A model generated the notes under the pieces. That model was not told the origin of the DNA. It saw nothing but the letters and a program-made list of their open reading frames with translations, and made no database searches. A stretch of DNA of 64,000 bases from Parietichytrium sp. I65-24A. Its lineage: Eukaryota > Sar > Bigyra > Thraustochytrida > Thraustochytriidae. Numbering within the stretch: position 1 is the first letter of the stretch; every line of letters begins with the position of its first letter. A program made the translations under genes and the position numbers. Below, piece after piece: positions 1-64,000 of this stretch. The stretch spans positions 372,001 to 436,000 of the forward strand of contig BLSF01000033.1 in NCBI GenBank assembly GCA_012862575.1. Direction: 5' to 3'.

Positions 1-192
1 CTCTTGCTGTCCCCCGGTCTTGGCGTCTCAACTAGGGCTAGCCGGAGGAGAGCGGGTGCGTTCAAGACTCATTATTGTACATTTGCAAATGTTGTATGTT
101 GTCACAGTTGACACAGAGTTCGCCCAAGTGATTGCGATGTGAACGAAGTGCAAAATTGACACTGAGGGCCTGTGGGGAGGAGGGGGCACAGG

Positions 193-958
193 TCAACCCA
201 GCTTCGCAGCTGAGCTGGAGAGGAGTGCCTCTTGCTCCTCAGCCAGGGCAGCCAGCTCTTCCGGGGAAAGCTTTGGCTTCTTTCTCGTCTTTCTCGGTTT
301 GGCACCTGCAGCAACGCGCTTCCCTCTGCTGGAGCTTCCCTCTGCCGCCTCGGCTTTCTTCGCCCGACCTCGCTTTCTCGTCTGGGGCAGTGGATCTTCT
401 GTCTCGCGGATGTTCCCATCATTGTCGCATGCACCGTCTTTCGCCGCGTCCAGGGCTCTCTTGACGCCATTTGAATACTTCCTAAACCCGAGCGAATTGA
501 GCGCCTTGAGGATGTGCTGCTCCTGCAGTCTGCGAACGCCGTCGTGGCCTTCGAAGCCAGCATTGGCTTGCACAGTGACAACTTTGACGAACTCTATCGG
601 ATGAGGACGCAACGCCAAACAAAGCATGGACATTGACAATCCAGTCCCCAATAAACGACGAGTCAGCAAACGAAACCTAAGTAAGCCCTTCCCAACCTCA
701 GAAATACCAAAACACGCTTCCTTCCTTCCTTCCCACATTCCATCGCTTCCTGCCGCGGACGAACGAAGGAACGAAGGAACCAAAGAGCTGATCGCGGACT
801 CACTCTTTCTTTCATTCACTCATTCAACTCATTCAACTCATTCACTTACCTCTGCTGTACGCCAACAGGTGCGCTGCGATAAGGCGCTTGGACCCAACGG
901 CCACTCCTTTCGCAGCCGCCACCTCTTCCGCCACACCCAGCACCCCGGACGCGCTCAT
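193..958 (-). CDS. NC2-beta/Dr1-like histone-fold transcription regulator (two exons)
   Basis: I read two exons on the minus strand: 958-850 (ATG at 958, 36 codons plus one base) and 593-193, joined over a 256-nt intron with a GTAAGTG donor and a GATAG acceptor. The splice keeps frame and makes a 169-residue protein. Residues about 5-90 look like a histone fold of the NC2-beta/DPB4 group: a first helix, then SREFVKVVTVQAN, then HILKALNSLGF. The LGF after the last core helix fits Dr1 better than the polymerase epsilon subunit. The tail is Lys/Arg-rich and ends with SPEELAALAEEQEALL, which resembles the EEELLRQQQELF helix of human Dr1. Such proteins pair with NC2-alpha to hold TBP on promoters. 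The intron contains CATT/CAACT-type short repeats (about 811-845). Alternative identity: another NF-YB-class subunit such as DPB4/CHRAC. Confidence 0.6.
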
Positions 959-2251
959 TTTTGCTCTCCTGATCCACCCTCACAGAAGAGAAAATGGGAC
1001 AGGTTGCTCGCGGACACTTTCCCCGTATGTATCTGTGCCTCGCCTCGGTCCGTCGGCTCCGGTCAGCGACGGAGGGTAAGCGGTGCTAGGTTTTGCGGTA
1101 GAAGGGGTCGGCAGGTTGCGGGAATTGGTGTGCGTTTTGATACGTTTTGAGATACGTTTCGCGAAGGTTTCTCTGTGGCACAGGCGCGCTCACTCTCTCG
1201 GGGAATTTGGCTTCTTCGTTTTCCCGTTTTGGCTTGCTTGTCTGCGTTGTTTTCGCCGATTTTGTTCGTGTTGTTTGAACATGTGTGATAATAATTTGTT
1301 TCATTCAAAAATGTGAATTAGTGGCGTTGGAAGATTGGGTTTTGCAGAATCGAAAGGGCCGCAGCAGTTCACACTCGGTGCAGCCGAGAGAGGTCCGCGT
1401 ATCGTTGTTTCTTTTACTGTCCTTGAATGCATGAGTGAACGAGTGAATGAACGGATGAAATCAGAATTCAGACTGTCAGAAAGAACGAATTGCAGTCCTT
1501 GATTCCTTGATTCGCTGTTTCTGGGCCGGTTCAAGTCATGACCTCGGTTCGTTTTGAGCCGTCACTTGCTCTGACATGCTGACATGTGCAACGAATGAAT
1601 GAATGAATGAATGAAATATCAGAATTCAGAATTTGACTGTCAGAAAGTACGAACTGCAGTCCTTGATTTCATTTCTTGATTCCTTGATTGCGAGTATTGC
1701 GAGGCTGAGAAGAGTGAGAAGGTTGGTTTTACGACCCTTAGCTCGTGTGAATAAGTATTTATTTACACTCTCAAAATGCATAGCCAAGAGTTGCCAAGAG
1801 ACCGACTCACAGCACGCACCTTCTAGTCACCCATAGTCACACGATAAACATCATTTGAGCCCGCTCGGCAAATTAAAAGTACGCTCCTGAAGGCCAGACG
1901 CTAGCCGAGAAGCTATTGGGCCGGTAGGGGCAGGGCGTGGAGCTCTCTCACTTCGCATGTTCATTGAAAAGGAGGGAGAGAAGAACGAGAGAAAGAAGGC
2001 TCTCTCAAGTCGCTCAGCAAACTCTGCAAACTCAGAATCAGCAAACTCAGAATCAGCAAACTCAGCGACTCGCGACGTTGGCGTTCTCGGGCACCTTGGG
2101 TTCCTCGGTTCCTTTGTTTCGTTTGGGTTCCCGGTTCTGCGTGAGTCGTGATTCGTGAGCCGTGAGCCGCGGCGCGAGGTCTCAGCGCGAATCTCTCTCT
2201 GCCCGACAGTGCGTGCCCGTAAAGTGCACGAAAACGCGGCCCTTTTGCGAG
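959..2251. other. Intergenic region with short repeats, no supported gene
   Basis: No reading frame here has recognisable content. The stretch holds an ATGA/GAAT microsatellite (about 1590-1617), a direct repeat pair (1452-1692), a diverged copy of a motif that recurs at 3.6-4.4 kb (about 1877-1905), a purine-rich stretch (1966-2005) and a cluster of GCAAACTC repeats (about 2018-2070). The last 200 bases before the downstream start are similar to the same position upstream of the paralogue at 4767, so the promoter was part of that duplication. Confidence 0.6.
1452..1692. repeat. Direct repeat pair built on CAGAATTCAGA...GACTGTCAG
   Basis: Two copies, about 1459-1515 and 1618-1692, share the order CAGAATTCAGA, GACTGTCAGAAAG, ACGAA(T/C)TGCAGTCCTTG and a (TTGATTCC) tail. 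The second copy has a small insertion. The CTGAATTC core recurs elsewhere in the window (26.36, 40.8, 43.7, 44.0, 44.8 kb). Confidence 0.75.
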
Positions 2252-3385
2252 ATGTCCCCGCTCGCGTCGGTGGTGGAACGTTTCTGGCGTATGTCCGCGC
2301 GTTCCCCGCTGGGCCATTTCGGTCCGACCCTTGACCTGGTGTCCTCGCGCGACGGGGGGTCCGCGCGGTTTCTGCGGTCCTCAGGCGAGACGATTCTGTC
2401 CGCGGCGCGCGTCCCAGGGTGGGCCACGGACTCCCGCGGACGGCTGCGGCTGGACGCGGCGGTGGCGATTCTGGACGAGGCGAGCACGTACGCGGGGACA
2501 GCGCTGTGGGACAGAAACGGGCGCCCGGGAGTGTCGATCCAGCTGTCCGCGCGGACGCTCAAGCCGCTCGAAGTGTACGCGGGAGAAGACATTCTCATCA
2601 CCACGCGCAGACGCAAGATGGGCGCCACCATCGCCTTCGTGGAAATGGAAATGGCCAAGCTGACTGGGGATCAATCTGACACGGCGGCTGCGACCAAGCA
2701 TGCAGATGGCAGTGGCAGTGGCGATGGCAATGGCAATGGCAATGGCAATGGCAATGGCAATGGCAATGGCAATGGCAATGGCAATGGCAATGGCAATGGC
2801 AATGGCAATGGCAATGGCAATGGCAATGGCAATGGCAATGGCAATGGCAATGGGTTGCTGCGGGGAGAGCACATCAAGTTCATGCCGATGGGAGGCGCGC
2901 TGGGCGTGCTATTGAGGCCGTGGATGCGCGAAACTGCGGGAGCAACGTTCGACTGGGCGTTGAAGTTTGCGCCGTGGACGCAAAAGCAGGCGCCACGGTC
3001 CATTGACGAGGCAGTTCAACTGCAGCTGGTGAACTTGGACACGATGGAGATGCTGGAGACGGCGGAGAAGGGCGTGGCGTGGGAGATGAAAGTGCGCAGG
3101 GAGCACGGGAACCCTCTAGGCAACATGCACGGCGGATGCGTGACGGTTGCGAGCGTGTTTGCGGCGGAGAAGATGCTAGAGCGGGAGACCGGACGGCCCT
3201 GGATGCAAAAGTCGATCAGAACCAACATCATGACGGCAATACCAAGCGACGGCAAGCACACGGCGAGGTTCGAGTGTAGCTTCGAGGAGGCACACGGTGA
3301 GATGCACACGAAGACGGTCATGTACAACAAGGGCTCCGTGTGCGCTGTTGCCGAGGTATCCTGGATTCCCGAGGAGGCGCTTTAG
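2252..3385 (+). CDS. Tandem hotdog-fold thioesterase-like protein, copy 1, with Gly-Asn repeat linker
   Basis: I chose the ATG at 2252 because the paralogue at 4767 starts at the matching MSxLAxVVERFW. The product is 377 residues. Residues about 65-140 (LRLDAAVAILDEASTYAG) look like a first hotdog fold and residues about 275-370, with GNMHGGCV, like a second one of the PaaI/ACOT13 acyl-CoA thioesterase group. The HGG turn normally sits near the catalytic site. The substrate is unknown; an acyl-CoA thioester is an inference. Between the domains lies a stretch of 21 Gly-Asn pairs encoded by a perfect hexanucleotide repeat (2726-2851), absent from copy 2, so the expansion postdates the duplication or was lost in copy 2. 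No intron or clear targeting signal is seen. Confidence 0.72.
   Translation: MSPLASVVERFWRMSARSPLGHFGPTLDLVSSRDGGSARFLRSSGETILSAARVPGWATDSRGRLRLDAAVAILDEASTYAGTALWDRNGRPGVSIQLSARTLKPLEVYAGEDILITTRRRKMGATIAFVEMEMAKLTGDQSDTAAATKHADGSGSGDGNGNGNGNGNGNGNGNGNGNGNGNGNGNGNGNGNGNGNGNGNGLLRGEHIKFMPMGGALGVLLRPWMRETAGATFDWALKFAPWTQKQAPRSIDEAVQLQLVNLDTMEMLETAEKGVAWEMKVRREHGNPLGNMHGGCVTVASVFAAEKMLERETGRPWMQKSIRTNIMTAIPSDGKHTARFECSFEEAHGEMHTKTVMYNKGSVCAVAEVSWIPEEAL
2726..2851 (+). repeat. (GGCAAT)21 coding microsatellite
   Basis: A perfect hexanucleotide repeat, 126 bases or 21 units, lies in frame in the hotdog gene and encodes alternating Gly and Asn. It is preceded by degenerate units (GGCAGT, GGCGAT). 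Because the unit is six bases, length changes keep the reading frame. Confidence 0.97.
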
Positions 3386-3589
3386 GGTGCTGACTATTGC
3401 GTGTTGGACTGGTCACCGGGTACCTCCAGAAGCATTTCGCGGATTGATTAATTAATAGAATAGATGGACTCACGAATGGATGAATGGCAGCCATTCTCCG
3501 CCCATGCTTGTATTGTCGACGACTTACATAGTCTGTAGGCCGCGGGGATCGTTGAGACCTTGTCTCATCCGATAACTCAAGTCGCACAC

Positions 3590-4440
3590 TCCCAATGGGC
3601 CAATGGGAGCAAGCTACCGAAGGCCAGAAGAAGAAGAAGAGACTCAATTAAGTGTAAGGTCGCTTTCACTCAAAGTTCGCATCAATTAAGAGAAGAGAGT
3701 AAGAAGAGAAAGGGGCCGATAACCGTCAGAGAGCACGCGTACACTAGTACAGTGTGTGAAGGTCAGGCGCTGACCGACAACGTGTTCGGGGTAAGCCAGG
3801 TCTCTTTTGATTCGTTCGATTATAATTAACGCTAGTTAAAAGAAGAGGGGAAGAAGAGAAATGGAAAAGGGCGGATGACTCAGTCAGACGGTTCGCCAAC
3901 TGGACGTACACTACGTCACCGAAATAATTTCCGAAGGAAGAGAGGTGAAACAAAAGGGCCGATAATTACGTTTCAAACTACAGTCAACTGGGAGCACGCT
4001 TCCAAAGGCCAGGCACTACTCGAGAACATGTTCACTCTTTTTAGTTTGGTACATGTAACGGTACCGGTACCGGTACGTAAATTTGTAGAAAACGAAAAGG
4101 GCCGATAACTATCGCGATATAAAAGATGCACTTCTAGGTCTTCTAGGCCAAGTTCGGCGATTGGACGTACACGCCACCGAACTTTAGGCGCTACCTCGGA
4201 ACATATTCGCCGAATAAGGATGGTCTCTTTCGGCTAGCACCAGTCAAAAGAAGAGAGTAAGAATTGATGAAAAAGTGCCGATCACTCGATCACGTGCTCC
4301 ACCAAAGGCGTGGCGCTCTAGCCTAGGATTGGTCTCCTTTCACTAGCAAACATCAGGCAACATGAAATCAAGAAATCAGGAGGGACAAGACATGACATGA
4401 CAAGTAGAAAAGGGCCGATGATTCAAGTTGGGCGCTTTCA
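3590..4440. repeat. Degenerate repeat array with AAAAGGGCCGAT motif
   Basis: The core AAAAGGGCCGAT or a near variant occurs at about 3710, 3865, 3952, 4095, 4270 and 4408, spaced 87-175 bases. It is accompanied by other shared blocks: GGGAGCACGCTTCCAAAGGCCAG-like text near 3600, 3735, 3989 and 4290; GGACGTACAC near 3901 and 4165; GGTCTC(T/C)TTT near 3798, 4221 and 4331; and AAAAGAAGAG(A/G)G near 3838 and 4247. One AAGGCCAGACGCTA copy also occurs near 1890. The array fills the gap between the two hotdog paralogues and has no coding potential. Confidence 0.7.
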
Positions 4441-4489
4441 AGACGCGGAACTTGAGTGCCCTTCAATCACCAAACGCGGCGACCCAGAC

Positions 4490-4612
4490 ATAGCAAACAT
4501 CTCAAACATCGCAAACTTTGGAGCTTTTGCAAATTTTGCGAACTTTGCAAACTTGACGAGCCTTTTGCAAACTTTGCAAGCTTTTGCAAACTCGGCAAAC
4601 TCGCGACTCGGA
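4490..4612 (+). repeat. GCAAACTT short-repeat cluster upstream of hotdog copy 2
   Basis: About ten imperfect copies of GCAAACTTT/GCAAACTCG stand in tandem, mostly at 9-10 base spacing. A matching cluster (about 2018-2070) precedes copy 1, and similar 9-base repeats precede the transporter gene (15288-15326). It may be a promoter element or just a minisatellite carried along with the duplication. Confidence 0.6.
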
Positions 4613-4766
4613 GGTCGGTCGACACTTGGGTTCCTTCGGTTTCCCGGTTCTCCGTGAGTCGTGAGCCGTGAGCCGCAGCGCGAGGTCTCTGCGCGAATCT
4701 TTGCAGTGCGCGAGTCTCTCCGGGCAGTCATTTCGGAGCAAAAGGTGCACGAGAACCCGACCCGAG

Positions 4767-5747
4767 ATGTCCTCGCTGGCGCCGGTCGTGGAACGTTTCT
4801 GGCGGTTCTCCGCGCGATCCCCGCTGGGCCACTTCGGCCCGACGCTGGGGCTGGTTTCCTCTCGCGACGGGGGGTCCGCGCGGCTTTTGCGAAGCACAGG
4901 AGGGACGACTCTGTGCGCGGCGCGCGTCCCGGAATGGGCCACGGACTCCCGCGGACGGCTGCGGCTGGACGCGGCGGTGGCGATTCTGGACGAGGCGAGT
5001 ACGTACGCGGGGACGGCGCTGTGGGACAAAAAAGGCCGCACGGGCGTGTCGCTCCAGCTGTCCGCGCGGACGCTCAAGCCGCTCGAAGTGTACGCTGGCG
5101 AAGACATTCTTATCACCACGCGCAGGCGCAAGATGGGCGCCAACATCGCCTTCGTGGAAATGGAACTGGCCAAGCTGACTGGGGATCAATCGGTGACGGC
5201 AATCGACACTGGTGCGTTGCTGCGGGGAGAGCACGTCAAGTTCATGCCGATGGGAATGGCGTGGGAGATGCTATTGAGTCCGTGGGTGCGCAAAGTGGTG
5301 GGAGCAACGTTCGACTGGGCGTTCAAAGTCACCCCGTGGCCGCCAAAGAAGATACCGCAGTCCATTGATGAGGCAGTTCAACTGCAGTTGGTGAACTTGA
5401 AGGCGATGGAGCTGCTGGAGACGACGGAGAAAGGTATGGCATGGGAGATGAAAGTGGGCAGGGAGCACGGGAACCCAATGGGCAACATGCACGGCGGATG
5501 CGTGACGCTGGCGAGCGTATTTGCGGCGGAGAAGTTGCTGGAGCGAGAGACTGGACGGCGCTGGTTGCAAAAGTCGGTCAAAACCAACATCATGACGGCG
5601 GTGCCAAGCGACGGCAAGCACACGGCGAGGTTTGAGTGTAGTCTCGAGGAGGCACACGGGGAGATGCACACGAAGACGATCATGTACAAGAAGGGCTCCG
5701 TGTGCGCTGTCGCCGAGGTGTCCTGGGTTCCCGAGGAGGCGCTTTAG
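4767..5747 (+). CDS. Tandem hotdog-fold thioesterase-like protein, copy 2
   Basis: This 326-residue product aligns end to end with copy 1 (2252-3385). The start matches the conserved MSxLAxVVERFW. The first hotdog holds LRLDAAVAILDEASTYAG at about residue 65 and the second holds GNMHGGCVTLAS at about residue 245. Where copy 1 has the Gly-Asn repeat, this copy has only a short VTAIDTG linker, which is probably the ancestral state. The similarity extends into the 5' leader (GTGAGCCGTGAGCCGC) and the 3' flank (TTTCGCGGATTGA), so the duplicated unit is roughly 1.5 kb or more. Function by family: acyl-CoA thioesterase-like; substrate and compartment unknown. Confidence 0.75.
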   Translation: MSSLAPVVERFWRFSARSPLGHFGPTLGLVSSRDGGSARLLRSTGGTTLCAARVPEWATDSRGRLRLDAAVAILDEASTYAGTALWDKKGRTGVSLQLSARTLKPLEVYAGEDILITTRRRKMGANIAFVEMELAKLTGDQSVTAIDTGALLRGEHVKFMPMGMAWEMLLSPWVRKVVGATFDWAFKVTPWPPKKIPQSIDEAVQLQLVNLKAMELLETTEKGMAWEMKVGREHGNPMGNMHGGCVTLASVFAAEKLLERETGRRWLQKSVKTNIMTAVPSDGKHTARFECSLEEAHGEMHTKTIMYKKGSVCAVAEVSWVPEEAL

Positions 5748-5984
5748 GAGCTTGACATAGCCCGACTGACTTGTCAGCGGGTGCGAACAGAAGCGTTTCG
5801 CGGATTGAATTGATGGATGAATTGCAACCATTTCCCTCCCAAGCTTCTGTTGCCGTCAGTTAGCATAGTTCGTGGTCCGCGCGGATTGTTGAGCTTACCC
5901 CAACAAGAGCAAGAGCAAGAATAGAACAGAACTTGAAGTGCTGCGGGCACACACACACAAGATATAGATATGTATTGATTTGAA

Positions 5985-8900
5985 CTAAAAGTTGGCCGTT
6001 TTCGGGCTTACCTTTGCCTTAGCGTAGTTCGCGCCCTTGCCGTTCTTTCGAGCGGCATGGTACGCCTTCACGTTCTTGTCGACCTGGAAAAAAGTTGAGA
6101 ATGCGCCACGAAAGACAATGTTGGTCGCCCCTTTGTCAGAAGCAAATTTATTTGCTTCCCGTGCGGCATTCACGATTCCGGTGAGCCAATCCTGGATGTC
6201 GGACGCCACCTGCTCGTTGGTTACGCGATCCCTGCGCAAGGTTGTACTCGCTCCTGAGGACCTCCCGCGTAGCTTTGGCGATGGCATCGGCATTGGCGGA
6301 GGTGGTGGAAGCTTGCGGAGACTCAACCTGAGCGCCTTGGCGACACTGTATCGCCCCTTCTTGCCGTTCTTCTTTGCCATACTGGCCGGCTTGGGAAACA
6401 CCTTCGGCAGCAGCGAAGGATCCTTGAAAGACTTTCGACCCTCTTTGTGCAGCTTCTTGTGGAGCACTTCTAAATCGTGGATGGTGCACTTGATCACCCA
6501 CCGAGTGTGAGCTATGCCAGCTGGCTTTTTCTGCCAAGCGCACTCGATGGCAAACAGCGTGACCTCCTCAAAATCTTCGTAGTACATGTTTGTCTGCTCC
6601 GACACGCGCACAAAGATTTTTCCACCCTGGTACTGCAGGGCGGCGGCCTCGTGGCCAGCCCAGTCTTCCTCATCAGGTTTTCTAAAGTAGTCTGGCTGCT
6701 GAATCACACTCACGGGAAGAAGTGACCCACAGTTCTGACATACGATGCCATTGCTCGTGTTGTTTTCCTCCCTGCACTCCGTGCAGACGACTGGGACACC
6801 TTGAAAACCTTTGTCGGACCGGTCAGAGTGCGTGGTGCGGCTCTTACGCTTCATGGCAGTGGCCAGATTCTCGAGGATGTTTGCCAGCTCGTCTCCGCCA
6901 ATCTCACCGCGATCCACCAGACGCTGAAGCTGCTCAGCCATAAGCTGGGCACTCTTCTTTGGCGACTCCACCTCCGCTTCGTTCACGCGGTACACCTCCT
7001 CGCCAGTGATCGTTGCCTTGCGAGTCAGTGTGTTGGAGCTCTTGTTTGCGCCTTTCGTCTCCTCGTTGACTTGGCGAAGCTTGGACTCCATGTACGGGGT
7101 TTGCCTCATCATCTTCACGGTCTCTTTGAAGTCGGTGTGCTTGCTCACTGTGGACGACAGGCGGCGCCCGACTTGTTGCGTTGTAGGTTTTCGGCCCAAC
7201 ATCCAGTCCACTGCCTTGGTGGCACCAGTCTTGAGTTGCTCGAGATAGTCCTCCCGCAGATCCTCGTCGTGCTGTCGGAGAGCCTCGAATTCAGCGGCTT
7301 CCTTCATCAAACGCTCTTCGTGCTTTTGTTGAAGCTTAGCCATCTCTGCCTCCGACACCTTTCTACCTTTGCTTCGGCGCAAGGTTGCCTCCTGCACTGC
7401 GTAGTCCTTTGCTTCTTTCTCTATGTTTGTGACCACCCGCTCGAGGTGCTTCTTTTCCTCCTTTTGTGAGAGTCTCGCCGTCATCCGCTTTGGAGGAATG
7501 TCCACCTCATCTTCCGAGTCCGTGGAGGTCTCGGTCGAGTCTCCCGAGGTGGAGGTTTCGTCGTCTGTGTCGGACTCTATGTCTTCCGGGCTGAAAACCC
7601 CGGAAATTTCCGGTGGGCTATTCTTGGTCAAGGTCATCTGCCTGGCCAGACTTTCCTTCTTCTTCAGAGTCTCCTGCTGATGACGCGAGTTCTTCCGTTC
7701 TAAAGTGCTTCTTTTTCGCATGGAAGCCTGGGCCTTGAACTGATTGAGCTTCTGGGCGGCAAGCGCGTCGAGCACCTTCTTTCGCTCCTCCTCTTGCTGG
7801 CGTCGCTCCTCTTCCTCTTGCCGCTTTTTGCGAGCATTCTCTTCACGCACTTTGCGATTGGTTTCCTGCCTTCGGCGCAGCTCAGCTTTTCCAAGAAAGC
7901 CTCGCACCGCCGACTCTACCTTGATCGCACTCTCCCTCCTCTGCTCGAGCATTTTCATGAAATGAACTTGAGCGCTCACTTTGACGAACGCGCGGCGCCA
8001 CATAAGCCGGGCATAGTACTGCCGAAATCGTTTCGCCACTCGAGCTCTCTTTTTTAAGACCTTTGGGTCCTTGGAGACACTCCAGAGTTGGGCCTGGTGA
8101 AGGACCTTGTCCAGGATGGTAATGTCTCCAGCCTTAAAAAACACCTTGGTGTGCCCAATCTTGTACTTGCTGGGGTCTATCTTGAAAGCCCATAGGAGCG
8201 CCGAAGCAAAGAGTTTGTCGTCCTTGCGGCTGTTAAGTACGGATCTCGCCTCCTTAGGAAGCGCAAGGGAATAAGACTCGACGAGCTCGGCGAACGGAAT
8301 TCTAGTCGGCAGCCCAGCGCGCAGCACTTGAGCAGTTTGCGGAATGCTAAGGTGCTTGAGCTGGTGTGACACATACCTTCTGTTGAACCAGTTCGAGTCT
8401 GCTCTAAATTTGTCCTTTGATGGCTTGACGCACCGAATGAAGAAGCACGACGTGGCCTCAAGCATGTTAAGCATTTCCTGGATTTGGTCCCGGAAAGCCT
8501 TCACGATGGTCTGCTTGGGCTTGCTGCTTCGCAAGCTGGAAGCCGGGCTTGAAGGCTTCCTCTGCTTGAAAGCCCGTTGCAGAATCTTGTTTTTGGAGGT
8601 AGAGAACAATTTGTTGAACTCCTTGGGCAATTCATCATCGTTCTTCTCGATAAAATTGCCTATAGTGTAAGCGACTTCACCTGCGTAATGCTTGACGACG
8701 AACTGCTCGTGCCTGGACTTTGGCGGAACCTTTACAAAGTTTGGATGGTCCGCAAATTTGGCTTGGTAGAGCGCCAAGAGCTTGTCGTCGGAAGGCTTGA
8801 ATTCTCGAGACATCTGGTCAAGGTCCACCAGAATGGCGTCTTTGTAATCGCGGTCATGGGAGTTGATAGACTTGAGCTTACCAGCGAGCAATTCCATCGC

Positions 8901-10595
8901 CGACTCGTTAGAAGGAATGCTGATACTTGAGTCGTCAATTGCAAGACCCTCGCTCTTGTACAGAGCAAGCTCGGCCTGGAACACTTTGCGATTGAAGATA
9001 GACTGCAAACTTTCGTTCGTAAAGTTGATGAGGAGCTGCTCAAAGTCGTTCTTCGCAAACACCTCAAATCCAAATATGTCCAGGACCCCGATGAAAGGCA
9101 GGTTCTTTGCAGACGAGTCTCCGGCCAGGCCCGAATTGATTCGCTTGTTGATGTGGTCCCACAATTTTTGATAGATGTTCTTTGCAATGGCATCTCTCGC
9201 ATAGCACGCTGCGGTCTTTGAGCGGTGAACGACGATAGAGTTCCCGCGCGTCTCGACTTTGCGCTCCAACAAAAGGCTCTCGAGATTTTCGGCTGTGATC
9301 CCCAGGAGCTGGGCAGCAAATTCGATCGGGTCATACCCCGACTCGATCTCGAACGGCTTGGCAATGTCTCCCTCTGAGGTCGTCTTGTCCACAAAAGCAA
9401 TGTTACCAAGATGCAGTACAGCTGCTACCAATTTATATATCTCGAGACATTCACCAGGGTGGAACCCAGAGTCGAGAAAGGCTTGCTCTAGATCGATAAA
9501 CTTTTCCTGCATTAGAATGCTGTTCCCGGTCTCCTGCTGCATCTCACCGAGAGAGACATATTCTTGTGTGATTGAGGAGAGGGGGACCAGATACCTAAAG
9601 CCTTTGTCCTTCAAGCGGTCGAGAAACAGGGCTTGACGGACAGCATCATCGATGCCCGCTTGTAGCATGTAGAATATTTTGAAGTTTTGCTCTCCGAGAG
9701 GCCGGTTCGTGACACGACTGCGCTCCAAAAGATAGGTCGTCATTCCACCACCAGCGATGGAGAAGCTTGCGGGTGTTCCGATCTCTGTTGCGACCTGCTG
9801 GAAGTTGATCCGTAAAAGTTTGCCAAACCGTGAGGAATTGTCATTTCGGAGAGTTTTTGCATTTCCGAATGCTTCCATGATAGAGCTATTATTCACCAAC
9901 CGCTTGTTCAGGTCGCTGGTGCCACCTGCCGCGTTCGCTCGCGCCACCAAATGCGCCAACACCTTCTTGCTTGCCTCCGTCTTGCCTGCACCACTTTCTC
10001 CGGATGCGATGATGGTCTGATTCGCAAACTCAGCAAAGCTTTGCGACTTCTTCTTCCGGTTATCTGCGGCAAAGCTCATCTGCGAGTATGCGAATTCAGC
10101 GATTGCGTAAGCTGACGGCTGCGACTGCACCGATGGCTTGCCGACGTCGACCTTGTCTGCGAGCTCTCTCATTGGGTTCACTGACACCAGCACCGGCCCG
10201 ATGAATGTTCCGAAGCGGTTCGCGTCCGCTCGACGCTCCAGATACTCGAGAATGCAGGGCTCGTTCAGGTGGCGTAGCGACGTCATGTCCGCGGACTCGG
10301 TCCCAGAATCTTCGTTGGCCGGGTACACAGATCTCTGCCTCAAATCCACCAGCTCCGACTGCGATTTGCCGTTGATGCGCACCGTGAGGAAGATCCCCGA
10401 GTGCTCGATCACCACGCACTTCTTCCACACGCTCTCGGACGACGTGGACACCCACGCCTGCTGGTTCGGCTTGAGCATGTACAGCTGCCGCTCATTCTCC
10501 TCCATACCCTGGTAACCGCCCGTACCGGTCGCCCGTCGCCCGCCATTAGGACGGTTCGCCTTCGCGCTCTTGCCCGCCTTACCGCTGCTCTTCAT
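5985..10595 (-). CDS. Myosin heavy chain with zinc-ribbon and PX-like tail
   Basis: A single open frame encodes 1,536 residues from ATG 10595. An SH3-like N-terminus (about 45-95) precedes a full motor domain: P-loop GESGAGKT at 199-206, switch I NDNSSRFGK, and switch II LDIFGFE. IQ-like segments follow (KVESAVRGFLGK), then a charged coiled coil (about 900-1010). The tail has two CxxC pairs (CTEC, CQNC; about 1265-1290), as in a zinc ribbon, then a PX-like phosphoinositide-binding region (VIKCTIHDLEVLHKKL with FPKP, about 1320-1400) interrupted by a proline run. The family moves on actin using ATP; a PX-type tail suggests vesicle or endosome cargo (inference). Near the 3' end a GGTAAGC could be a splice donor, so the last few residues are uncertain. 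The 5' leader is GA-rich. Confidence 0.9.
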   Translation of the reverse strand: MKSSGKAGKSAKANRPNGGRRATGTGGYQGMEENERQLYMLKPNQQAWVSTSSESVWKKCVVIEHSGIFLTVRINGKSQSELVDLRQRSVYPANEDSGTESADMTSLRHLNEPCILEYLERRADANRFGTFIGPVLVSVNPMRELADKVDVGKPSVQSQPSAYAIAEFAYSQMSFAADNRKKKSQSFAEFANQTIIASGESGAGKTEASKKVLAHLVARANAAGGTSDLNKRLVNNSSIMEAFGNAKTLRNDNSSRFGKLLRINFQQVATEIGTPASFSIAGGGMTTYLLERSRVTNRPLGEQNFKIFYMLQAGIDDAVRQALFLDRLKDKGFRYLVPLSSITQEYVSLGEMQQETGNSILMQEKFIDLEQAFLDSGFHPGECLEIYKLVAAVLHLGNIAFVDKTTSEGDIAKPFEIESGYDPIEFAAQLLGITAENLESLLLERKVETRGNSIVVHRSKTAACYARDAIAKNIYQKLWDHINKRINSGLAGDSSAKNLPFIGVLDIFGFEVFAKNDFEQLLINFTNESLQSIFNRKVFQAELALYKSEGLAIDDSSISIPSNESAMELLAGKLKSINSHDRDYKDAILVDLDQMSREFKPSDDKLLALYQAKFADHPNFVKVPPKSRHEQFVVKHYAGEVAYTIGNFIEKNDDELPKEFNKLFSTSKNKILQRAFKQRKPSSPASSLRSSKPKQTIVKAFRDQIQEMLNMLEATSCFFIRCVKPSKDKFRADSNWFNRRYVSHQLKHLSIPQTAQVLRAGLPTRIPFAELVESYSLALPKEARSVLNSRKDDKLFASALLWAFKIDPSKYKIGHTKVFFKAGDITILDKVLHQAQLWSVSKDPKVLKKRARVAKRFRQYYARLMWRRAFVKVSAQVHFMKMLEQRRESAIKVESAVRGFLGKAELRRRQETNRKVREENARKKRQEEEERRQQEEERKKVLDALAAQKLNQFKAQASMRKRSTLERKNSRHQQETLKKKESLARQMTLTKNSPPEISGVFSPEDIESDTDDETSTSGDSTETSTDSEDEVDIPPKRMTARLSQKEEKKHLERVVTNIEKEAKDYAVQEATLRRSKGRKVSEAEMAKLQQKHEERLMKEAAEFEALRQHDEDLREDYLEQLKTGATKAVDWMLGRKPTTQQVGRRLSSTVSKHTDFKETVKMMRQTPYMESKLRQVNEETKGANKSSNTLTRKATITGEEVYRVNEAEVESPKKSAQLMAEQLQRLVDRGEIGGDELANILENLATAMKRKSRTTHSDRSDKGFQGVPVVCTECREENNTSNGIVCQNCGSLLPVSVIQQPDYFRKPDEEDWAGHEAAALQYQGGKIFVRVSEQTNMYYEDFEEVTLFAIECAWQKKPAGIAHTRWVIKCTIHDLEVLHKKLHKEGRKSFKDPSLLPKVFPKPASMAKKNGKKGRYSVAKALRLSLRKLPPPPPMPMPSPKLRGRSSGASTTLRRDRVTNEQVASDIQDWLTGIVNAAREANKFASDKGATNIVFRGAFSTFFQVDKNVKAYHAARKNGKGANYAKAKVSPKTANF

Positions 10596-10615
10596 CTCTC
10601 CTTTTTCCTCTCTCC

Positions 10616-10970
10616 TCTCGGTTCTCCTGTTCCCTTTTGCCCTTTTCCCTTTTTCCCTTTAAGCTCTGTACAACCTGTGCGCGGCCCGCGCCGCGAGAAG
10701 CAAGAGTGGAAGGGAGGGAGCAGGTGTGGGGTCCCCGCCGAGGACCTTGTGAGTGCGCGGAAGACTCACTTTGTGTTGTTTGTGAGTGTGTCTCTGTCTC
10801 TCTCTCTCTCTCTCTTTTCTTTTTTTTTTTTTTTCTACTTTCGTTCTTTTTCTCTCTCTCTCTCTCTCTCTCTGCCGCTCGCTCTTCCTGAAGCGTGTAT
10901 TAATGGTTTGTGGTAGGAGGGGCTATTCGGTCCGGGGATTGAGAGTGAGTGAGAGAGAGAGAGAGAGTGT
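10616..10970. repeat. CT/TTT-rich low-complexity tract in the myosin upstream region
   Basis: Long pyrimidine runs ((CT)n at about 10797-10814 and 10852-10873, T-run at 10820-10834) lie just upstream of the myosin start. On the sense strand of that gene they are GA/A-rich. A purine run (10950-10967) follows on the plus strand. Confidence 0.8.
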
Positions 10971-12383
10971 GTGCGTCTACTGAGTTCTATTGGGCCTATA
11001 AATAGTGTTAATCGGTTAGTGGATTGGCGTAGCTAGACGGAGAATGGCTTATTGCTAGCACAATGTGTAGCAGGAGTGGGTAAAAGGCTCTTTCTCATTC
11101 GTAGAAGGTGGATAGTGATGTAGTTAGGAGTCGGGTTTCCGGCATCCTTCCTCCTCCCGTACCGCTCCGGACATAGCTATACTACACTTTGAGATAGGAG
11201 GGGGGATAGGGGCCGTGGGCGGAGAGGTGTGTGCAGTTGCGGTGTTGTGTTAGTGATTGTTATACAAAGGGATAGCAGTGCGACGGATGAGGTGCCGTAG
11301 GAAAGGGTACCCACGCGTATAGGCTATCAGGTAGGAGTGGGAGAGTATTGGGGTACGGAAGGACAAGTGTGTGTGCTATGGGGTTGCTAATGCATTCGGT
11401 AGAAGAGTTTCCGAGAGTCTTACTCTGGAGTTGGATGTAGATGGCAGTGAATTACAAATACCAATTCATTCATTTGAACAGTTGGCTGTTTCATTTGACG
11501 CGTTTGGACGCATCGAATGCTGGAAAATGAAGATGAAGGAAACTGTTTCCATCTTTTGCTGTCAAGTTAATCGAAGGAATCTCGCTGCAAGTCTGGGACC
11601 GCGGCCGCGCTCTTCTGACACCTCCTGACCGTCGAAGACGTACTGAAGGTTTTCTGAAGTCGAACGATTGCATGGTTTCCAGTTTCCAGTTTGCAATGTT
11701 TGCAACGTTTGCAATGCGGCATTCTTACTGTCAACTGACTGACACCGCTGACACTCTCCGCACCGGCAAAAGGTGGAATGAACTCCAATCAATCGGTCTG
11801 CTGCCTGTCACCACTGGCTCACTGACATCTTCGTGCGAGAATAATGTGGTGTGCACGTGCTTCTATGCCGGCTAGCTAGATAGGGGCTGGCTCGCTGGCC
11901 CGCTGTTGAGAGATGTCGAGAGCGAGCGAGTGACGATTGGCAAACTCTGCTATAGATTGTGGCCGCTCTTTTTATCTTTGATCTACTATTACTGTCAAAT
12001 AGAATCGGAGTCCATCCTTTTCTTCCGCAGAGATGCGTTGTCACGATGTGCCATGAAGTCGGGCTGGGTGAGCACTGCTTTGCACAAAGCAGACTGCAAG
12101 CAGTCTCTTTTTTGAGACGCGTTCTCATGTCGGACGCGTGGAGGCAGGCACGTGTAGCTGGCTCCAAAAATTCATCACAATTTGAGACTGTCCTTGAGAT
12201 TGACGATGACTATTCATATCGTTCCACACGAGATTCGCCACCTAGCTACTAGCTTTAGCAACAGCGAGGTAGGAAGACGTGTGACGAACAAAAATTTGCG
12301 AGATACAAAAAAAAACGGCCCAACGCTAATACAGTGGCAAATAAACAGAAAGGAAAATTGAAAGATGAGTCGAATTTGATTTC
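10971..12383. other. Intergenic region, no supported gene
   Basis: No frame here looks like a conserved protein. The stretch includes reversed GCAAAC-type repeats (TTTGCAACGTTTGCAATG, about 11691-11715) and a duplicated TGACTGACACCGCTGACAC block (about 11731-11752). A short open frame on the plus strand (11371-11628, 85 residues) has no recognisable features. The far end is the 3' flank of the downstream minus-strand gene. Confidence 0.5.
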
Positions 12384-14612
12384 TTACTTGTAGCCTTCAC
12401 TTTTGCTCGCCACCTCATTAATGATCGAGCACCACTTGTCAGCGGTGTAATGCAGCTTGCTGACATCAATAGTCTGCAGTGCGCGGTTGCGCAGCAAGCA
12501 CTTCCCATCCACCCAAACGTCAGTCACCTGATGCCTGTTAGTGGCGTAGACAATATGGGACGCAACCGTGTAGGTTGGAATGGAGGTGATGTCTGAGAGA
12601 TCGATAGCAATCATATCGGCTTGTTTGCCGATTTCTATGGATCCACATTTGTCAGCCACTCCCAAGGCTTTGGCCCCGTTAATGGTGGCCATGCGAATCG
12701 CGTTCTCTGCTGGAAGTGACTGTGGGTCCTTGGAGACTCCCTTGGCCAAAATGGCTGCAAGTTTCATCTCCGCAAACATATCCAGCGAGTTGTTACTAGA
12801 TGCGCCATCGGTTCCGAGACACACATTCACGCCGGCGTCAGAGAGCTTCGCCACAGGACAGAAGCCGCTTGCAAGCTTGAGGTTCGAGGTTGGGCAATGG
12901 ACAACGCTTGATTTCCGCTCCGCCAGCAAGGCGATCTCTTCATCAGTGAGATGGCACATGTGCGCAGCTACGAGGCGATGATCCACACATCCAAGATCCA
13001 CAAGGTTCTTGAGCGGTCTGCAAGCCTTTGCGCACTGGTGGCAGAACTGGCTCTCGCGTTTTCCAAGCTCTGAGTCCTTCACCTCGCGCTCTGTCTCGTG
13101 AAGATGGATGTGGAAAGGCAGATCGTACTCTTTGGCCAGAGCGAAAGCGCTGAGAATATTCTCTTCGGAGACCGTATAGGTGCTGTGGGGGGCGCTGGTG
13201 AACTTGATCCTTGGGGAATATTTGTGTCCTTCAAACATCTCCCGCGCTTTTTCGAGGTAGTGAGCTGCATTTGTCGCGTAGTTGGATGGGAAGTCCAGCA
13301 TCACGCCACCGATAAAGGCGCGGATGCCCGTCTCGTCCGCAGTCTCAGCTGCAGCACCGCCGAAAAAGTACATGTCCGAGTAGCAAGTAGTTCCCCCTTT
13401 GATGAACTCTGCGCATGCGAGACGGGTTCCGTCGCGCACAAATTCGTCCGAAACACACTTGACCTCAGCTGGCCAAATCCTTTGGGTGAGCCACAAAGTA
13501 AGATCCATGTCGTCGCCAAACCCGCGCATGAAAACCATAGGGGCGTGGGTATGTGCATTGATCAAGCCAGGCATCAGAGCCGAGTCCGGCAGACGGATGA
13601 CTTCCAGCTGATCTGTCGAAAACATGCCGTACTTTGCATCCGCCTCCGTAGAAGGTAAGATGTCCATTATTTTACCATCGAGGAACACAACGGCGTGGTT
13701 GTCCAAAACGGCATTCTCCGAGTTCACCGTCAAGATGTGGCGAGCGTGGATGACCTTGTCGCACTTGATCTTCTCAGGGCCTTTTTCCTTGGCGGAAGCC
13801 CCAGCTCCGTGGTCACCGACCTCGGAGGCGGGCTCCTTGAGGGCGGCCAAAACCTCCGGGTAAGATTTGAAGTGTTTCAGCACAAGATGGACTGCGTTCT
13901 CGATTTTGGGCTTGTTTTTGGCTTGCTCAGCATAGAACTCTTCCATGGAGAGCTTTGGTCCAATGCCGTTCGCCATATTGTCCACGATGGTCAGCATTGC
14001 ATACGGAATCCCAAGCTCTTTCGCAATTGTGGCCTCGTGGGCTGCCGTCATGCCCACAACATCCCCAAACTGAGACATGAAGCGGATCTCAGACTTGGTC
14101 TCGAAACGCGGCCCGAGAGAGTTCATGTACACGCCGCCATCAAGTGGTCGCATGTCGCCTTGAAACAACGCATTGAGAATTTCTTGGCGCATGACCGGGT
14201 TGATCTCTGGGATGCAATGTGCGCGGTGGTCTTCAAAAGTAGAAAGAATCTTGTAAAAACAGAAAAAGTCGTCTGGAACCATCATAGACCCCATCCCAAT
14301 ATGAACCTTCATCGACCCCACCGAACAGACCGCCACCACTGCGGCTGCGTCCAGCACTTTAAACGCCTGCATGAGGGCCCTGTAGTTGACCAGGTGCGGC
14401 GGCGAGTACTCTTTCTCCACATCGCACCCATGCCTTTGCACGAACACCAATTTCACCTTCGAAGACAAGTCCCCGACGAAAGCTTTCACCTTGCCAAACT
14501 CCGTGTCCACCACGGTCTCATCTTTCGCGATCGTCCTGATCATCGTGCTCTTCAGCAGGCCGCTTCCCCCCACAACACCCAGCACCAGCTGACCTTCATT
14601 CCCGCTTGCCAT
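12384..14612 (-). CDS. Fused methylthioinosine/purine nucleoside phosphorylase - MTA/SAH deaminase
   Basis: One 742-residue frame without introns. Residues 1-260 are an MTAP/PNP-family phosphorylase: GGSG at 15-18, RHG at 60-62, GPRFET at 168-173. At 210-212 it reads V-D-N, where human MTAP has V-T-D of its adenine-binding loop and the Pseudomonas methylthioinosine phosphorylase has V-V-N, so a 6-oxopurine substrate is favoured. Residues about 283-742 form an amidohydrolase of the MTA/SAH deaminase (MtaD) type with metal ligands HTH (354-356), HLHE (503-506), a His near 551 and Asp602. The two steps would turn 5'-methylthioadenosine into methylthioinosine and then hypoxanthine plus methylthioribose-1-phosphate for methionine salvage. 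A Gly/Ala/Lys linker separates them. The sense-strand leader is GA-rich. Confidence 0.88.
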   Translation of the reverse strand: MASGNEGQLVLGVVGGSGLLKSTMIRTIAKDETVVDTEFGKVKAFVGDLSSKVKLVFVQRHGCDVEKEYSPPHLVNYRALMQAFKVLDAAAVVAVCSVGSMKVHIGMGSMMVPDDFFCFYKILSTFEDHRAHCIPEINPVMRQEILNALFQGDMRPLDGGVYMNSLGPRFETKSEIRFMSQFGDVVGMTAAHEATIAKELGIPYAMLTIVDNMANGIGPKLSMEEFYAEQAKNKPKIENAVHLVLKHFKSYPEVLAALKEPASEVGDHGAGASAKEKGPEKIKCDKVIHARHILTVNSENAVLDNHAVVFLDGKIMDILPSTEADAKYGMFSTDQLEVIRLPDSALMPGLINAHTHAPMVFMRGFGDDMDLTLWLTQRIWPAEVKCVSDEFVRDGTRLACAEFIKGGTTCYSDMYFFGGAAAETADETGIRAFIGGVMLDFPSNYATNAAHYLEKAREMFEGHKYSPRIKFTSAPHSTYTVSEENILSAFALAKEYDLPFHIHLHETEREVKDSELGKRESQFCHQCAKACRPLKNLVDLGCVDHRLVAAHMCHLTDEEIALLAERKSSVVHCPTSNLKLASGFCPVAKLSDAGVNVCLGTDGASSNNSLDMFAEMKLAAILAKGVSKDPQSLPAENAIRMATINGAKALGVADKCGSIEIGKQADMIAIDLSDITSIPTYTVASHIVYATNRHQVTDVWVDGKCLLRNRALQTIDVSKLHYTADKWCSIINEVASKSEGYK

Positions 14613-15358
14613 CTTGCACTCTGCTCTCTCTCTCTCTCTCTGCTGCTCTTCCTTTTCTCCTTCCTCTCCTATTTTCGTCGAGAGATTTCCACGGAGTCTC
14701 TTTCACAGTGGAACTCTGCGAATCTCTGCGAGTACCAAGTATGTGATGTGTGGAGATAGATAGATGTGTGGAGAGAGTGCATCGCACCGAGGAGGTTAGC
14801 GAATTCGTAGCGCAATTAGCATAAGGTCATCTATCGATATTAGTTCTCTCGACTAGCTAGCTAGCTAGTTCTCCACTCACAATACACTCGCCATAGTATT
14901 GTGACGGCGCTGGGTTCTTGAGGAGAAACAGTTCCACTCTAAAGAACCGGCCCCGCAAAACGCATCAACTACGACATCCTCGAACACATCTCAGAGCACG
15001 CAGCACATCGCAGAACACGTGGCCAACTTGGCGCACCAGGCGCGCTTACAGTCCCATACTGCCTGGCTACGGGCTTCCTTACCCTCATACTACCACTATC
15101 AGGTAGCAGCTCACTAAGACCGATATAGAGAGCTCGGTAGGGTAAGGAGAGTAGAAGGGAAAAGAGCGTTCTATGACAGGTAGCGAACTTCTACCGTGGC
15201 CGCGGACACATCCGAGTCAGCGCGTACTGTAGAGTACCGTAGTAACAGTGCGACTGACATAGTGACATAAGTGCGGAGCATACGTAGAAGCGAAACTTGC
15301 GAAACTCGCGAAACTTGCGAAACTCATAGAGTTGATAGAGGGAAAGGAGAGGAGGACG
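14613..15358. promoter_or_regulatory. Divergent intergenic promoter region
   Basis: This 746-base gap separates two genes that point away from each other, so it must hold both promoters. It contains a (CT)n run next to the minus-strand start (14621-14640) and, next to the plus-strand start, two 18-base copies of a GCGAAACTT/GCGAAACTC pair (15288-15326) followed by a GA-rich leader. No TATA box stands out. Confidence 0.5.
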
Positions 15359-16381
15359 ATGGGCGTTTCGGATCGACTGGGACCAGAAGGTCAGGTGGCG
15401 GTATCCGCGGCGGGAATATACTTTTTCTACCTGTACTATGGTGTGCTGCAAGAGCGCATTTACAAGCCGGACCCGGAGACTGGGGACAAATTTGGGTCGA
15501 CCTTGTTCTTGCTGACGGTGCAGTGCCTGTTCAACTTTGTGCTTGGAGCAGTGGCTTTGGCCCTGACGAGATCTGGAACGGCCAAGCCGGCAGGGGAAGT
15601 TGCGCAGAAAAGCCCACTTCCGTTCTCGCATAGCGGGTCTCTCTGGCTCGGAGCTATCTCTCTGAGCTACATCACCGCGATGTTTTGCTCGAATGGCGCG
15701 CTCAAATTCGTGTCGTACCCGCTTCAAGCACTTGCAAAGTCATGCAAAATGGTGCCTGTCATGGTCGCAAACGTTGTGGTGGGGAAGAACAGCTATTCGT
15801 GGATGGAGTACGCCGTGGTCTTCTTGATCACTGGTGGAGTTGTGTACTTCCAGCTGGGGGACTCCAAAAAGAGCTTCTCGGAAGGGAATACGATGTACGG
15901 AATGTTCCTGCTCCTTGCGTCCCTCACCTTGGACGGTTTCACATCCTCGAACCAGAAGCTCTTTTCAGGAGAGTTCAAACCATCCGGCCATTACATGATG
16001 ATGCAGATGAACCTTTGGTCTCTCATTTTTCTTGCACCTGCGCTCTTGGCCACAGGAGATGGCGTGAGCGGCCTGAGTTATTGCCTTGACCACCCTCAAA
16101 CCATGTACGATGTAGTCATGTTTTCAATCTGCAGCGCTATCGGGCAGCAATTCATCTTTTACTGCGTTGTTGGCCCAGGGCCTCTTGTTTGCACCACCAT
16201 CACCACAACTCGCAAGTTCTTCACTGTTCTGTTGTCCATCTTGTGGTACCCAGAAAACGATCTTACTACCACGCAGTGGCAAGCTGTGGCCATGGTTTTC
16301 GCAGGGCTAGTATTGGAGCTTGTACACCAGCGCCACAGCAAAAAGCACTCAAAAGCCAGTGCGCCCAAAAAGACGGAATGA
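15359..16381 (+). CDS. SLC35B1-type ER nucleotide(-sugar) transporter
   Basis: The first in-frame ATG (15359) gives a 340-residue membrane protein of the drug/metabolite transporter superfamily, close to SLC35B1/UDP-galactose transporter homologue 1. Visible hallmarks are YGVLQERIY near the N-terminus, NGALKFVSYPLQALAKSCKM after the third helix, and TTTRKFFTVLLS near the end, with about ten hydrophobic segments. The C-terminus is KKTE, a textbook KKXX retrieval signal, so it should sit in the ER membrane. SLC35B1 has been described as an ATP/ADP exchanger feeding the ER and earlier as a UDP-sugar carrier; the sequence alone cannot choose. There is no intron and the leader is purine-rich (AGGGAAAGGAGAGGAGGACG). 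Confidence 0.93.
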   Translation: MGVSDRLGPEGQVAVSAAGIYFFYLYYGVLQERIYKPDPETGDKFGSTLFLLTVQCLFNFVLGAVALALTRSGTAKPAGEVAQKSPLPFSHSGSLWLGAISLSYITAMFCSNGALKFVSYPLQALAKSCKMVPVMVANVVVGKNSYSWMEYAVVFLITGGVVYFQLGDSKKSFSEGNTMYGMFLLLASLTLDGFTSSNQKLFSGEFKPSGHYMMMQMNLWSLIFLAPALLATGDGVSGLSYCLDHPQTMYDVVMFSICSAIGQQFIFYCVVGPGPLVCTTITTTRKFFTVLLSILWYPENDLTTTQWQAVAMVFAGLVLELVHQRHSKKHSKASAPKKTE

Positions 16382-17297
16382 TGCACTCATTTTCTCAGAG
16401 ATCGTCGGAATAGGAAAAGTGGAGTGGATGCGCAACTCCAAATGAATACAATGAGATTTAGGATACCAGTACATGTCGAATTAATACGCTTCTCCTGTGG
16501 CTCGCGTGAGGCTCTTTCTTTTGTTCTGCGATAGGAGCCCTTCTTTGACACTCAGGTACTCCATGAAGGTCGCTTCTCCATGCCGCCGACCGTCTCGTTT
16601 TCTTCGAACGCATCAACAGCTGCCTAGCGCTGGTCAGCCAAGCCATGCCAAGCCACCAACGTAAACCTGAGAGGCGTGTAACTCACAGTCAGCCCAGCTC
16701 TTCAACCCGCCAGCTTTCGAACGCTCTGTTTGGCCATTTCATCTCCTCCTCTTCTTGAAAGCTTTTGACTTCAAATTACTTTCTGACGTAAACTGACGTA
16801 AACGATCGAAGAAATTGCACTTCTCAGTTCATGCAAACCTGAAATGTTTATCGGGAGACCGGGAGAATGAGCATCATTTTCCAAACATCAAGAGCATTGA
16901 ACATTGATTGCAGATAGAGTGAGTTGTTGTGAGTCCTGATTCCATCCGCATCCATCTCTCGACTTGTTTCAACACAATCTAAACAGTTTAATCTCTGGAA
17001 ATTGGAAATAAATAACACGAAAAATGAATTAACAAAATCCTCGGTCACTGCGATACTGCGATACTGGTGTTGCGCTTCGCACACCTTCTGAACCCTTACA
17101 ATGATGCGCTAACTGCGCAATAGTAGTACCCCACGTTCAAAGAGTACAACGGAGTCACTTGGGGGGAAAGCAATTAGGACCAGCTAGCTAGAACAGGAGC
17201 TCATTCTGGTGGCGAGTGCCTTTGTTTCACAGCGAAAGTGAGAACTCGGAGAGAGTACTCTGAACGCAGTACGCGTGGTGTGACGTGAAAAGGGAAG
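16382..17297. other. Intergenic region, no supported gene
   Basis: I see no frame with recognisable protein content on either strand. It holds the 3' flank of the transporter gene and the upstream region of the LRR gene. Confidence 0.5.
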
Positions 17298-20200
17298 ATG
17301 AGCAAGTACGCGGAGCAGCAGATCTGTGGCGTCAAATCGATATTTTGGTGTGTGGCGACGCTGAACGCAGGTCTCTCGGCGCTCGGCAGAGAAGAAGAGG
17401 CTCTATGGTGAGTTCTCTGCCAGTGAAGGGGCGAGTGAAGCAGCACATGGCGAGGAAGTGTCCTGACGAGACTGGCTTTTACGTTTGTGTACATAGGGTC
17501 GAAGGGAGGACGGGGCGAGATGGAGCTGGCAAGATCGCCTTGGCGCTCAAGGATAGCAAAAGTCTTCGGCAGTTGGGGTAGGCCAAGTATTTCTCGCGCA
17601 GGCATTGGAATTTGAGATGTGGCGTTTTACTGAGCTTTTGTCGTGCTTTGCTGCTGACTAACTTCACGTCCTTTTCGAACAGTCTCCGAGGCATTGATGC
17701 TGGCCCCGAAGGGGCATTTGCAATCGGGCGCGCGTTGGAGCAGAGCGCTGTGCTGGTTTCGTTGAGGTACGCGCAACTTTGGAACTGGGGCACCCCATTT
17801 TTGTGGAAGCTTTTTATTAATAGCAAAATCTTTCGGACTTCGTCACTGACAACATTGTGCCTCCCTTTTAATAGTCTCTGGAACAACAACATTGGCGCCG
17901 AAGGTGCAGCATCGATTGCGCGTATGCTGGAGAAGAACGCTACGTTAACTTCCTTGGAGTACGTGTGACTTTGGCACCGGTTTCCAGAGAGCTTATTTTC
18001 CTTACTTAATTTATTCGTACTCTGTGGCCGACGTTTTCCATACTTATGTGCTTTTCGTTTGATTTTAATTAGTCTCCGACAGAATGACATTGGTGACGAA
18101 GGAACATCATCTATTGGCCTTGCTTTGGAGAAAAATACCAGGCTACTGCTTCTAAAGTATGTTTGAAAATTTTGAAAGTGGTGAACAGAGTCATGTGGCT
18201 GACGATTTTCATGCCTTTTCGGAAATAGTCTTGACTCGATTGGCTCTGGCATTGGAGGAATCAGAGCCATCGGCCGCGCGCTGGAGATGAATACTGCGCT
18301 GACTTCGTTGAGGTGAGTCAGTATGGCACCTGTCTCGTGACATGTTATGACTAACGAGGTTCATTCTTCTTCCTTTCTATATAGTCTCGCTTGGGACTAT
18401 ATAGACGATGAAGGGGGATCAGCGATCGGTCGCGCGTTGGAGAAGAATACCACACTGTCCCAGCTGATGTAGGTGTGAATTAAACGGTATAGTCGGTCTT
18501 GGGAAGAAGTTTTACATTGCTAAAACGTCACGTGCTCTGTGGCTATCTTTTCGGAACAGTCTTGATTGTAATTACATGCGCGCTGAAGGTGTTTCCGCAA
18601 TCGGTCGCGCATTGGAAATGAACACTGCCCTGACTTCTTTATCGTACGTGTGACTTTGACACTTTTTTGCCAAAAACGTTGGTGAAACTCATGCGTAGTG
18701 GCTGACAATATCATATCTTTCCGGATAGTACCGCGTGGAGTCACTTTGGCCTTGAAGGAGCATCAGCAATCAGCCGCGCGTTGGAAAGTAATACTGCGCT
18801 GACTCGGCTGAAGTACGTGTGACTTTGACGACAAAGTCGTTAAAAATATGACACCTTGTGATAGGCGTCGTGCTTTGCGACTGACATTTGATGGCTCTGT
18901 AATAGTCTTTGCGTGAATCTAGTTGAAGACGACGGAGCAATTTCAATTGGACGGGCGTTGGAGAAGAACACTGCGCTGACGTACTTGGAGTAAGTTGACC
19001 TCTGGCACTGATTTGGTTAAAGGCTTCTGGGCCCTACTGCCTCTCTCGTGCTTTGTGGCTGACGATGCTATGTCTTCGAAAATAGTCTAGGGAGGAATGA
19101 ATTCGGGGATGAGGGAGCATCAGCGATCGGCCGCGCGTTGGAGACAAATGCTACGCTGGCGTATTTGGAGTACGTATGGTTTTCTCAAGGATTTGGCACA
19201 ATGTTGTCGCTAGATGCCTCTTCTCTTTTTCGCTGACTTATATCTGTCTTTACAAAACAGTCTCCAGGAAAACAAAATTGGCGATGTTGGGGCATCGGCA
19301 ATCGGTCGCGCGCTAGAAAAGAATACTGCGCTGACTTCGTTGAGGTAAATGTGCCTGTGATTGTGTCTGGCTTCACGGAAAACTAATTTTTTCGTATTTT
19401 GTTGTGACCAAATTTCTAAACGTGTGTTGCAAATAGTTTGTGGAAGAATAGAAGAATCGGCGCTCAAGGAGCATCAGCGATTGGCCGCGCGTTGGAGACA
19501 AATGCTACTCTGACGACGTTGAGGTACGTGTGACTTTGGCTCAGGTTTCGTGGAACCGTCTCGAAGCGGCTAAACTTGCTTATCTCTTGTGGCTGACAAT
19601 TCCTTAGAATGCGGAAATAGTCTTCGGAAGAACGCAATCGACAACGAAGGAGCATCAGCGATTGCTCGCGCCTTAGAGAAGAACACTGTGCTGTCTTCTT
19701 TGGAGTACGTGTTTCACAGACAGCAATCCCGTCTCAGAGTGCATGTTTGGCTTCTTTGTGGCTGACAGTTTCATGTCGTTTGATTTTAAAGGCTCGGAGT
19801 GAACGACATTGGTGCCACGGGAGCATCAGCGATCAGCCTTGCGTTGGAGAAGAACACTGCATTAACATTTTTGAGGTACGTCTGACGTTGGATGAACTTT
19901 GAAAGCTTTAGTATCTTGGTAACTCCTCGCCTGATTTTTATCTGATGATATCAAATATTTTCGGAAATAGTCTATGGAGAAACGAAATCGATGATGAGGG
20001 AGCTTTAGCGATTGCAGGCGCACTGGAGAAGAACACCGTGCTGACTTCATTGAAGTACGTGTGAAGGAATTGCCTTGCTACTTTGTTGAGCTTTCAGCTG
20101 ACGAGTTCATGGTCTGAATTAGTCTTGGAGTGAATTTCATTGGCGATCAAGGAGCACTAGCGATCCGCCGCGCGTTGGAGAAAAACAATACCCTGACTTG

Positions 20201-20379
20201 CTTGGAGTACGCCTTCCTTGACATTTGTTTTGAAACTGTTCAATGCCTTGCTAACCATCTCGGGCTCTGTCGCTCACGATTTCATGTCACTTCGATTTAG
20301 TTTCTATGCGAACGATACTGATTATGAAGGCAGATCAGCGATCGGTAGCGGCTCGGAAAAGGACGCTGCGCTGACTTAG
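17298..20379 (+). CDS. Leucine-rich-repeat protein, one repeat per exon (18 exons)
   Basis: ATG 17298 has an in-frame stop just upstream. Exons: 17298-17407, 17497-17577, 17683-17766, 17875-17958, 18073-18156, 18229-18312, 18385-18468, 18560-18643, 18729-18812, 18906-18989, 19086-19169, 19261-19344, 19437-19523, 19621-19704, 19792-19875, 19971-20054, 20123-20206, 20301-20379. They total 1,533 nt and stay in frame, giving 510 residues. Every intron is phase 2, 68-114 nt, with a donor like GTACGTG, a branch-like GTGGCTGAC and an acceptor like AATAG. Each inner exon is 84 nt (two exceptions of 81 and 87) and encodes one 28-residue ribonuclease-inhibitor-like LRR: SLxxNxIGxEGASAIGRAL followed by EKNTALT. 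A scaffold or ligand-binding role is all the repeats imply; no NACHT, kinase or signal peptide is seen. The TAG lies inside the last repeat. Confidence 0.88.
17497..20300 (+). repeat. Tandem exon-intron units of the LRR gene
   Basis: Not only the 84-nt exons but also the introns are related: most begin GTACGTGTGACTTTGG and contain CTTTGTGGCTGAC before the acceptor. The duplicated unit is thus exon plus intron, about 155-200 bases, repeated some 16 times with divergence. Confidence 0.85.
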
Positions 20380-20545
20380 TTGGAGCATATTTGACTTTGA
20401 CACCGGTTCATAACATCATTCAGTACATCAACTTTTTCCTTGTTCGTTCTTCGCGTTTGACAAGTGTTTTTCCGAGGAGCATCAGCAATCGGTCTCGGGC
20501 ATGAGAAGAACACTGCCCTGACTTGCTTGGAATACGTGTGAATTT
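20380..20545 (+). pseudogene. Decayed LRR exon remnants after the LRR stop codon
   Basis: After the TAG at 20377-20379 the sequence still matches the repeat unit: TTTGACTTTGACACCGGTT is the usual intron start but its donor GT has become CA. Another worn exon runs about 20470-20533 (GAGGAGCATCAGCAATCGG, then GAGAAGAACACTGCCCTGAC), with lost bases, and ends in ATACGTG instead of GTACGTG. These pieces show the array was once longer at its 3' end. Confidence 0.75.
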
Positions 20546-21392
20546 GACACCAGCTTCATGAAAGTATCTAAAACCATGCCAAGCTTTCTCTTTGTTCGTG
20601 GCTGATGTTCCCGCATCTCTTCTTCTCTATCTCCAAAAGCTCAAATTTCTTGGTGCCTCTGTAGGAAGATGTATCGAGACCGAGCCAATTCGAAGCTAAA
20701 GCCGCAAATGAACAACACAGACTCAAGTTGATACATAGAGGATCGCGCGTGTGAGGAAAGAAAAGGATCTAGGCTAGCTTACATGAAAAATAGCAAGAAT
20801 TCTTGACATCCCAAAATCACTTTCTCGCACTCTCTTGCATTATCAAGATCTCGAGTCATGAAGTTGAGGAATTAACTTTCCGACCGGAACCGGCTCACCA
20901 GCATTCTCAAGCTCAGCATTTGTGGGTAGGTCATCGTCTGCTACTGAGTATGAACCTACCGGTACATTGCCGCATTCTTCTCACACTGACCTATAACGTT
21001 CGATTTCAGAAAGAGAGGCCAAGTGTTGTAAACTCGAGGCTGTTGACAGATTACTCGAGATTTGTTTTGTGGTGCACGCCCTGAGCGTCGCAAACGCTTT
21101 TGCAGCCATTAGAGACTCGAAATCCTGTGTCAACAAGTCAGACAGTGACTTGTAAATGCTGGTTGCGGAAAGGAAGTCATACACAATCAATGGCGGGCTG
21201 AGAGTGCCTGGACGCTCTCCGGTCCTGGCCGTGGTTACATAAGTGTCTCTAGGCTGTTGTACCGGTCATAACCGCCTGGCCGCCCAACGGCGGAAAGTCA
21301 CCAAAATTGGAACTGATGATTCTCATCAGACGCCAGACCCCTATCCCAGAAGGCGGCCTCGGAGTGGACTTTTGAAGCAGTGTAAACGAACG
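20546..21392. other. Intergenic region, no supported gene
   Basis: No frame here resembles a known protein. A minus-strand open stretch near 20981-21190 has helical composition but no usable ATG and no recognised family. Confidence 0.45.
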
Positions 21393-21617
21393 ATGAAGCT
21401 TGCGTTTGCAATCTTGTTTGCCGTGACCATGGGCTCGGCAGCGACGGCCCTGGAAAGCGGTCTTCGAGGGGAGGTCAGGCTGTCCCTACAAGGATCTAAA
21501 TCACAGAGAAGAAGGCGCCACCGCCCAGATGTCGGAACAGAAGAAGAGGAGCCAACGATGCATTTCCAGCCTGTCCAAGACGACTCTTTCGCGTCTCCAA
21601 TGGAAAACACTTTTTGA
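21393..21617 (+). CDS. Possible small secreted protein (74 residues)
   Basis: From ATG 21393 the frame reads MKLAFAILFAVTMGSAATA, a good signal peptide with an AxA-type cleavage site, then a basic stretch (KSQRRRRHRP) that could be a processing site, then an acidic short tail ending SPMENTF. I recognise no family. The frame is short, the open stretch extends upstream to 21243 without other features, and codon use cannot decide at this length, so it may be chance. Confidence 0.35.
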   Translation: MKLAFAILFAVTMGSAATALESGLRGEVRLSLQGSKSQRRRRHRPDVGTEEEEPTMHFQPVQDDSFASPMENTF

Positions 21618-21782
21618 TAAAACATGTAAAATCAGCTTCCATAAAACAAGATCGAGTTAAATGCAAGAAATATCGACATTGAATCTCCAGGTTATTACAA
21701 TTCCATACCTCCTATCTTTCAACAAAAGAAAGCGAGAGATCGCAAACCAACTCCCGCCTCATTCCTTCTCCGCGGTCCGCGG

Positions 21783-24700
21783 TTAGGTCGCAGCTAGGAA
21801 GGCCTCCTTAGTTGCCCCGCCATCGCCCGGGGCTGAGTTGGAGCTGTTATATCCAAAAAGAGTTCGCTTGGGTCGTACGTAAGAAAAGCATGGCGCAGAC
21901 TGTGCCATTTCCACGACGGTGTTGACGTTGACATTGACTCCTGTTTCGTCGTCCATCATCGACTCCAAGATTTGCTGTCCTACATTCTTTGCATTGGTTC
22001 TCCATGATTCGTTCTCGGAGAGAGCCTTGTCAATGAGTTCGACGCACTGCTTGTAGAATTTGTTGATATGCTGTGTGACGGCAAAGGGTGGGTAAAAAGT
22101 CAGATACATATTTGCGCTGCGCCTGAACGCGCTTTACGAAATGCTTTTAGCCTCAACTTACGACTGGAAAACTTCCCACTCCCATATCTGAGACACGGCT
22201 TCCCCAGAATCTCTGGTCGAACAGCAGCACTCCAGTTACGATGACAGGTACACCGGACATGATAGCCTCGCCAGTCGTTCCGAGTCCGCCGTGTGCCACG
22301 ATTGCATCGAGTTGAGGGAAGAGCCGTCCGAACGATGCTCCCTTGTCCACAAACAACCTCTTTGCAGTCCTGAAGTCTTCGGCTTTGGCCTCCACGCTCT
22401 CGTTTCTCCCAGGATCGTCGGTGTGGTCACCAATTAAAGCAAAAACACAAACCTCTTCTTTGCATTCCGTAATCATGCGAATTGCAATACGCAAGATGTC
22501 GAGTCGCTCCACCGGCATGGAACTGAATGCAAGGCACACAAGCTTCCGGTTCTCCGCCCTCGCGCATCGGATGAAATCCTCTTGTGCTTCCGACAGTGGC
22601 GGAACACTGTCTCCACGGAGAAATATGTAATTTGTGAGGACTGTCTTGGGGCCCCAATCACTGCAATTCGAATTACAAATAAGTATTCCGTGCTCTCCGA
22701 CACAGCGCAACAAACTTATTCAAGAAGCACATCAACTTACCTCGGACGGCCACCAAATGCATACTCGTTTATAGGCACAATTAGCGGAATATTTTTTTCC
22801 TGTAGCTCGACCCATGTCACACTTTGGAACCCATACAGCAGACTACCCCCAGTGTACCGTCTAATCTTCTCGAGCCCACGACGTTTTCGCATGGCGTTCA
22901 CAGAGATCGTAAATGGGTTATTCTCGGCAATCACTTTAAGGGATGAGAACAGCTCGTGTTTGCTATCCATTCCACGATCAAGTTCAGACATCTTCCTGTA
23001 TGCATCTTCATCCAATGTCACAAGAGGAGGATACTGCTTGGAAGGGATACAAGTCGGTTGTAGAATGAACCCCACTAGCGGAATTTTGAGCGCCTCGCTC
23101 ACCAACATCGCGATCGATGCCGTGGTGAAGCCAAACATTAGATAGTCAGGCTTCATCGTCTTTGCCCAATAGAACAGTGCCGGCTCGGAGTCAAAGAACT
23201 CTGCCTCGCTAAAAGCGAGCATGATATGCTGCATCGCCTCCGACTTTAAGTTCATTGCCCACTTTGAAATTTTGGAGTCGACCCTCTTTTGCGTGTCCCC
23301 TCCGCTTATACGAAAGCGGATCGCTCCGCGATCGAGTTTGCCGCTGTAGGACTTCACATAGTCTCGATAACGCAACTCCGTACAAATCGTGATCATCCAG
23401 TTGTGCTGGTTGGCAAGCCCACGCGCGAGCGCGATGAAAGGCTGAACGTCGCCCCTTGTGCCACGCGTGAATACCATTAAGTGCTTATCGTACTTTGTGG
23501 AGTCGTGCGGTGAGCGGACGGGATACGGCCACGATGCTGGCATGGTGTGCTTGTCGAGGCCCACATGCAAAAAGGTGACCATAGAGGCATCGTCGTTGGT
23601 AATCACGCGCGCAGAAGTGTCGCTCAATACCAGCGCGTGAATTGGCCGTTTGCAGAGATCCTTGACAGTGACTTCAGTCCGGCCCACTTCTTCGTCTTTC
23701 ACCAGACGATGCTTTATATACAGGCGAAATTCGAGCTTCGCCATGAGGGGAATTCGTCCCAAGGATAATGCCTGGTTCCAAGAAACCCCAGAGTTTGGCA
23801 GATGAACGACAGGCCGAGTGGTCTGCAAATGGGTCTGTTCATAGAAAACTTTCACGTAATAGTGGGACTCGCGAAGGCTTGGCCGGCCGGAATCGGGAGG
23901 GTTAACTACCTTGACACACATAAGAACAAGATTGCCGGGTGTGTCGCGTTCCATGTGCTCAGAGTGAATACTGCCAACCGCGTCCGGGGGCGTCATTCCT
24001 GCAGGGAGGGATCTGCGACCTGGTGCGCTAGATTTGCTTCTGACAGGGGAGATAGCGGACTGTACTCGCCCCTGAGCGACAGATACGCCTAGCACCGGTG
24101 GGCTAGCAGGTTTAGACGCTGCCGCCCGACCAGCATGTACCAGGCTATCATCCGTTGTGATGGACCTCGATCCCATCAAATTGTGCGAGCTTTGCTGCTG
24201 CTGGGGAGTTGCTAGACTGCCTTGATTTTGACGAGTTGCGGTTCGCAGCCTCTCCCGGCGGCGCAGGTATTCGGAAGTCAGAGTAGCCCGTGGGCTTCCA
24301 TCAGCACTGCTATCATCTTCCAAGTTATGATGGGATCCTTTGCGAAGCATTTTGCGGAAAACGCTTGGCTTTTTAGTCAGAGGTTTCTGATCAGCTTCAA
24401 GAAGCTTCTGTATGAATCTGCACTCACATTCCTCCGCACTCCTTCCTGGGACCGCGTACATGACAAAATCCCATTCTTCGCCGTACTTGGTGACTGCTGT
24501 GAACAATAGCTCGTCCTCTTCTGCTGACCACGGCGCCATTACGCGTCTGCGCTCGGCTGGTTGAGTTCCTCCCTGCATGGACTGCAGAAACATCGCCTTC
24601 CCTTGCTCCGCTGCGAAAGCCCGGTTATCCACATCTCCTCCCAGCCCCCCTGGCGTCCTGCTTGCAGCGCTGTTGTTCGACGAGGAAGTGGAAGAGGACT

Positions 24701-24986
24701 TGAGTACCGCCTCGGTTGGCGCGCCAAGCGAAGAGAGGGTTGGCGAGAATCTAAACAACGCCTCCTCTGCAAACCCGGCGCTGCCTTGTTCCACACTGAG
24801 GACCATCCCGCGGCGCACCAGCTCGCAGCACACCACCTTTGCCTCTCCAGAGTCTCTGGGACCGGTCAGCGCGCGCAGCAAATCCGCACCGCGAAAGCAT
24901 TGCAGGTAGATATTAAGTCCCAGTTGCACATCACGAACTCTCACGCGGCTCTGCGCCACACGTGCGGCCTCTTCTACAGGGTCCAT
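21783..24986 (-). CDS. DEP-SANT-C2-like-glycosyltransferase (UGT80/Atg26-type GT domain)
   Basis: Three exons: 24986-22741, 22660-22162 and 22070-21783, with introns of 80 and 91 nt (both GTAAGTT donors; acceptors TTGCAG and CACACAG). Frame is kept and gives 1,010 residues. Domains: DEP-like (about 18-82, CFRGADLLRAL), Myb/SANT (about 148-197, APWSAEEDELL with EEWDFV), a serine-rich linker, a C2-like beta domain (about 350-478), then a GT1-family glycosyltransferase (about 500-1000) with TRGTRGDVQPFIALARGL at its start and HGGLGTTGEAIMSGVPV near residue 872. The GT part is close to sterol 3-beta-glucosyltransferases, which attach UDP-glucose to membrane sterols. DEP and C2 would aid membrane binding; the SANT domain is unexplained. 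The sterol substrate is inferred. Confidence 0.85.
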
Positions 24987-25144
24987 TGCACCCGCTCACA
25001 CTAACCAAAAGTCGCTCTCCGGGTCCCCTAGGTGGATTGACGAATTGAGCGAGACCCAGACACCAGGCGTCGCAATCAGGTAAGCAGCAGCTGCTTCAAC
25101 ACCCACACTGCGCCCTTTGCTGCAGCTTAGACCACCAATTGTCT

Positions 25145-25276
25145 GCAGAAGCAGAAGCAGAAGCAGAAGCAGATGCAGAAGCAGAAGCAGATACAACTGA
25201 AAATGGAGATGCAAATGCAGACGCAGACGCAGATGCAGTTGCAGTTGCAGTTGCAGTTGCAGTTGCAGTTGCAGAT
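25145..25276. repeat. Hexanucleotide microsatellites (GCAGAA)n and (GCAGTT)n
   Basis: Two adjacent blocks of six-base units: GCAGAA with GCAGAT variants (about 25145-25192), then GCAGAC/GCAGAT and seven or so GCAGTT units (about 25219-25272). They lie upstream of the glycosyltransferase gene. The plus strand is open across them, but the product would be only Ala-Glu/Ala-Asp/Ala-Val dipeptides with no ordinary sequence around it, so I do not call a gene. Confidence 0.9.
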
Positions 25277-26575
25277 GTAAGCAACCGTGAGAAAGTTTCG
25301 AAGATAAGAAACAGATTGGTGACTGCCGTTGCAGGGAAGTGCGTGTTCCCGCTGTCCTTCTCCTATGCGCGATCCCAACGCGCCTCCTCGACCTCTTAAC
25401 AAACTTTGTCTTTTCCACCGCGTGCTCACTCTGTCTCTACTCGCCCGCACTTGTTCTCTCTTTTCTCTCTCTCTCTTCTCTCTCTCTGGAACTGTGGCAC
25501 TCTCACCGCTCACCGGTACCGGTACTTTACTGGGTACTGTATCCATTAATCAACTATATAGCGACGCGATAGCTGGATATGTAGAGGTGAGAGAAGCAGC
25601 GAAAGATGTTGTGAAAAGTGAGTACCTTCATTGTTGAGAGATGTTGAGAGTTTTGATGATTGTTTGTTGTTTGTTGTTTGCTGCGCGTGGCGGACGCGTG
25701 GCTGAAGGAGGCGAGAACTCGACGCTCTAATGAATTTGTGTTTATCTTTATGCTTTTACATGTGTATTTCTTCTGAACTGAGAGTTCTGAACTCCAGACA
25801 TCGCTTCCACTCTTACACACTTTCACTCTTCAATGCCATCTTGTTCGTGAATTGATTTCGATTTGAACATTTTGACAACCAACATTCACACTCGCACTGT
25901 CTGCTATTCTTGTCTATGGTCAGTGAGTGGCATCTGTGGCATCAACGAGATCGGCCAGCGTTGGACAGTGCATACAGTCGCAGATAGACAGAGAGACAAA
26001 GAGGTGAAAGGATGAGGATGAGGTTGATGGGCCACTCTTCCCTTCCTCGATCGTTCATTGTCTTTGGCAGTCGTTGAAACTGGAGCGAACGGAACAAGGC
26101 TTGGGCGGGTGGCTGTCAGGAATGACACGCGTGGAGCACAAGCCGTGAAATACTTGTTTTCGGTTCAGATCACGCGTTCACCGTGTTCACTGTTGCACGT
26201 GAATACAACATTTCAGAAGGCCACCTGAACCGCACTGCGCGTGTTCTCATAGCATCCAAACAGTGCGTCATTCGGTACCATTGCTCACATAAGCTGATCA
26301 TAAATAAGACTCTGTCGCTTTTTATGCCGTGCGAATATTATCAACGGGGCTTCAAAAATTTCTGAATCCTGAATTCTGAATCCTCGATCTATCCAGATGA
26401 GTCGAGGACCACGACTGAGAGAGAGTAAGAAAGAAAGAAAGAAAGAGTGCGCGCTAGACTGCGAGATTCGTTGGTGTGAGTGCGGACTCTGGAGAGACTG
26501 CGAGTTCGGACGCTCCATTTCCGTCCCGCGGCGCTGAACGAGAGGGGAAAAGAGGTTGTTCACAGAGGTGAGGAG
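25277..26575. other. Intergenic region, no supported gene
   Basis: Contains a CT-rich stretch (about 25440-25490), an ACCGGTACCGGTAC motif (25511-25526), a CTGAATTC-type repeat (26361-26386) and a GA/GAAA-rich stretch (26416-26446) that leads into the next gene's 5' region. No coding frame is supported. Confidence 0.5.
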
Positions 26576-27842
26576 ATGGCGCTGCCGTGTAAGTGACTGC
26601 TTGGCAACTCTGCGAGCGTTGTGTGGGCCTGCACTGGGGGAGTGTCTGACGCTGGGGATTTGGCGAGTAGACAGGCTTTTCGGAGGATGCGATAACGCTT
26701 TTGTGAGAAAGAGTGTGCTGGAGAGGCTGCCAGATATTCTCGAGAGCGTCATTGACAAAGGCGGCTTGGACGTAGAGGCCAGGGTCCAGGTGTCCCAGCT
26801 TGCCGCGGAGATCCGCGAGGGCAGGCACCAAGTGCTGTCAATCGATGGATCGGACGGTGGCCCAGATTGGACTAGCTTCTGCGTCCCACGGCTGAGGATG
26901 TCCAGTATGCAGGTCGACTGGTGGTTTTTAGAAAACTATGCGTACAGATTGTTGATGCGATTTTGTCGCTATTTTGAAAATAAGCAAGATCCGTTCGCTG
27001 CGCACAAACGTGAGGCTTTGGACTCGGGCTTAAAAGCTCTGATCAGTGCTGGTGAAGGCTCCGCGTCCTTCTCCTCTTTCCACGCCTTAGTCACCAACGC
27101 TCTTTGGGGAAATCAAGTAGACTTGTCGTTCTCCTCAGGCAAAGTTCAAGAAACACAGTCCGACAAGCACCAGGCATTGGATATGTCTGAGCTCTGTTGG
27201 CAGAGCGTGTTCGAGCCTTTCACCAATGGCCAGCGTTCAAACCCTGTAGTTGTGTACATTCTCGACAATTGCGGAGCAGAGCTGCTCAACGACCTTCTCT
27301 TCATCCACTGGTTCCTGAAGCACTTTCCAGGCGCCAAGTGTCAGATTCACGCAAAAGCCTATCCTGTATTTGTTAGCGACGCAATTGAGGTGGATGTTGT
27401 GCAACACATTAAGGCCTTGGCTACACAGGAGAGTGGGGACTTTGTCAAAATTTCAGAGGACCTTGACAAATCATTGAGCAATGGCGAGTTAACAGTTTCA
27501 AGCCACGCGTTCTACAACAGCCCTTTACCATTTTGGGATGCCCCACAAGAACTCCGACAGGAGTACGCTGCTGCAAGCTTGGTCATCACCAAGGGCGATG
27601 CGAACTATCGGCGACTGATCGAAGACCGCATGTTTCCACATCGCACGGAGTTCCAGGACCTGATGAAATATTGGCAGCCTGCATCGTTACTCTCCATCCG
27701 AACGTGCAAGTCCCCGCCAGCAGTCGGTATTTCAAGGGAAACGCTCACCAACATACCTAGCCAAGACTGGCTAGTGAACGGGAAAACAGGGTTGGTGTCA
27801 TTCTATTCGCCACAAACAGCGCCAACGGCGAAGACAGACTAG
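26576..27842 (+). CDS. DUF89/ARMT1-type metal-dependent damage-control phosphatase
   Basis: The body frame has no ATG at its start, but a 13-nt first exon (26576-26588, MALP plus one base) with a GTAAGTG donor joins in frame over an 82-nt intron to 26671-27842. The result is 394 residues beginning MALPYRLFGGCDNAF, which matches the N-terminal pattern of the family. Metal and catalytic motifs are present: ILDNCGAELLNDLL (Asp203, Asn204), AKAYPVFVSDA and GDANYRRL (Asp314). The family removes phosphate from damaged or excess sugar phosphates such as fructose-1-phosphate with Co2+/Mn2+-like metals; the human member was also proposed as a carboxyl methyltransferase. No targeting signal is seen. 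The first exon is a prediction; the family call is secure. Confidence 0.85.
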
Positions 27843-28917
27843 CTACTAGAAGCTACAAGAGATTTTAAAATCTACGAAAGCTCTTTCATTGACCATGCAA
27901 TGGACCGGAAAAAAACAAGACATCACTTGGCAGTATAAATTTCTGGCCTAGTACCGCTTTGATACGTTCGCACATGGCGAATCAGGCGCAGACTCGGAAC
28001 CCGTATCATCATCGGACAAACACCAAGATGGCGAGCCGTCGAGACCGGAGACTGTTCTGATCCGTGGTCCTGACACCCCTCGAAGCGTCGAACGACCCAT
28101 CCTTGCCGCCGTTACCCTCGACAATAAAAATTAAAGCACCAAGACTCATCCCCATTTGCTTCTTCCGAGTATTTCCGAGTCAGCCGTTTCTCATTCCCAT
28201 CGCCGCGATCCCTGGTACGGGTACTCACAGTCAGTACTCAATAGTTTGCCACGGACTCTCAGTCAATGTTGTCCATATGCGTCCATGTGATCGATGCAGT
28301 CTATGTAGTCCATGGCATTCACATTCATGACTTTCACAGTTCGACTCCTCTTGCACTAGAGCGGCTCCATTCGCCTCCTATCATTTTAATTTAATACCTG
28401 TTACCGGTACGAGACCTCCTACCGGCAGCATACCATATACTGCCTCTAACGGCACTACGCTGAAGACTACAAGCTCCGTAAGCTTCGTAAGGCCCCACGT
28501 AAGACCTAGTCGTTGTCGGTAGCCGTTGGTAGGCCCGTCCATGCCCGTCCCAACACTTCCCATCTCGTCTCTCTCACATACTATGTTCATAGTATGACTG
28601 ACTGCGTTTACTGTGTTTACTGTGTTTACCACTTTCGTTTGTGTCCTCCTCATTCAGCGAACAGTACTCAGTACTAGCACAGGTACTGACTGCGAGTACA
28701 CCCTCTAACTAGACAGAGTGCACATGTCCGCTGAGACACAGAGTACTCGCAGGTGGCAGGTGCGCAGACCTTAAGGGACGCGGGGAGACAGAGTAAGAGA
28801 GAGGGAGTCCAGGTCAGCGGAAGCGAAAGGAGAACGAGGGAGGGAGAGAGAGCTTGGAGAAGTTGGAGACGGGAGAGGTAAAGCGAGGACTTGCGCAGAG
28901 TCCGGAAGGGCTTGGCG
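27843..28917. other. Intergenic region, no supported gene
   Basis: Includes several AGTACT/GGTAC palindromes (28218, 28397, 28665), a triple TACTGTGTT repeat (about 28608-28630) and a GA-rich leader (28790-28885) before the next gene. No coding frame is supported. Confidence 0.5.
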
Positions 28918-30144
28918 ATGGACCCGGTGGACCACTTTGTCATATGGACATGCTTGCCCAGGGTTTACCCGCTGGTGCGCTCGATCATTCACTCAAGTGA
29001 GTTGCCGACAATGTGGGAAAAAAGTTTGGAGGTGTAGGTTGAGCCAAGCGGGAACTGACACGAAGAATTGACGGGTGCTGATGTTGATGTTGATGTTGAT
29101 CGCGATGACGATGACGATGACGATGGTGATGGTAATGTGACTGCGGTAATTTTAATTGCATTTGGCGCAGGGTTTGCGAGCTACTTTCCGGTCTTGTTCC
29201 TGGTGGTCAATCTGGTTATCTTCGCCTCAAATGCTTCGCAATTCTTTGAACTAAGTAGCGACGATTTTGGGGTGAGCACCGGCCGGGCGATAGGCGTTGA
29301 CCGACATTCCATTTCGAGGCATGCGCGGGCCAGGGTGACTGTGAAATCGCACAGAGGCGAAGGTCGGCTGTCGGCTTCGGGGATAGCGCAAGCCGACCTG
29401 GCCCGCGAAGAAGACGGCGACGAAGAGGACGAAGATGGAGACTACCCAGAGGCTGTCTACAATACAGAGGAGCGCGTCACGCTCGCGGAAGCGCTGGGCT
29501 CAAGCTTTGGCCAGGCCAGGTACTCTCACACGATTGGCAAAGTGAAAGAGCTGAAACGCGGAATGCTTTTGGTAGCCAACCCTAATGAAGATGCGTTTCT
29601 TTCCGTGGAAGGTTATGAAAGCATATTCGCGCGAACGGTAATCCTCATCACACAGCACGGTGGTCGTGGCTTGACGCAGGGCTACTTTGTCAACACAGTA
29701 TTGCCTTTCGAAGAGGCTGAGCAGGCCCGGAGAATGCTGCACATATATAGTAGTCAAGAGAGTATAGCATCTCGTATGAACGAGGTGCAGGAGGAAAAGT
29801 TCGCGATGGCGTTGCAAAATCCCTCGAGGCTCTGGTTAGGTGTCGGCGGCCCGGTGAGGGATGAGAATGAGAATTGGATGCACATTCACAATTGTACAGA
29901 TGCTGCTGAAGCAATCCAAGTCGATGAAGGTATTGCTTACTCGGGGGACATAATAGAAATCCTGTTGAATGACAAGTGCTTTGTAAAACTGCTCTACGGT
30001 GCAGCAGTGTGGAGCCCGGGCGAGCTGGACGCAGAAATATTAAACGGCTCCTGGCTTGTGAAAAATTCATCCTCCAGCGTTGTGTTCAACCCCAGCGAGC
30101 ATAAGCAGGATGCGTGGGAAGCACTGTTGCTAGGTGATGTTTGA
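28918..30144 (+). CDS. AlgH/UPF0301 (DUF179) family protein with membrane N-terminus
   Basis: Two exons, 28918-28996 (26 codons plus one base; donor GTGAGT) and 29171-30144 (acceptor GCGCAG), give 350 residues. The splice avoids an acidic low-complexity stretch that is really intronic microsatellite. The N-terminus is MDPVDHFVIWTCLPRVYPL, then a hydrophobic segment FPVLFLVVNLVIFAS (about 31-45), so the protein is probably membrane anchored. An acidic region (about 110-125) precedes the AlgH domain (about 150-350): LKRGMLLVANPNEDAF, VILITQH, WSPGELDAEI and GSWLV are typical. The biochemical role of AlgH proteins is not established; they are mostly bacterial but also occur in algae, plants and stramenopiles. 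Confidence 0.82.
29080..29133 (+). repeat. (GATGTT)n/(GATGAC)n microsatellite inside an intron
   Basis: Four GATGTT-type units followed by four GATGAC units and GATGGT variants, lying in the intron of the AlgH-like gene. Read as coding they would give a spurious Asp-rich N-terminus. Confidence 0.85.
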
Positions 30145-30455
30145 TTGCGTCTGCCTGTCAGTCTACGACGGCGTCGTCGTGCTCACCAGCACAGTGGTGA
30201 CCAAGAACAGTCGTGTTGGGGACCTCGGCCTACTTTGGCGAATACGCGAAGAGGTAAGAGTTTGCGTGTATTGACCAACAGGATGATTTCAAGTGATTGG
30301 AGGTGTGTAATTTTTTTCGAAGCCTTTTCACTGAACAGCAACACAACCCTTCCATCGCCACTGCTCTACTAGTATTAGTCAAGAATGTACAAAAAAAGGA
30401 AGAAAAAAGTCGTTATGAGATCTGGACGCCGTAGCGAGGAAGAGTGAATCAAGCG

Positions 30456-31346
30456 TTACTTGCTTATGTGGTTCACCTCAGCTCGAGCGACGCTTGCGAT
30501 TTCCCTTTCCTCAGCTAGCTCTTCTTCAGTGTAGCCACTAGCAAACTTGTTGTTCAGGACAAAGTCGGGGACTCCAGCAAATGTTGGCTGTTTGGATGCT
30601 TGAGATAGTCGTTCCAAGTAATCTCGAATAGACCCTCCGGGCTCAAGACCCTTATCATTGCGCGAAAGTGGCGTCCATTCTTTGGGATGTATGGCGGTGT
30701 TCGGCGGGTTCAGAATCGCCTTGTAGAACGAATCGTCAAGAAGCAGTGTGTTGAAAGCAGAGTAAGTTGGGTGTTCCTGCCAGACTTTGTCCAGCTCCTT
30801 GAGGAAGAGTGGCTTGTGCACGTTTTTTGGGTGCCGGCCCACTTTTGAACACTTCGTTTGGTCGAAAATATCGATCAAACCGGCCTTAAATTTCGGCATG
30901 CAAGCCTCAATTACAAGTTCTACATTCTCTCTCCGTGCGGACGACCACACCAAGAGGTCAAAGTTTTGGGACAAGAAGTCAACGAAATTCGTCGCACCGG
31001 GCCGGATCCAGCACCAGAAGCGGCCCAGAGAGATCGCCTCGCTCTTTAACGGCGCCAAGTCTGACTTTCGAATGTCAGACTTATTCTTGCGATGCACAAA
31101 CAGGCCATTCAGGTCCAGCACCAGCAACACACGGCTCGCCTTGCCCTCCGTGCCCGCGCCTTTCAGGTCCTTATGCTCTACCTGCTTCTCTGCTGTTGCA
31201 CCAACAGTGGCGCCAGCTGTGCGCGAATCTGTAGCCTTGGCGCCTAGCGTCAGGCCGTCGAGCGACTGCGTGAGAGAAGCCACATCGCCTGCCTGCAGCA
31301 ATATCTCCTCTCCTTCCAGCTCTAGCTCTGTCGCGCTCTTCCACAT
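30456..31346 (-). CDS. FCP1/NIF-like HAD phosphatase with DLNG active-site motif
   Basis: The first in-frame ATG (31346) gives 296 residues. After an Ala/Thr-rich N-terminus, VLLVLDLNGLFVHR (Asp78) takes the place of the DxDxT motif of FCP1/SCP phosphatases; IRPGATNFVDFL and LLVWSSARRENVE match motif II, and LLLDDSFYKA matches the late Asp motif. The nucleophile Asp is kept while the second Asp is Asn, as in a known group of plant and protist DLNG-type relatives whose activity is unclear. It could act on phosphoserine proteins, or be a non-catalytic binding relative. The C-terminus is charged (EEELAEEREIA). No intron is needed. Confidence 0.8.
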   Translation of the reverse strand: MWKSATELELEGEEILLQAGDVASLTQSLDGLTLGAKATDSRTAGATVGATAEKQVEHKDLKGAGTEGKASRVLLVLDLNGLFVHRKNKSDIRKSDLAPLKSEAISLGRFWCWIRPGATNFVDFLSQNFDLLVWSSARRENVELVIEACMPKFKAGLIDIFDQTKCSKVGRHPKNVHKPLFLKELDKVWQEHPTYSAFNTLLLDDSFYKAILNPPNTAIHPKEWTPLSRNDKGLEPGGSIRDYLERLSQASKQPTFAGVPDFVLNNKFASGYTEEELAEEREIASVARAEVNHISK

Positions 31347-32306
31347 GCTCCTCGACCAGAAAGGTGCCTGCTGCCGCAGTCGCGGCAACACGCCTCTGGA
31401 GAAGAGAATGGTGCCGAGTTACTTGCAACGCACACCACGCTGCGACGGCCGGCCACTCGGTTGCTGCGTTCTATCCGCTTATGAAAAGCCTCACTGGCTC
31501 CCGCTGCGCTGTCGCGCGTATCCTGACAGCTTTTACAGTTGAACGCGTTCGCGGGATATGGACAGGATGGCAAGCCCAAGGAGAACTTTTGGCGAAAGGT
31601 TTTCGAGACCAACGAAGCAAGCGAGACGGGTGCAAGTGCTTGGCGCGGTCTCAGAGACCTATCTCCTCGCTCTCTGATGTTCTGATGTTCTGATGCTCTG
31701 ATGCTCTGATTCGGCTGGTGCCGGCTGATTGAACCGGTGGAGTGACAGCGTCACTCTGGCGCTGCTCGTCGCCAAACTCGCTTGTGTCAGGAAAGAGAAA
31801 TACTTTCGTGTCCTTATCTTGATCGTTATAAGTAGTTATAGTTCGTCATGGTGCGGAGATAATCAGAAATGGGTACTCAGTACTATAGTATGTGATGTGG
31901 ACTGATGAAAGATACCAGATAGCAATTCCATTCCTTGGAAATGATAAGAGCCTTCACAGAAGATAGTGGTGCCTTTGCACAGGATGGCTGTGATAATGCA
32001 AAAGGTTGCACTATCTTACCCATATCGGCACTTCCAGGATCGGCAAGCCCATAGAAAAAGCTACTGGACGGGTGAAGTCACCTTTTAGTTGAGAACCCGG
32101 CATCTAGGAGGACACCTCACTATCATTGCGCTTTCAGCGAGGAAGAAGGAACCCCTCACCTCCAGAAAGTTGGTATACTTGCATTTATTTGCATTTTGGT
32201 TCCATTTTTTTTTAAACATGGTTAATTTGATCAGAGAAGGGGCGCGACCCCTCAAGGCAATAAACGGTTTGAAGAAGTTTAGCAGGACCAAGTCTTGCGG
32301 CAAACC
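31347..32306. other. Intergenic region, no supported gene
   Basis: Holds an 8-base tandem repeat (31673-31711) and the AGTACT-type motif near 31873. No frame with recognisable content is seen. Confidence 0.5.
31673..31711 (+). repeat. TCTGATGT/TCTGATGC 8-base tandem repeat, five units
   Basis: Two TCTGATGT, two TCTGATGC and a partial TCTGATT follow each other directly. Confidence 0.9.
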
Positions 32307-33041
32307 TCAGCGAAAGCTGTCGGGGTGCCCTGGCATTTGCACTGGGGCATATGACTCGCCGTTGATAGGGTTGAAGCCCTCCTTTGTTTGATGGTTTCGG
32401 AGTCTCTCTGCTCGAAGGGCTGCCCGAAACCGGATCTTGTCGTCGCTTTGACGGAGCGCTTCACCATCTTGCGAAGCCTCATACTGCAAAGTCAACGGAT
32501 TGTAAGGTACACTGTTACGATTTTTCGGTACCCCTCGGGATTGTCTGGAGCTCTCGCGTGCCTCGACCATGGCCCGCTCCTTCTCAAGTTGACCCCACCT
32601 CTCCTCCTCCACACGTGCGGACTCAAAACGCCTTCTGTTCAGCTGCTCCTGCTTGACCGCAAACGCATGGTCGCGGCGCTTCTTTTCCTCGGCAGCAAAG
32701 TCCGTGAAGAACCTGTCCTGCTCGCTGATGTGCCTGTGGTATGAAAGGGCATGAAAGTGTCAACTACGATCCAGAACGGCGTTCTCCTCATTATCTTGGT
32801 GAAAACCAACTTACGCAACTGTGCCTTCTCCTGCGGAAGCAATTTCCTTTCCATAATTGATATACTTCTGCCCTCTGTACGCCGGTCGCTAATGATAGCA
32901 CCATGAAGAATCACATCAGATCACATTCGCAGCTTTCGCAACCCGCCATCGATGACGCTCCCAACTTACCTGCTCGAGCAGTGCTCTTTCTTTGAACTCC
33001 TTATCCTTCCCAGCTTGTCTCTCCCTGCGCGTGAGGGGCAT
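32307..33041 (-). CDS. Small charged coiled protein with FNPINGE motif (three exons)
   Basis: No single frame shows this gene. I assemble it from exons 33041-32970, 32888-32815 and 32733-32307, with two 81-nt introns, both starting GTAAGTTGG and ending AG. Frame is kept throughout and yields 190 residues. It begins MPLTRRERQAGKDKEFKERA, has a long Glu/Arg/Lys helix (about 50-105, likely coiled coil), then VPYNPLTLQYEAS (about 126) and EGFNPINGESY (about 167). Short helical proteins with repeated YNPLT/FNPITGE turns occur in flagellated protists, so a role in cilia or the cytoskeleton is possible, but I cannot name a family. The upstream region is GA-rich on the sense strand. Confidence 0.72.
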
Positions 33042-34040
33042 TCTGTTTGCCTGCACATCCGCACAAACTCGCTTGTTAGCACCGCGTCTTCTTACCAGCC
33101 CATCTCCAACCCTTCCACCATCACAAACTCACAAAACTCCTCCCATCGTGCGCGAACCTCTCAGCAGCCAACTCGCTTCCGGAAGCCATCTTTCTCTTTC
33201 TCTTCCACCCTACACCCTACGCTCCCGAGAGCGTTCGCCAATAGTCCCCGTGTACTTTCAACGCCCTCACTTTTGCGTTTGTTCGCTCACACCAAATCGA
33301 GGACTCTGGACTCTCGCTTTCTTACCCCTCTCTCTCTCTCTCTCTCTCTGTCTGTCTGTCTCTATTTGTCTCTTTCTCTCTCTCTTCTCTCTTCTCTCTT
33401 CCATCTACCGCCTCGCTAGCTAGCTTAGGTTCGGGACTAGCAATCTGAACGGTAACATTGATAACATTGATCAGCTTTCACAGCCATTCCGTGGGCTGAT
33501 AGGCACGTCACACTGGCGTCCTCGTGACGACAGACAAACGAGGCGAAGATGATCTCTAGCTATCTATAGCTCTCTGTTAGAGTATATTAAAGTATGTTAG
33601 AGTGGATAGAGTGGCAATAGTGGCATGCATTGCTTAATGCTAGTTAGCCTTTGGCACCCATATAGGCTAAGACTCGATAAGACTGTAGGTAGGTCCCGCT
33701 TAACGTAAAGTGTAGCTTCCTGGTTCTGGAGTCTGGAGAGTCTGGAGATGTCTGGAGGAACTCTCTTTGGTGCTCGAACTCGTTGGGATTCTTCCTAGGT
33801 GGCTCGCAAATCAAAAGAACTACGAATATCTATAGCATAGTATTACATCGTGCTCTATCTAGTAGAGTAGAGGCTAGTAGCTAGATTATGTTTGAGATGA
33901 ATTTGGGATTGAATGTGAGTGCGATGGGGAGATGGGGAGATGGGGAGTTGGTGTACGCTTAGGAGAGTGGGCACTGTGGGCACGATAAGTTGGTTCTCTG
34001 GGGGGAATAGGAGGAGAAGGTAAGAGGGAAGAGGGGCGAC
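33042..34040. other. Divergent intergenic region with CT-rich low complexity
   Basis: Pyrimidine-rich text (33110-33411), including (TC)n, (TCTG)n and TCTCTTC repeats at 33326-33405, lies upstream of the minus-strand gene, and a purine-rich GATGGGGA repeat (33925-33950) and AGGAGAAGG-type leader precede the plus-strand gene at 34041. No coding frame is supported. Confidence 0.6.
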
Positions 34041-34706
34041 ATGGGCAAAGACAATGGAGTTGGCTCGTTGCTGTTGACGGGTCTGGCCGCGACCAGCCTG
34101 GGGTTCGCGGCTTTTCGTCAGCTGAAGCGACTGGGCGAGAAGAAGATCCACTGCGGGCTCAGCTGCGCGTGCGGAAAAGTGCAGGGCTACGTGGAGGCTC
34201 TGAAGGAGGACTCATTGGCGCTGGAGTGCTTTTGCAACAGCTGCCGGTCGTACGGGCAGTGGGTTGCTGAGCAGGCCAGGAAGGATGGGCTTGATCACTG
34301 CGTGGTGAACGGGAACGGAGGCACATACATCATTCAGTTTTGCAAGTCCGATATCTGTATCACGCAGGGCTTGGAGAACATCAAGCTTGCGATGAGGGAT
34401 CCCAAAACGATGACCAAGAGATTTTATGCAGGCTGCTGCAGCACCCCGATGTTTAACACGAACGAGAAGCTTGGATGGATGGGAGTCGTCGCTTTCTGCT
34501 TGGAGGGCACGAAAGCAGCGTTTGGCCAGCCCGCCATCCTCTTTGCCGATGACGCCATCCACCCTGTGCCGGATCGAGAGTCTCGTGAGGAAGTCAAGCT
34601 GCGAGACGCTTTATGGAACGTGGTGCGCTACATGCCTTACATGAGCAATGGACCAAATTTGAACTATGAACAGAAAGCCGAGTATTTTGGAGTGAAGCAG
34701 TCCTGA
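34041..34706 (+). CDS. GFA-like zinc protein with N-terminal hydrophobic segment
   Basis: 221 residues from ATG 34041, no intron. Residues 8-26 are hydrophobic (GSLLLTGLAATSLGFAAF) and may anchor the protein or act as a targeting signal. The body has cysteine pairs in the order of the GFA/CENP-V fold: CAC (42-44), CFCNSC (63-68), and a later AGCCSTP. GGTYIIQF and KRFYAGCC support this fold. The family includes glutathione-dependent formaldehyde-activating enzyme and many relatives of unknown function (DUF6151-like); formaldehyde activity should not be assumed. The gene is followed by a convergent RFC gene. Confidence 0.75.
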   Translation: MGKDNGVGSLLLTGLAATSLGFAAFRQLKRLGEKKIHCGLSCACGKVQGYVEALKEDSLALECFCNSCRSYGQWVAEQARKDGLDHCVVNGNGGTYIIQFCKSDICITQGLENIKLAMRDPKTMTKRFYAGCCSTPMFNTNEKLGWMGVVAFCLEGTKAAFGQPAILFADDAIHPVPDRESREEVKLRDALWNVVRYMPYMSNGPNLNYEQKAEYFGVKQS

Positions 34707-35050
34707 ACCTGGCCTCAGATGTCGTAGAAGTCTGGTTTAATACCTCTGGCTCGACAGAAGCGTATCAAGTCAGAGACACAGTTGATAAACATTTTCTTCG
34801 TCTGTTCCACCAGCAGTTGGTTTTATTTTAGACCTTTTTAGATTCAAAGCCATATCTGATTTTGTTTGTTTCAGTAGTTGATTGAGAGAAATAATTGTTC
34901 GATGTCAACAGTCAAATGCCTCGATGTCAACTTGAAGTCTACCCGCGTGACTAATCCATTCACGGGCACAATCAAGCCGATCGATCGATGCGGTTCGAGA
35001 CGAAATGAGAGGAAAGCCTCTTGAGGAGAGCGTACAATACAGAGCCGGAT
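34707..35050. other. Convergent intergenic gap
   Basis: A 344-base AT-rich gap between the 3' ends of two convergent genes. It should hold both 3' UTRs; I see no other feature. Confidence 0.5.
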
Positions 35051-36209
35051 CTACTCGCCAAAGTAGAGCTTGGAGCACGAACTTAGGAAAGCTCGAAATT
35101 GGAGATCTTCGCTAGCACCGTCAGTGATTGCGTGGTCTACGTTGGCTAAGTGCACGAGAATCTTGGCCTTCACTTCATCGTTTAACTTCGCATCTTCATC
35201 AAAGTCCAGAAGCTGCTCCTGGAAAAGCTTAATCACCGAGCTCAGCGAGTATCCCTCGGCCTGCAGCTCGTCTCCGCATTTCTGCAGGTCCTGAAATTTC
35301 CTACTTCGGATCGCTGTAAAAATCGAGGCCATGAATGAAGTCGCAGGAAGCCCTGCCATCTCAATTATGCTCTCCGAGTCAACGGAACCATTGTTGTACT
35401 GTGAAGCGCTTTGCAACATTGTTATTCCTGCGCGCAAATCCCCCTTTGAAACGGAAACCAGCGTATCCATGGCCCCGCTCTGCAAGGTGACTCCTTCTGC
35501 CTGGCTAATTGACTCAATCTTAGAGACAAACGATTCTTGGGAAACTGGCTCGAAGCGAAACTTGGCGCAACGAGAAGCGAGCGGCTCGATGATTCGACTA
35601 ACATAATTGCAAATTAGGCAAAATCGGGTCACGCGTGTGTACATCTCCATGGTCCTTCTCAGAGCGCTCTGGGCGTCTTCGGTCATGCTGTCTGCCTCGT
35701 CCAGAATGATGAGCTTGAAAGGCGGAAGCGTTCTCCCGTCACTTGTGGTCCCGGACGAAACCGCCGTGGAGGCAAAGTTTTTCACCTTTTCTCTCACAAT
35801 GGAGATTCCGCGCTCATCACTCGCGTTCAGCTCCAACACTTTCTCCCGAAACTGATCTCCGTACAACTCGTGCGCCAGCGCCAAGATCGTCGATGTCTTT
35901 CCCGTGCCCTACACAATTCCAACCACACGACGTCCCGTCAGCGCCCATGCGTCCCATTCAATGACAACCTCGAGCCTTGCCAGACCCCTCCCTCCCTGCC
36001 TCCCTGTCTCCCTGCCTCCTTCCCTCCCGCTTCCCCGCCAACCCACTTACCGGAGGGCCATAGAACAGCAAATGCGGCACCTTGCCGCTCTCGATCGAAG
36101 CCTTGAGCGCCGACACCACCTGTCCTTGGTGCGCCACGTCGCTCACCTTCTTCGGGCGGTACCTCTCCACCCAAGGCATCAGCCGATTGCCGCCAGCGTG
36201 TGACGCCAT
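35051..36209 (-). CDS. RFC4: Replication factor C small subunit (RFC4-type AAA+ clamp loader)
   Basis: Exon 1 (36209-36051, 53 codons) ends exactly within the Walker A motif (LFYGPP) and exon 2 (35908-35051) resumes with [15 protein letters not shown]; the 142-nt intron has a GTAAGTGGG donor and a TGTGTAG acceptor and is CT-rich. The 338-residue product has [10 protein letters not shown] at the start, [10 protein letters not shown], Walker [10 protein letters not shown], the SRC-like motif in [12 protein letters not shown], and a C-terminal collar domain. [10 protein letters not shown] and [11 protein letters not shown] point to the human RFC4/yeast Rfc2 branch. It helps load PCNA on DNA during replication in the nucleus. 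Confidence 0.93.
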
Positions 36210-36325
36210 GTCTCCGTTCTTGATACTGCTCCTTGCCCCGTGCTCCGTGCTCTGTGTTCCGTGCTCTTTGAACGTGCTCTTTGAACGTGCTCTCCAAGTC
36301 ACCGATAGTCACTGATAGTCACCGC

Positions 36326-36373
36326 GTCTCTTTGTCTCTTTGTCTCTTTGTCTCTTTGTCTCTTCGTCTCTTC
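36326..36373 (+). repeat. (GTCTCTTT)4(GTCTCTTC)2 tandem repeat upstream of RFC4
   Basis: Six 8-base units lie about 120 bases upstream of the RFC4 start. On the sense strand of that gene they read as AAAGAGAC, in line with the purine-rich leaders of other genes here. Confidence 0.92.
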
Positions 36374-36622
36374 GCAAGTCTTCTCTCCTGCCACGCTATT
36401 ATAATAGGCAAGCATCCTCATAATCCTCATACAGCTTTGTTTAGGGATTGCGGGTAGCACCACCTTACTGTCGATTCGTTCGGCTTAGTTAGGGAAGTGT
36501 GAGAGCTAGTGCTGGGAGTGGGTAGTGAAGGTGGTACTGGAGTACTAGTGAGAGCCGCGATTTCAAATTTCAAATTTCGAGTTAGAAGGATATAGCGCTA
36601 GGATAGGAGAGTTGGATCGTCA

Positions 36623-39600
36623 TCAGTCATTCTTTTCAACAGCTGCCCAGCATAACCTGCAAGGCGGAATTGGGAGATCATCATCATCATCATCATCGTC
36701 TTCGTCATCGTCGTCGTCTTCATCGTCGTCGTCATCTTCCTCAAAGTCCCCGTCGACATTCAGGATTATATACTTTGGGGGCTCCGAGCCGGCAACTGTG
36801 CGATAAAGATGGGAGATAGTCTGGTCTAGTCGATCATCTTGGCCAAACATGTCGTTGTAGAGCGTTATATCGCCCCTTGTTGAGATTGATGTGACTTCGA
36901 ATTCGAAGCGCTCCGAAAAGTAGTCCAGAATGTCTTGCACCGTTTGGTCGCCAGTGAAATCGAGCATCGTCCAAAGATTTACCGCCAAAGTGCGAGACTC
37001 TGCATTAGCCTTAATGTACTTTGGTTTCCCGAACAACTTGGTTTGGCAGGCATTTGGCTCGAAGGAAGCGTATGAGTTGACAGCCAAATTGAGATTGCTG
37101 GACCGGTATTTTTCCAAAGGGTGTTTTTGAACAACTTTGTACAACTCTAAACCAATGAGGCCAGTCACGGCAGCTGTTGTAGTTGCAATTGCCGGTATGA
37201 TCCTTCCCACGATCCGCTTCGCTTGCAGTCTGTCTACCAGCGGAATGTCGTATGACTTTGCGCGGATACAAGCAGCAGCATAAATCAAGTCCAGGTGCAT
37301 GTTTGCATCATCATCTTTTTCAAAGACCTGAGCGTTCACAACACTAACAGGTACGTCCGACATCAACTTTGCGAGCTCCTTTTCTTTCTTCTCTTCTGTA
37401 GAGCTCAGAGACTTTTTCGCGTCTTCCTCCTCTTGTTTTTTCAAGAGTTTAGCCTCCTCCTCGTTCTCGGGCACCTTGACGGAGTCGTCCGCCTCGAATT
37501 TAGGGGGCGCTGGAAGGCGTTTTACAATTTCCGTAACCTGTGCGCAAAAGTTTTCACCACAACTCTCATTTGGAGGGATGACGCCGTAAATCTTGGCGAG
37601 TAAGAATGACGCAGCCTGGACAAACAAGATGTGAAGAGGGTTTTGGGAATCAAAGTCTTCGACCTTGGGTGGCCTACGCTTTCCGCTCCAGAAACGCGTC
37701 CCTTGGTCGTCAACAGTCTTGTCCAACGGGTGTACGTGCAGCAGCAGCAGGATCTTATTGACAAAGAGCTCTTCGAAACGAAGGCGGGCAAGCCAAACGC
37801 ACTTTTCCAGATCAATACCAGACGTGAAGTCTACCACGTAAGGGAAGAGCTTCTCAGGATGATCATCAGCCTCAATGCCAACCAGAACTGAGCGAGCCGT
37901 CCGTAACCGCTGCAGGCTAGTGCTTGGCTGCCGATCGAGCTCTGCGAGATACTTCGTTTTATTTTGCAAGAACGCCTCTCCCTCCATAATATCAACGCTC
38001 ATATATTTTTCAAAGACAGCATCACGTGCCCAGGTCAATGTGTGCTCGATCAAATTGGGGTACGCGTGAAGGGTGCAGGCCGGAATCTCGTCCCCGCCCT
38101 CGTCCTTCACGCTATCAGAGTTGTACGACTCCGTCAAATATGGAATGACAGGCAAGGTATTTGCCTTTGTCCCCAGCGTGCCGCTTTCTAAAAGTGGCTT
38201 CTGGTGGAAGACGCATTTGGAGTCCACGTATTGCCGAGCTACCACGTTATCGAGCGCATTGATGACAACATCCAATCCGCTCCAAAAGGCGTCATCAAAC
38301 TTTTCCTCCGTTTCAGGAGATACCTTCAGCTCAAGCGACTTCACATTAAAGCAAGAGTTCATAGCTTTGCTCATCTCGGCGGCAACAGTGGACTTCATTT
38401 TGCCAACATGCTGCGGCCGGAATAAAAATTGTCGGTTTAGATTTGAAACCTCAATACCATCCATATCCGTGACCACACAGCTTCCTGATCCCGCTCCATC
38501 TGTTGAAACCCCCATCATAGCAAGATTCTTTAGCTCCTCGCACCCTAACGCTCCAGCTCCGACCAAGAAACAACTCAAGTCTCCAAGTCGTTGTTGGAAC
38601 TCGCTTCCAAACACAGCAGTCTGTCCAGCGTACCGAGCAAACTTGTCCCAAATCTCCGACCCGTCAAGTTGCGCTAAAGAGGGGTATGTCTCTGCACGAG
38701 CTGCAGCCGTCAACGACTCTGGGGCTGCGAAATGGAGCCATTGGTGTATAGGAGTAAATTTGCCGGAATTGCTTTGAGGACTTCTTGTGCGGCAACCCCA
38801 CCGATGAACGCCGCCAATGGGCAGAGCTTTCCGCTGGCCACTTGAGCTAGCGCTTGAAGTTCCTCAAACACTGCGCTTTGCCCTTCGAAATCGGTAAGAT
38901 CCCGCTTAGCGATGTCCACCACAGCTTGCGCATCCTGGGGGCTCCCGGGGGACGGTAAGCGCCCATGAGCTTCCTGAAAGTCCCAAAGCGCCTTGAGTAG
39001 AGCGTGAAGCTTTCTTGGTTTTTCGAGGTCTTCCCAATTAATTTGTACAAAATCTGAAGGACTTGCATAGCTTTTTGAAAAAGATTCAAAGCTCAGCTTT
39101 GTGGGCATCTTTAGCTGCTGGAAGTGGCCTCCGCCATCGTACGCCGAAATATCAAGACCCTCCTTCGCAATACTGAATGCAAACCCATCCAACTGTTTTC
39201 CATCTGTTGATGCAACTTTTTCCAGTCGAACCTGCCGCGGCTTGCCATCGCAAAGCGCTTCTAAACCTTTCAAGCCATGAAATTCGACAAAGTCGCCTTC
39301 CGCAAGCCCGTGGTGTTTCTCATCTGAAGTGGTGAACTGTATTCTGGCAGACCCCGTATCTGCTGAATCCTGAATTTCTGCGACCTGCACCACAATACCA
39401 AGCTTGGCAGTCTCGCCGTCTGAATCGAGTACGGTAAATTCTGACCCAAAATCGTTGAAAACGTATCCGTATAATCCTAACGTTCCTGCACAGCACAGTC
39501 TGATTGGCCGGGACGCCGCACGACAAAAGTCATCCAAGGCCTGTATGCTCTCCCGAGAAGAGTCCACGACAACAATAACATCGTATGCGCCATATCCTTC

Positions 39601-39930
39601 GTCATCAAACGTTAGTTCGTGGCACGGGCGAGAGTTTAGCTTGACGTGACTATTCAGGTCTGCCAAGCCGCGAAGCAGCACCTCACTTCTTGATAGTTGA
39701 GAACCTAAATCTGCTTCTTGAAGGAAAAAGTTTGCAGCCAGGTCTTTGACAGCAGGGCGCGAGTCATCAGCGAGAGTGAGAGAATGAACGCCTGCAAGCA
39801 TGAGATTTTTGGCAATTTCAGAACCCAGGCCAGCGAGCTCACCAGTCACCAGCACCTTGCTACGCTGCACCTTCTCCTGCGCCTCCTTGCCCAGCACATA
39901 GAGCTGCCGCGAATAGAGCTGCTCGTCCAT
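36623..39930 (-). CDS. UBA1: Ubiquitin-activating enzyme E1 (UBA1) with one apparent frameshift
   Basis: ATG 39930 (MDEQLYSRQLYVLG) opens the inactive adenylation half. The first frame runs to AAQEVLKAIP, and the second continues with GKFTPIHQWLHF, which matches the human GKFMPIMQWLYF. The switch lies at about 38763-38766 and looks like one missing base in a CCGG context, with no intron signal. The rest is complete: the active adenylation domain (LVGAGALGCEELKN, DMDGIEVSNLNRQF), catalytic Cys in IPACTLHAYPNLIEH (about residue 618), and a C-terminal ubiquitin-fold domain. Total about 1,106 residues. E1 activates ubiquitin with ATP and passes it to E2 enzymes. A lone break in an otherwise perfect essential gene suggests a sequence error more than a dead gene. 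The ubiquitin-fold domain carries an expanded Asp run before LPIPPCRL. Confidence 0.93.
36677..36742 (-). repeat. GAT/GAC triplet repeat coding an Asp/Glu run in UBA1
   Basis: About 22 codons, nearly all GAT or GAC with a few GAA/GAG, encode an acidic run in the ubiquitin-fold domain just before LPIPPCRL. Other E1 proteins have a much shorter acidic loop at this place. Confidence 0.88.
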
Positions 39931-41413
39931 ATTCCTCGCTCGCACTCTACTTTCCCGCCAACACACAGCTGCGCAAGGTCTCGAACGTCCAGTTGAGGTT
40001 CCGCTCACTCCGAGGCCTCACTCTGCACTGCGCCCACTTGGCTCTGCCTGTGTCTGAGTCTGTGTCTGCGCTTTTGTCTATGTCTACGTCTACGTCTACG
40101 TCTTCAGCTCGGCTTTGTCCTTGTCAGTCGCGAGGTACGCCAGGTGTGCGCGTCGCGTCGGTTGTGTCGGTGGACACAGTGGACACCAACAAAAAGACAA
40201 ATGGAGAAAGCAAAAGTATCTTGTCGATGGGTGTTCTTTTGTGTTCTTCCGACTCGAACTCGTAGTCCTCCGTACGCTTAAGCACTCGCTACCCTCGACG
40301 AGACGCTCGCTGTCCATCTGGTGTCCATGATGAACATGACGGCCATGACGGCCATGATGCTCACGTGCCTGATCCTGCGAAACTTTGACAGAGCATTTGT
40401 TCTGATCTGGCAACTTTATTCGCCGTCAGTCAATATTGAAAGGTTTCGCGAGTAATCTTGATCGAAATCACTACTAATCATACAAAAATCGAGAAGAATT
40501 CCGAATCGCCTCTCAAAAAATGCACAACGGAAAAAGAAGAAGGGAGAGCCGTGTGGTGGGGTTATGTGGGTCATATGACCCGAGAATACCCGAGACCCAC
40601 CCACGTGGACCCACCTTCAAAATTTTCATTCTTTCCTGTTCACTCAGCTAACTGTGAGACCCCTGAGTGTGAGTGTTGTGAGTGACGAGTCCATCCAAGT
40701 TATGTGAATGAAGAGAGAGAGAAAAGAGAGACAAAGAGCGCTAACTTTAGGTCAGGCAATTATCGCAAGCCCATCTACCTGCCCGGGTAGCGCAAAGGCA
40801 AATCTGATTTCTGAATTCTGAATTCTGAAGATTTTTTGACAGTGAATCCTGAGCACAGTCTCAGTGTGTTTACCTATTGGATACAATAGGGTGCCAGGAG
40901 AAGATGTCTCGAGAAAAGTGTTGCAACCTTCAGAATCAGACTTGCCAATGAGAGAAGGAAAAGACACTTTTCAGAATGGCTGTGAGGCGGAATGAGACAC
41001 AGTACTGTCACGGTGTACATCACAGTACCGGTACCGATACTCTCAGTATCTCTCAGTGTCGAGTGAGTGAGTGAGTATCTTTGGCTTCCGCAGAGTTGCC
41101 AAGGCTCTGCATTCTGAAGAGCACTGAAAAGCGCTGAAGAGCACGGGTCAAGCTGGTCAAGCCCACCCCTCTGGAAACGCTGCAGAAGCCACCGATTCGG
41201 AGCTGAGAAGCGAAGGGGCGAGAGCGTTACTCGAAAGCTGCCAGTCCCGCAACTTCAGAGCGACTCTGTCAAGCTGAGAGCAGCACTGCTGAAAACGGAG
41301 GGAGCGTTTGGAGGACAGAAGAGCCCTGCGGTACGACAAAACCAAGGCCAAGACCAAGACCGGGCTCGGAAGTGAGGCGAGCATTCGCAGGCGACTCGTG
41401 AAGGGAAACAAGG
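39931..41413. other. Intergenic region, no supported gene
   Basis: Holds CTGAATTC tandem repeats (40809-40830), a GGTACCGGTACC-like palindrome (41026-41040), a GTGAGTGAGTGAGT run (41061-41076), a TGTCTACGTCTACG repeat (40076-40103) and a duplicated GACGGCCATGAC block (40339-40360). No coding frame is supported. Confidence 0.5.
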
Positions 41414-43221
41414 ATGAAGTTCGGGAAAGTGATCCGATTGGAGACGAATTTGGCGTGGAATGAAAAATGGCTCGATTACTACATCGATTATAAAGGCCTC
41501 AAGCAAATGCTGAAGGAGGCTCTTGACGGGGAAGGCAAGCTCAAAGACCAGGGCGCATTTCTGACCGAGTTTAAAGCTCGTTGGAAGCGCGAGGTCCAAA
41601 AGGTTGACTCGTTCTTGAAACGAGAAATCGAACGGCTCGAGAATCGGGTGTCCACGACACCTAAATCCGGAGAAGGCGAACCAACGCACGAATGGATGAT
41701 GCAAAGGTCTCTTGCTTTGAAGCGTCTTGCCAAATTCTCCGACATCAATCATGAGGGGCTCTTAAAGTTTTTGAAGAAGGTGCAAAAGCACCTCGAGGCT
41801 GCCTCAGAGGAAGAGCAAACCAAGCTCTACAACATGTCAGATAAGGTTCAGTCCATGAAAAACCGACACGCTGAAGGACTTACAGCAATTCGCGACAAGA
41901 TCGAAGAAATCGCAGGTGAGCCTGTTCCGCACGACTTTGATCCAGCGAGTGCGGAGAAAGGCCTCGATAAAGTCGAGGTCGAGGAAGATGTCCCGCTCTT
42001 CAAAGAGTTGGCTTTGGAAAGCCTCCCTCCAGGGAAAATCACCAAATTTAGACTTGCGCTGCAGCAGGATGAGACCTGCGAGTGGATTGCAGTGCCTGTT
42101 TTGGTCGCGAAGGGCAAATTTAATGGTCCAGTCTTGGGTCTGACATCGGCCTTGCACGGAAACGAATTGAACGGTATTCCTCTGATATTCCGCCTTTTCA
42201 GGGAAATTGATGTGGATACAATGGCAGGCACTCTCGTTGCAATCCCTGTGATGAACCCTCCTGGCTACCGCCGCCGCCAGAGAACTTTTCATGACGGCCA
42301 GGACCTCAACCGGCTATTTCCCGGCAAACTCGGCGGTAATTGCGGACAGGTATTTGCATACAACATCGTGGACAAGATTTTGAAGAAATTTGACTACCAC
42401 ATTGATTTGCACACAGCAAGCTTTGGAAGGGTGAACAGCCTTTACGTTCGAGCAAATATGCTAAACCCGGTAAGTTGTTCTTGATGAACCGCGCCTGAAG
42501 GTTGCCCAAAACTAAGCAAACTGACGAAACCCCACTTCTTGCGAAATAAACTTTTTCCATCACGCAGCTCACGCACACAATGGCAATGCTACAGCATCCT
42601 CAGATTGTTGTGCACAACACCGCGCCAGATGGATCGCTTCGCTCGGCTGCAATGGCGCTCAACATTCCATCTATCACAGTCGAAATTGGTGGTAAGTTTG
42701 TACACTAAACTTTATCGCTCCACTGCACGCAATTCTTTGCTGACAAACAGAATCCAGATCCGCTCCAATTTCACAATGCCTTCGTGGTAAGAACACTTTC
42801 TGGAGTGGAGAACGTGCTCAAGTGGCTCAACATGCAGGTCTTCGAGGAGGAGGATAACCCTGACCCTGAAAGACCGCTGAGTCCTCGGAAGAGCTTCAAC
42901 AGCGGTCTTACCCGCCGCGATAGTCTTGTCACCCCACCAGATGACAAGACGACAGTGTGTACAAGATCGTCCTGGATCTATTCCCGACATGGCGGTATTT
43001 TGCGCGTGAAGCCAGCGGTGAATACCTGGGTCGAGAAAGATCAGGTCATTGCCATCGTACAAGACCTCTTCGGCTCCATCGTGCACACGTACAGAGCTCC
43101 GGCTGACGGAATTGTGGTTGGTAAATCCTCCAATCCAATTTGCTCCACGGGAGATCGAATCATTCACATTGGATATGTTGAGACCTTCTTTCCAGAGCAT
43201 GTCGATGATGGGCATACTTGA
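41414..43221 (+). CDS. SPX domain fused to AstE/aspartoacylase-type zinc hydrolase
   Basis: Exons 41414-42469, 42568-42691 and 42758-43221 join in frame (donors GTAAGTTG and GTAAGTTT; acceptors CACGCAG and AATCCAG) to give 547 residues. Residues 1-160 are an SPX domain: MKFGKVI start, YIDYKGLKQMLK (23-34) and INHEGLLKFLKKVQKHLE (111-128), with the lysines that in other SPX domains bind inositol pyrophosphates. Residues about 205-547 match the succinylglutamate desuccinylase/aspartoacylase branch of the M14 zinc hydrolases: HGNE (His248, Glu251), DLNRLFPG, and DLHT (His333), with a biotinyl-like C-terminal beta region (HGGILRVKPAVNTWV). The substrate is unknown, perhaps an N-acyl amino acid. 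The layout suggests hydrolysis controlled by phosphate status (inference). Confidence 0.85.
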
Positions 43222-44586
43222 TTCCGAATTTCGTCCACAAGAAAACTTGAAACCACCAAGTAGTTTCAGCACTTTCTCATTTGCGCTTCTAAAAATAAAA
43301 GCTATTTCTCTTCGACTCTGCCGGCTTCAGCGCGCACTCGAGTCGAGAACTCATTCTCTTGCATATGGCAGCGAAGAACATTTTTCTTGGGGGGAGAGCA
43401 GAACGCGGTTCCCATTTCATTTCATTCGTATCTTGTGCTTCATTCACTTGTTCACTTGAGAACAAAAATTGCGAATTTCGACATCGTCCTACTCGCGAAT
43501 CTACTGTCTTCACTGCGGACTGACAGACCATTACAGTTTACGTAAGCACTCACCACGACAAGTGATGTGACAAGGTCGCAGAAATCTGAACCCGCTGAAC
43601 CTGTGGGAGTTTTCCCTTACTGTTCGCCCGGGTCCCGGTTCTTCGCGCCAGTCTGCGAGCATTCAGCCGAGAATTAGCGACGGCCACTGATTTACTTTTA
43701 ATTATTGCTGAATTCTGAATTCTGAAGACTGAACAAGAAGAAGAAGAAGCCAAGCGCACGGACTGTGAGAGATCAGCGACCATCGTGATCATCATGATGA
43801 ACATTTAGGCTAGTGGCTCTCCATCGTTGTTTCTGTTGTTTCCGAGAGGACTTGCTCTCCTCACCCTTAACCCAGATGCTCTGAATGATTAATGCAGGCT
43901 TTACGTTGGCTTTAAAGAGACCTTTTGTACCCACCCAACAACTTCGCGACGCAACGCGTTGCAACTCCGAATCCTGAATTCTTTGCTACTGAGTTAGCAT
44001 GGGTACACCTCAGGCCCTACTAAATTTATCGCACTTTGTTCCTCGTAAACTTGGGGAAAAACGAGGCCCAAGTAGGACATGGTACCAACGCTAGAGAGAG
44101 CTAGTCAACCAGCGAAGATCCGAGTCTGGCGGTTGGAGCGCCACTTTCGCACCGGACTCGGCCACATTTATATTTCTCTTAAAGAAATCTTTATGCATTG
44201 TGATGTTGTCTGGTAATGTTTTGTCCTTGACCCTGGAGATTATGATCGAGTATTGCTTTCAGAATCTTCGTTCTGACGCGTTCTGACAGTCCTTGCTCTC
44301 TGAGAATTCTCTGAGAGCGTTAGGATGAGAAGGATTGAAGGAAAGGAAGGACGAGAGGATGAGAATTAGAGAAAATAGTTTTCAGTTTACATGAGGAGAG
44401 AATCTTGGGAGGAAGACAGCTGTCAGAAAAGCTCGGATTTGGAATTTGTTAGTCTGTGCTCAATCCAATTACAGTCAGTTGGTCTTTGGCGGCCGCGATT
44501 TGGACCCAGTCGCTCCAGTCGCTTGTCATGTGGGCGGGCAGTCTTTTGACTCATTTCCTCGTGAGCCACCTCCGAATCAGCCTTGT
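43222..44586. other. Intergenic region, no supported gene
   Basis: Contains CTGAATTCTGAATTCTGAAG (43708-43727) and a related piece near 43967, and an AAGAAGAAGAAG run (43737-43750). No frame looks like a gene. Confidence 0.5.
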
Positions 44587-46020
44587 AGAAAATCATATTC
44601 ATGATCATACAATTCCATGAACATATGTCATGATTGTCATGATGGAGAAAAGGATCAACTTGAATCAGCCTGGGTCAACCGCCTGCCTACATAGTGCTGG
44701 CTTAGTACTCGGGTACCTCTGTCGGCGAATGTCAGCTAGCGCTGCAAAAGCACAAGAAGGAAGGAAATGCAAGGAATCGCCGAATGTCAACGACGAAAGA
44801 AGTGACAGTGAAGATGCATATCTGAGTTCTGAATTCCGAGTTTCTAAATTTTGAATTACGAATTTACGAATTCTGGAGTGCGCTGAGTGCGCGTGAAAAC
44901 GTCAAGTAACTCGGAGGTGTTTCGACCAACAGGGAGGAATGGCGCGGCGCAAGATCCGCTCCTCCGTCTTGATTAGGTTCCTGATCTCGTTCTTTTGTCC
45001 TGTTTCATGCTCTGACTGTGAGGAAGGTGAGGAAGTTGTGAGGAAAAAAGTTCGCTTTTCTGAACTTGGCCTCGCACTCCTATCTGCTAGATAGAGCGAT
45101 CCCACTACTCAACTGCTTCGTCTGCACCGTTGGCGGCAACCTAGAGTTGGTGCTAGCGCCGCCGGCGGTTCTGCAAAACTGACTGTGAGTGAAGAACAGA
45201 AACTAGTGATTATTTTAGATCGATTTGGAAAGTTACTGAGTGTGAGTACTGAGTACCGGCAATGACATTGCGAGACAGTGTCAGATCAGCAACTCGAGGA
45301 NAGAAAATCATATTCATGATCATACAATTCCATGAACATATGTCATGATTGTCATGATGGAGAAAAGGATCAACTTGAATCAGCCTGGGTCAACCGCCTG
45401 CCTACATAGTGCTGGCTTAGTACTCGGGTACCTCTGTCGGCGAATGTCAGCTAGCGCTGGAACAGCATAAGAAGGAAGGAAATGCAAGGAATCGCCGAAT
45501 GCCAACGACGAAAGAAGTGACAGTGAAGATGCATATCTGAGTCCTGAATTCTGAGTTTCTAAATTTTGAATTACGAATTTACGAATTCTGGAGTGCGCTG
45601 AGTGCGCGTGAAAACGTCAAGTAACTCGGAGGTGTTTCGACCAACAGGGAGGAATGGCGCGGCGCAAGATCCGCTCCTCCGTCTTGGTTAGGTTCCTGAT
45701 CTCGTTCTGTTGTCCTGTTTCATGCTCTGACTGTGAGGAAGGTGAGGAAGGTGAGGAAGGTGTGAGGAAAGAATTTCGCTTTTCTGAACTTGGCCTCGCA
45801 CTCCTATCTGCTAGATAGAGCAATCCCACTACTCCACTGCTTCGTCTGCACCGTTGGCGGCAACTTAGAGTTGGTGCTAGCGCCTCCGCCGGTTCTGCAA
45901 AACTGACTGTGAGTGAAGAACAGAAACTAGTGAAAATAGATTATTTTAGATCGATCGATTTGGAAAGTTACTGAGTGTGGCAATGACATTGCGAGTCAGT
46001 GTCAGATCAGCAACTCGAGG
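44587..46020. repeat. Near-identical 0.7 kb direct repeat around a single N (45301)
   Basis: 44587-45300 and 45302-46020 are the same sequence with a few substitutions and small indels (for instance a GAGGAAGGT unit difference near 45030/45740). The N separates the end of one copy from the start of the other. This pattern fits two overlapping contig ends that were joined without merging, perhaps two alleles, better than a true duplication. No gene is seen within it. Confidence 0.85.
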
Positions 46021-46643
46021 ACCAAAGCACCAGAAGTGAGTGCACCAGAGGAGCACCAGAGGAGCTCCAGAGGCGGTCGCGACTTGGAGCGTCTGTCTGT
46101 GCCTGTCTTGGTCGAAAGCGCCAGGGGAGAAGAGCCGGAGTCGGAAAAGGAAACAGGTGAAACAGAGGAAAATGGCCGCGAAGAAGGTCAAGATAGGCAA
46201 GGTGTGGAGCACCATGCCCGGGGAGTGGGAGCAGGACCACCACTACTATCCCCGAGCGCTGAACGCGCAGTTGCATCCGCTTGTGGTCTCATTCATGGGC
46301 CTTGATAATTTGAGGATTGNCAGTGTCAGATCAGCAACTCGAGGACCAAAGCACCAGAAGTGAGTGCACCAGAGGAGCACCAGAGGAGCTTCAGAGGCGG
46401 TCGCGACTTGGAGCGTCTGTCTGTACCTGTCTCGGTCGAAAGCGCCAGGGGAGAAGAGCCGGAGTCGGGAAAGGAAACAGGTGAAACAGAGGAAAATGGC
46501 CGCGAAGAAGGTCAAGATAGGCAAGGTGTGGAGCACCATGCCCGGGGAGTGGGAGCAGGACCACCACTACTATCCCCGAGCGCTGAACGCGCAGTTGCAT
46601 CCGCTTGTGGTCTCATTCATGGGCCTTGATAATTTGAGGATTG
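45997..46643 (+). repeat. Second overlap repeat around a single N (46320), with truncated gene start
   Basis: 45997-46319 and 46321-46643 are nearly identical (few substitutions). The first copy contains the start of the ATP-grasp-like gene (ATG at 46172) but stops at the N; the second copy (ATG at 46496) continues into the whole gene. I read the first copy as the redundant end of a contig, not as a separate gene. Confidence 0.85.
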
Positions 46644-48381
46644 CGACGCGGTACTGCCATCTCCATCCCGAGGCAGATAAGGAAAAGCTCCTTCAGGTAC
46701 TGAGTTATGTACCGCGCGACTTCAGGTGGGCTGGCGCTGATTTGTTCTGTGTCACTAACGAAATGGCTCAGAGGCAGATGATCGTTATCGAGACAAACTC
46801 CTGCCCATCGGGACAAAAGAGCATGCCTGCACAGTCGAATGAAAATGACACAAGCAAAGGAACAAACTACTACACCATGGTCCAGCAGACCTTTGGCACC
46901 TTGCTCAAGGAAATGGACACAGACCTGCCCGACGGTGTATTCGCAACCATCTTTGACAAGAACCCAATGGAGGCCACTGGATATGCTCAGTGTATGTCCG
47001 ACTTTCTCGGCCGCAAGGTGTTCTTGGTCGAGTTTTTTCGGACGGATCCGGACCCTCCTGCAAGATGGACGAGCGATGGCATTCTCGAAATTAGGGTGAA
47101 AAAAGAGGAAGCAGAAGCTGTGGACTACCTTGACCAAAAGCTTATCAAGCCATGTGAACGGGAAGGTCACGTTTGGATCCCAGTCAAGGCTGCATTTCGA
47201 TACGTTACCATCGCGCCATGGACTCGTATTCCCGTCGTAAGTTTTTGTTTTTGAAATGTTCGTTGGTTGAGACAACTTCTAACTCGTTGCGCGCAAATCC
47301 CCTAGGTTACCAAAACTTTGATTCTGAATCCAATCATCTCTTGCCTTTCTGGTGGACGCAACAAGCTCGTTGCATCGAAGGCGTATGACTTCAAAAACGC
47401 CGAGCTGTCCGGAACTGGACTTCGTATTCGCACACCAGAAACCATCACTGACGTTTCCTTGACGGAGATTCCTCTCTACATGAAGTCTATGAATTACATC
47501 GGGGTCATCAAAGTTCCGTACAGTAACGCTGGCCAAGGTGTTTTCACTATCACCTCCAAACAGGAGCTCGACGCGTTCATGGATTGGGCCAAAGACAACC
47601 CGTATGACCAGTTCATTGTCCAAGCCTTGGTTGGCAACTCCACATGGAGCAGTGCTTCCAAAGACGGGACGTTTTATCACGTTGGAACGGTTCCAAACGT
47701 GAAAAATAAGACGTATGTGGCGGATTTGAGGATGATGATTTGCGCTACACAAGATGGCTATCGTCCACTTGCCATCTATGCCCGAAGAGCCAAATCCCCT
47801 CTCACCGAAAAACTGCTGAACGTGGAGGATTCATGGGACATGCTTGGTACCAATCTATCCGTTCTCAATCCGGACGGAAGCTGGGACAGTGACACGAACC
47901 GCCTCATTCTTATGGACCGCAAGGATTTCAACCGACTTGGAATCTCTCTGGATGGTAAGTTCAACGGCCTCTTTGTCCAGGTGTTCTGAAGCCTTTGTCT
48001 ATCTAACGTGCGTGTTTTCGCGGCCGAATGCCCATTCTCTCCTCCCTATACGTGTGGTTTCTTTCGTACTGTTCTTGCTGTTGTAGATGTAAGTTGGTTT
48101 CGAATCTCTGCTGTAAATTTGCCAAACGCTTTCGTATCAACTGACAGCAACCTATATCGTCATGTGATGAAATCAAAAAACAGCTCATTGATGCTTTCAT
48201 TCAGACCGTATTGTCAAGTACTGCTATTGACCAAATGTGCAAGCGTTTGCTTCACAACGGGAAGTTCGAGGCTGAGCTCTTTGCCTCGCTCAATAAGGAC
48301 CCTAGTTTTATCAACGAGGTACTCATTCTTGGCAAGGAGACCGAAAAGAAAGAAGACGACACAAACAAAATTGCAATGTAG
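46496..48381 (+). CDS. ATP-grasp-like protein of unknown substrate (three or four exons)
   Basis: Start ATG 46496 ([12 protein letters not shown]). Exon 1 ends at 47236 (GTAAGTTT), exon 2 is 47306-47954 and the last exon is 48148-48381, ending NKIAM. To keep frame between the last two, either a 2-nt microexon (48087-48088, flanked by TTGTAG and GTAAGTTGG) is used, giving 541 residues, or exon 2 runs on to 47980 with a weak GTGTTC donor. The sequence has [14 protein letters not shown] (about residue 101), then [12 protein letters not shown], an [12 protein letters not shown] segment and YVADLRMMI, in the order expected of an ATP-grasp fold (lysine-bearing strand, then Asp/Arg strand). It may ligate a carboxylate to an amine; I do not recognise the family. 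The leader is purine-rich. Confidence 0.62.
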
Positions 48382-48735
48382 TGCCCGCAGAGCCTGGTCC
48401 TCTCTTCTTTTTCTAACACCTCGATTTTCCAAGCTCTCGGGAAAAGAAAATTTACATTCACTAAAATTTCTCACAGTCAATTTTAAGTTTTACACGCTAT
48501 CGTTACATGGAAGTTCGCGGGTTAGATCGTTCAATGCAGCTGAACACATCATCTGCCAATAGCCGCGATAGACTGTTTTTTTATCAAAGATAAAGTGGTC
48601 GATTTGAATCTTTATAGTGTAGAAAAGCACCTTCTGGCGCTGGCACAAAATGTTCTGCACAAGGCGGACCGCACGAATGGTAGAATCCTTTACTGCTTCC
48701 GAAAAAAATTCACAGTGAACTCGCCTTGACTACTT
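48382..48735. other. Convergent intergenic gap
   Basis: A 354-base gap between two convergent genes that should hold both 3' UTRs. Nothing else is seen. Confidence 0.5.
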
Positions 48736-51700
48736 TTACTTGCCCGCAACTTGAACTTTGATGTAGTGCGTCCACGGCGGGAGGTCTTGCATTCCAACGC
48801 AAGAAACGAGCAGCTTGCACGTACCTGAGGTTCCTGAGGATTTGACAGTCACCATGGCACTTTTTCCACCATCGATTTTCATCGTCTGAGACCGGGCGCC
48901 ATTCACAGTGAAATCAGCGGAATCAACAATGAATTTGAATTCTTTTGGCTGACCAAACACATTGGTGAACGGTATCTGAACACCTTTGCTAACATCTGAA
49001 ATTTCGAATGGCCCCAAAGGTCTTGGCGGGTCGCATTTCCCGTACAAGGTGCACGCATACACGCCACCGTCGGGAGAACTCACTGTCAAAATATCCCGGA
49101 CCTCTCCCAGTGCCTGTGGCTCGAACACGATACTAACTCCAGCTTCAACGCCATCCCAAGAAGGGCTTGCCGGTACCTTGACACTTGGAGTAATGACTCT
49201 AAAGAACAACGGCTGGCTAACTTTACACGTGTACTCCACCGGTTTGGTAGCAAAGCTCGTAAACCGGAATACCTGCTCGTGTTTAGCACCAAGGGTGGTG
49301 GAGTACTGGAGTGAGCGTTCTTGCTGCGCCGCGGTTGCCTTCAAATCCAACGTGTACGTGTACGATCCCAGCTCTGCGCTTTTGAGAGTTAACTTTGCTT
49401 CTGCCTTCTCGACTTCCAGCAGCGGCCGGTACTCAACTTCAAAAGACCCTTCTTGGCTGTTTTTGATACTATTCAATGGCCGAACGCGAACATTTGGATT
49501 TGTGCATGTCCACCACTCTTTCACGTTTGGAGCATCAAAGAAAACCTCCTTCGCTGTCCCATAAAATGGGTTGGCAATCTGAATCACGTGGCAGATTGCT
49601 TGTCGAACTGGAGTTTCAAGACTAATTTTGCCTTGCTCTTCTGGAGCCGACACTGACATTTGCACAAGGTAAAATGCGTACTCCCCTGTGGATTCGTTGG
49701 TAAAGGTTATTTTTGCTTTCGAAGAGCCCTCCACGTACCCAGTGAAAGAAAGCTTATAAGCTCGCTCGTGGCCTTTCGGCAAGTCGAGGAATTGCGGCCC
49801 GCTATAAAAGTGAGAATCGGAACCTTCTAGCCTTTCGATTTTCACGGTCAGTCGTTGAGACGTTTTTGCCCAATTTTTCAGCTGCAGCGGGACAACTTTA
49901 GTTTTCTTAGCTGGGCACGTGTCTTGCACAGTTCCTTCCGAGTCTGGAGCGGTAGCCTTGCCGTGCAACTTGAAAAGAAGAGCATTCCCATCTGGAAGAG
50001 GAAAGAAGATTGACCCGCTGTGCGCCTGCCCCTCGCCAGTCATGCTTGTTGGGTTGTAAGTGATGCTGTATTTTGCTTTCGCTCCGCCAGGAACTTCGAT
50101 TTTCTCCGCTCCGGAGTAGGCTGACCCAACAAAAGTTGGACGCAAGATCCATGACACTTTGGAAGGATTGGAAAGCTCTATTTCCTTAGTAGTCTCGCAT
50201 CGAACCTTGCTTTCAAAGTTGAGCTCTTGCACACCTTCTTCAGGTTGAGAAATACTCGATCCGACCAGAGTCAAAGAGCTCACGGAGCGTTGCGAGCCTT
50301 GAACGGTCAACCTGAATTCTCCACGGACCTCCTCCATAACATCGGCAGGCGAAAAGGTGGCATCTAACATGAGCTGTCCGTGTGGCTGCAGGAGGCCCTC
50401 CGATGGAAAAATGCTGAACGCACTTCCTCGGCTCAACTTCTCAAACTGGAACTGTGCAGAGATATCTCCACAGTTTTCGATTTGCACCTTCTTTGTAAGG
50501 GAGCAGGACTCCACCACAGTGCCGAACGAGATATTGCTGAGGTCTAGCTTGACATCCTCCGCCATACATGAACCAAGCACAGTGACGAGCTTTCTCTCGC
50601 TTCCATTGACCTTGATGAAGATTGGCTCAGAAAATGCCAACAACCTCTTGTCAGGGCTAAACGCGACTGCAATAGAGCAGGTCTCCCTCGGGTTGAGGGA
50701 TAAGCTGGAGCCCAATGGGGGTAGGAAGCTGATGCTGTGGTCTTGAAACCTTCCGCTTTCTTCGCTAAGCGTAAAGGTGGCCGAGCGCTTGGAGCGATTG
50801 GTGATGTTAATTCGCTTCACGACGCGCTGCCCGACTCGAATGGAGCCAAGATTGACCGTGCCTTCTTCTGGATCCTCAAGCTCAACTCTACATGGAATTC
50901 CTTCTCCAGAAAAGTGAACATCGACTCGCGAAAGGCCGTTGAGCTCAAAAGTAACGCAAGCCGCGTATGCCTGCAGATTTCTTGGGGTGAACGTAAAAGG
51001 AACTGCCATAGACTCTCCTGGCTGTAGAATCCTCGCCGCGCAGTCAACCTCCAAGAACGCATTTTTCTCGAACAAACAATCGATGCTAACCGGCGCGTCG
51101 GACTCATTGTTTGAAATGGTCAGATTTTGCTGGAACGTGGCTGGCGGACTTCCTCGCTCGGGAACAAAGCATGGGCCGAGCTCCACTTTCATTGTGCTGA
51201 ACGTGACGCTCGGCCTCACGGCTCGAGCACGCAGGCTCAAATTGTACATCCTTGACCCGGCTACGTGGACCCCAAAGGCAACGTTCTCCAGCCGAAGTTC
51301 CTTTCTTGGGCTGAAAGTGATCGTCAAGGAAACACTCTCTCCGGGAGGAACTGTCCCGCGCATTGCTGAAAAAGAGAGTACCTTCGGGTCAAACTCATCA
51401 GTACGCGGGGGGTTAACGACGAAGTCAAAGTGGAACTTTCCGCCGTTATAGAGCTGCACGGTTCTCTCTACTCGATCATTGACCTGCACGTCACCAAAAG
51501 ATATCTCATTGCTGGTACTTCCTCCACTTGCCAGTTGGACGTCTTTCTGGCCTGTTTCTTCACTGTCCGATACCAGAACTAGACGGTCGTGAATCGCACT
51601 TCCTTCGCCTTTTACATTGAGAAGAAGGCGACTCGGCTTGCGGTTGACTACACAGGCAAGGTTAAAGTTGTAGGACTTTTCGCTCGACGGAGAAAACCTT

Positions 51701-54700
51701 ATGGTGAGAGGCATGGCAGCATTTGGTGCAATTGTCCCGGACATTGGCTCCACGCGCATGATTCTCTTTCGGCTTGCTCCGGACTCCGGCCCCAGATCAT
51801 GCTCCAGATCTACGAAAGAGGTAGACTCGAAAGAGAATCCAAACGGAATAGACTCTCTGTTGAAGAGCGTCACCACCTCATCGGACTGGCCATCCACAAG
51901 GACGGAGTGAAAATTGACATGCTTTCTGTCTAGATCGACTTTCGGCTCAAGCACCTTTCCGACCAAGAGAAGCACTTGGCTGACCCCGCGCTCTGGAATA
52001 CGAAATTGCCACAGAGACTCCTGAGTGTCCACTGTCTCTGCGACAAACGAGAATGCTAGCTCGGCGCGCTTGCCTGGCAAAATTGTTCCCCTTTGAGTTG
52101 CACACTTGAATCGTACATTGGAGTCCCCGAGTGGTACTATGTTGAACTCGTAAGAAACATTTGTCGGATTGATGACGTGAAATCGTTTTGTATTCTTCAC
52201 CCGCACTCCGAGACTCTCAAACTCCAACACCTTCACGGAGGCAGGCTCCCCGATGGAGTCAAAATGAAGTGGCGATCCTCTCTTTTCTAGGTAGTCCGAC
52301 GGTTGAAGCTCAAAGTGGCACACTGGCCGCTTAGCGACCCCGCGAAGCGACAACAAAATTCCACCGTCGGGCTCCAAACTGTTCTCTATATCTGCCCGCG
52401 CAACGTACTCAAAGTCCTCCACCTCTTGGGGTGCAAAGCGAAAGACAAAGGTCTCCTCCAGCCCTGCCCCAATCTGAGCCTGAGGTGGCACGATGGAAAA
52501 CGGGCAGTGGGAGTTACCTTCGCTTCTCTTGTCGGGAGAAACCACCCAACGAAGCTTTAAAGCGGTGTTGCCCACGTTTTTCACATGGTATTTGTATGCT
52601 CGGCTCTGAAACATCATTGTTGGACGGAACTGGATCAGATTGTCACTCAACTCATCAGTCTCAAATTTGACCGTGTCTAAAACGGCGACAAATGGCAGTT
52701 CAACTTCCTTTTCCGTACCCTCCACGACGGTGTGCTCTGGTTCGGATATGACAAGGGTTTCTTTGGTCGTTGCAACTGTCTCTTTCATATTGCTGTGCCA
52801 CTCAAGCGAAACACCCTTTGCTTTGGCGAATGCTTCTTCAGAGTACTCTATTGCACTAATCTGAAGTTTTGCAATCTCCTGGTCAAGCACCAAGGCGACA
52901 TCTGATTGAATCGATGCTTGGATTTCCATGGAACCAAATGGAGGAATGTGCCCAGACTGTGGCGACATAGAGACGTTGTCAACACTGATGTTGGACCATT
53001 CGAATCGAGCAGTTTGTGCGCCGGTATTTCTGAGCTTGAACGGCACCACCTTCTCTGCCTTGAGCCCTTCCTCAACCTGTCTCAGGGTCACATCGCCGAA
53101 GGAGAGAAGCGAGTCCATGCCATCCGGAAGTTCTTCAAAGACTACGAGCTCCTCGTAGCCTTCGCCACTGCACTCAAATCTTGACAGCTCAAACTCGTTG
53201 TGCAAAACGCGCATGAGCAGCTCACATTGCTGTGGTCCCGTCTCTTTCGGGCTGAAATCGACAGATGTGGTGAACACCTCATTTGCTTCAAGTACAACCG
53301 AGTTTCCAAGCAGTGGAAACTCAAAAGATCCGTGCACTGGCACTTCAAACTTTACTGTTGCAGGAACAATGCCATCGTTGCGGATAGTAATGTCCTTCGA
53401 CTTCTTTCGCCCACGCTGAACACGGCCAAAATCGAGCACAAAATTCGCGGCCTCTGAAAGATTTCCGGGTTCAGCAACGGTGATGCACGGCAGAGTCCCT
53501 TCGCCATGCAGGTCAAACTCTAACAAGCTGGTCGATGGTTTTGTGCTTCCATCTGCGACCGTTGCCTTGAATTTTGCCGAATATTTCGACATCGCTCCTG
53601 GTTTAAAGTAGACGTTCACAAATTCGTACTCGTGCGATGGAAGCTCAATGTGCGTTGGTTGAACAGAAAACACGCCTTTACTGGCGTCAGTTCGAGGGAC
53701 AACTTCAAGATCAACAACTGCCTTGATTTTGTTGGGGTTGGAAATCTTGAATCGCTCAACGACACCGTTTGGCGGCAAGGTTGTCTGAACGACAGCCCCG
53801 AAGGAGAAAACCTTGCTTTCAGTGGCGAACACCCCAACCTCATTAGCGTCAGGGTTAAGTAGCCTCACAACACTTTGCTCCTCAAAGATTGCTTCATAAT
53901 TCTGAGTGTTGATTCCTGGAACATGAGATTCACCAGACAGCTCGAATGGGATACTAGTCATTCGAAGCGTCTCCAAACCTTTAGGCTCGAGCCCGCTGAT
54001 TAGTATGTGGGCTCTTTGGCTGGACCGTGAGTCGCCTTCTGCGTTGAATTTGACATTTACGGTTTTGGTTTCACCTGGGGCAATCAGGCCAGCTTGTGGC
54101 TCAACCACGAAGGAGTCCAGAGTTAAGCTTCCAGGAGGAATAGAAGCACTTGGGAAAGCCTGCTTTCGAAGCGTCTCTCGGCGGAAGGCCCTGAGCTCTT
54201 CCGGGGCCACCTCGGCTTGTTCCTGCTCAAGCAGATCAACTCGACCCTGCAAATTTGCTTCCGAGATAACTTCGAAGCTGAACGGAAAATCGCCCTCGTT
54301 CTTCAGTTCAAACGTTTTTACAGGTGCGGACGAGAACTTGACGGCGCCAAAGTGTACTCCGCGAGATGGCTGAAGCCTGTAACTTGAGAAAACACTTTCG
54401 GCACTTATAGGCACTTCAAATGACTCTTCCACTTTACCAGTACTTGGCTCCAGAATGAGGCACTGTATGTCCTTGTTGTTCCGAATTGAGACTGGGTACT
54501 GAGAGTAAAATGTAAAAGAGATTTTCGCAGCCTCTCCAGGTGCTAGGCTTCCCTCCTTTGGCTCAAAAGTGACGAGGTCCCTAACATGACGCTTTCGAGC
54601 ATTAAATCGGTATTGAACTGCGTATTTTCCAGTGTTTTTCACCGACAGAGAGCGTGTACACTCTTCGAAAACGCGGAGAGTTCCATAGTTTAAAAGCCCG

Positions 54701-57700
54701 GCGTCGCTGGAAGGCGGTTCTCCATCTTGAAGGAAAGAAGGTTCCACGTTAATGTGATATCCTTCTCCACAAAGGCGAACCGGCAGCTTTCTCTTCGCGA
54801 CAGTACTTGGATCTGAAGTGAGCTGAAATGTCTCGACATCGATGTACTCTATCTTAAAGATCGAGTCGACAATCTTTGGCTCCTTCGCTGCAAACTGTGC
54901 AACAATCGGTGTCACCTCACCAGCCCCAAGGACTCCTTCGAGTGGAAAGAAAGAGACCTCTTCGGACTCTTCAAGCGCTCCAAGATTTAAGTTCCAGCGA
55001 ACAGGTATCTTGCTTGTATTTCGAAGCTGCATAATACGCTCCTCCTGGCGTCCGAGTAATAAGCGTTTAAACTCAATTGTTCGCTTTCCAGGGTCTTCAT
55101 CAGCGGAGACTGCTGCGCCCTTGCCTTTCGCCGGAGCTTGGGCCTTTTTCCCCTTGTCTGCCTTACCACCCTTGGCTGTAGCTTTGATCTCTTCTTCCTC
55201 TTTTCTTTCAGATTCCAATCCTTCTTCGGCCACGTCGTCCCACGGACCAGAAACCTCAACTGATGGCGAGCTTCCGACGCAAGATACACGAAATTCTGCA
55301 ACTTCGGCGTTGTCTTTGATGCAACACACAAGCCGAGCATCAAATTGCCCCACTGTCTGTGGAAACGCCCACATCGCAATGTCCTTTGTTTCGCCGGGCT
55401 CGAGCTGCAGCTCCTTGGGTTCTACAATGAATGGCAGGACGTCAAGACCCAAATCAGCAGAATCTTGCTGGATGCCGCCTTCCGGGACAAGTGAGAATTG
55501 ACAATGCTCGATTGCCAAGATGCCGGAATTCGAGATCCGAAAGGTTTCACAGTGTCGAGGGCGAATCGTTTTGTCCATGTCCTCATGTGATGCCAGGTTG
55601 CGGCCCACCAAAAGCGGCCCGAATTCGTACCTCTCTGTCGACATAATGAATTTTTTCGCAACCATTTTGTGCTCCGGCTTGCTCTTGATGCGGTTCATAA
55701 ACACGTTCCTGGGGTCCGTGCTGATAGTTGGTACGGTACACACCCCTTTCACAATGACGTGGTGCTGTCGCTGTCCTCCAACAATCTCGAATGTCAGCTG
55801 CTCTTCAAACGTACCGAGCTCGTTGGAATGAAACTGCGCGCGAAGTTGCACTTCGGACCGTGGAGGTATGACCCATCGACTCTTTCGCTCGGTAAGCTCT
55901 TGGTCGTTCTCCTCCTCTCCAGTGCTTCCATCCATGGTTTCGTCCCCCCCGTTGCTGCTTCTGCTCAAAGTGAGAATTGAGAACTTTGCCACATCCTTGT
56001 ACCCCGTTCGAGTGGGAGGTGTTGATATGATCTGCTGCGTCTTCGAAGCCGGAATTGGAATGTAGAACTCGTCCCAGTCTACGGGCTTTGGAGTTCCTGG
56101 TTCTGGGAGCCAACCTATCACAGCCGCCCTTACTTTCTCCTCAGAGTCTAAAACAGGAAGAGAGAGGACATGGACTGTGCACTGATGCGCATGATTATTT
56201 GGATCCAACTCCCCTGCAGGATCCTCGTCCTTCGACTCCTCCACAATGCCGACCCCTTCCGCTCCGTCAACTCCTGTCTCGTCAGCATCTACCAAATCTT
56301 TAGATTGTCCACTCTCCGTAGGCTCAAGCAAAGGGACCTCCGAGGCTGTTGGTGGAAAAAGCTCCTTGATAGATTCAATGCTCTTGTTGAAATGAACCGC
56401 TTCGTCGCTCGCACCTTCGTCGTCTTCCAGACACAAGAAAAACAGCCTTGTACTTAGCGGCAATTTCTCTGTTGCCGAATTTTCTCCCTCCATGTCTTCA
56501 ACGCTGCAGAGAGTTGAGCGAAGCGCGGTTGCGATTTGCAGAAGCTCTACGCTATACTTGCTCTGCAGCCCAGCCACGGTAACGCCTGCATCAAAGCGAG
56601 GTTGAGAAAAAAAGGCGCGGAAACATTCTTTCATAATTGGTTCCGTCAAGGGAGCTTTCTTAGCTGCCTTCTTTTTCTTTGGGTCCACATTCGCCCCTTC
56701 AGGATGCTCCAGTCCAAGTGTGTCGGCAACCTCTTTTGGAAGGACGCCGGTGGCTGCGGCCCACTCAAAAACCTCATCGAAGCCCACAATTGGAATAGAG
56801 CCAGCAACTTCAGCCAAAATTTTTGCAAGCCTCACATTTTCACTTGCAGACGGTCCATGCACGAGAACATCAATCGCCAACCCACGCTCGCGGTAATTTG
56901 TTGCTTGCTTCTCGCTGGCCCCGAGCCTCGAAGAATCTGCCCCATCACCATCTCCGGCAGGGTCCTCAAGCTCACCAACGCCCTGGTCAGCGAGTGCCGA
57001 CTCGTCCGAGCCATCCTCATCGACCGCCGCCACTTCTTCGGCTTTCCGCTTCAGTTGCAGCTCTTTGTATAAGTTCAAAATATTCACCTGCAACTGTTCG
57101 CCTGCCACTCTTGGATTGCATTTGATGAAGTCGGAATTGGTATACTCGAGAACAGCCCCAACGATTTGCTCCTCTTCAATATACTGCTTATCAAAATCCA
57201 CCGAATAAACCTCCATAGATGTATCCGACGGGTTGGAAATCGTAAAGTCGCAACTCGCCACGTGCTCAAGAGACGGAAGCGTTGGTTCCATGGATAAGAC
57301 CTGTTCAGAGAACAATATTTCAAAGCCTTTTCCAGACCCTTTGCATACCACATTCTTGACCTTCGGGTTATTCGTGATGCGAATGGGCAACTTGACAGAG
57401 TAGCTCCGTTTGTCTCGGGGGGTGAACGCAACTGCGACATTGACCCTTTCTTTCGGCGACAAGGATCCTGACGTCGGGTAGCATGTGAAGCAATTGGCTT
57501 CTGGGCGGCCAGATCCCTTTGCTTTTGGGTTGGCTGCCTCCTCGGTGGAACTTACACCACCAATTGACCACTCAGCCAACACTGGCGAGGTATTTCTCAG
57601 CTGGATGTAAGCAATTTTTTCGTTTCCGATGTTCACTTCATCGAAGGAGATCGAGTCAGCAGAAAATGACACCTCTGGCATCGTGACATTTGCAAGGAGG

Positions 57701-60700
57701 ATGAGTTCCACGGGTGGGCCGTTGCGAATTTCTACGGGCACACGCGCAAAGGACGGCCCCAGCGGAGAGTCCTTTTTGGCAGAAAATTGCACCTGTAACT
57801 CTGCGGTTTCATTCTCTCCCAGCTTCTTTACTCTGCTTGGTTCCACTGTAAACTGTGTGGCAGAAAACGATGATTTATTTACATCGACGCTCGTCGACAA
57901 AGGGCCTGTATTAACAACGCTGAATGCGCGCTTTTTGGTCTTTCCAACTACTACATTCCCAAAGTCCACAACGTATCTGGCAATCGCAAACATCCCTTCC
58001 GCCTGAGTTAATTTGCTACTCGTGAGGAATTGCACGAATCTCATCCTGTTTGCTTCCGTTTCGATTCGAATGCCTTTGACGTCCAGCTTTGGCCCCTTTT
58101 TCGAATTTTTTCCGCGCTTCAACGCTTTGGAAGATGACCCAAATGTCTCTTCCATCGAAGTTTGCATTGCAATTTGTGCTGGTGCGGAGGCTACTGTTCT
58201 GAGTGCGGCAGTATTCTTGCCGTCGTCTCCGGAGCTTTCTGCACCCATGGCAGACTCTGCCACCTCCTTTGACGGCTCATCGGCCAACCCGTGCGCTTCA
58301 GCGTTGTTCTGAGACGATGGGAGTGCCTCTGGTTCTTCCTCGTCGGGATTTCGGTTCCCCAGAGAGGTAGATGATCTTGGCGGGAGAACAATCGACTCGA
58401 TATCATTCGGCGCATACAAGGCAGATTCTGCTTTCGAGTAGAATGTCGCATAGTCTTTCGCATCTTGAAGCTCCACAATTTCCAAAAGAGCCCTGCTTAT
58501 CGAAGAGTCTGAGGCATCGAAGAAGTCGTCCTCGTCTGTCTTCGTCTCTGGGATTCTCTCCACGGTGTCCGTCTCGGTGGTTGTGGTTTCCGGTTGATCG
58601 GATATTGCGAGAACTTCAGCTCGAGGCAGCGTTAAAGAAATGGATGAGTATATTCCGCGACCGCGAACTGGAAACTGCACTGCTTCAAAGTGTGCAATCT
58701 CAAGTGCGATAAAGTGCTCCACCACCTCCGGTACTCCAGGCGTGAATTTGACCACTATCTTTTGGCTCTCTCTGGCTGCCACCCGCCCTTCCGAAGGCTG
58801 GCAAGCAATGACCCCTGAGGCAGGGCAATTTGCGCGGAAGGAGAACGGAACCTTACTCGTGTTCGTGAGAGTAAGCGTTTGCTCGTCGGTTCGATCATGA
58901 ATTAAATCGCCGAATTCTAGAAATTCTTGGTCGAGCTTGAACGTTATTTGCGAGGCTTCACCTTTCAGCAAAAGGTCGTAATCCGGGCCGCCCTCAACTT
59001 CGCATACTGCCCCACAGCAAAACTTTCGATTGCTATGGCCAAAATAAGTAATATCCACATATTGTTCTTCGCCAGGACCAAGCACTCCGCGAATTGGCCT
59101 GATATCGAAAGCATCGTTGGGTAAAAGCTTCGCCCCAGTCGAGCCGCTACTGTCACTCTGCCTCGAGCGTGCGCGGCCGCTGCCCGAATCGTCCTCGAGA
59201 TCCTCCACAAACGCCCAGCTAAAAGCACAATCCACGACCGAAGTGTTCGTCATCTTCACCTTCATCGTTTTGGTCGTTTCGTTGACAATGCAACCAAAGT
59301 CAACTTCTTCCATGTCAAATGCGAGATTCGGAAAGTTGATCTGGGCACTAATATCAAAAGCATCCTTTTGAGGGTGGTTTTTGTGAACCGCGACAAGTTT
59401 ACTCTGGATTGTCTGTGACTTGAGGTCATCACTCACGAAAGGATCAAACATTACATGCACGGTAATTTCTTCGCCTGGTTCGAGGTTGATTTCCCAAGTA
59501 TCAACCGAAAATGGCTCTTGTGCGCGCAGAATGAAGTCCAAGGGAAGCTGCGAAACATTTTTAAGTTGGAACGGTTTGCGCTGGACTTGACGCACACTTC
59601 CCTCCCTCAAATCCACCTCTGGGTCGAACGTGTAGCAAAACGTAATCACTTGCGATGATGCCTCAAGCAAAGGGTTGATGAAGTTTGCAGAAAACTGACT
59701 TGTCACCGCCGTGATTCCTTTCTTGTCTTTTCCAACCTTTGCTTCGAGAACCATTTGCTCCAGCGCTTCGCAGGCATTTTCAGACTCCGCTTTGATCGTG
59801 AACATACAGCCCATCTTCGGTTTCAAAACTACAGAGTCGGGAAACACGCTAAACTTGAACGATGGCTCGGGCGGAATTCGAATTTTGGCAGCCTTCTTTT
59901 GAACTTCGGGATCCTTGTCCCTCGTCATCCTCTCCACTTCAGTGATGAGCTTGTTTCTCTCGTTCTGTTTCTGAAGAAACGTCGAGTTTGACCACGTGAG
60001 AAGTTGCTCTCTGCGGCCCCTATTCTCTATCAAGAACTTCTTCTCATGCACGCGATTCGTGAAAAGGCTTTCAAAATCGCAGTTTTCCAGCGCTTCGATC
60101 TCTTCGCAGAAAATCGTGGTGCCCTTGCCGCGGGCGAGAAGCGGAACGACTAGATTATCACCGTCCGTGATGAAAATATGTAGTTCATCTTTGTGCGCCG
60201 TGCTGTCATTCGGGCACACCGAAACTTCGACTTCAAGCCTTTCATCAGGCGCGAGGCAACCCTCTTGATGATCGATATCAAAACGAGATTTTGGGGCCTT
60301 TAGAAAAGAGCGATAGCTTGCGTTGATGAGCGAATTGTTGTGAAGAGTGAAGCTCCGTTTCACTTCCTTGAGGCAAGCAACTGTGCCAAAGTCGATGGAA
60401 GGTGGATCGATGATGACCTTTGGCCCACGACAAACGGCGATCAGGTCCACCATTAAAGGAGGCTTGTCACTTCCCAAAATTTTGACCATCAACGGCAACG
60501 CGAGCTTGCCCAGCTTTGCGCATTCAAGCTCAATATCCACGTCGATCTCGCTCATGGGCTCGATACTGCCTTCAGCTTCGACCGGGGAGTAGGTGGCGAT
60601 GCATTGTGTTGACTCCTCCTGTCTGACAATCTCAAAGAAAGCTTTTACGTCCGACGTGTTCCTCAGCGTAAGTGCCATTTTGTATGGATGGCGTAAAAAG

Positions 60701-62988
60701 CACTTTCCAAAGTTTAGCACGGGGTCAGAACTGGTTTGCAACGAGGCCTTACTGTCCGCCAATCCATCAAGGTTGTCTCCTCCCTCATCGTCTGAATCAA
60801 TAATAATGTGATCTTCGCCGTCCTCGTCTCCAAGGAGACTATCAAGAAGGTCTTTTCCGCCTGACCGTTTGGAGAACGTAGGCACTAATGTCACGTTTGG
60901 AACAGCGCAGACAGCCCGAATTGGAATCTCTAGCTGGTTCGTCCCAATATTGACTACGTCAACTACAAGTTGCAGGTCATAGCGTTGGACTGCACGAGGT
61001 GTAAACTCCAATTTTACAGCCTGGTGCTGCCCTGGGCGGATATTTCCTTGGGAGGGGTCCAAGAGAAACTCGGGTTCATCATTTTTACCATCTCCTGGAA
61101 CTCGGAGTACGTACTCCATTGGGATTGCAGAGGTATTGTATATGTTGAATGTTCTGTAGTTGGTGAACCCGTACGCAACACGATCGAATTTGAGCTCTTG
61201 GATGTTGAGGTGAAAGGTGGGTCCAATAACATTCCCTTTCAGCTGCACACGCAGCTTCTCGTTACTACCCCTCAACGAGAAAAGAAACGACTCCGAAAAT
61301 TCTCCAAGGGTTCCGCAGCAGAACTGGACGGTGATGGGCTGCATTTCCTCGGCGCGTAGCGTTCCTTGGCTAGGATTGAACTGAATGTATTGGGCTAGTT
61401 GCGAGTCCGAATGATCAAGGGAATAGTGGCAATCTATGTCGCCGCGGTTTTCGAGTTGTAGCTCATATGTGTGCAAAGAGTTGACAAATACATTGCCCAC
61501 ATCAACAATGTGGAACGTGAATGCGGCTTTCGGCCCGATTCCTTGACCCAACAACTTCATCGGGAGCCGAGACTCCCTTCCGGACACAGCTAAGAATGAG
61601 ATAGCGGAGTAATCTGCAGCGACCTGGGGTTTGAAGGTGATGTTAATCTCTTTGGAGGAGTTCGACCACACCTGGCCGGACATTGGTTCGATCGCAAACA
61701 CATCGTCGCAAAATGGCATTTGGTCATCATTCACTGCGCGGTGCAGGTTTTTGTACTTTTGCTTGATAGCAGATATCTGCTTTTGAACAGCAAAATACGC
61801 GCTTGTTGCTGGTCTCGAATGGCCTTTGGACTCGGCTTCGTCCGAGTCATCAAGGTGACCCAAGGCATCTTCCTCATCTGAGTCGCTGTGGTCATTTGGC
61901 TCTAATGTTTCAGGGTAGGCATCAGAAGAGATTTGCTCGTACTCGAGCGCTTCCAAGCGGTCAAGTTCTTCGTGTAGTCGTGCCCTCTCCTGCTCCTCCT
62001 CCCGAATTGACGCGAATGATCGCCAGGTAAAGTCCACCGGCATATCTGAGTCATTATGGATACGCACAGTGCACGTGGAAGTGAGCGTAATATAGGCGGG
62101 ATCTAGCTCGGCAATCGGCTTATCGATAGAGACACTAATATTCTCCGCTGAACCATGGAGGTGAACGAAAGATCGCTGGCCATTGTCGTATTTCACCTCC
62201 AGCTCGCCGTCATACTCTGTGCAGTATTCCGCGCAAAAGCCAACTGTGACTTGGACAGCTTCATTCCTCTTCAAGAAACCATTTTGGGGGACAACATCAT
62301 AAGGGCTTGACGTAGAAAGAGAAAACTTGGTGTCACGTTCTCCCACATTTCGAACCAAGAAGGTTCGCTCGCTTTTGAAGTTGACAGGGCAGGTGCCGAA
62401 GCCAACCTCGTCGGGAAAGTCCATGCAAGCCCAAGGTCCCAAAGCACTGATTTCCACTATGAACTTTTCTCTTTCAGTTATGCAAAGCAGCTTCTCGTGA
62501 TAGTCGCGCTTTGTGTGGGGCTTGAACGTGACTACGTAACTCACCTCCATGCCGGGAGCTACGCGATCTGACTGCCTTGGGTTTGGCTTGATTGAAAAGT
62601 GCTGGCTATCCAAGTTGGAAATGCGCATACACCGCGGTACGCAGTCGTTGTTTCTAAAGTATAGTGTTTGTTTGTACTCGCCGAATTCGTTATAGTCCCG
62701 AAACTGCAAATGCAAAGGGTATGGCTGGAACAGCGGTTCGTCAACAGGAACAATTGACGTGGATGCACTGCTCTCCTCCAGAAATTCTACGATCTCCGGC
62801 GCGAGACTCTTCTTCAGCTTGCGCGTGACTCTGGGGTCTAGTGACATCTCTTCGAGCACCATACTTGGGGAAGGCTTGTACACTTTCGCAAGCTTTTCTT
62901 CGGCATGGGACAGGTACCTTGGATACTTTTGGTGAGGAGGCACGACCTTGCCCCTCGTGCCCTCTTGGCGCTTATCGCGGTCGCCCAT
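48736..62988 (-). CDS. HYDIN: HYDIN, central-pair protein of motile cilia (single 14.25 kb exon)
   Basis: The first in-frame ATG (62988, MGDRDKRQEG) opens an uninterrupted frame of 4,750 residues; human HYDIN is about 5,100. Repeated ASH/MSP-type beta domains fill the protein, each with phrases like PSQGTLRAEEMQPITVQF and SFGDV/DFGxV followed by xFxLxN; I estimate some 25-30. Near residues 2030-2170 is the region that in animal HYDIN resembles adenylate kinase: AIDVLVHGPSASENVRLAK. Its loop GPSASEN lacks the GK(S/T) of a working P-loop. A Lys/Ala-rich linker (about 2640) interrupts the series. HYDIN forms the C2b projection of the ciliary central pair and is needed for normal beating, so this organism builds a 9+2 flagellum. 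The leader is GA-rich on the sense strand. Confidence 0.96.
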   Translation of the reverse strand: MGDRDKRQEGTRGKVVPPHQKYPRYLSHAEEKLAKVYKPSPSMVLEEMSLDPRVTRKLKKSLAPEIVEFLEESSASTSIVPVDEPLFQPYPLHLQFRDYNEFGEYKQTLYFRNNDCVPRCMRISNLDSQHFSIKPNPRQSDRVAPGMEVSYVVTFKPHTKRDYHEKLLCITEREKFIVEISALGPWACMDFPDEVGFGTCPVNFKSERTFLVRNVGERDTKFSLSTSSPYDVVPQNGFLKRNEAVQVTVGFCAEYCTEYDGELEVKYDNGQRSFVHLHGSAENISVSIDKPIAELDPAYITLTSTCTVRIHNDSDMPVDFTWRSFASIREEEQERARLHEELDRLEALEYEQISSDAYPETLEPNDHSDSDEEDALGHLDDSDEAESKGHSRPATSAYFAVQKQISAIKQKYKNLHRAVNDDQMPFCDDVFAIEPMSGQVWSNSSKEINITFKPQVAADYSAISFLAVSGRESRLPMKLLGQGIGPKAAFTFHIVDVGNVFVNSLHTYELQLENRGDIDCHYSLDHSDSQLAQYIQFNPSQGTLRAEEMQPITVQFCCGTLGEFSESFLFSLRGSNEKLRVQLKGNVIGPTFHLNIQELKFDRVAYGFTNYRTFNIYNTSAIPMEYVLRVPGDGKNDEPEFLLDPSQGNIRPGQHQAVKLEFTPRAVQRYDLQLVVDVVNIGTNQLEIPIRAVCAVPNVTLVPTFSKRSGGKDLLDSLLGDEDGEDHIIIDSDDEGGDNLDGLADSKASLQTSSDPVLNFGKCFLRHPYKMALTLRNTSDVKAFFEIVRQEESTQCIATYSPVEAEGSIEPMSEIDVDIELECAKLGKLALPLMVKILGSDKPPLMVDLIAVCRGPKVIIDPPSIDFGTVACLKEVKRSFTLHNNSLINASYRSFLKAPKSRFDIDHQEGCLAPDERLEVEVSVCPNDSTAHKDELHIFITDGDNLVVPLLARGKGTTIFCEEIEALENCDFESLFTNRVHEKKFLIENRGRREQLLTWSNSTFLQKQNERNKLITEVERMTRDKDPEVQKKAAKIRIPPEPSFKFSVFPDSVVLKPKMGCMFTIKAESENACEALEQMVLEAKVGKDKKGITAVTSQFSANFINPLLEASSQVITFCYTFDPEVDLREGSVRQVQRKPFQLKNVSQLPLDFILRAQEPFSVDTWEINLEPGEEITVHVMFDPFVSDDLKSQTIQSKLVAVHKNHPQKDAFDISAQINFPNLAFDMEEVDFGCIVNETTKTMKVKMTNTSVVDCAFSWAFVEDLEDDSGSGRARSRQSDSSGSTGAKLLPNDAFDIRPIRGVLGPGEEQYVDITYFGHSNRKFCCGAVCEVEGGPDYDLLLKGEASQITFKLDQEFLEFGDLIHDRTDEQTLTLTNTSKVPFSFRANCPASGVIACQPSEGRVAARESQKIVVKFTPGVPEVVEHFIALEIAHFEAVQFPVRGRGIYSSISLTLPRAEVLAISDQPETTTTETDTVERIPETKTDEDDFFDASDSSISRALLEIVELQDAKDYATFYSKAESALYAPNDIESIVLPPRSSTSLGNRNPDEEEPEALPSSQNNAEAHGLADEPSKEVAESAMGAESSGDDGKNTAALRTVASAPAQIAMQTSMEETFGSSSKALKRGKNSKKGPKLDVKGIRIETEANRMRFVQFLTSSKLTQAEGMFAIARYVVDFGNVVVGKTKKRAFSVVNTGPLSTSVDVNKSSFSATQFTVEPSRVKKLGENETAELQVQFSAKKDSPLGPSFARVPVEIRNGPPVELILLANVTMPEVSFSADSISFDEVNIGNEKIAYIQLRNTSPVLAEWSIGGVSSTEEAANPKAKGSGRPEANCFTCYPTSGSLSPKERVNVAVAFTPRDKRSYSVKLPIRITNNPKVKNVVCKGSGKGFEILFSEQVLSMEPTLPSLEHVASCDFTISNPSDTSMEVYSVDFDKQYIEEEQIVGAVLEYTNSDFIKCNPRVAGEQLQVNILNLYKELQLKRKAEEVAAVDEDGSDESALADQGVGELEDPAGDGDGADSSRLGASEKQATNYRERGLAIDVLVHGPSASENVRLAKILAEVAGSIPIVGFDEVFEWAAATGVLPKEVADTLGLEHPEGANVDPKKKKAAKKAPLTEPIMKECFRAFFSQPRFDAGVTVAGLQSKYSVELLQIATALRSTLCSVEDMEGENSATEKLPLSTRLFFLCLEDDEGASDEAVHFNKSIESIKELFPPTASEVPLLEPTESGQSKDLVDADETGVDGAEGVGIVEESKDEDPAGELDPNNHAHQCTVHVLSLPVLDSEEKVRAAVIGWLPEPGTPKPVDWDEFYIPIPASKTQQIISTPPTRTGYKDVAKFSILTLSRSSNGGDETMDGSTGEEENDQELTERKSRWVIPPRSEVQLRAQFHSNELGTFEEQLTFEIVGGQRQHHVIVKGVCTVPTISTDPRNVFMNRIKSKPEHKMVAKKFIMSTERYEFGPLLVGRNLASHEDMDKTIRPRHCETFRISNSGILAIEHCQFSLVPEGGIQQDSADLGLDVLPFIVEPKELQLEPGETKDIAMWAFPQTVGQFDARLVCCIKDNAEVAEFRVSCVGSSPSVEVSGPWDDVAEEGLESERKEEEEIKATAKGGKADKGKKAQAPAKGKGAAVSADEDPGKRTIEFKRLLLGRQEERIMQLRNTSKIPVRWNLNLGALEESEEVSFFPLEGVLGAGEVTPIVAQFAAKEPKIVDSIFKIEYIDVETFQLTSDPSTVAKRKLPVRLCGEGYHINVEPSFLQDGEPPSSDAGLLNYGTLRVFEECTRSLSVKNTGKYAVQYRFNARKRHVRDLVTFEPKEGSLAPGEAAKISFTFYSQYPVSIRNNKDIQCLILEPSTGKVEESFEVPISAESVFSSYRLQPSRGVHFGAVKFSSAPVKTFELKNEGDFPFSFEVISEANLQGRVDLLEQEQAEVAPEELRAFRRETLRKQAFPSASIPPGSLTLDSFVVEPQAGLIAPGETKTVNVKFNAEGDSRSSQRAHILISGLEPKGLETLRMTSIPFELSGESHVPGINTQNYEAIFEEQSVVRLLNPDANEVGVFATESKVFSFGAVVQTTLPPNGVVERFKISNPNKIKAVVDLEVVPRTDASKGVFSVQPTHIELPSHEYEFVNVYFKPGAMSKYSAKFKATVADGSTKPSTSLLEFDLHGEGTLPCITVAEPGNLSEAANFVLDFGRVQRGRKKSKDITIRNDGIVPATVKFEVPVHGSFEFPLLGNSVVLEANEVFTTSVDFSPKETGPQQCELLMRVLHNEFELSRFECSGEGYEELVVFEELPDGMDSLLSFGDVTLRQVEEGLKAEKVVPFKLRNTGAQTARFEWSNISVDNVSMSPQSGHIPPFGSMEIQASIQSDVALVLDQEIAKLQISAIEYSEEAFAKAKGVSLEWHSNMKETVATTKETLVISEPEHTVVEGTEKEVELPFVAVLDTVKFETDELSDNLIQFRPTMMFQSRAYKYHVKNVGNTALKLRWVVSPDKRSEGNSHCPFSIVPPQAQIGAGLEETFVFRFAPQEVEDFEYVARADIENSLEPDGGILLSLRGVAKRPVCHFELQPSDYLEKRGSPLHFDSIGEPASVKVLEFESLGVRVKNTKRFHVINPTNVSYEFNIVPLGDSNVRFKCATQRGTILPGKRAELAFSFVAETVDTQESLWQFRIPERGVSQVLLLVGKVLEPKVDLDRKHVNFHSVLVDGQSDEVVTLFNRESIPFGFSFESTSFVDLEHDLGPESGASRKRIMRVEPMSGTIAPNAAMPLTIRFSPSSEKSYNFNLACVVNRKPSRLLLNVKGEGSAIHDRLVLVSDSEETGQKDVQLASGGSTSNEISFGDVQVNDRVERTVQLYNGGKFHFDFVVNPPRTDEFDPKVLSFSAMRGTVPPGESVSLTITFSPRKELRLENVAFGVHVAGSRMYNLSLRARAVRPSVTFSTMKVELGPCFVPERGSPPATFQQNLTISNNESDAPVSIDCLFEKNAFLEVDCAARILQPGESMAVPFTFTPRNLQAYAACVTFELNGLSRVDVHFSGEGIPCRVELEDPEEGTVNLGSIRVGQRVVKRINITNRSKRSATFTLSEESGRFQDHSISFLPPLGSSLSLNPRETCSIAVAFSPDKRLLAFSEPIFIKVNGSERKLVTVLGSCMAEDVKLDLSNISFGTVVESCSLTKKVQIENCGDISAQFQFEKLSRGSAFSIFPSEGLLQPHGQLMLDATFSPADVMEEVRGEFRLTVQGSQRSVSSLTLVGSSISQPEEGVQELNFESKVRCETTKEIELSNPSKVSWILRPTFVGSAYSGAEKIEVPGGAKAKYSITYNPTSMTGEGQAHSGSIFFPLPDGNALLFKLHGKATAPDSEGTVQDTCPAKKTKVVPLQLKNWAKTSQRLTVKIERLEGSDSHFYSGPQFLDLPKGHERAYKLSFTGYVEGSSKAKITFTNESTGEYAFYLVQMSVSAPEEQGKISLETPVRQAICHVIQIANPFYGTAKEVFFDAPNVKEWWTCTNPNVRVRPLNSIKNSQEGSFEVEYRPLLEVEKAEAKLTLKSAELGSYTYTLDLKATAAQQERSLQYSTTLGAKHEQVFRFTSFATKPVEYTCKVSQPLFFRVITPSVKVPASPSWDGVEAGVSIVFEPQALGEVRDILTVSSPDGGVYACTLYGKCDPPRPLGPFEISDVSKGVQIPFTNVFGQPKEFKFIVDSADFTVNGARSQTMKIDGGKSAMVTVKSSGTSGTCKLLVSCVGMQDLPPWTHYIKVQVAGK

Positions 62989-64000
62989 TTCTCTCGTCCT
63001 CGCCTTTCCCTCTCCTCTCGTCTCCTCCGTGCAGCAAAGTTCTGAAGCAGTCTGCGTCGCTTTCGACTCTATTTTGCACCTCTGCACCTTCCACGAAGCG
63101 CCAACCCTCCACTCGCGCGGAGTTGCTCCTTCTCGCCTTCCTCTGCTTGTAAGCTTGTCCCTCTGCTTCTTCCGGCGCACCGATCAGTGCATCCAACAGT
63201 CACCCGCCTTGGCCCATGAACGAGTGTGCCGGGTTACAAGCTCTCGCGTGGTGTAGACCGAAAGGACCTTTGCTGTTGCAGACAGAGGGAATGCAATGTA
63301 TTTGTTAGGCCTATTGGTTTTATGGAGTAACGATGGTGAGCGAATGAATAAAAGAAAAACCAGCAAGCTCAGCTGTGAGACCTTCTCTTTTCTCTCTACT
63401 AGCGATATAATTTTCCAACCCGGAATTCTTGAGTTTTAAACGCGACGAATTTCTTTACAGTGAACCTCCCCTTCGGAGTCGCAATGCAGACTTTGACTCC
63501 AAGCCTTGAAAGTACTGGCGTTAACGCTCTCTCTCCCTCGGGCGTCGATGTGGACCTCGCCTCCGCTCAAGAAATAAGATGGCACTCTCGTGACTTTGGC
63601 CAGTGCTGAGCATTGGCGTCTCTAGAGACTCGTGGGACCAGACGGCAGAGACCAGACGGCAGACAGACAGCAGACACAGCGGACACTGCAGACAGAAATA
63701 GGGATAGGGATAGGGATAGGCAGGGGTTTGTTTGGTTTGTTCCTCGACGGAGCAACGCTGTGGCAATGTGGCAACCGTCGGGTCGGGAGGGTGCCGCTCC
63801 AACGGTCTTCTTTTGGGCCTATCACGAAGTAATGATCCCTATGGTAGCATAATCCTTGCATTCACGGTACTGTTGGTATGTGTTGGTAGTAACTTGTGTG
63901 TTGGTGGGGCTACCGTAGGAGCTACCATCTAGTATCCTATTGTTCCAGCAGGAGTCTATGGTTACTTAGGCGTGATAACCTGGTACTAATACTTGTACAC
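62989..64000. other. Upstream region of HYDIN to the window edge, no supported gene
   Basis: The first 150 bases are the GA-rich leader of HYDIN on the minus strand. Beyond lies non-coding text with a four-unit ATAGGG run (63697-63722) and GACAGACAGCAGAC-type repeats. A GTTGGTAGTAACTTGTGTGTTGG duplication near 63870-63905 is short. No frame is supported before the window ends. Confidence 0.5.
63697..63722 (+). repeat. (ATAGGG)4 microsatellite
   Basis: Four ATAGGG units in tandem. It resembles a telomere unit only loosely and stands inside ordinary sequence. Confidence 0.85.

Follow-up and report, generated by a model that had tools for sequence, protein, structure and literature searches.

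A dispersed family of LRR genes built from one-repeat, phase-2 exons in Parietichytrium sp. I65-24A

The intron-rich LRR gene described here is probably a member of a dispersed, modular LRR gene family that is diversified in the germ line and whose products would likely act as recognition receptors. The window analysed, a stretch of 64,000 nucleotides of contig BLSF01000033.1, belongs to an assembly of 42.5 Mb in 172 contigs. The neighbours of the gene are long single frames for a myosin, a 4,814-aa HYDIN-like protein and an amidohydrolase fusion. This agrees with the earlier statement that the other genes are almost intron-free, an agreement that extends to the unannotated neighbours in the window.

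The gene starts with ATG at 17298 and runs on the forward strand through 18 exons to the TAG at 20377-20379, giving, as laid out in the initial annotation, a closed frame of 1,533 nt; the product has 510 aa. All 17 introns are in phase 2, which had also been predicted, and among the 16 internal LRR exons 14 are 84 nt long while the other two measure 81 and 87 nt (Table 1). The splice signals are consistent in that 17 of 17 introns are GT-AG, but the longer motifs proposed for them are not general, GTACGTG being the donor in just 6 and AATAG the acceptor in just 7 of the 17. Each exon encodes one LRR, and the phase-2 units can be gained or lost in frame as anticipated. Scanned with a module model made from paralogs only, the 64-kb window yielded 17 modules, which all lie on the forward strand between 17678 and 20539 and have E values from 1.3e-13 to 2.1e-24; the next best match stood at E 0.78. 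The divergent first LRR exon was missed by this model and is assigned by frame and LRR pattern. The exon preceding it was recovered as an N-cap at E 5.7e-13 by a leave-one-out profile of the other seven N-caps.

Table 1. Exons and module remains of the LRR gene, in positions of the window.
Feature	Positions	Strand	Basis or remark
First exon, encoding the N-cap MSKYAEQQICGVKSIFWCVATLNAGLSALGREEEALW; its last codon is interrupted by the intron	17298..17407	+	donor GTGAGTT, phase 2
LRR exon 1, 81 nt, divergent, VEGRTGRDGAGKIALALKDSKSLRQL	17497..17577	+	frame, phase 2, GT-AG, LRR pattern
LRR exons 2-11, ten of 84 nt, phase-2 introns of 72-114 nt	17683..19344	+	module model and frame
LRR exons 2-6	17683-17766, 17875-17958, 18073-18156, 18229-18312, 18385-18468	+	
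LRR exons 7-11	18560-18643, 18729-18812, 18906-18989, 19086-19169, 19261-19344	+	
LRR exon 12, 87 nt, one codon extra	19437..19523	+	
LRR exons 13-16, four of 84 nt	19621-19704, 19792-19875, 19971-20054, 20123-20206	+	
Last exon, formed by a decayed LRR module; in-frame TAG at 20377-20379	20301..20379 (module to 20383)	+	
Degenerate module past the stop	~20475-20539	+	paralog-only model, E 4.9e-14

The modules had been called near-identical, a description that does not hold. The exons are on average 64% identical (range 55-77%), and the intron interiors 45% compared to 42% after shuffling, so that the proposed homology of the introns is weak inside this gene. When the hypervariable codons discussed below are left out, the 14 clean 84-nt modules of the window show identities of 0.73, 0.76 and 0.51 at codon positions 1, 2 and 3. 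Coding constraint is thus visible across the modules, and this contrast between codon positions, together with the intron and exon identities, indicates that they are old and diverged rather than near-identical.

Nor does the array end with the gene at 20379. The terminal module holds the stop and extends to 20383, after which a donor would be expected but is missing. The degenerate module that lies beyond it, in which neither acceptor nor donor was found, is a relic of a longer array. The 510-aa product consists of the N-cap and LRRs, without ROC-COR, and neither ROC, COR, TIR nor kinase was present in the frames scanned next to the gene. It is therefore an LRR-only member of the family, or a relic. 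The latter reading, in which a decaying gene has lost the 3′ exon of an LRR-plus-signalling ancestor and its modularity reflects the past of the family, we regard as possible but doubtful. The stop-bearing last module, the degenerate module and the absence of signalling domains from the neighbouring frames all suit such decay, as do fragments resembling a ROCO exon behind the arrays of four paralogs (L010, L011, L013 and L026). Against decay, however, every one of the 16 internal LRR exons is intact, and so are the 17 splice pairs. Furthermore, scaffold identity at positions 1 and 2 far exceeds that at position 3 or in the introns, which points to long selection on the protein, although this selection may have ended recently.

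Paralogs with the same intron layout, which the initial annotation had proposed to look for, are plentiful. When the gene was used as a DNA query, 147 matches were obtained, which we grouped into at least 38 genome places besides the window; this number is a lower bound, 40 of the 88 first candidates having been scored, and the grouping is our own. Twenty of these places were fetched, and together with the window they yielded 262 raw module matches, of which 215 were exactly 84 nt at first pass. After matches with E > 1e-3 had been dropped (leaving 255) and donors corrected, this applied to 222 of 255. The clean set used below holds 221 of the 255 modules (84 nt, with AG and GT, no stop and no N); one misassigned row of the window was corrected manually, and donors called two bases early were shifted. 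The paralog modules sit in the same register as those of the window. Their introns are mostly 95-108 nt long and are 73% identical across the 20 fetched loci against 39% after shuffling, as determined for units outside the window with introns of 60-130 nt. Intron homology, weak within the window gene, is thereby clear among its paralogs, and since the introns are conserved to this degree the exon-plus-intron unit is the thing repeated, as had been suggested.

At least 39 uninterrupted frames matching LRR_6 were found elsewhere in the genome (150 of 372 candidates scored), so the intron-split LRRs are a trait of the modular family and not of all LRR genes. The family also includes broken members: 13 of the 262 raw modules carry a stop, 7 lack AG and 11 lack GT, and the locus L021 has a frame change near the P-loop. 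An exact search for the module pattern in viral_contigs was negative.

Both single modules and whole blocks have been duplicated in the arrays. Three identical exons adjoin each other in L013, identical neighbours also occur in L009 and L012, and duplicated blocks of five are present in L015 and L012, which bears out the suggestion that unequal crossing-over shapes these arrays. The nearest relative of a module (n=221) was found in the same locus 81 times and in another locus 121 times, with 19 ties, compared to 8.6 same-locus cases when labels were shuffled. Seen together with the adjacent duplicates, these counts, which by themselves do not date events, indicate that local duplication and exchange between loci are both at work.

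The module comprises 28 residues, in which LxxLxLxxN precedes a helix pattern, and is an LRR of the ribonuclease-inhibitor type. Entropy among 207 clean paralog modules reaches 3.0-3.8 bits at codons 2, 3, 5 and 26, followed by 2.2 at codon 8, 1.6 at codon 9 and at most 1.3 bits at all others. Together with codon 28, which is split by the intron, the four most variable codons occupy the x positions of the LxxLxLxxNxI strand, which in ribonuclease inhibitor LRRs line the concave face. Residue x26 and two bases of x28 come from the upstream exon, x2, x3 and x5 from the downstream one. As the intron lies inside the hypervariable patch, every exchange of exons re-pairs the two halves of one strand. 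Among 221 clean modules from 21 loci, codons 2, 3, 5 and 26 form 198 distinct amino acid combinations, whereas random sets of four other codons (n=200) gave 39 on average and 80 at most.

At the nucleotide level the four codons are 0.25-0.43 identical among paralog modules, at all three positions, compared to 0.73 for the introns. The same is seen in the window gene, where their identities of 0.37, 0.37 and 0.32 stand against 0.73, 0.76 and 0.51 for the other codons. For 160 pairs of units with introns (90-112 nt) that are 5-10% apart, hypervariable nucleotides differ by 60% and scaffold third positions by 11%. Amino acid change at the hypervariable codons exceeds synonymous change in the scaffold 3.06-fold (2.36-4.01; 66 independent pairs). 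A plain excess of dN over dS inside the hypervariable codons was not found, pN/pS being 0.95 (0.74-1.25; 66 pairs) as synonymous change is raised there too. Judged against scaffold synonymous sites, we infer selection at the hypervariable codons.

The raised synonymous change leads to the question of whether a mutator targets the hypervariable block (codons 2-5), in addition to selection and gene conversion. The module offers an internal comparison in its two conserved Asn codons: the synonymous difference at codon 4, inside the block, amounts to 0.35-0.47 of pairs in three pairings, and at codon 21, outside it, to 0.00-0.07. A mutator would also be consistent with pN and pS being about equal in the block, both at roughly three times scaffold pS, and with the private nature of the blocks. 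The 207 modules hold 186 distinct 12-nt blocks (codons 2-5), and in the fetched loci just 1 of 25 pairs of identical blocks occurred in clearly different backgrounds, for which reason swapping of blocks was rejected as the main route of hypermutation. However, old block alleles kept by selection within gene-converted flanks would give an identical pattern, scaffold codons 1 and 13-15 are raised as well, and the contrast between the two Asn codons is uncorrected for codon preference. We consider targeted mutation quite unlikely. The variation would fit either old block alleles under selection with gene conversion elsewhere or a local rise in mutation, and the former is favoured.

An N-cap-like first exon of about 37 codons was recognised at 17 of 25 module-bearing loci, the window included. 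Leave-one-out profiles recovered it at 8.3e-17 in L014, 1.1e-12 in L027 and 2.3e-10 in L021. Of the eight loci without it, three (L010, L033 and L035) had been fetched from at or inside the array, and L009 gave a weak match (E 0.004). To call the 3′ exon, we took the open stretch in phase 2 that runs furthest after an AG, with the AG lying no more than 420 nt behind the array; this is a choice and not proof of splicing. Predicted 3′ exons called in this way comprise 844 aa in L027, 1,015 in L024, 952 in L022, 1,019 in L014 and 816 in L009, the last including an N run.

The 3′ exons are of several kinds. Pfam matches to Roc, COR-A and TIR_2 were obtained at all five LRR-ROCO loci scanned (L021, L027, L031, L032 and L035), and the best PDB matches of the L027 exon are LRRK2 and bacterial Roco chains. 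Genome-wide, COR-A had 11 matches, 10 of them over the cut-off. Six COR-A places were fetched. LRR modules lie close to five of them, in the case of L035 as no more than a module piece at the contig start, and none was found near the sixth, L034. At 5 of 5 loci the TIR domain has a Glu at one common alignment position, which in a weak match (E 0.0094) corresponds to a Glu of 7xoz; the latter residue is presumably the catalytic Glu of TIR NADases. The L035 TIR on its own had no PDB match. A second kind of exon carries a Pkinase match (Pfam; L014, L022 and L024). HxD is present in the kinases of these loci and of L033, with DFD replacing DFG, and behind the kinase there is a cysteine-rich tail with four CxxC and no Pfam match. 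With the kinase and tail of L024 as query, at least 22 matches at E < 1e-60 were found among the 86 candidates scored out of 186; certain of these matches are fragments of a single gene. The third kind, common to L018 and L023, shows by eye a hydrophobic stretch followed by RKRR, with nothing significant in Pfam, and is probably a membrane segment. The 5′ regions of L014 (kinase) and L018 (membrane type) are 86% identical over 785 nt while their 3′ regions have no match, and this directly demonstrates recombination of 5′ and 3′ parts between genes.

These fusions of modules to ROC-COR-TIR or kinase, and the variability at exposed positions, lend support to the earlier proposal of a recognition-type receptor. 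For the window gene, which is without a signalling domain, the term receptor is inferred from the family. One may ask whether the family could be an ordinary structural or housekeeping LRR family, ciliary or actin-linked for example, with modular exons and no role in recognition. LRRs of the ribonuclease-inhibitor type are known in ciliary complexes, and the PDB chains that match the LRRs best come from structural proteins belonging to cilia and related complexes. These rank above the NLRs, namely 5irm (E 5.1e-20), presumably a NOD-type NLR, and the NLRP3 chains (~6e-14); ribonuclease inhibitor itself was matched at E 4.6e-24 (4per). The ciliary chains outrank the NLRs because this type of LRR is not receptor-specific. 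The presence of a HYDIN-like gene, which implies that the organism has or had cilia, also suits a structural role. For such a family, however, large copy number, alternative TIR, kinase and membrane 3′ exons and variability limited to exposed positions would be unexpected, and we hold this explanation to be very unlikely.

Other searches touched on the organism itself. No elicitin match was found in the genome, the controls also giving none, and no FabA/FabZ match, with 9 of 14 controls positive. These negative results would count against a plastid-bearing alga and against a typical thraustochytrid, without establishing identity. Pattern searches located only 3′ ends of the 18S and no middle part; the GTCGCACC that follows the universal site of the 18S looks, as far as we can judge, stramenopile-like.

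A further possibility is that the diversity arises within the individual, through alternative splicing that skips or swaps exons or through somatic rearrangement. Skipping would keep the frame, as each internal exon is a multiple of three between phase-2 introns, and alternative LRR-exon transcripts are described for brown-algal ROCO genes (PMC11378527). Germline duplication alone nevertheless yields the same structure, and diversification within the individual appears unlikely to us.

Vertebrate NLR genes such as NOD2 and NLRP have single-LRR exons and had been named as the parallel to the gene. Sequence similarity to them is indeed detectable, and their LRRs are likewise of the ribonuclease-inhibitor type. 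Here, on the other hand, the LRRs precede the signalling part, and that part is a ROC GTPase or a kinase; Pfam scans of the 3′ exons gave neither NACHT nor NB-ARC, and for the exons so scanned membership of the NLRs is rejected. The ROC and COR-A match is shared with LRRK2 and other Roco proteins, from which the five LRR-ROCO loci differ in that TIR replaces the kinase behind COR.

Closer parallels are found in brown algae and Tetrahymena. Zambounis et al. 2012 reportedly described brown-algal LRR-ROCO genes with shuffled LRR exons. According to a later study, brown-algal ROCO genes have 72-bp phase-2 LRR exons of about 23-24 residues with selected concave residues, and LRR-ROC-COR is the sole domain structure of these ROCOs (Teng et al. 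2024, PMC11378527). The resemblance includes phase-2 exons with a single LRR each, concave-face residues that are variable or selected, a numerical expansion and, in L021, L027, L031, L032 and L035 though not in the window gene, ROC-COR behind the LRRs. In contrast, the exons described here have 84 nt and 28 residues, TIR follows ROC-COR at 5 of 5 loci scanned, and the modules occur in front of kinase and membrane exons, too, and in LRR-only genes.

Tetrahymena LRR genes have exons of exactly 90 bp and introns that are nearly all in phase 2, and the authors state that no other eukaryote is known with such uniform exons and suggest a single origin in Tetrahymena (PMC6564038). Arrays of equally long LRR exons, phase-2 introns, ectopic recombination between genes and a large family are features in common, whereas exons of 84 rather than 90 nt, far fewer loci found and 3′ exons with GTPase-TIR and kinase set the present genes apart. 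The family thus works like the brown-algal and Tetrahymena systems, is by exon length a member of neither, and adds TIR, kinase and membrane outputs. A search of the open-licence literature showed no description of 84-nt phase-2 LRR exon arrays linked to ROC-COR-TIR or kinase; this genome may have been described elsewhere.

If these genes are recognition receptors, the LRR solenoid would be the ligand-binding part, with specificity conferred by five exposed residues per repeat over some 5-25 repeats. In the paralogs a ligand event might be relayed by the ROC GTPase with TIR, or by the kinase. LRR-only products like that of the window gene may serve as soluble partners or decoys, or their genes may be on the way to loss; the product at hand, an N-cap with 16 LRRs and a stub, would accordingly be a soluble LRR protein unless the locus is a relic. 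Unequal crossing-over and gene conversion in the germ line would generate the diversity, selection would favour change at exposed residues, and recognition of non-self, be it pathogen, prey or mating partner, is a likely role.

One may speculate further that the family represents codon-targeted diversification, in which introns and scaffold are homogenised genome-wide, codons 2-5, codon 26 and the split codon are driven near-random, synonymous sites included, and TIR-GTPase, kinase, membrane and free-LRR outputs are combined. We attach a low probability to this conjecture, which, if true, would mean an anticipatory receptor repertoire in a protist. The two conserved Asn codons within one exon provide a sharp way to tell selection from targeted mutation. 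The literature treats arrays of equally long phase-2 exons with one LRR each as peculiar to Tetrahymena and to brown algae. The different exon length and the ROC-COR-TIR and kinase 3′ exons suggest that this architecture arose more than once to build LRR recognition repertoires, and that at least one low-intron eukaryote retains introns in its modular LRR genes.

The module exon of the LRR arrays carries two conserved asparagine codons, at positions 4 and 21, inside and outside the hypervariable block (codons 2-5) respectively, and synonymous divergence is very different between the two.

Among the paralogous loci elsewhere in the genome, L018 and L023 each possess two first exons, which encode the N-cap, and two arrays, and the 3′ exon with a hydrophobic stretch is found after the second array. 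Two arrays are also present in L017 (2615-7680). The LRR exons at both ends of each diverge more strongly and belong to a different type (SSLAEAL), which may link this family with other LRR genes.

At about half of the 20 loci initially fetched (L010, L011, L014, L015, L018, L022, L023, L024, L026 and L028) an array lies within ~13 kb of a contig end. This proximity may reflect a subtelomeric location of the arrays or an assembly that was broken at repeats. In L029 (1-1130 and 1450-1670), a Copia-like polyprotein frame, in which a YVDD motif was identified by eye, lies next to an 18S rRNA 3′ fragment at a contig end.

Elsewhere in the window, a 324-nt unit is duplicated in tandem at 45997-46644 with copies that are 98% identical. 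Four further features were located on the minus strand.

Other features of the window
Feature	Position	Strand	Remarks
Ubiquitin-activating E1 enzyme	36623-40008	-	split over two abutting frames, 38710-40008 and 36623-38713
PNP_UDP_1 (nucleoside-phosphorylase) and amidohydrolase domains	12384-14612	-	joined in single frame
Myb domain and piece of family-28 glycosyltransferase domain	22737-24986	-	both in single frame
HYDIN/CFAP65-type Ig domains	48736-63180	-	uninterrupted frame, 4,814 aa

The division of the E1 enzyme may be due to an intron or a frameshift, or there may be two genes. The HYDIN-like frame with its Ig domains suggests that this organism has or had motile cilia.
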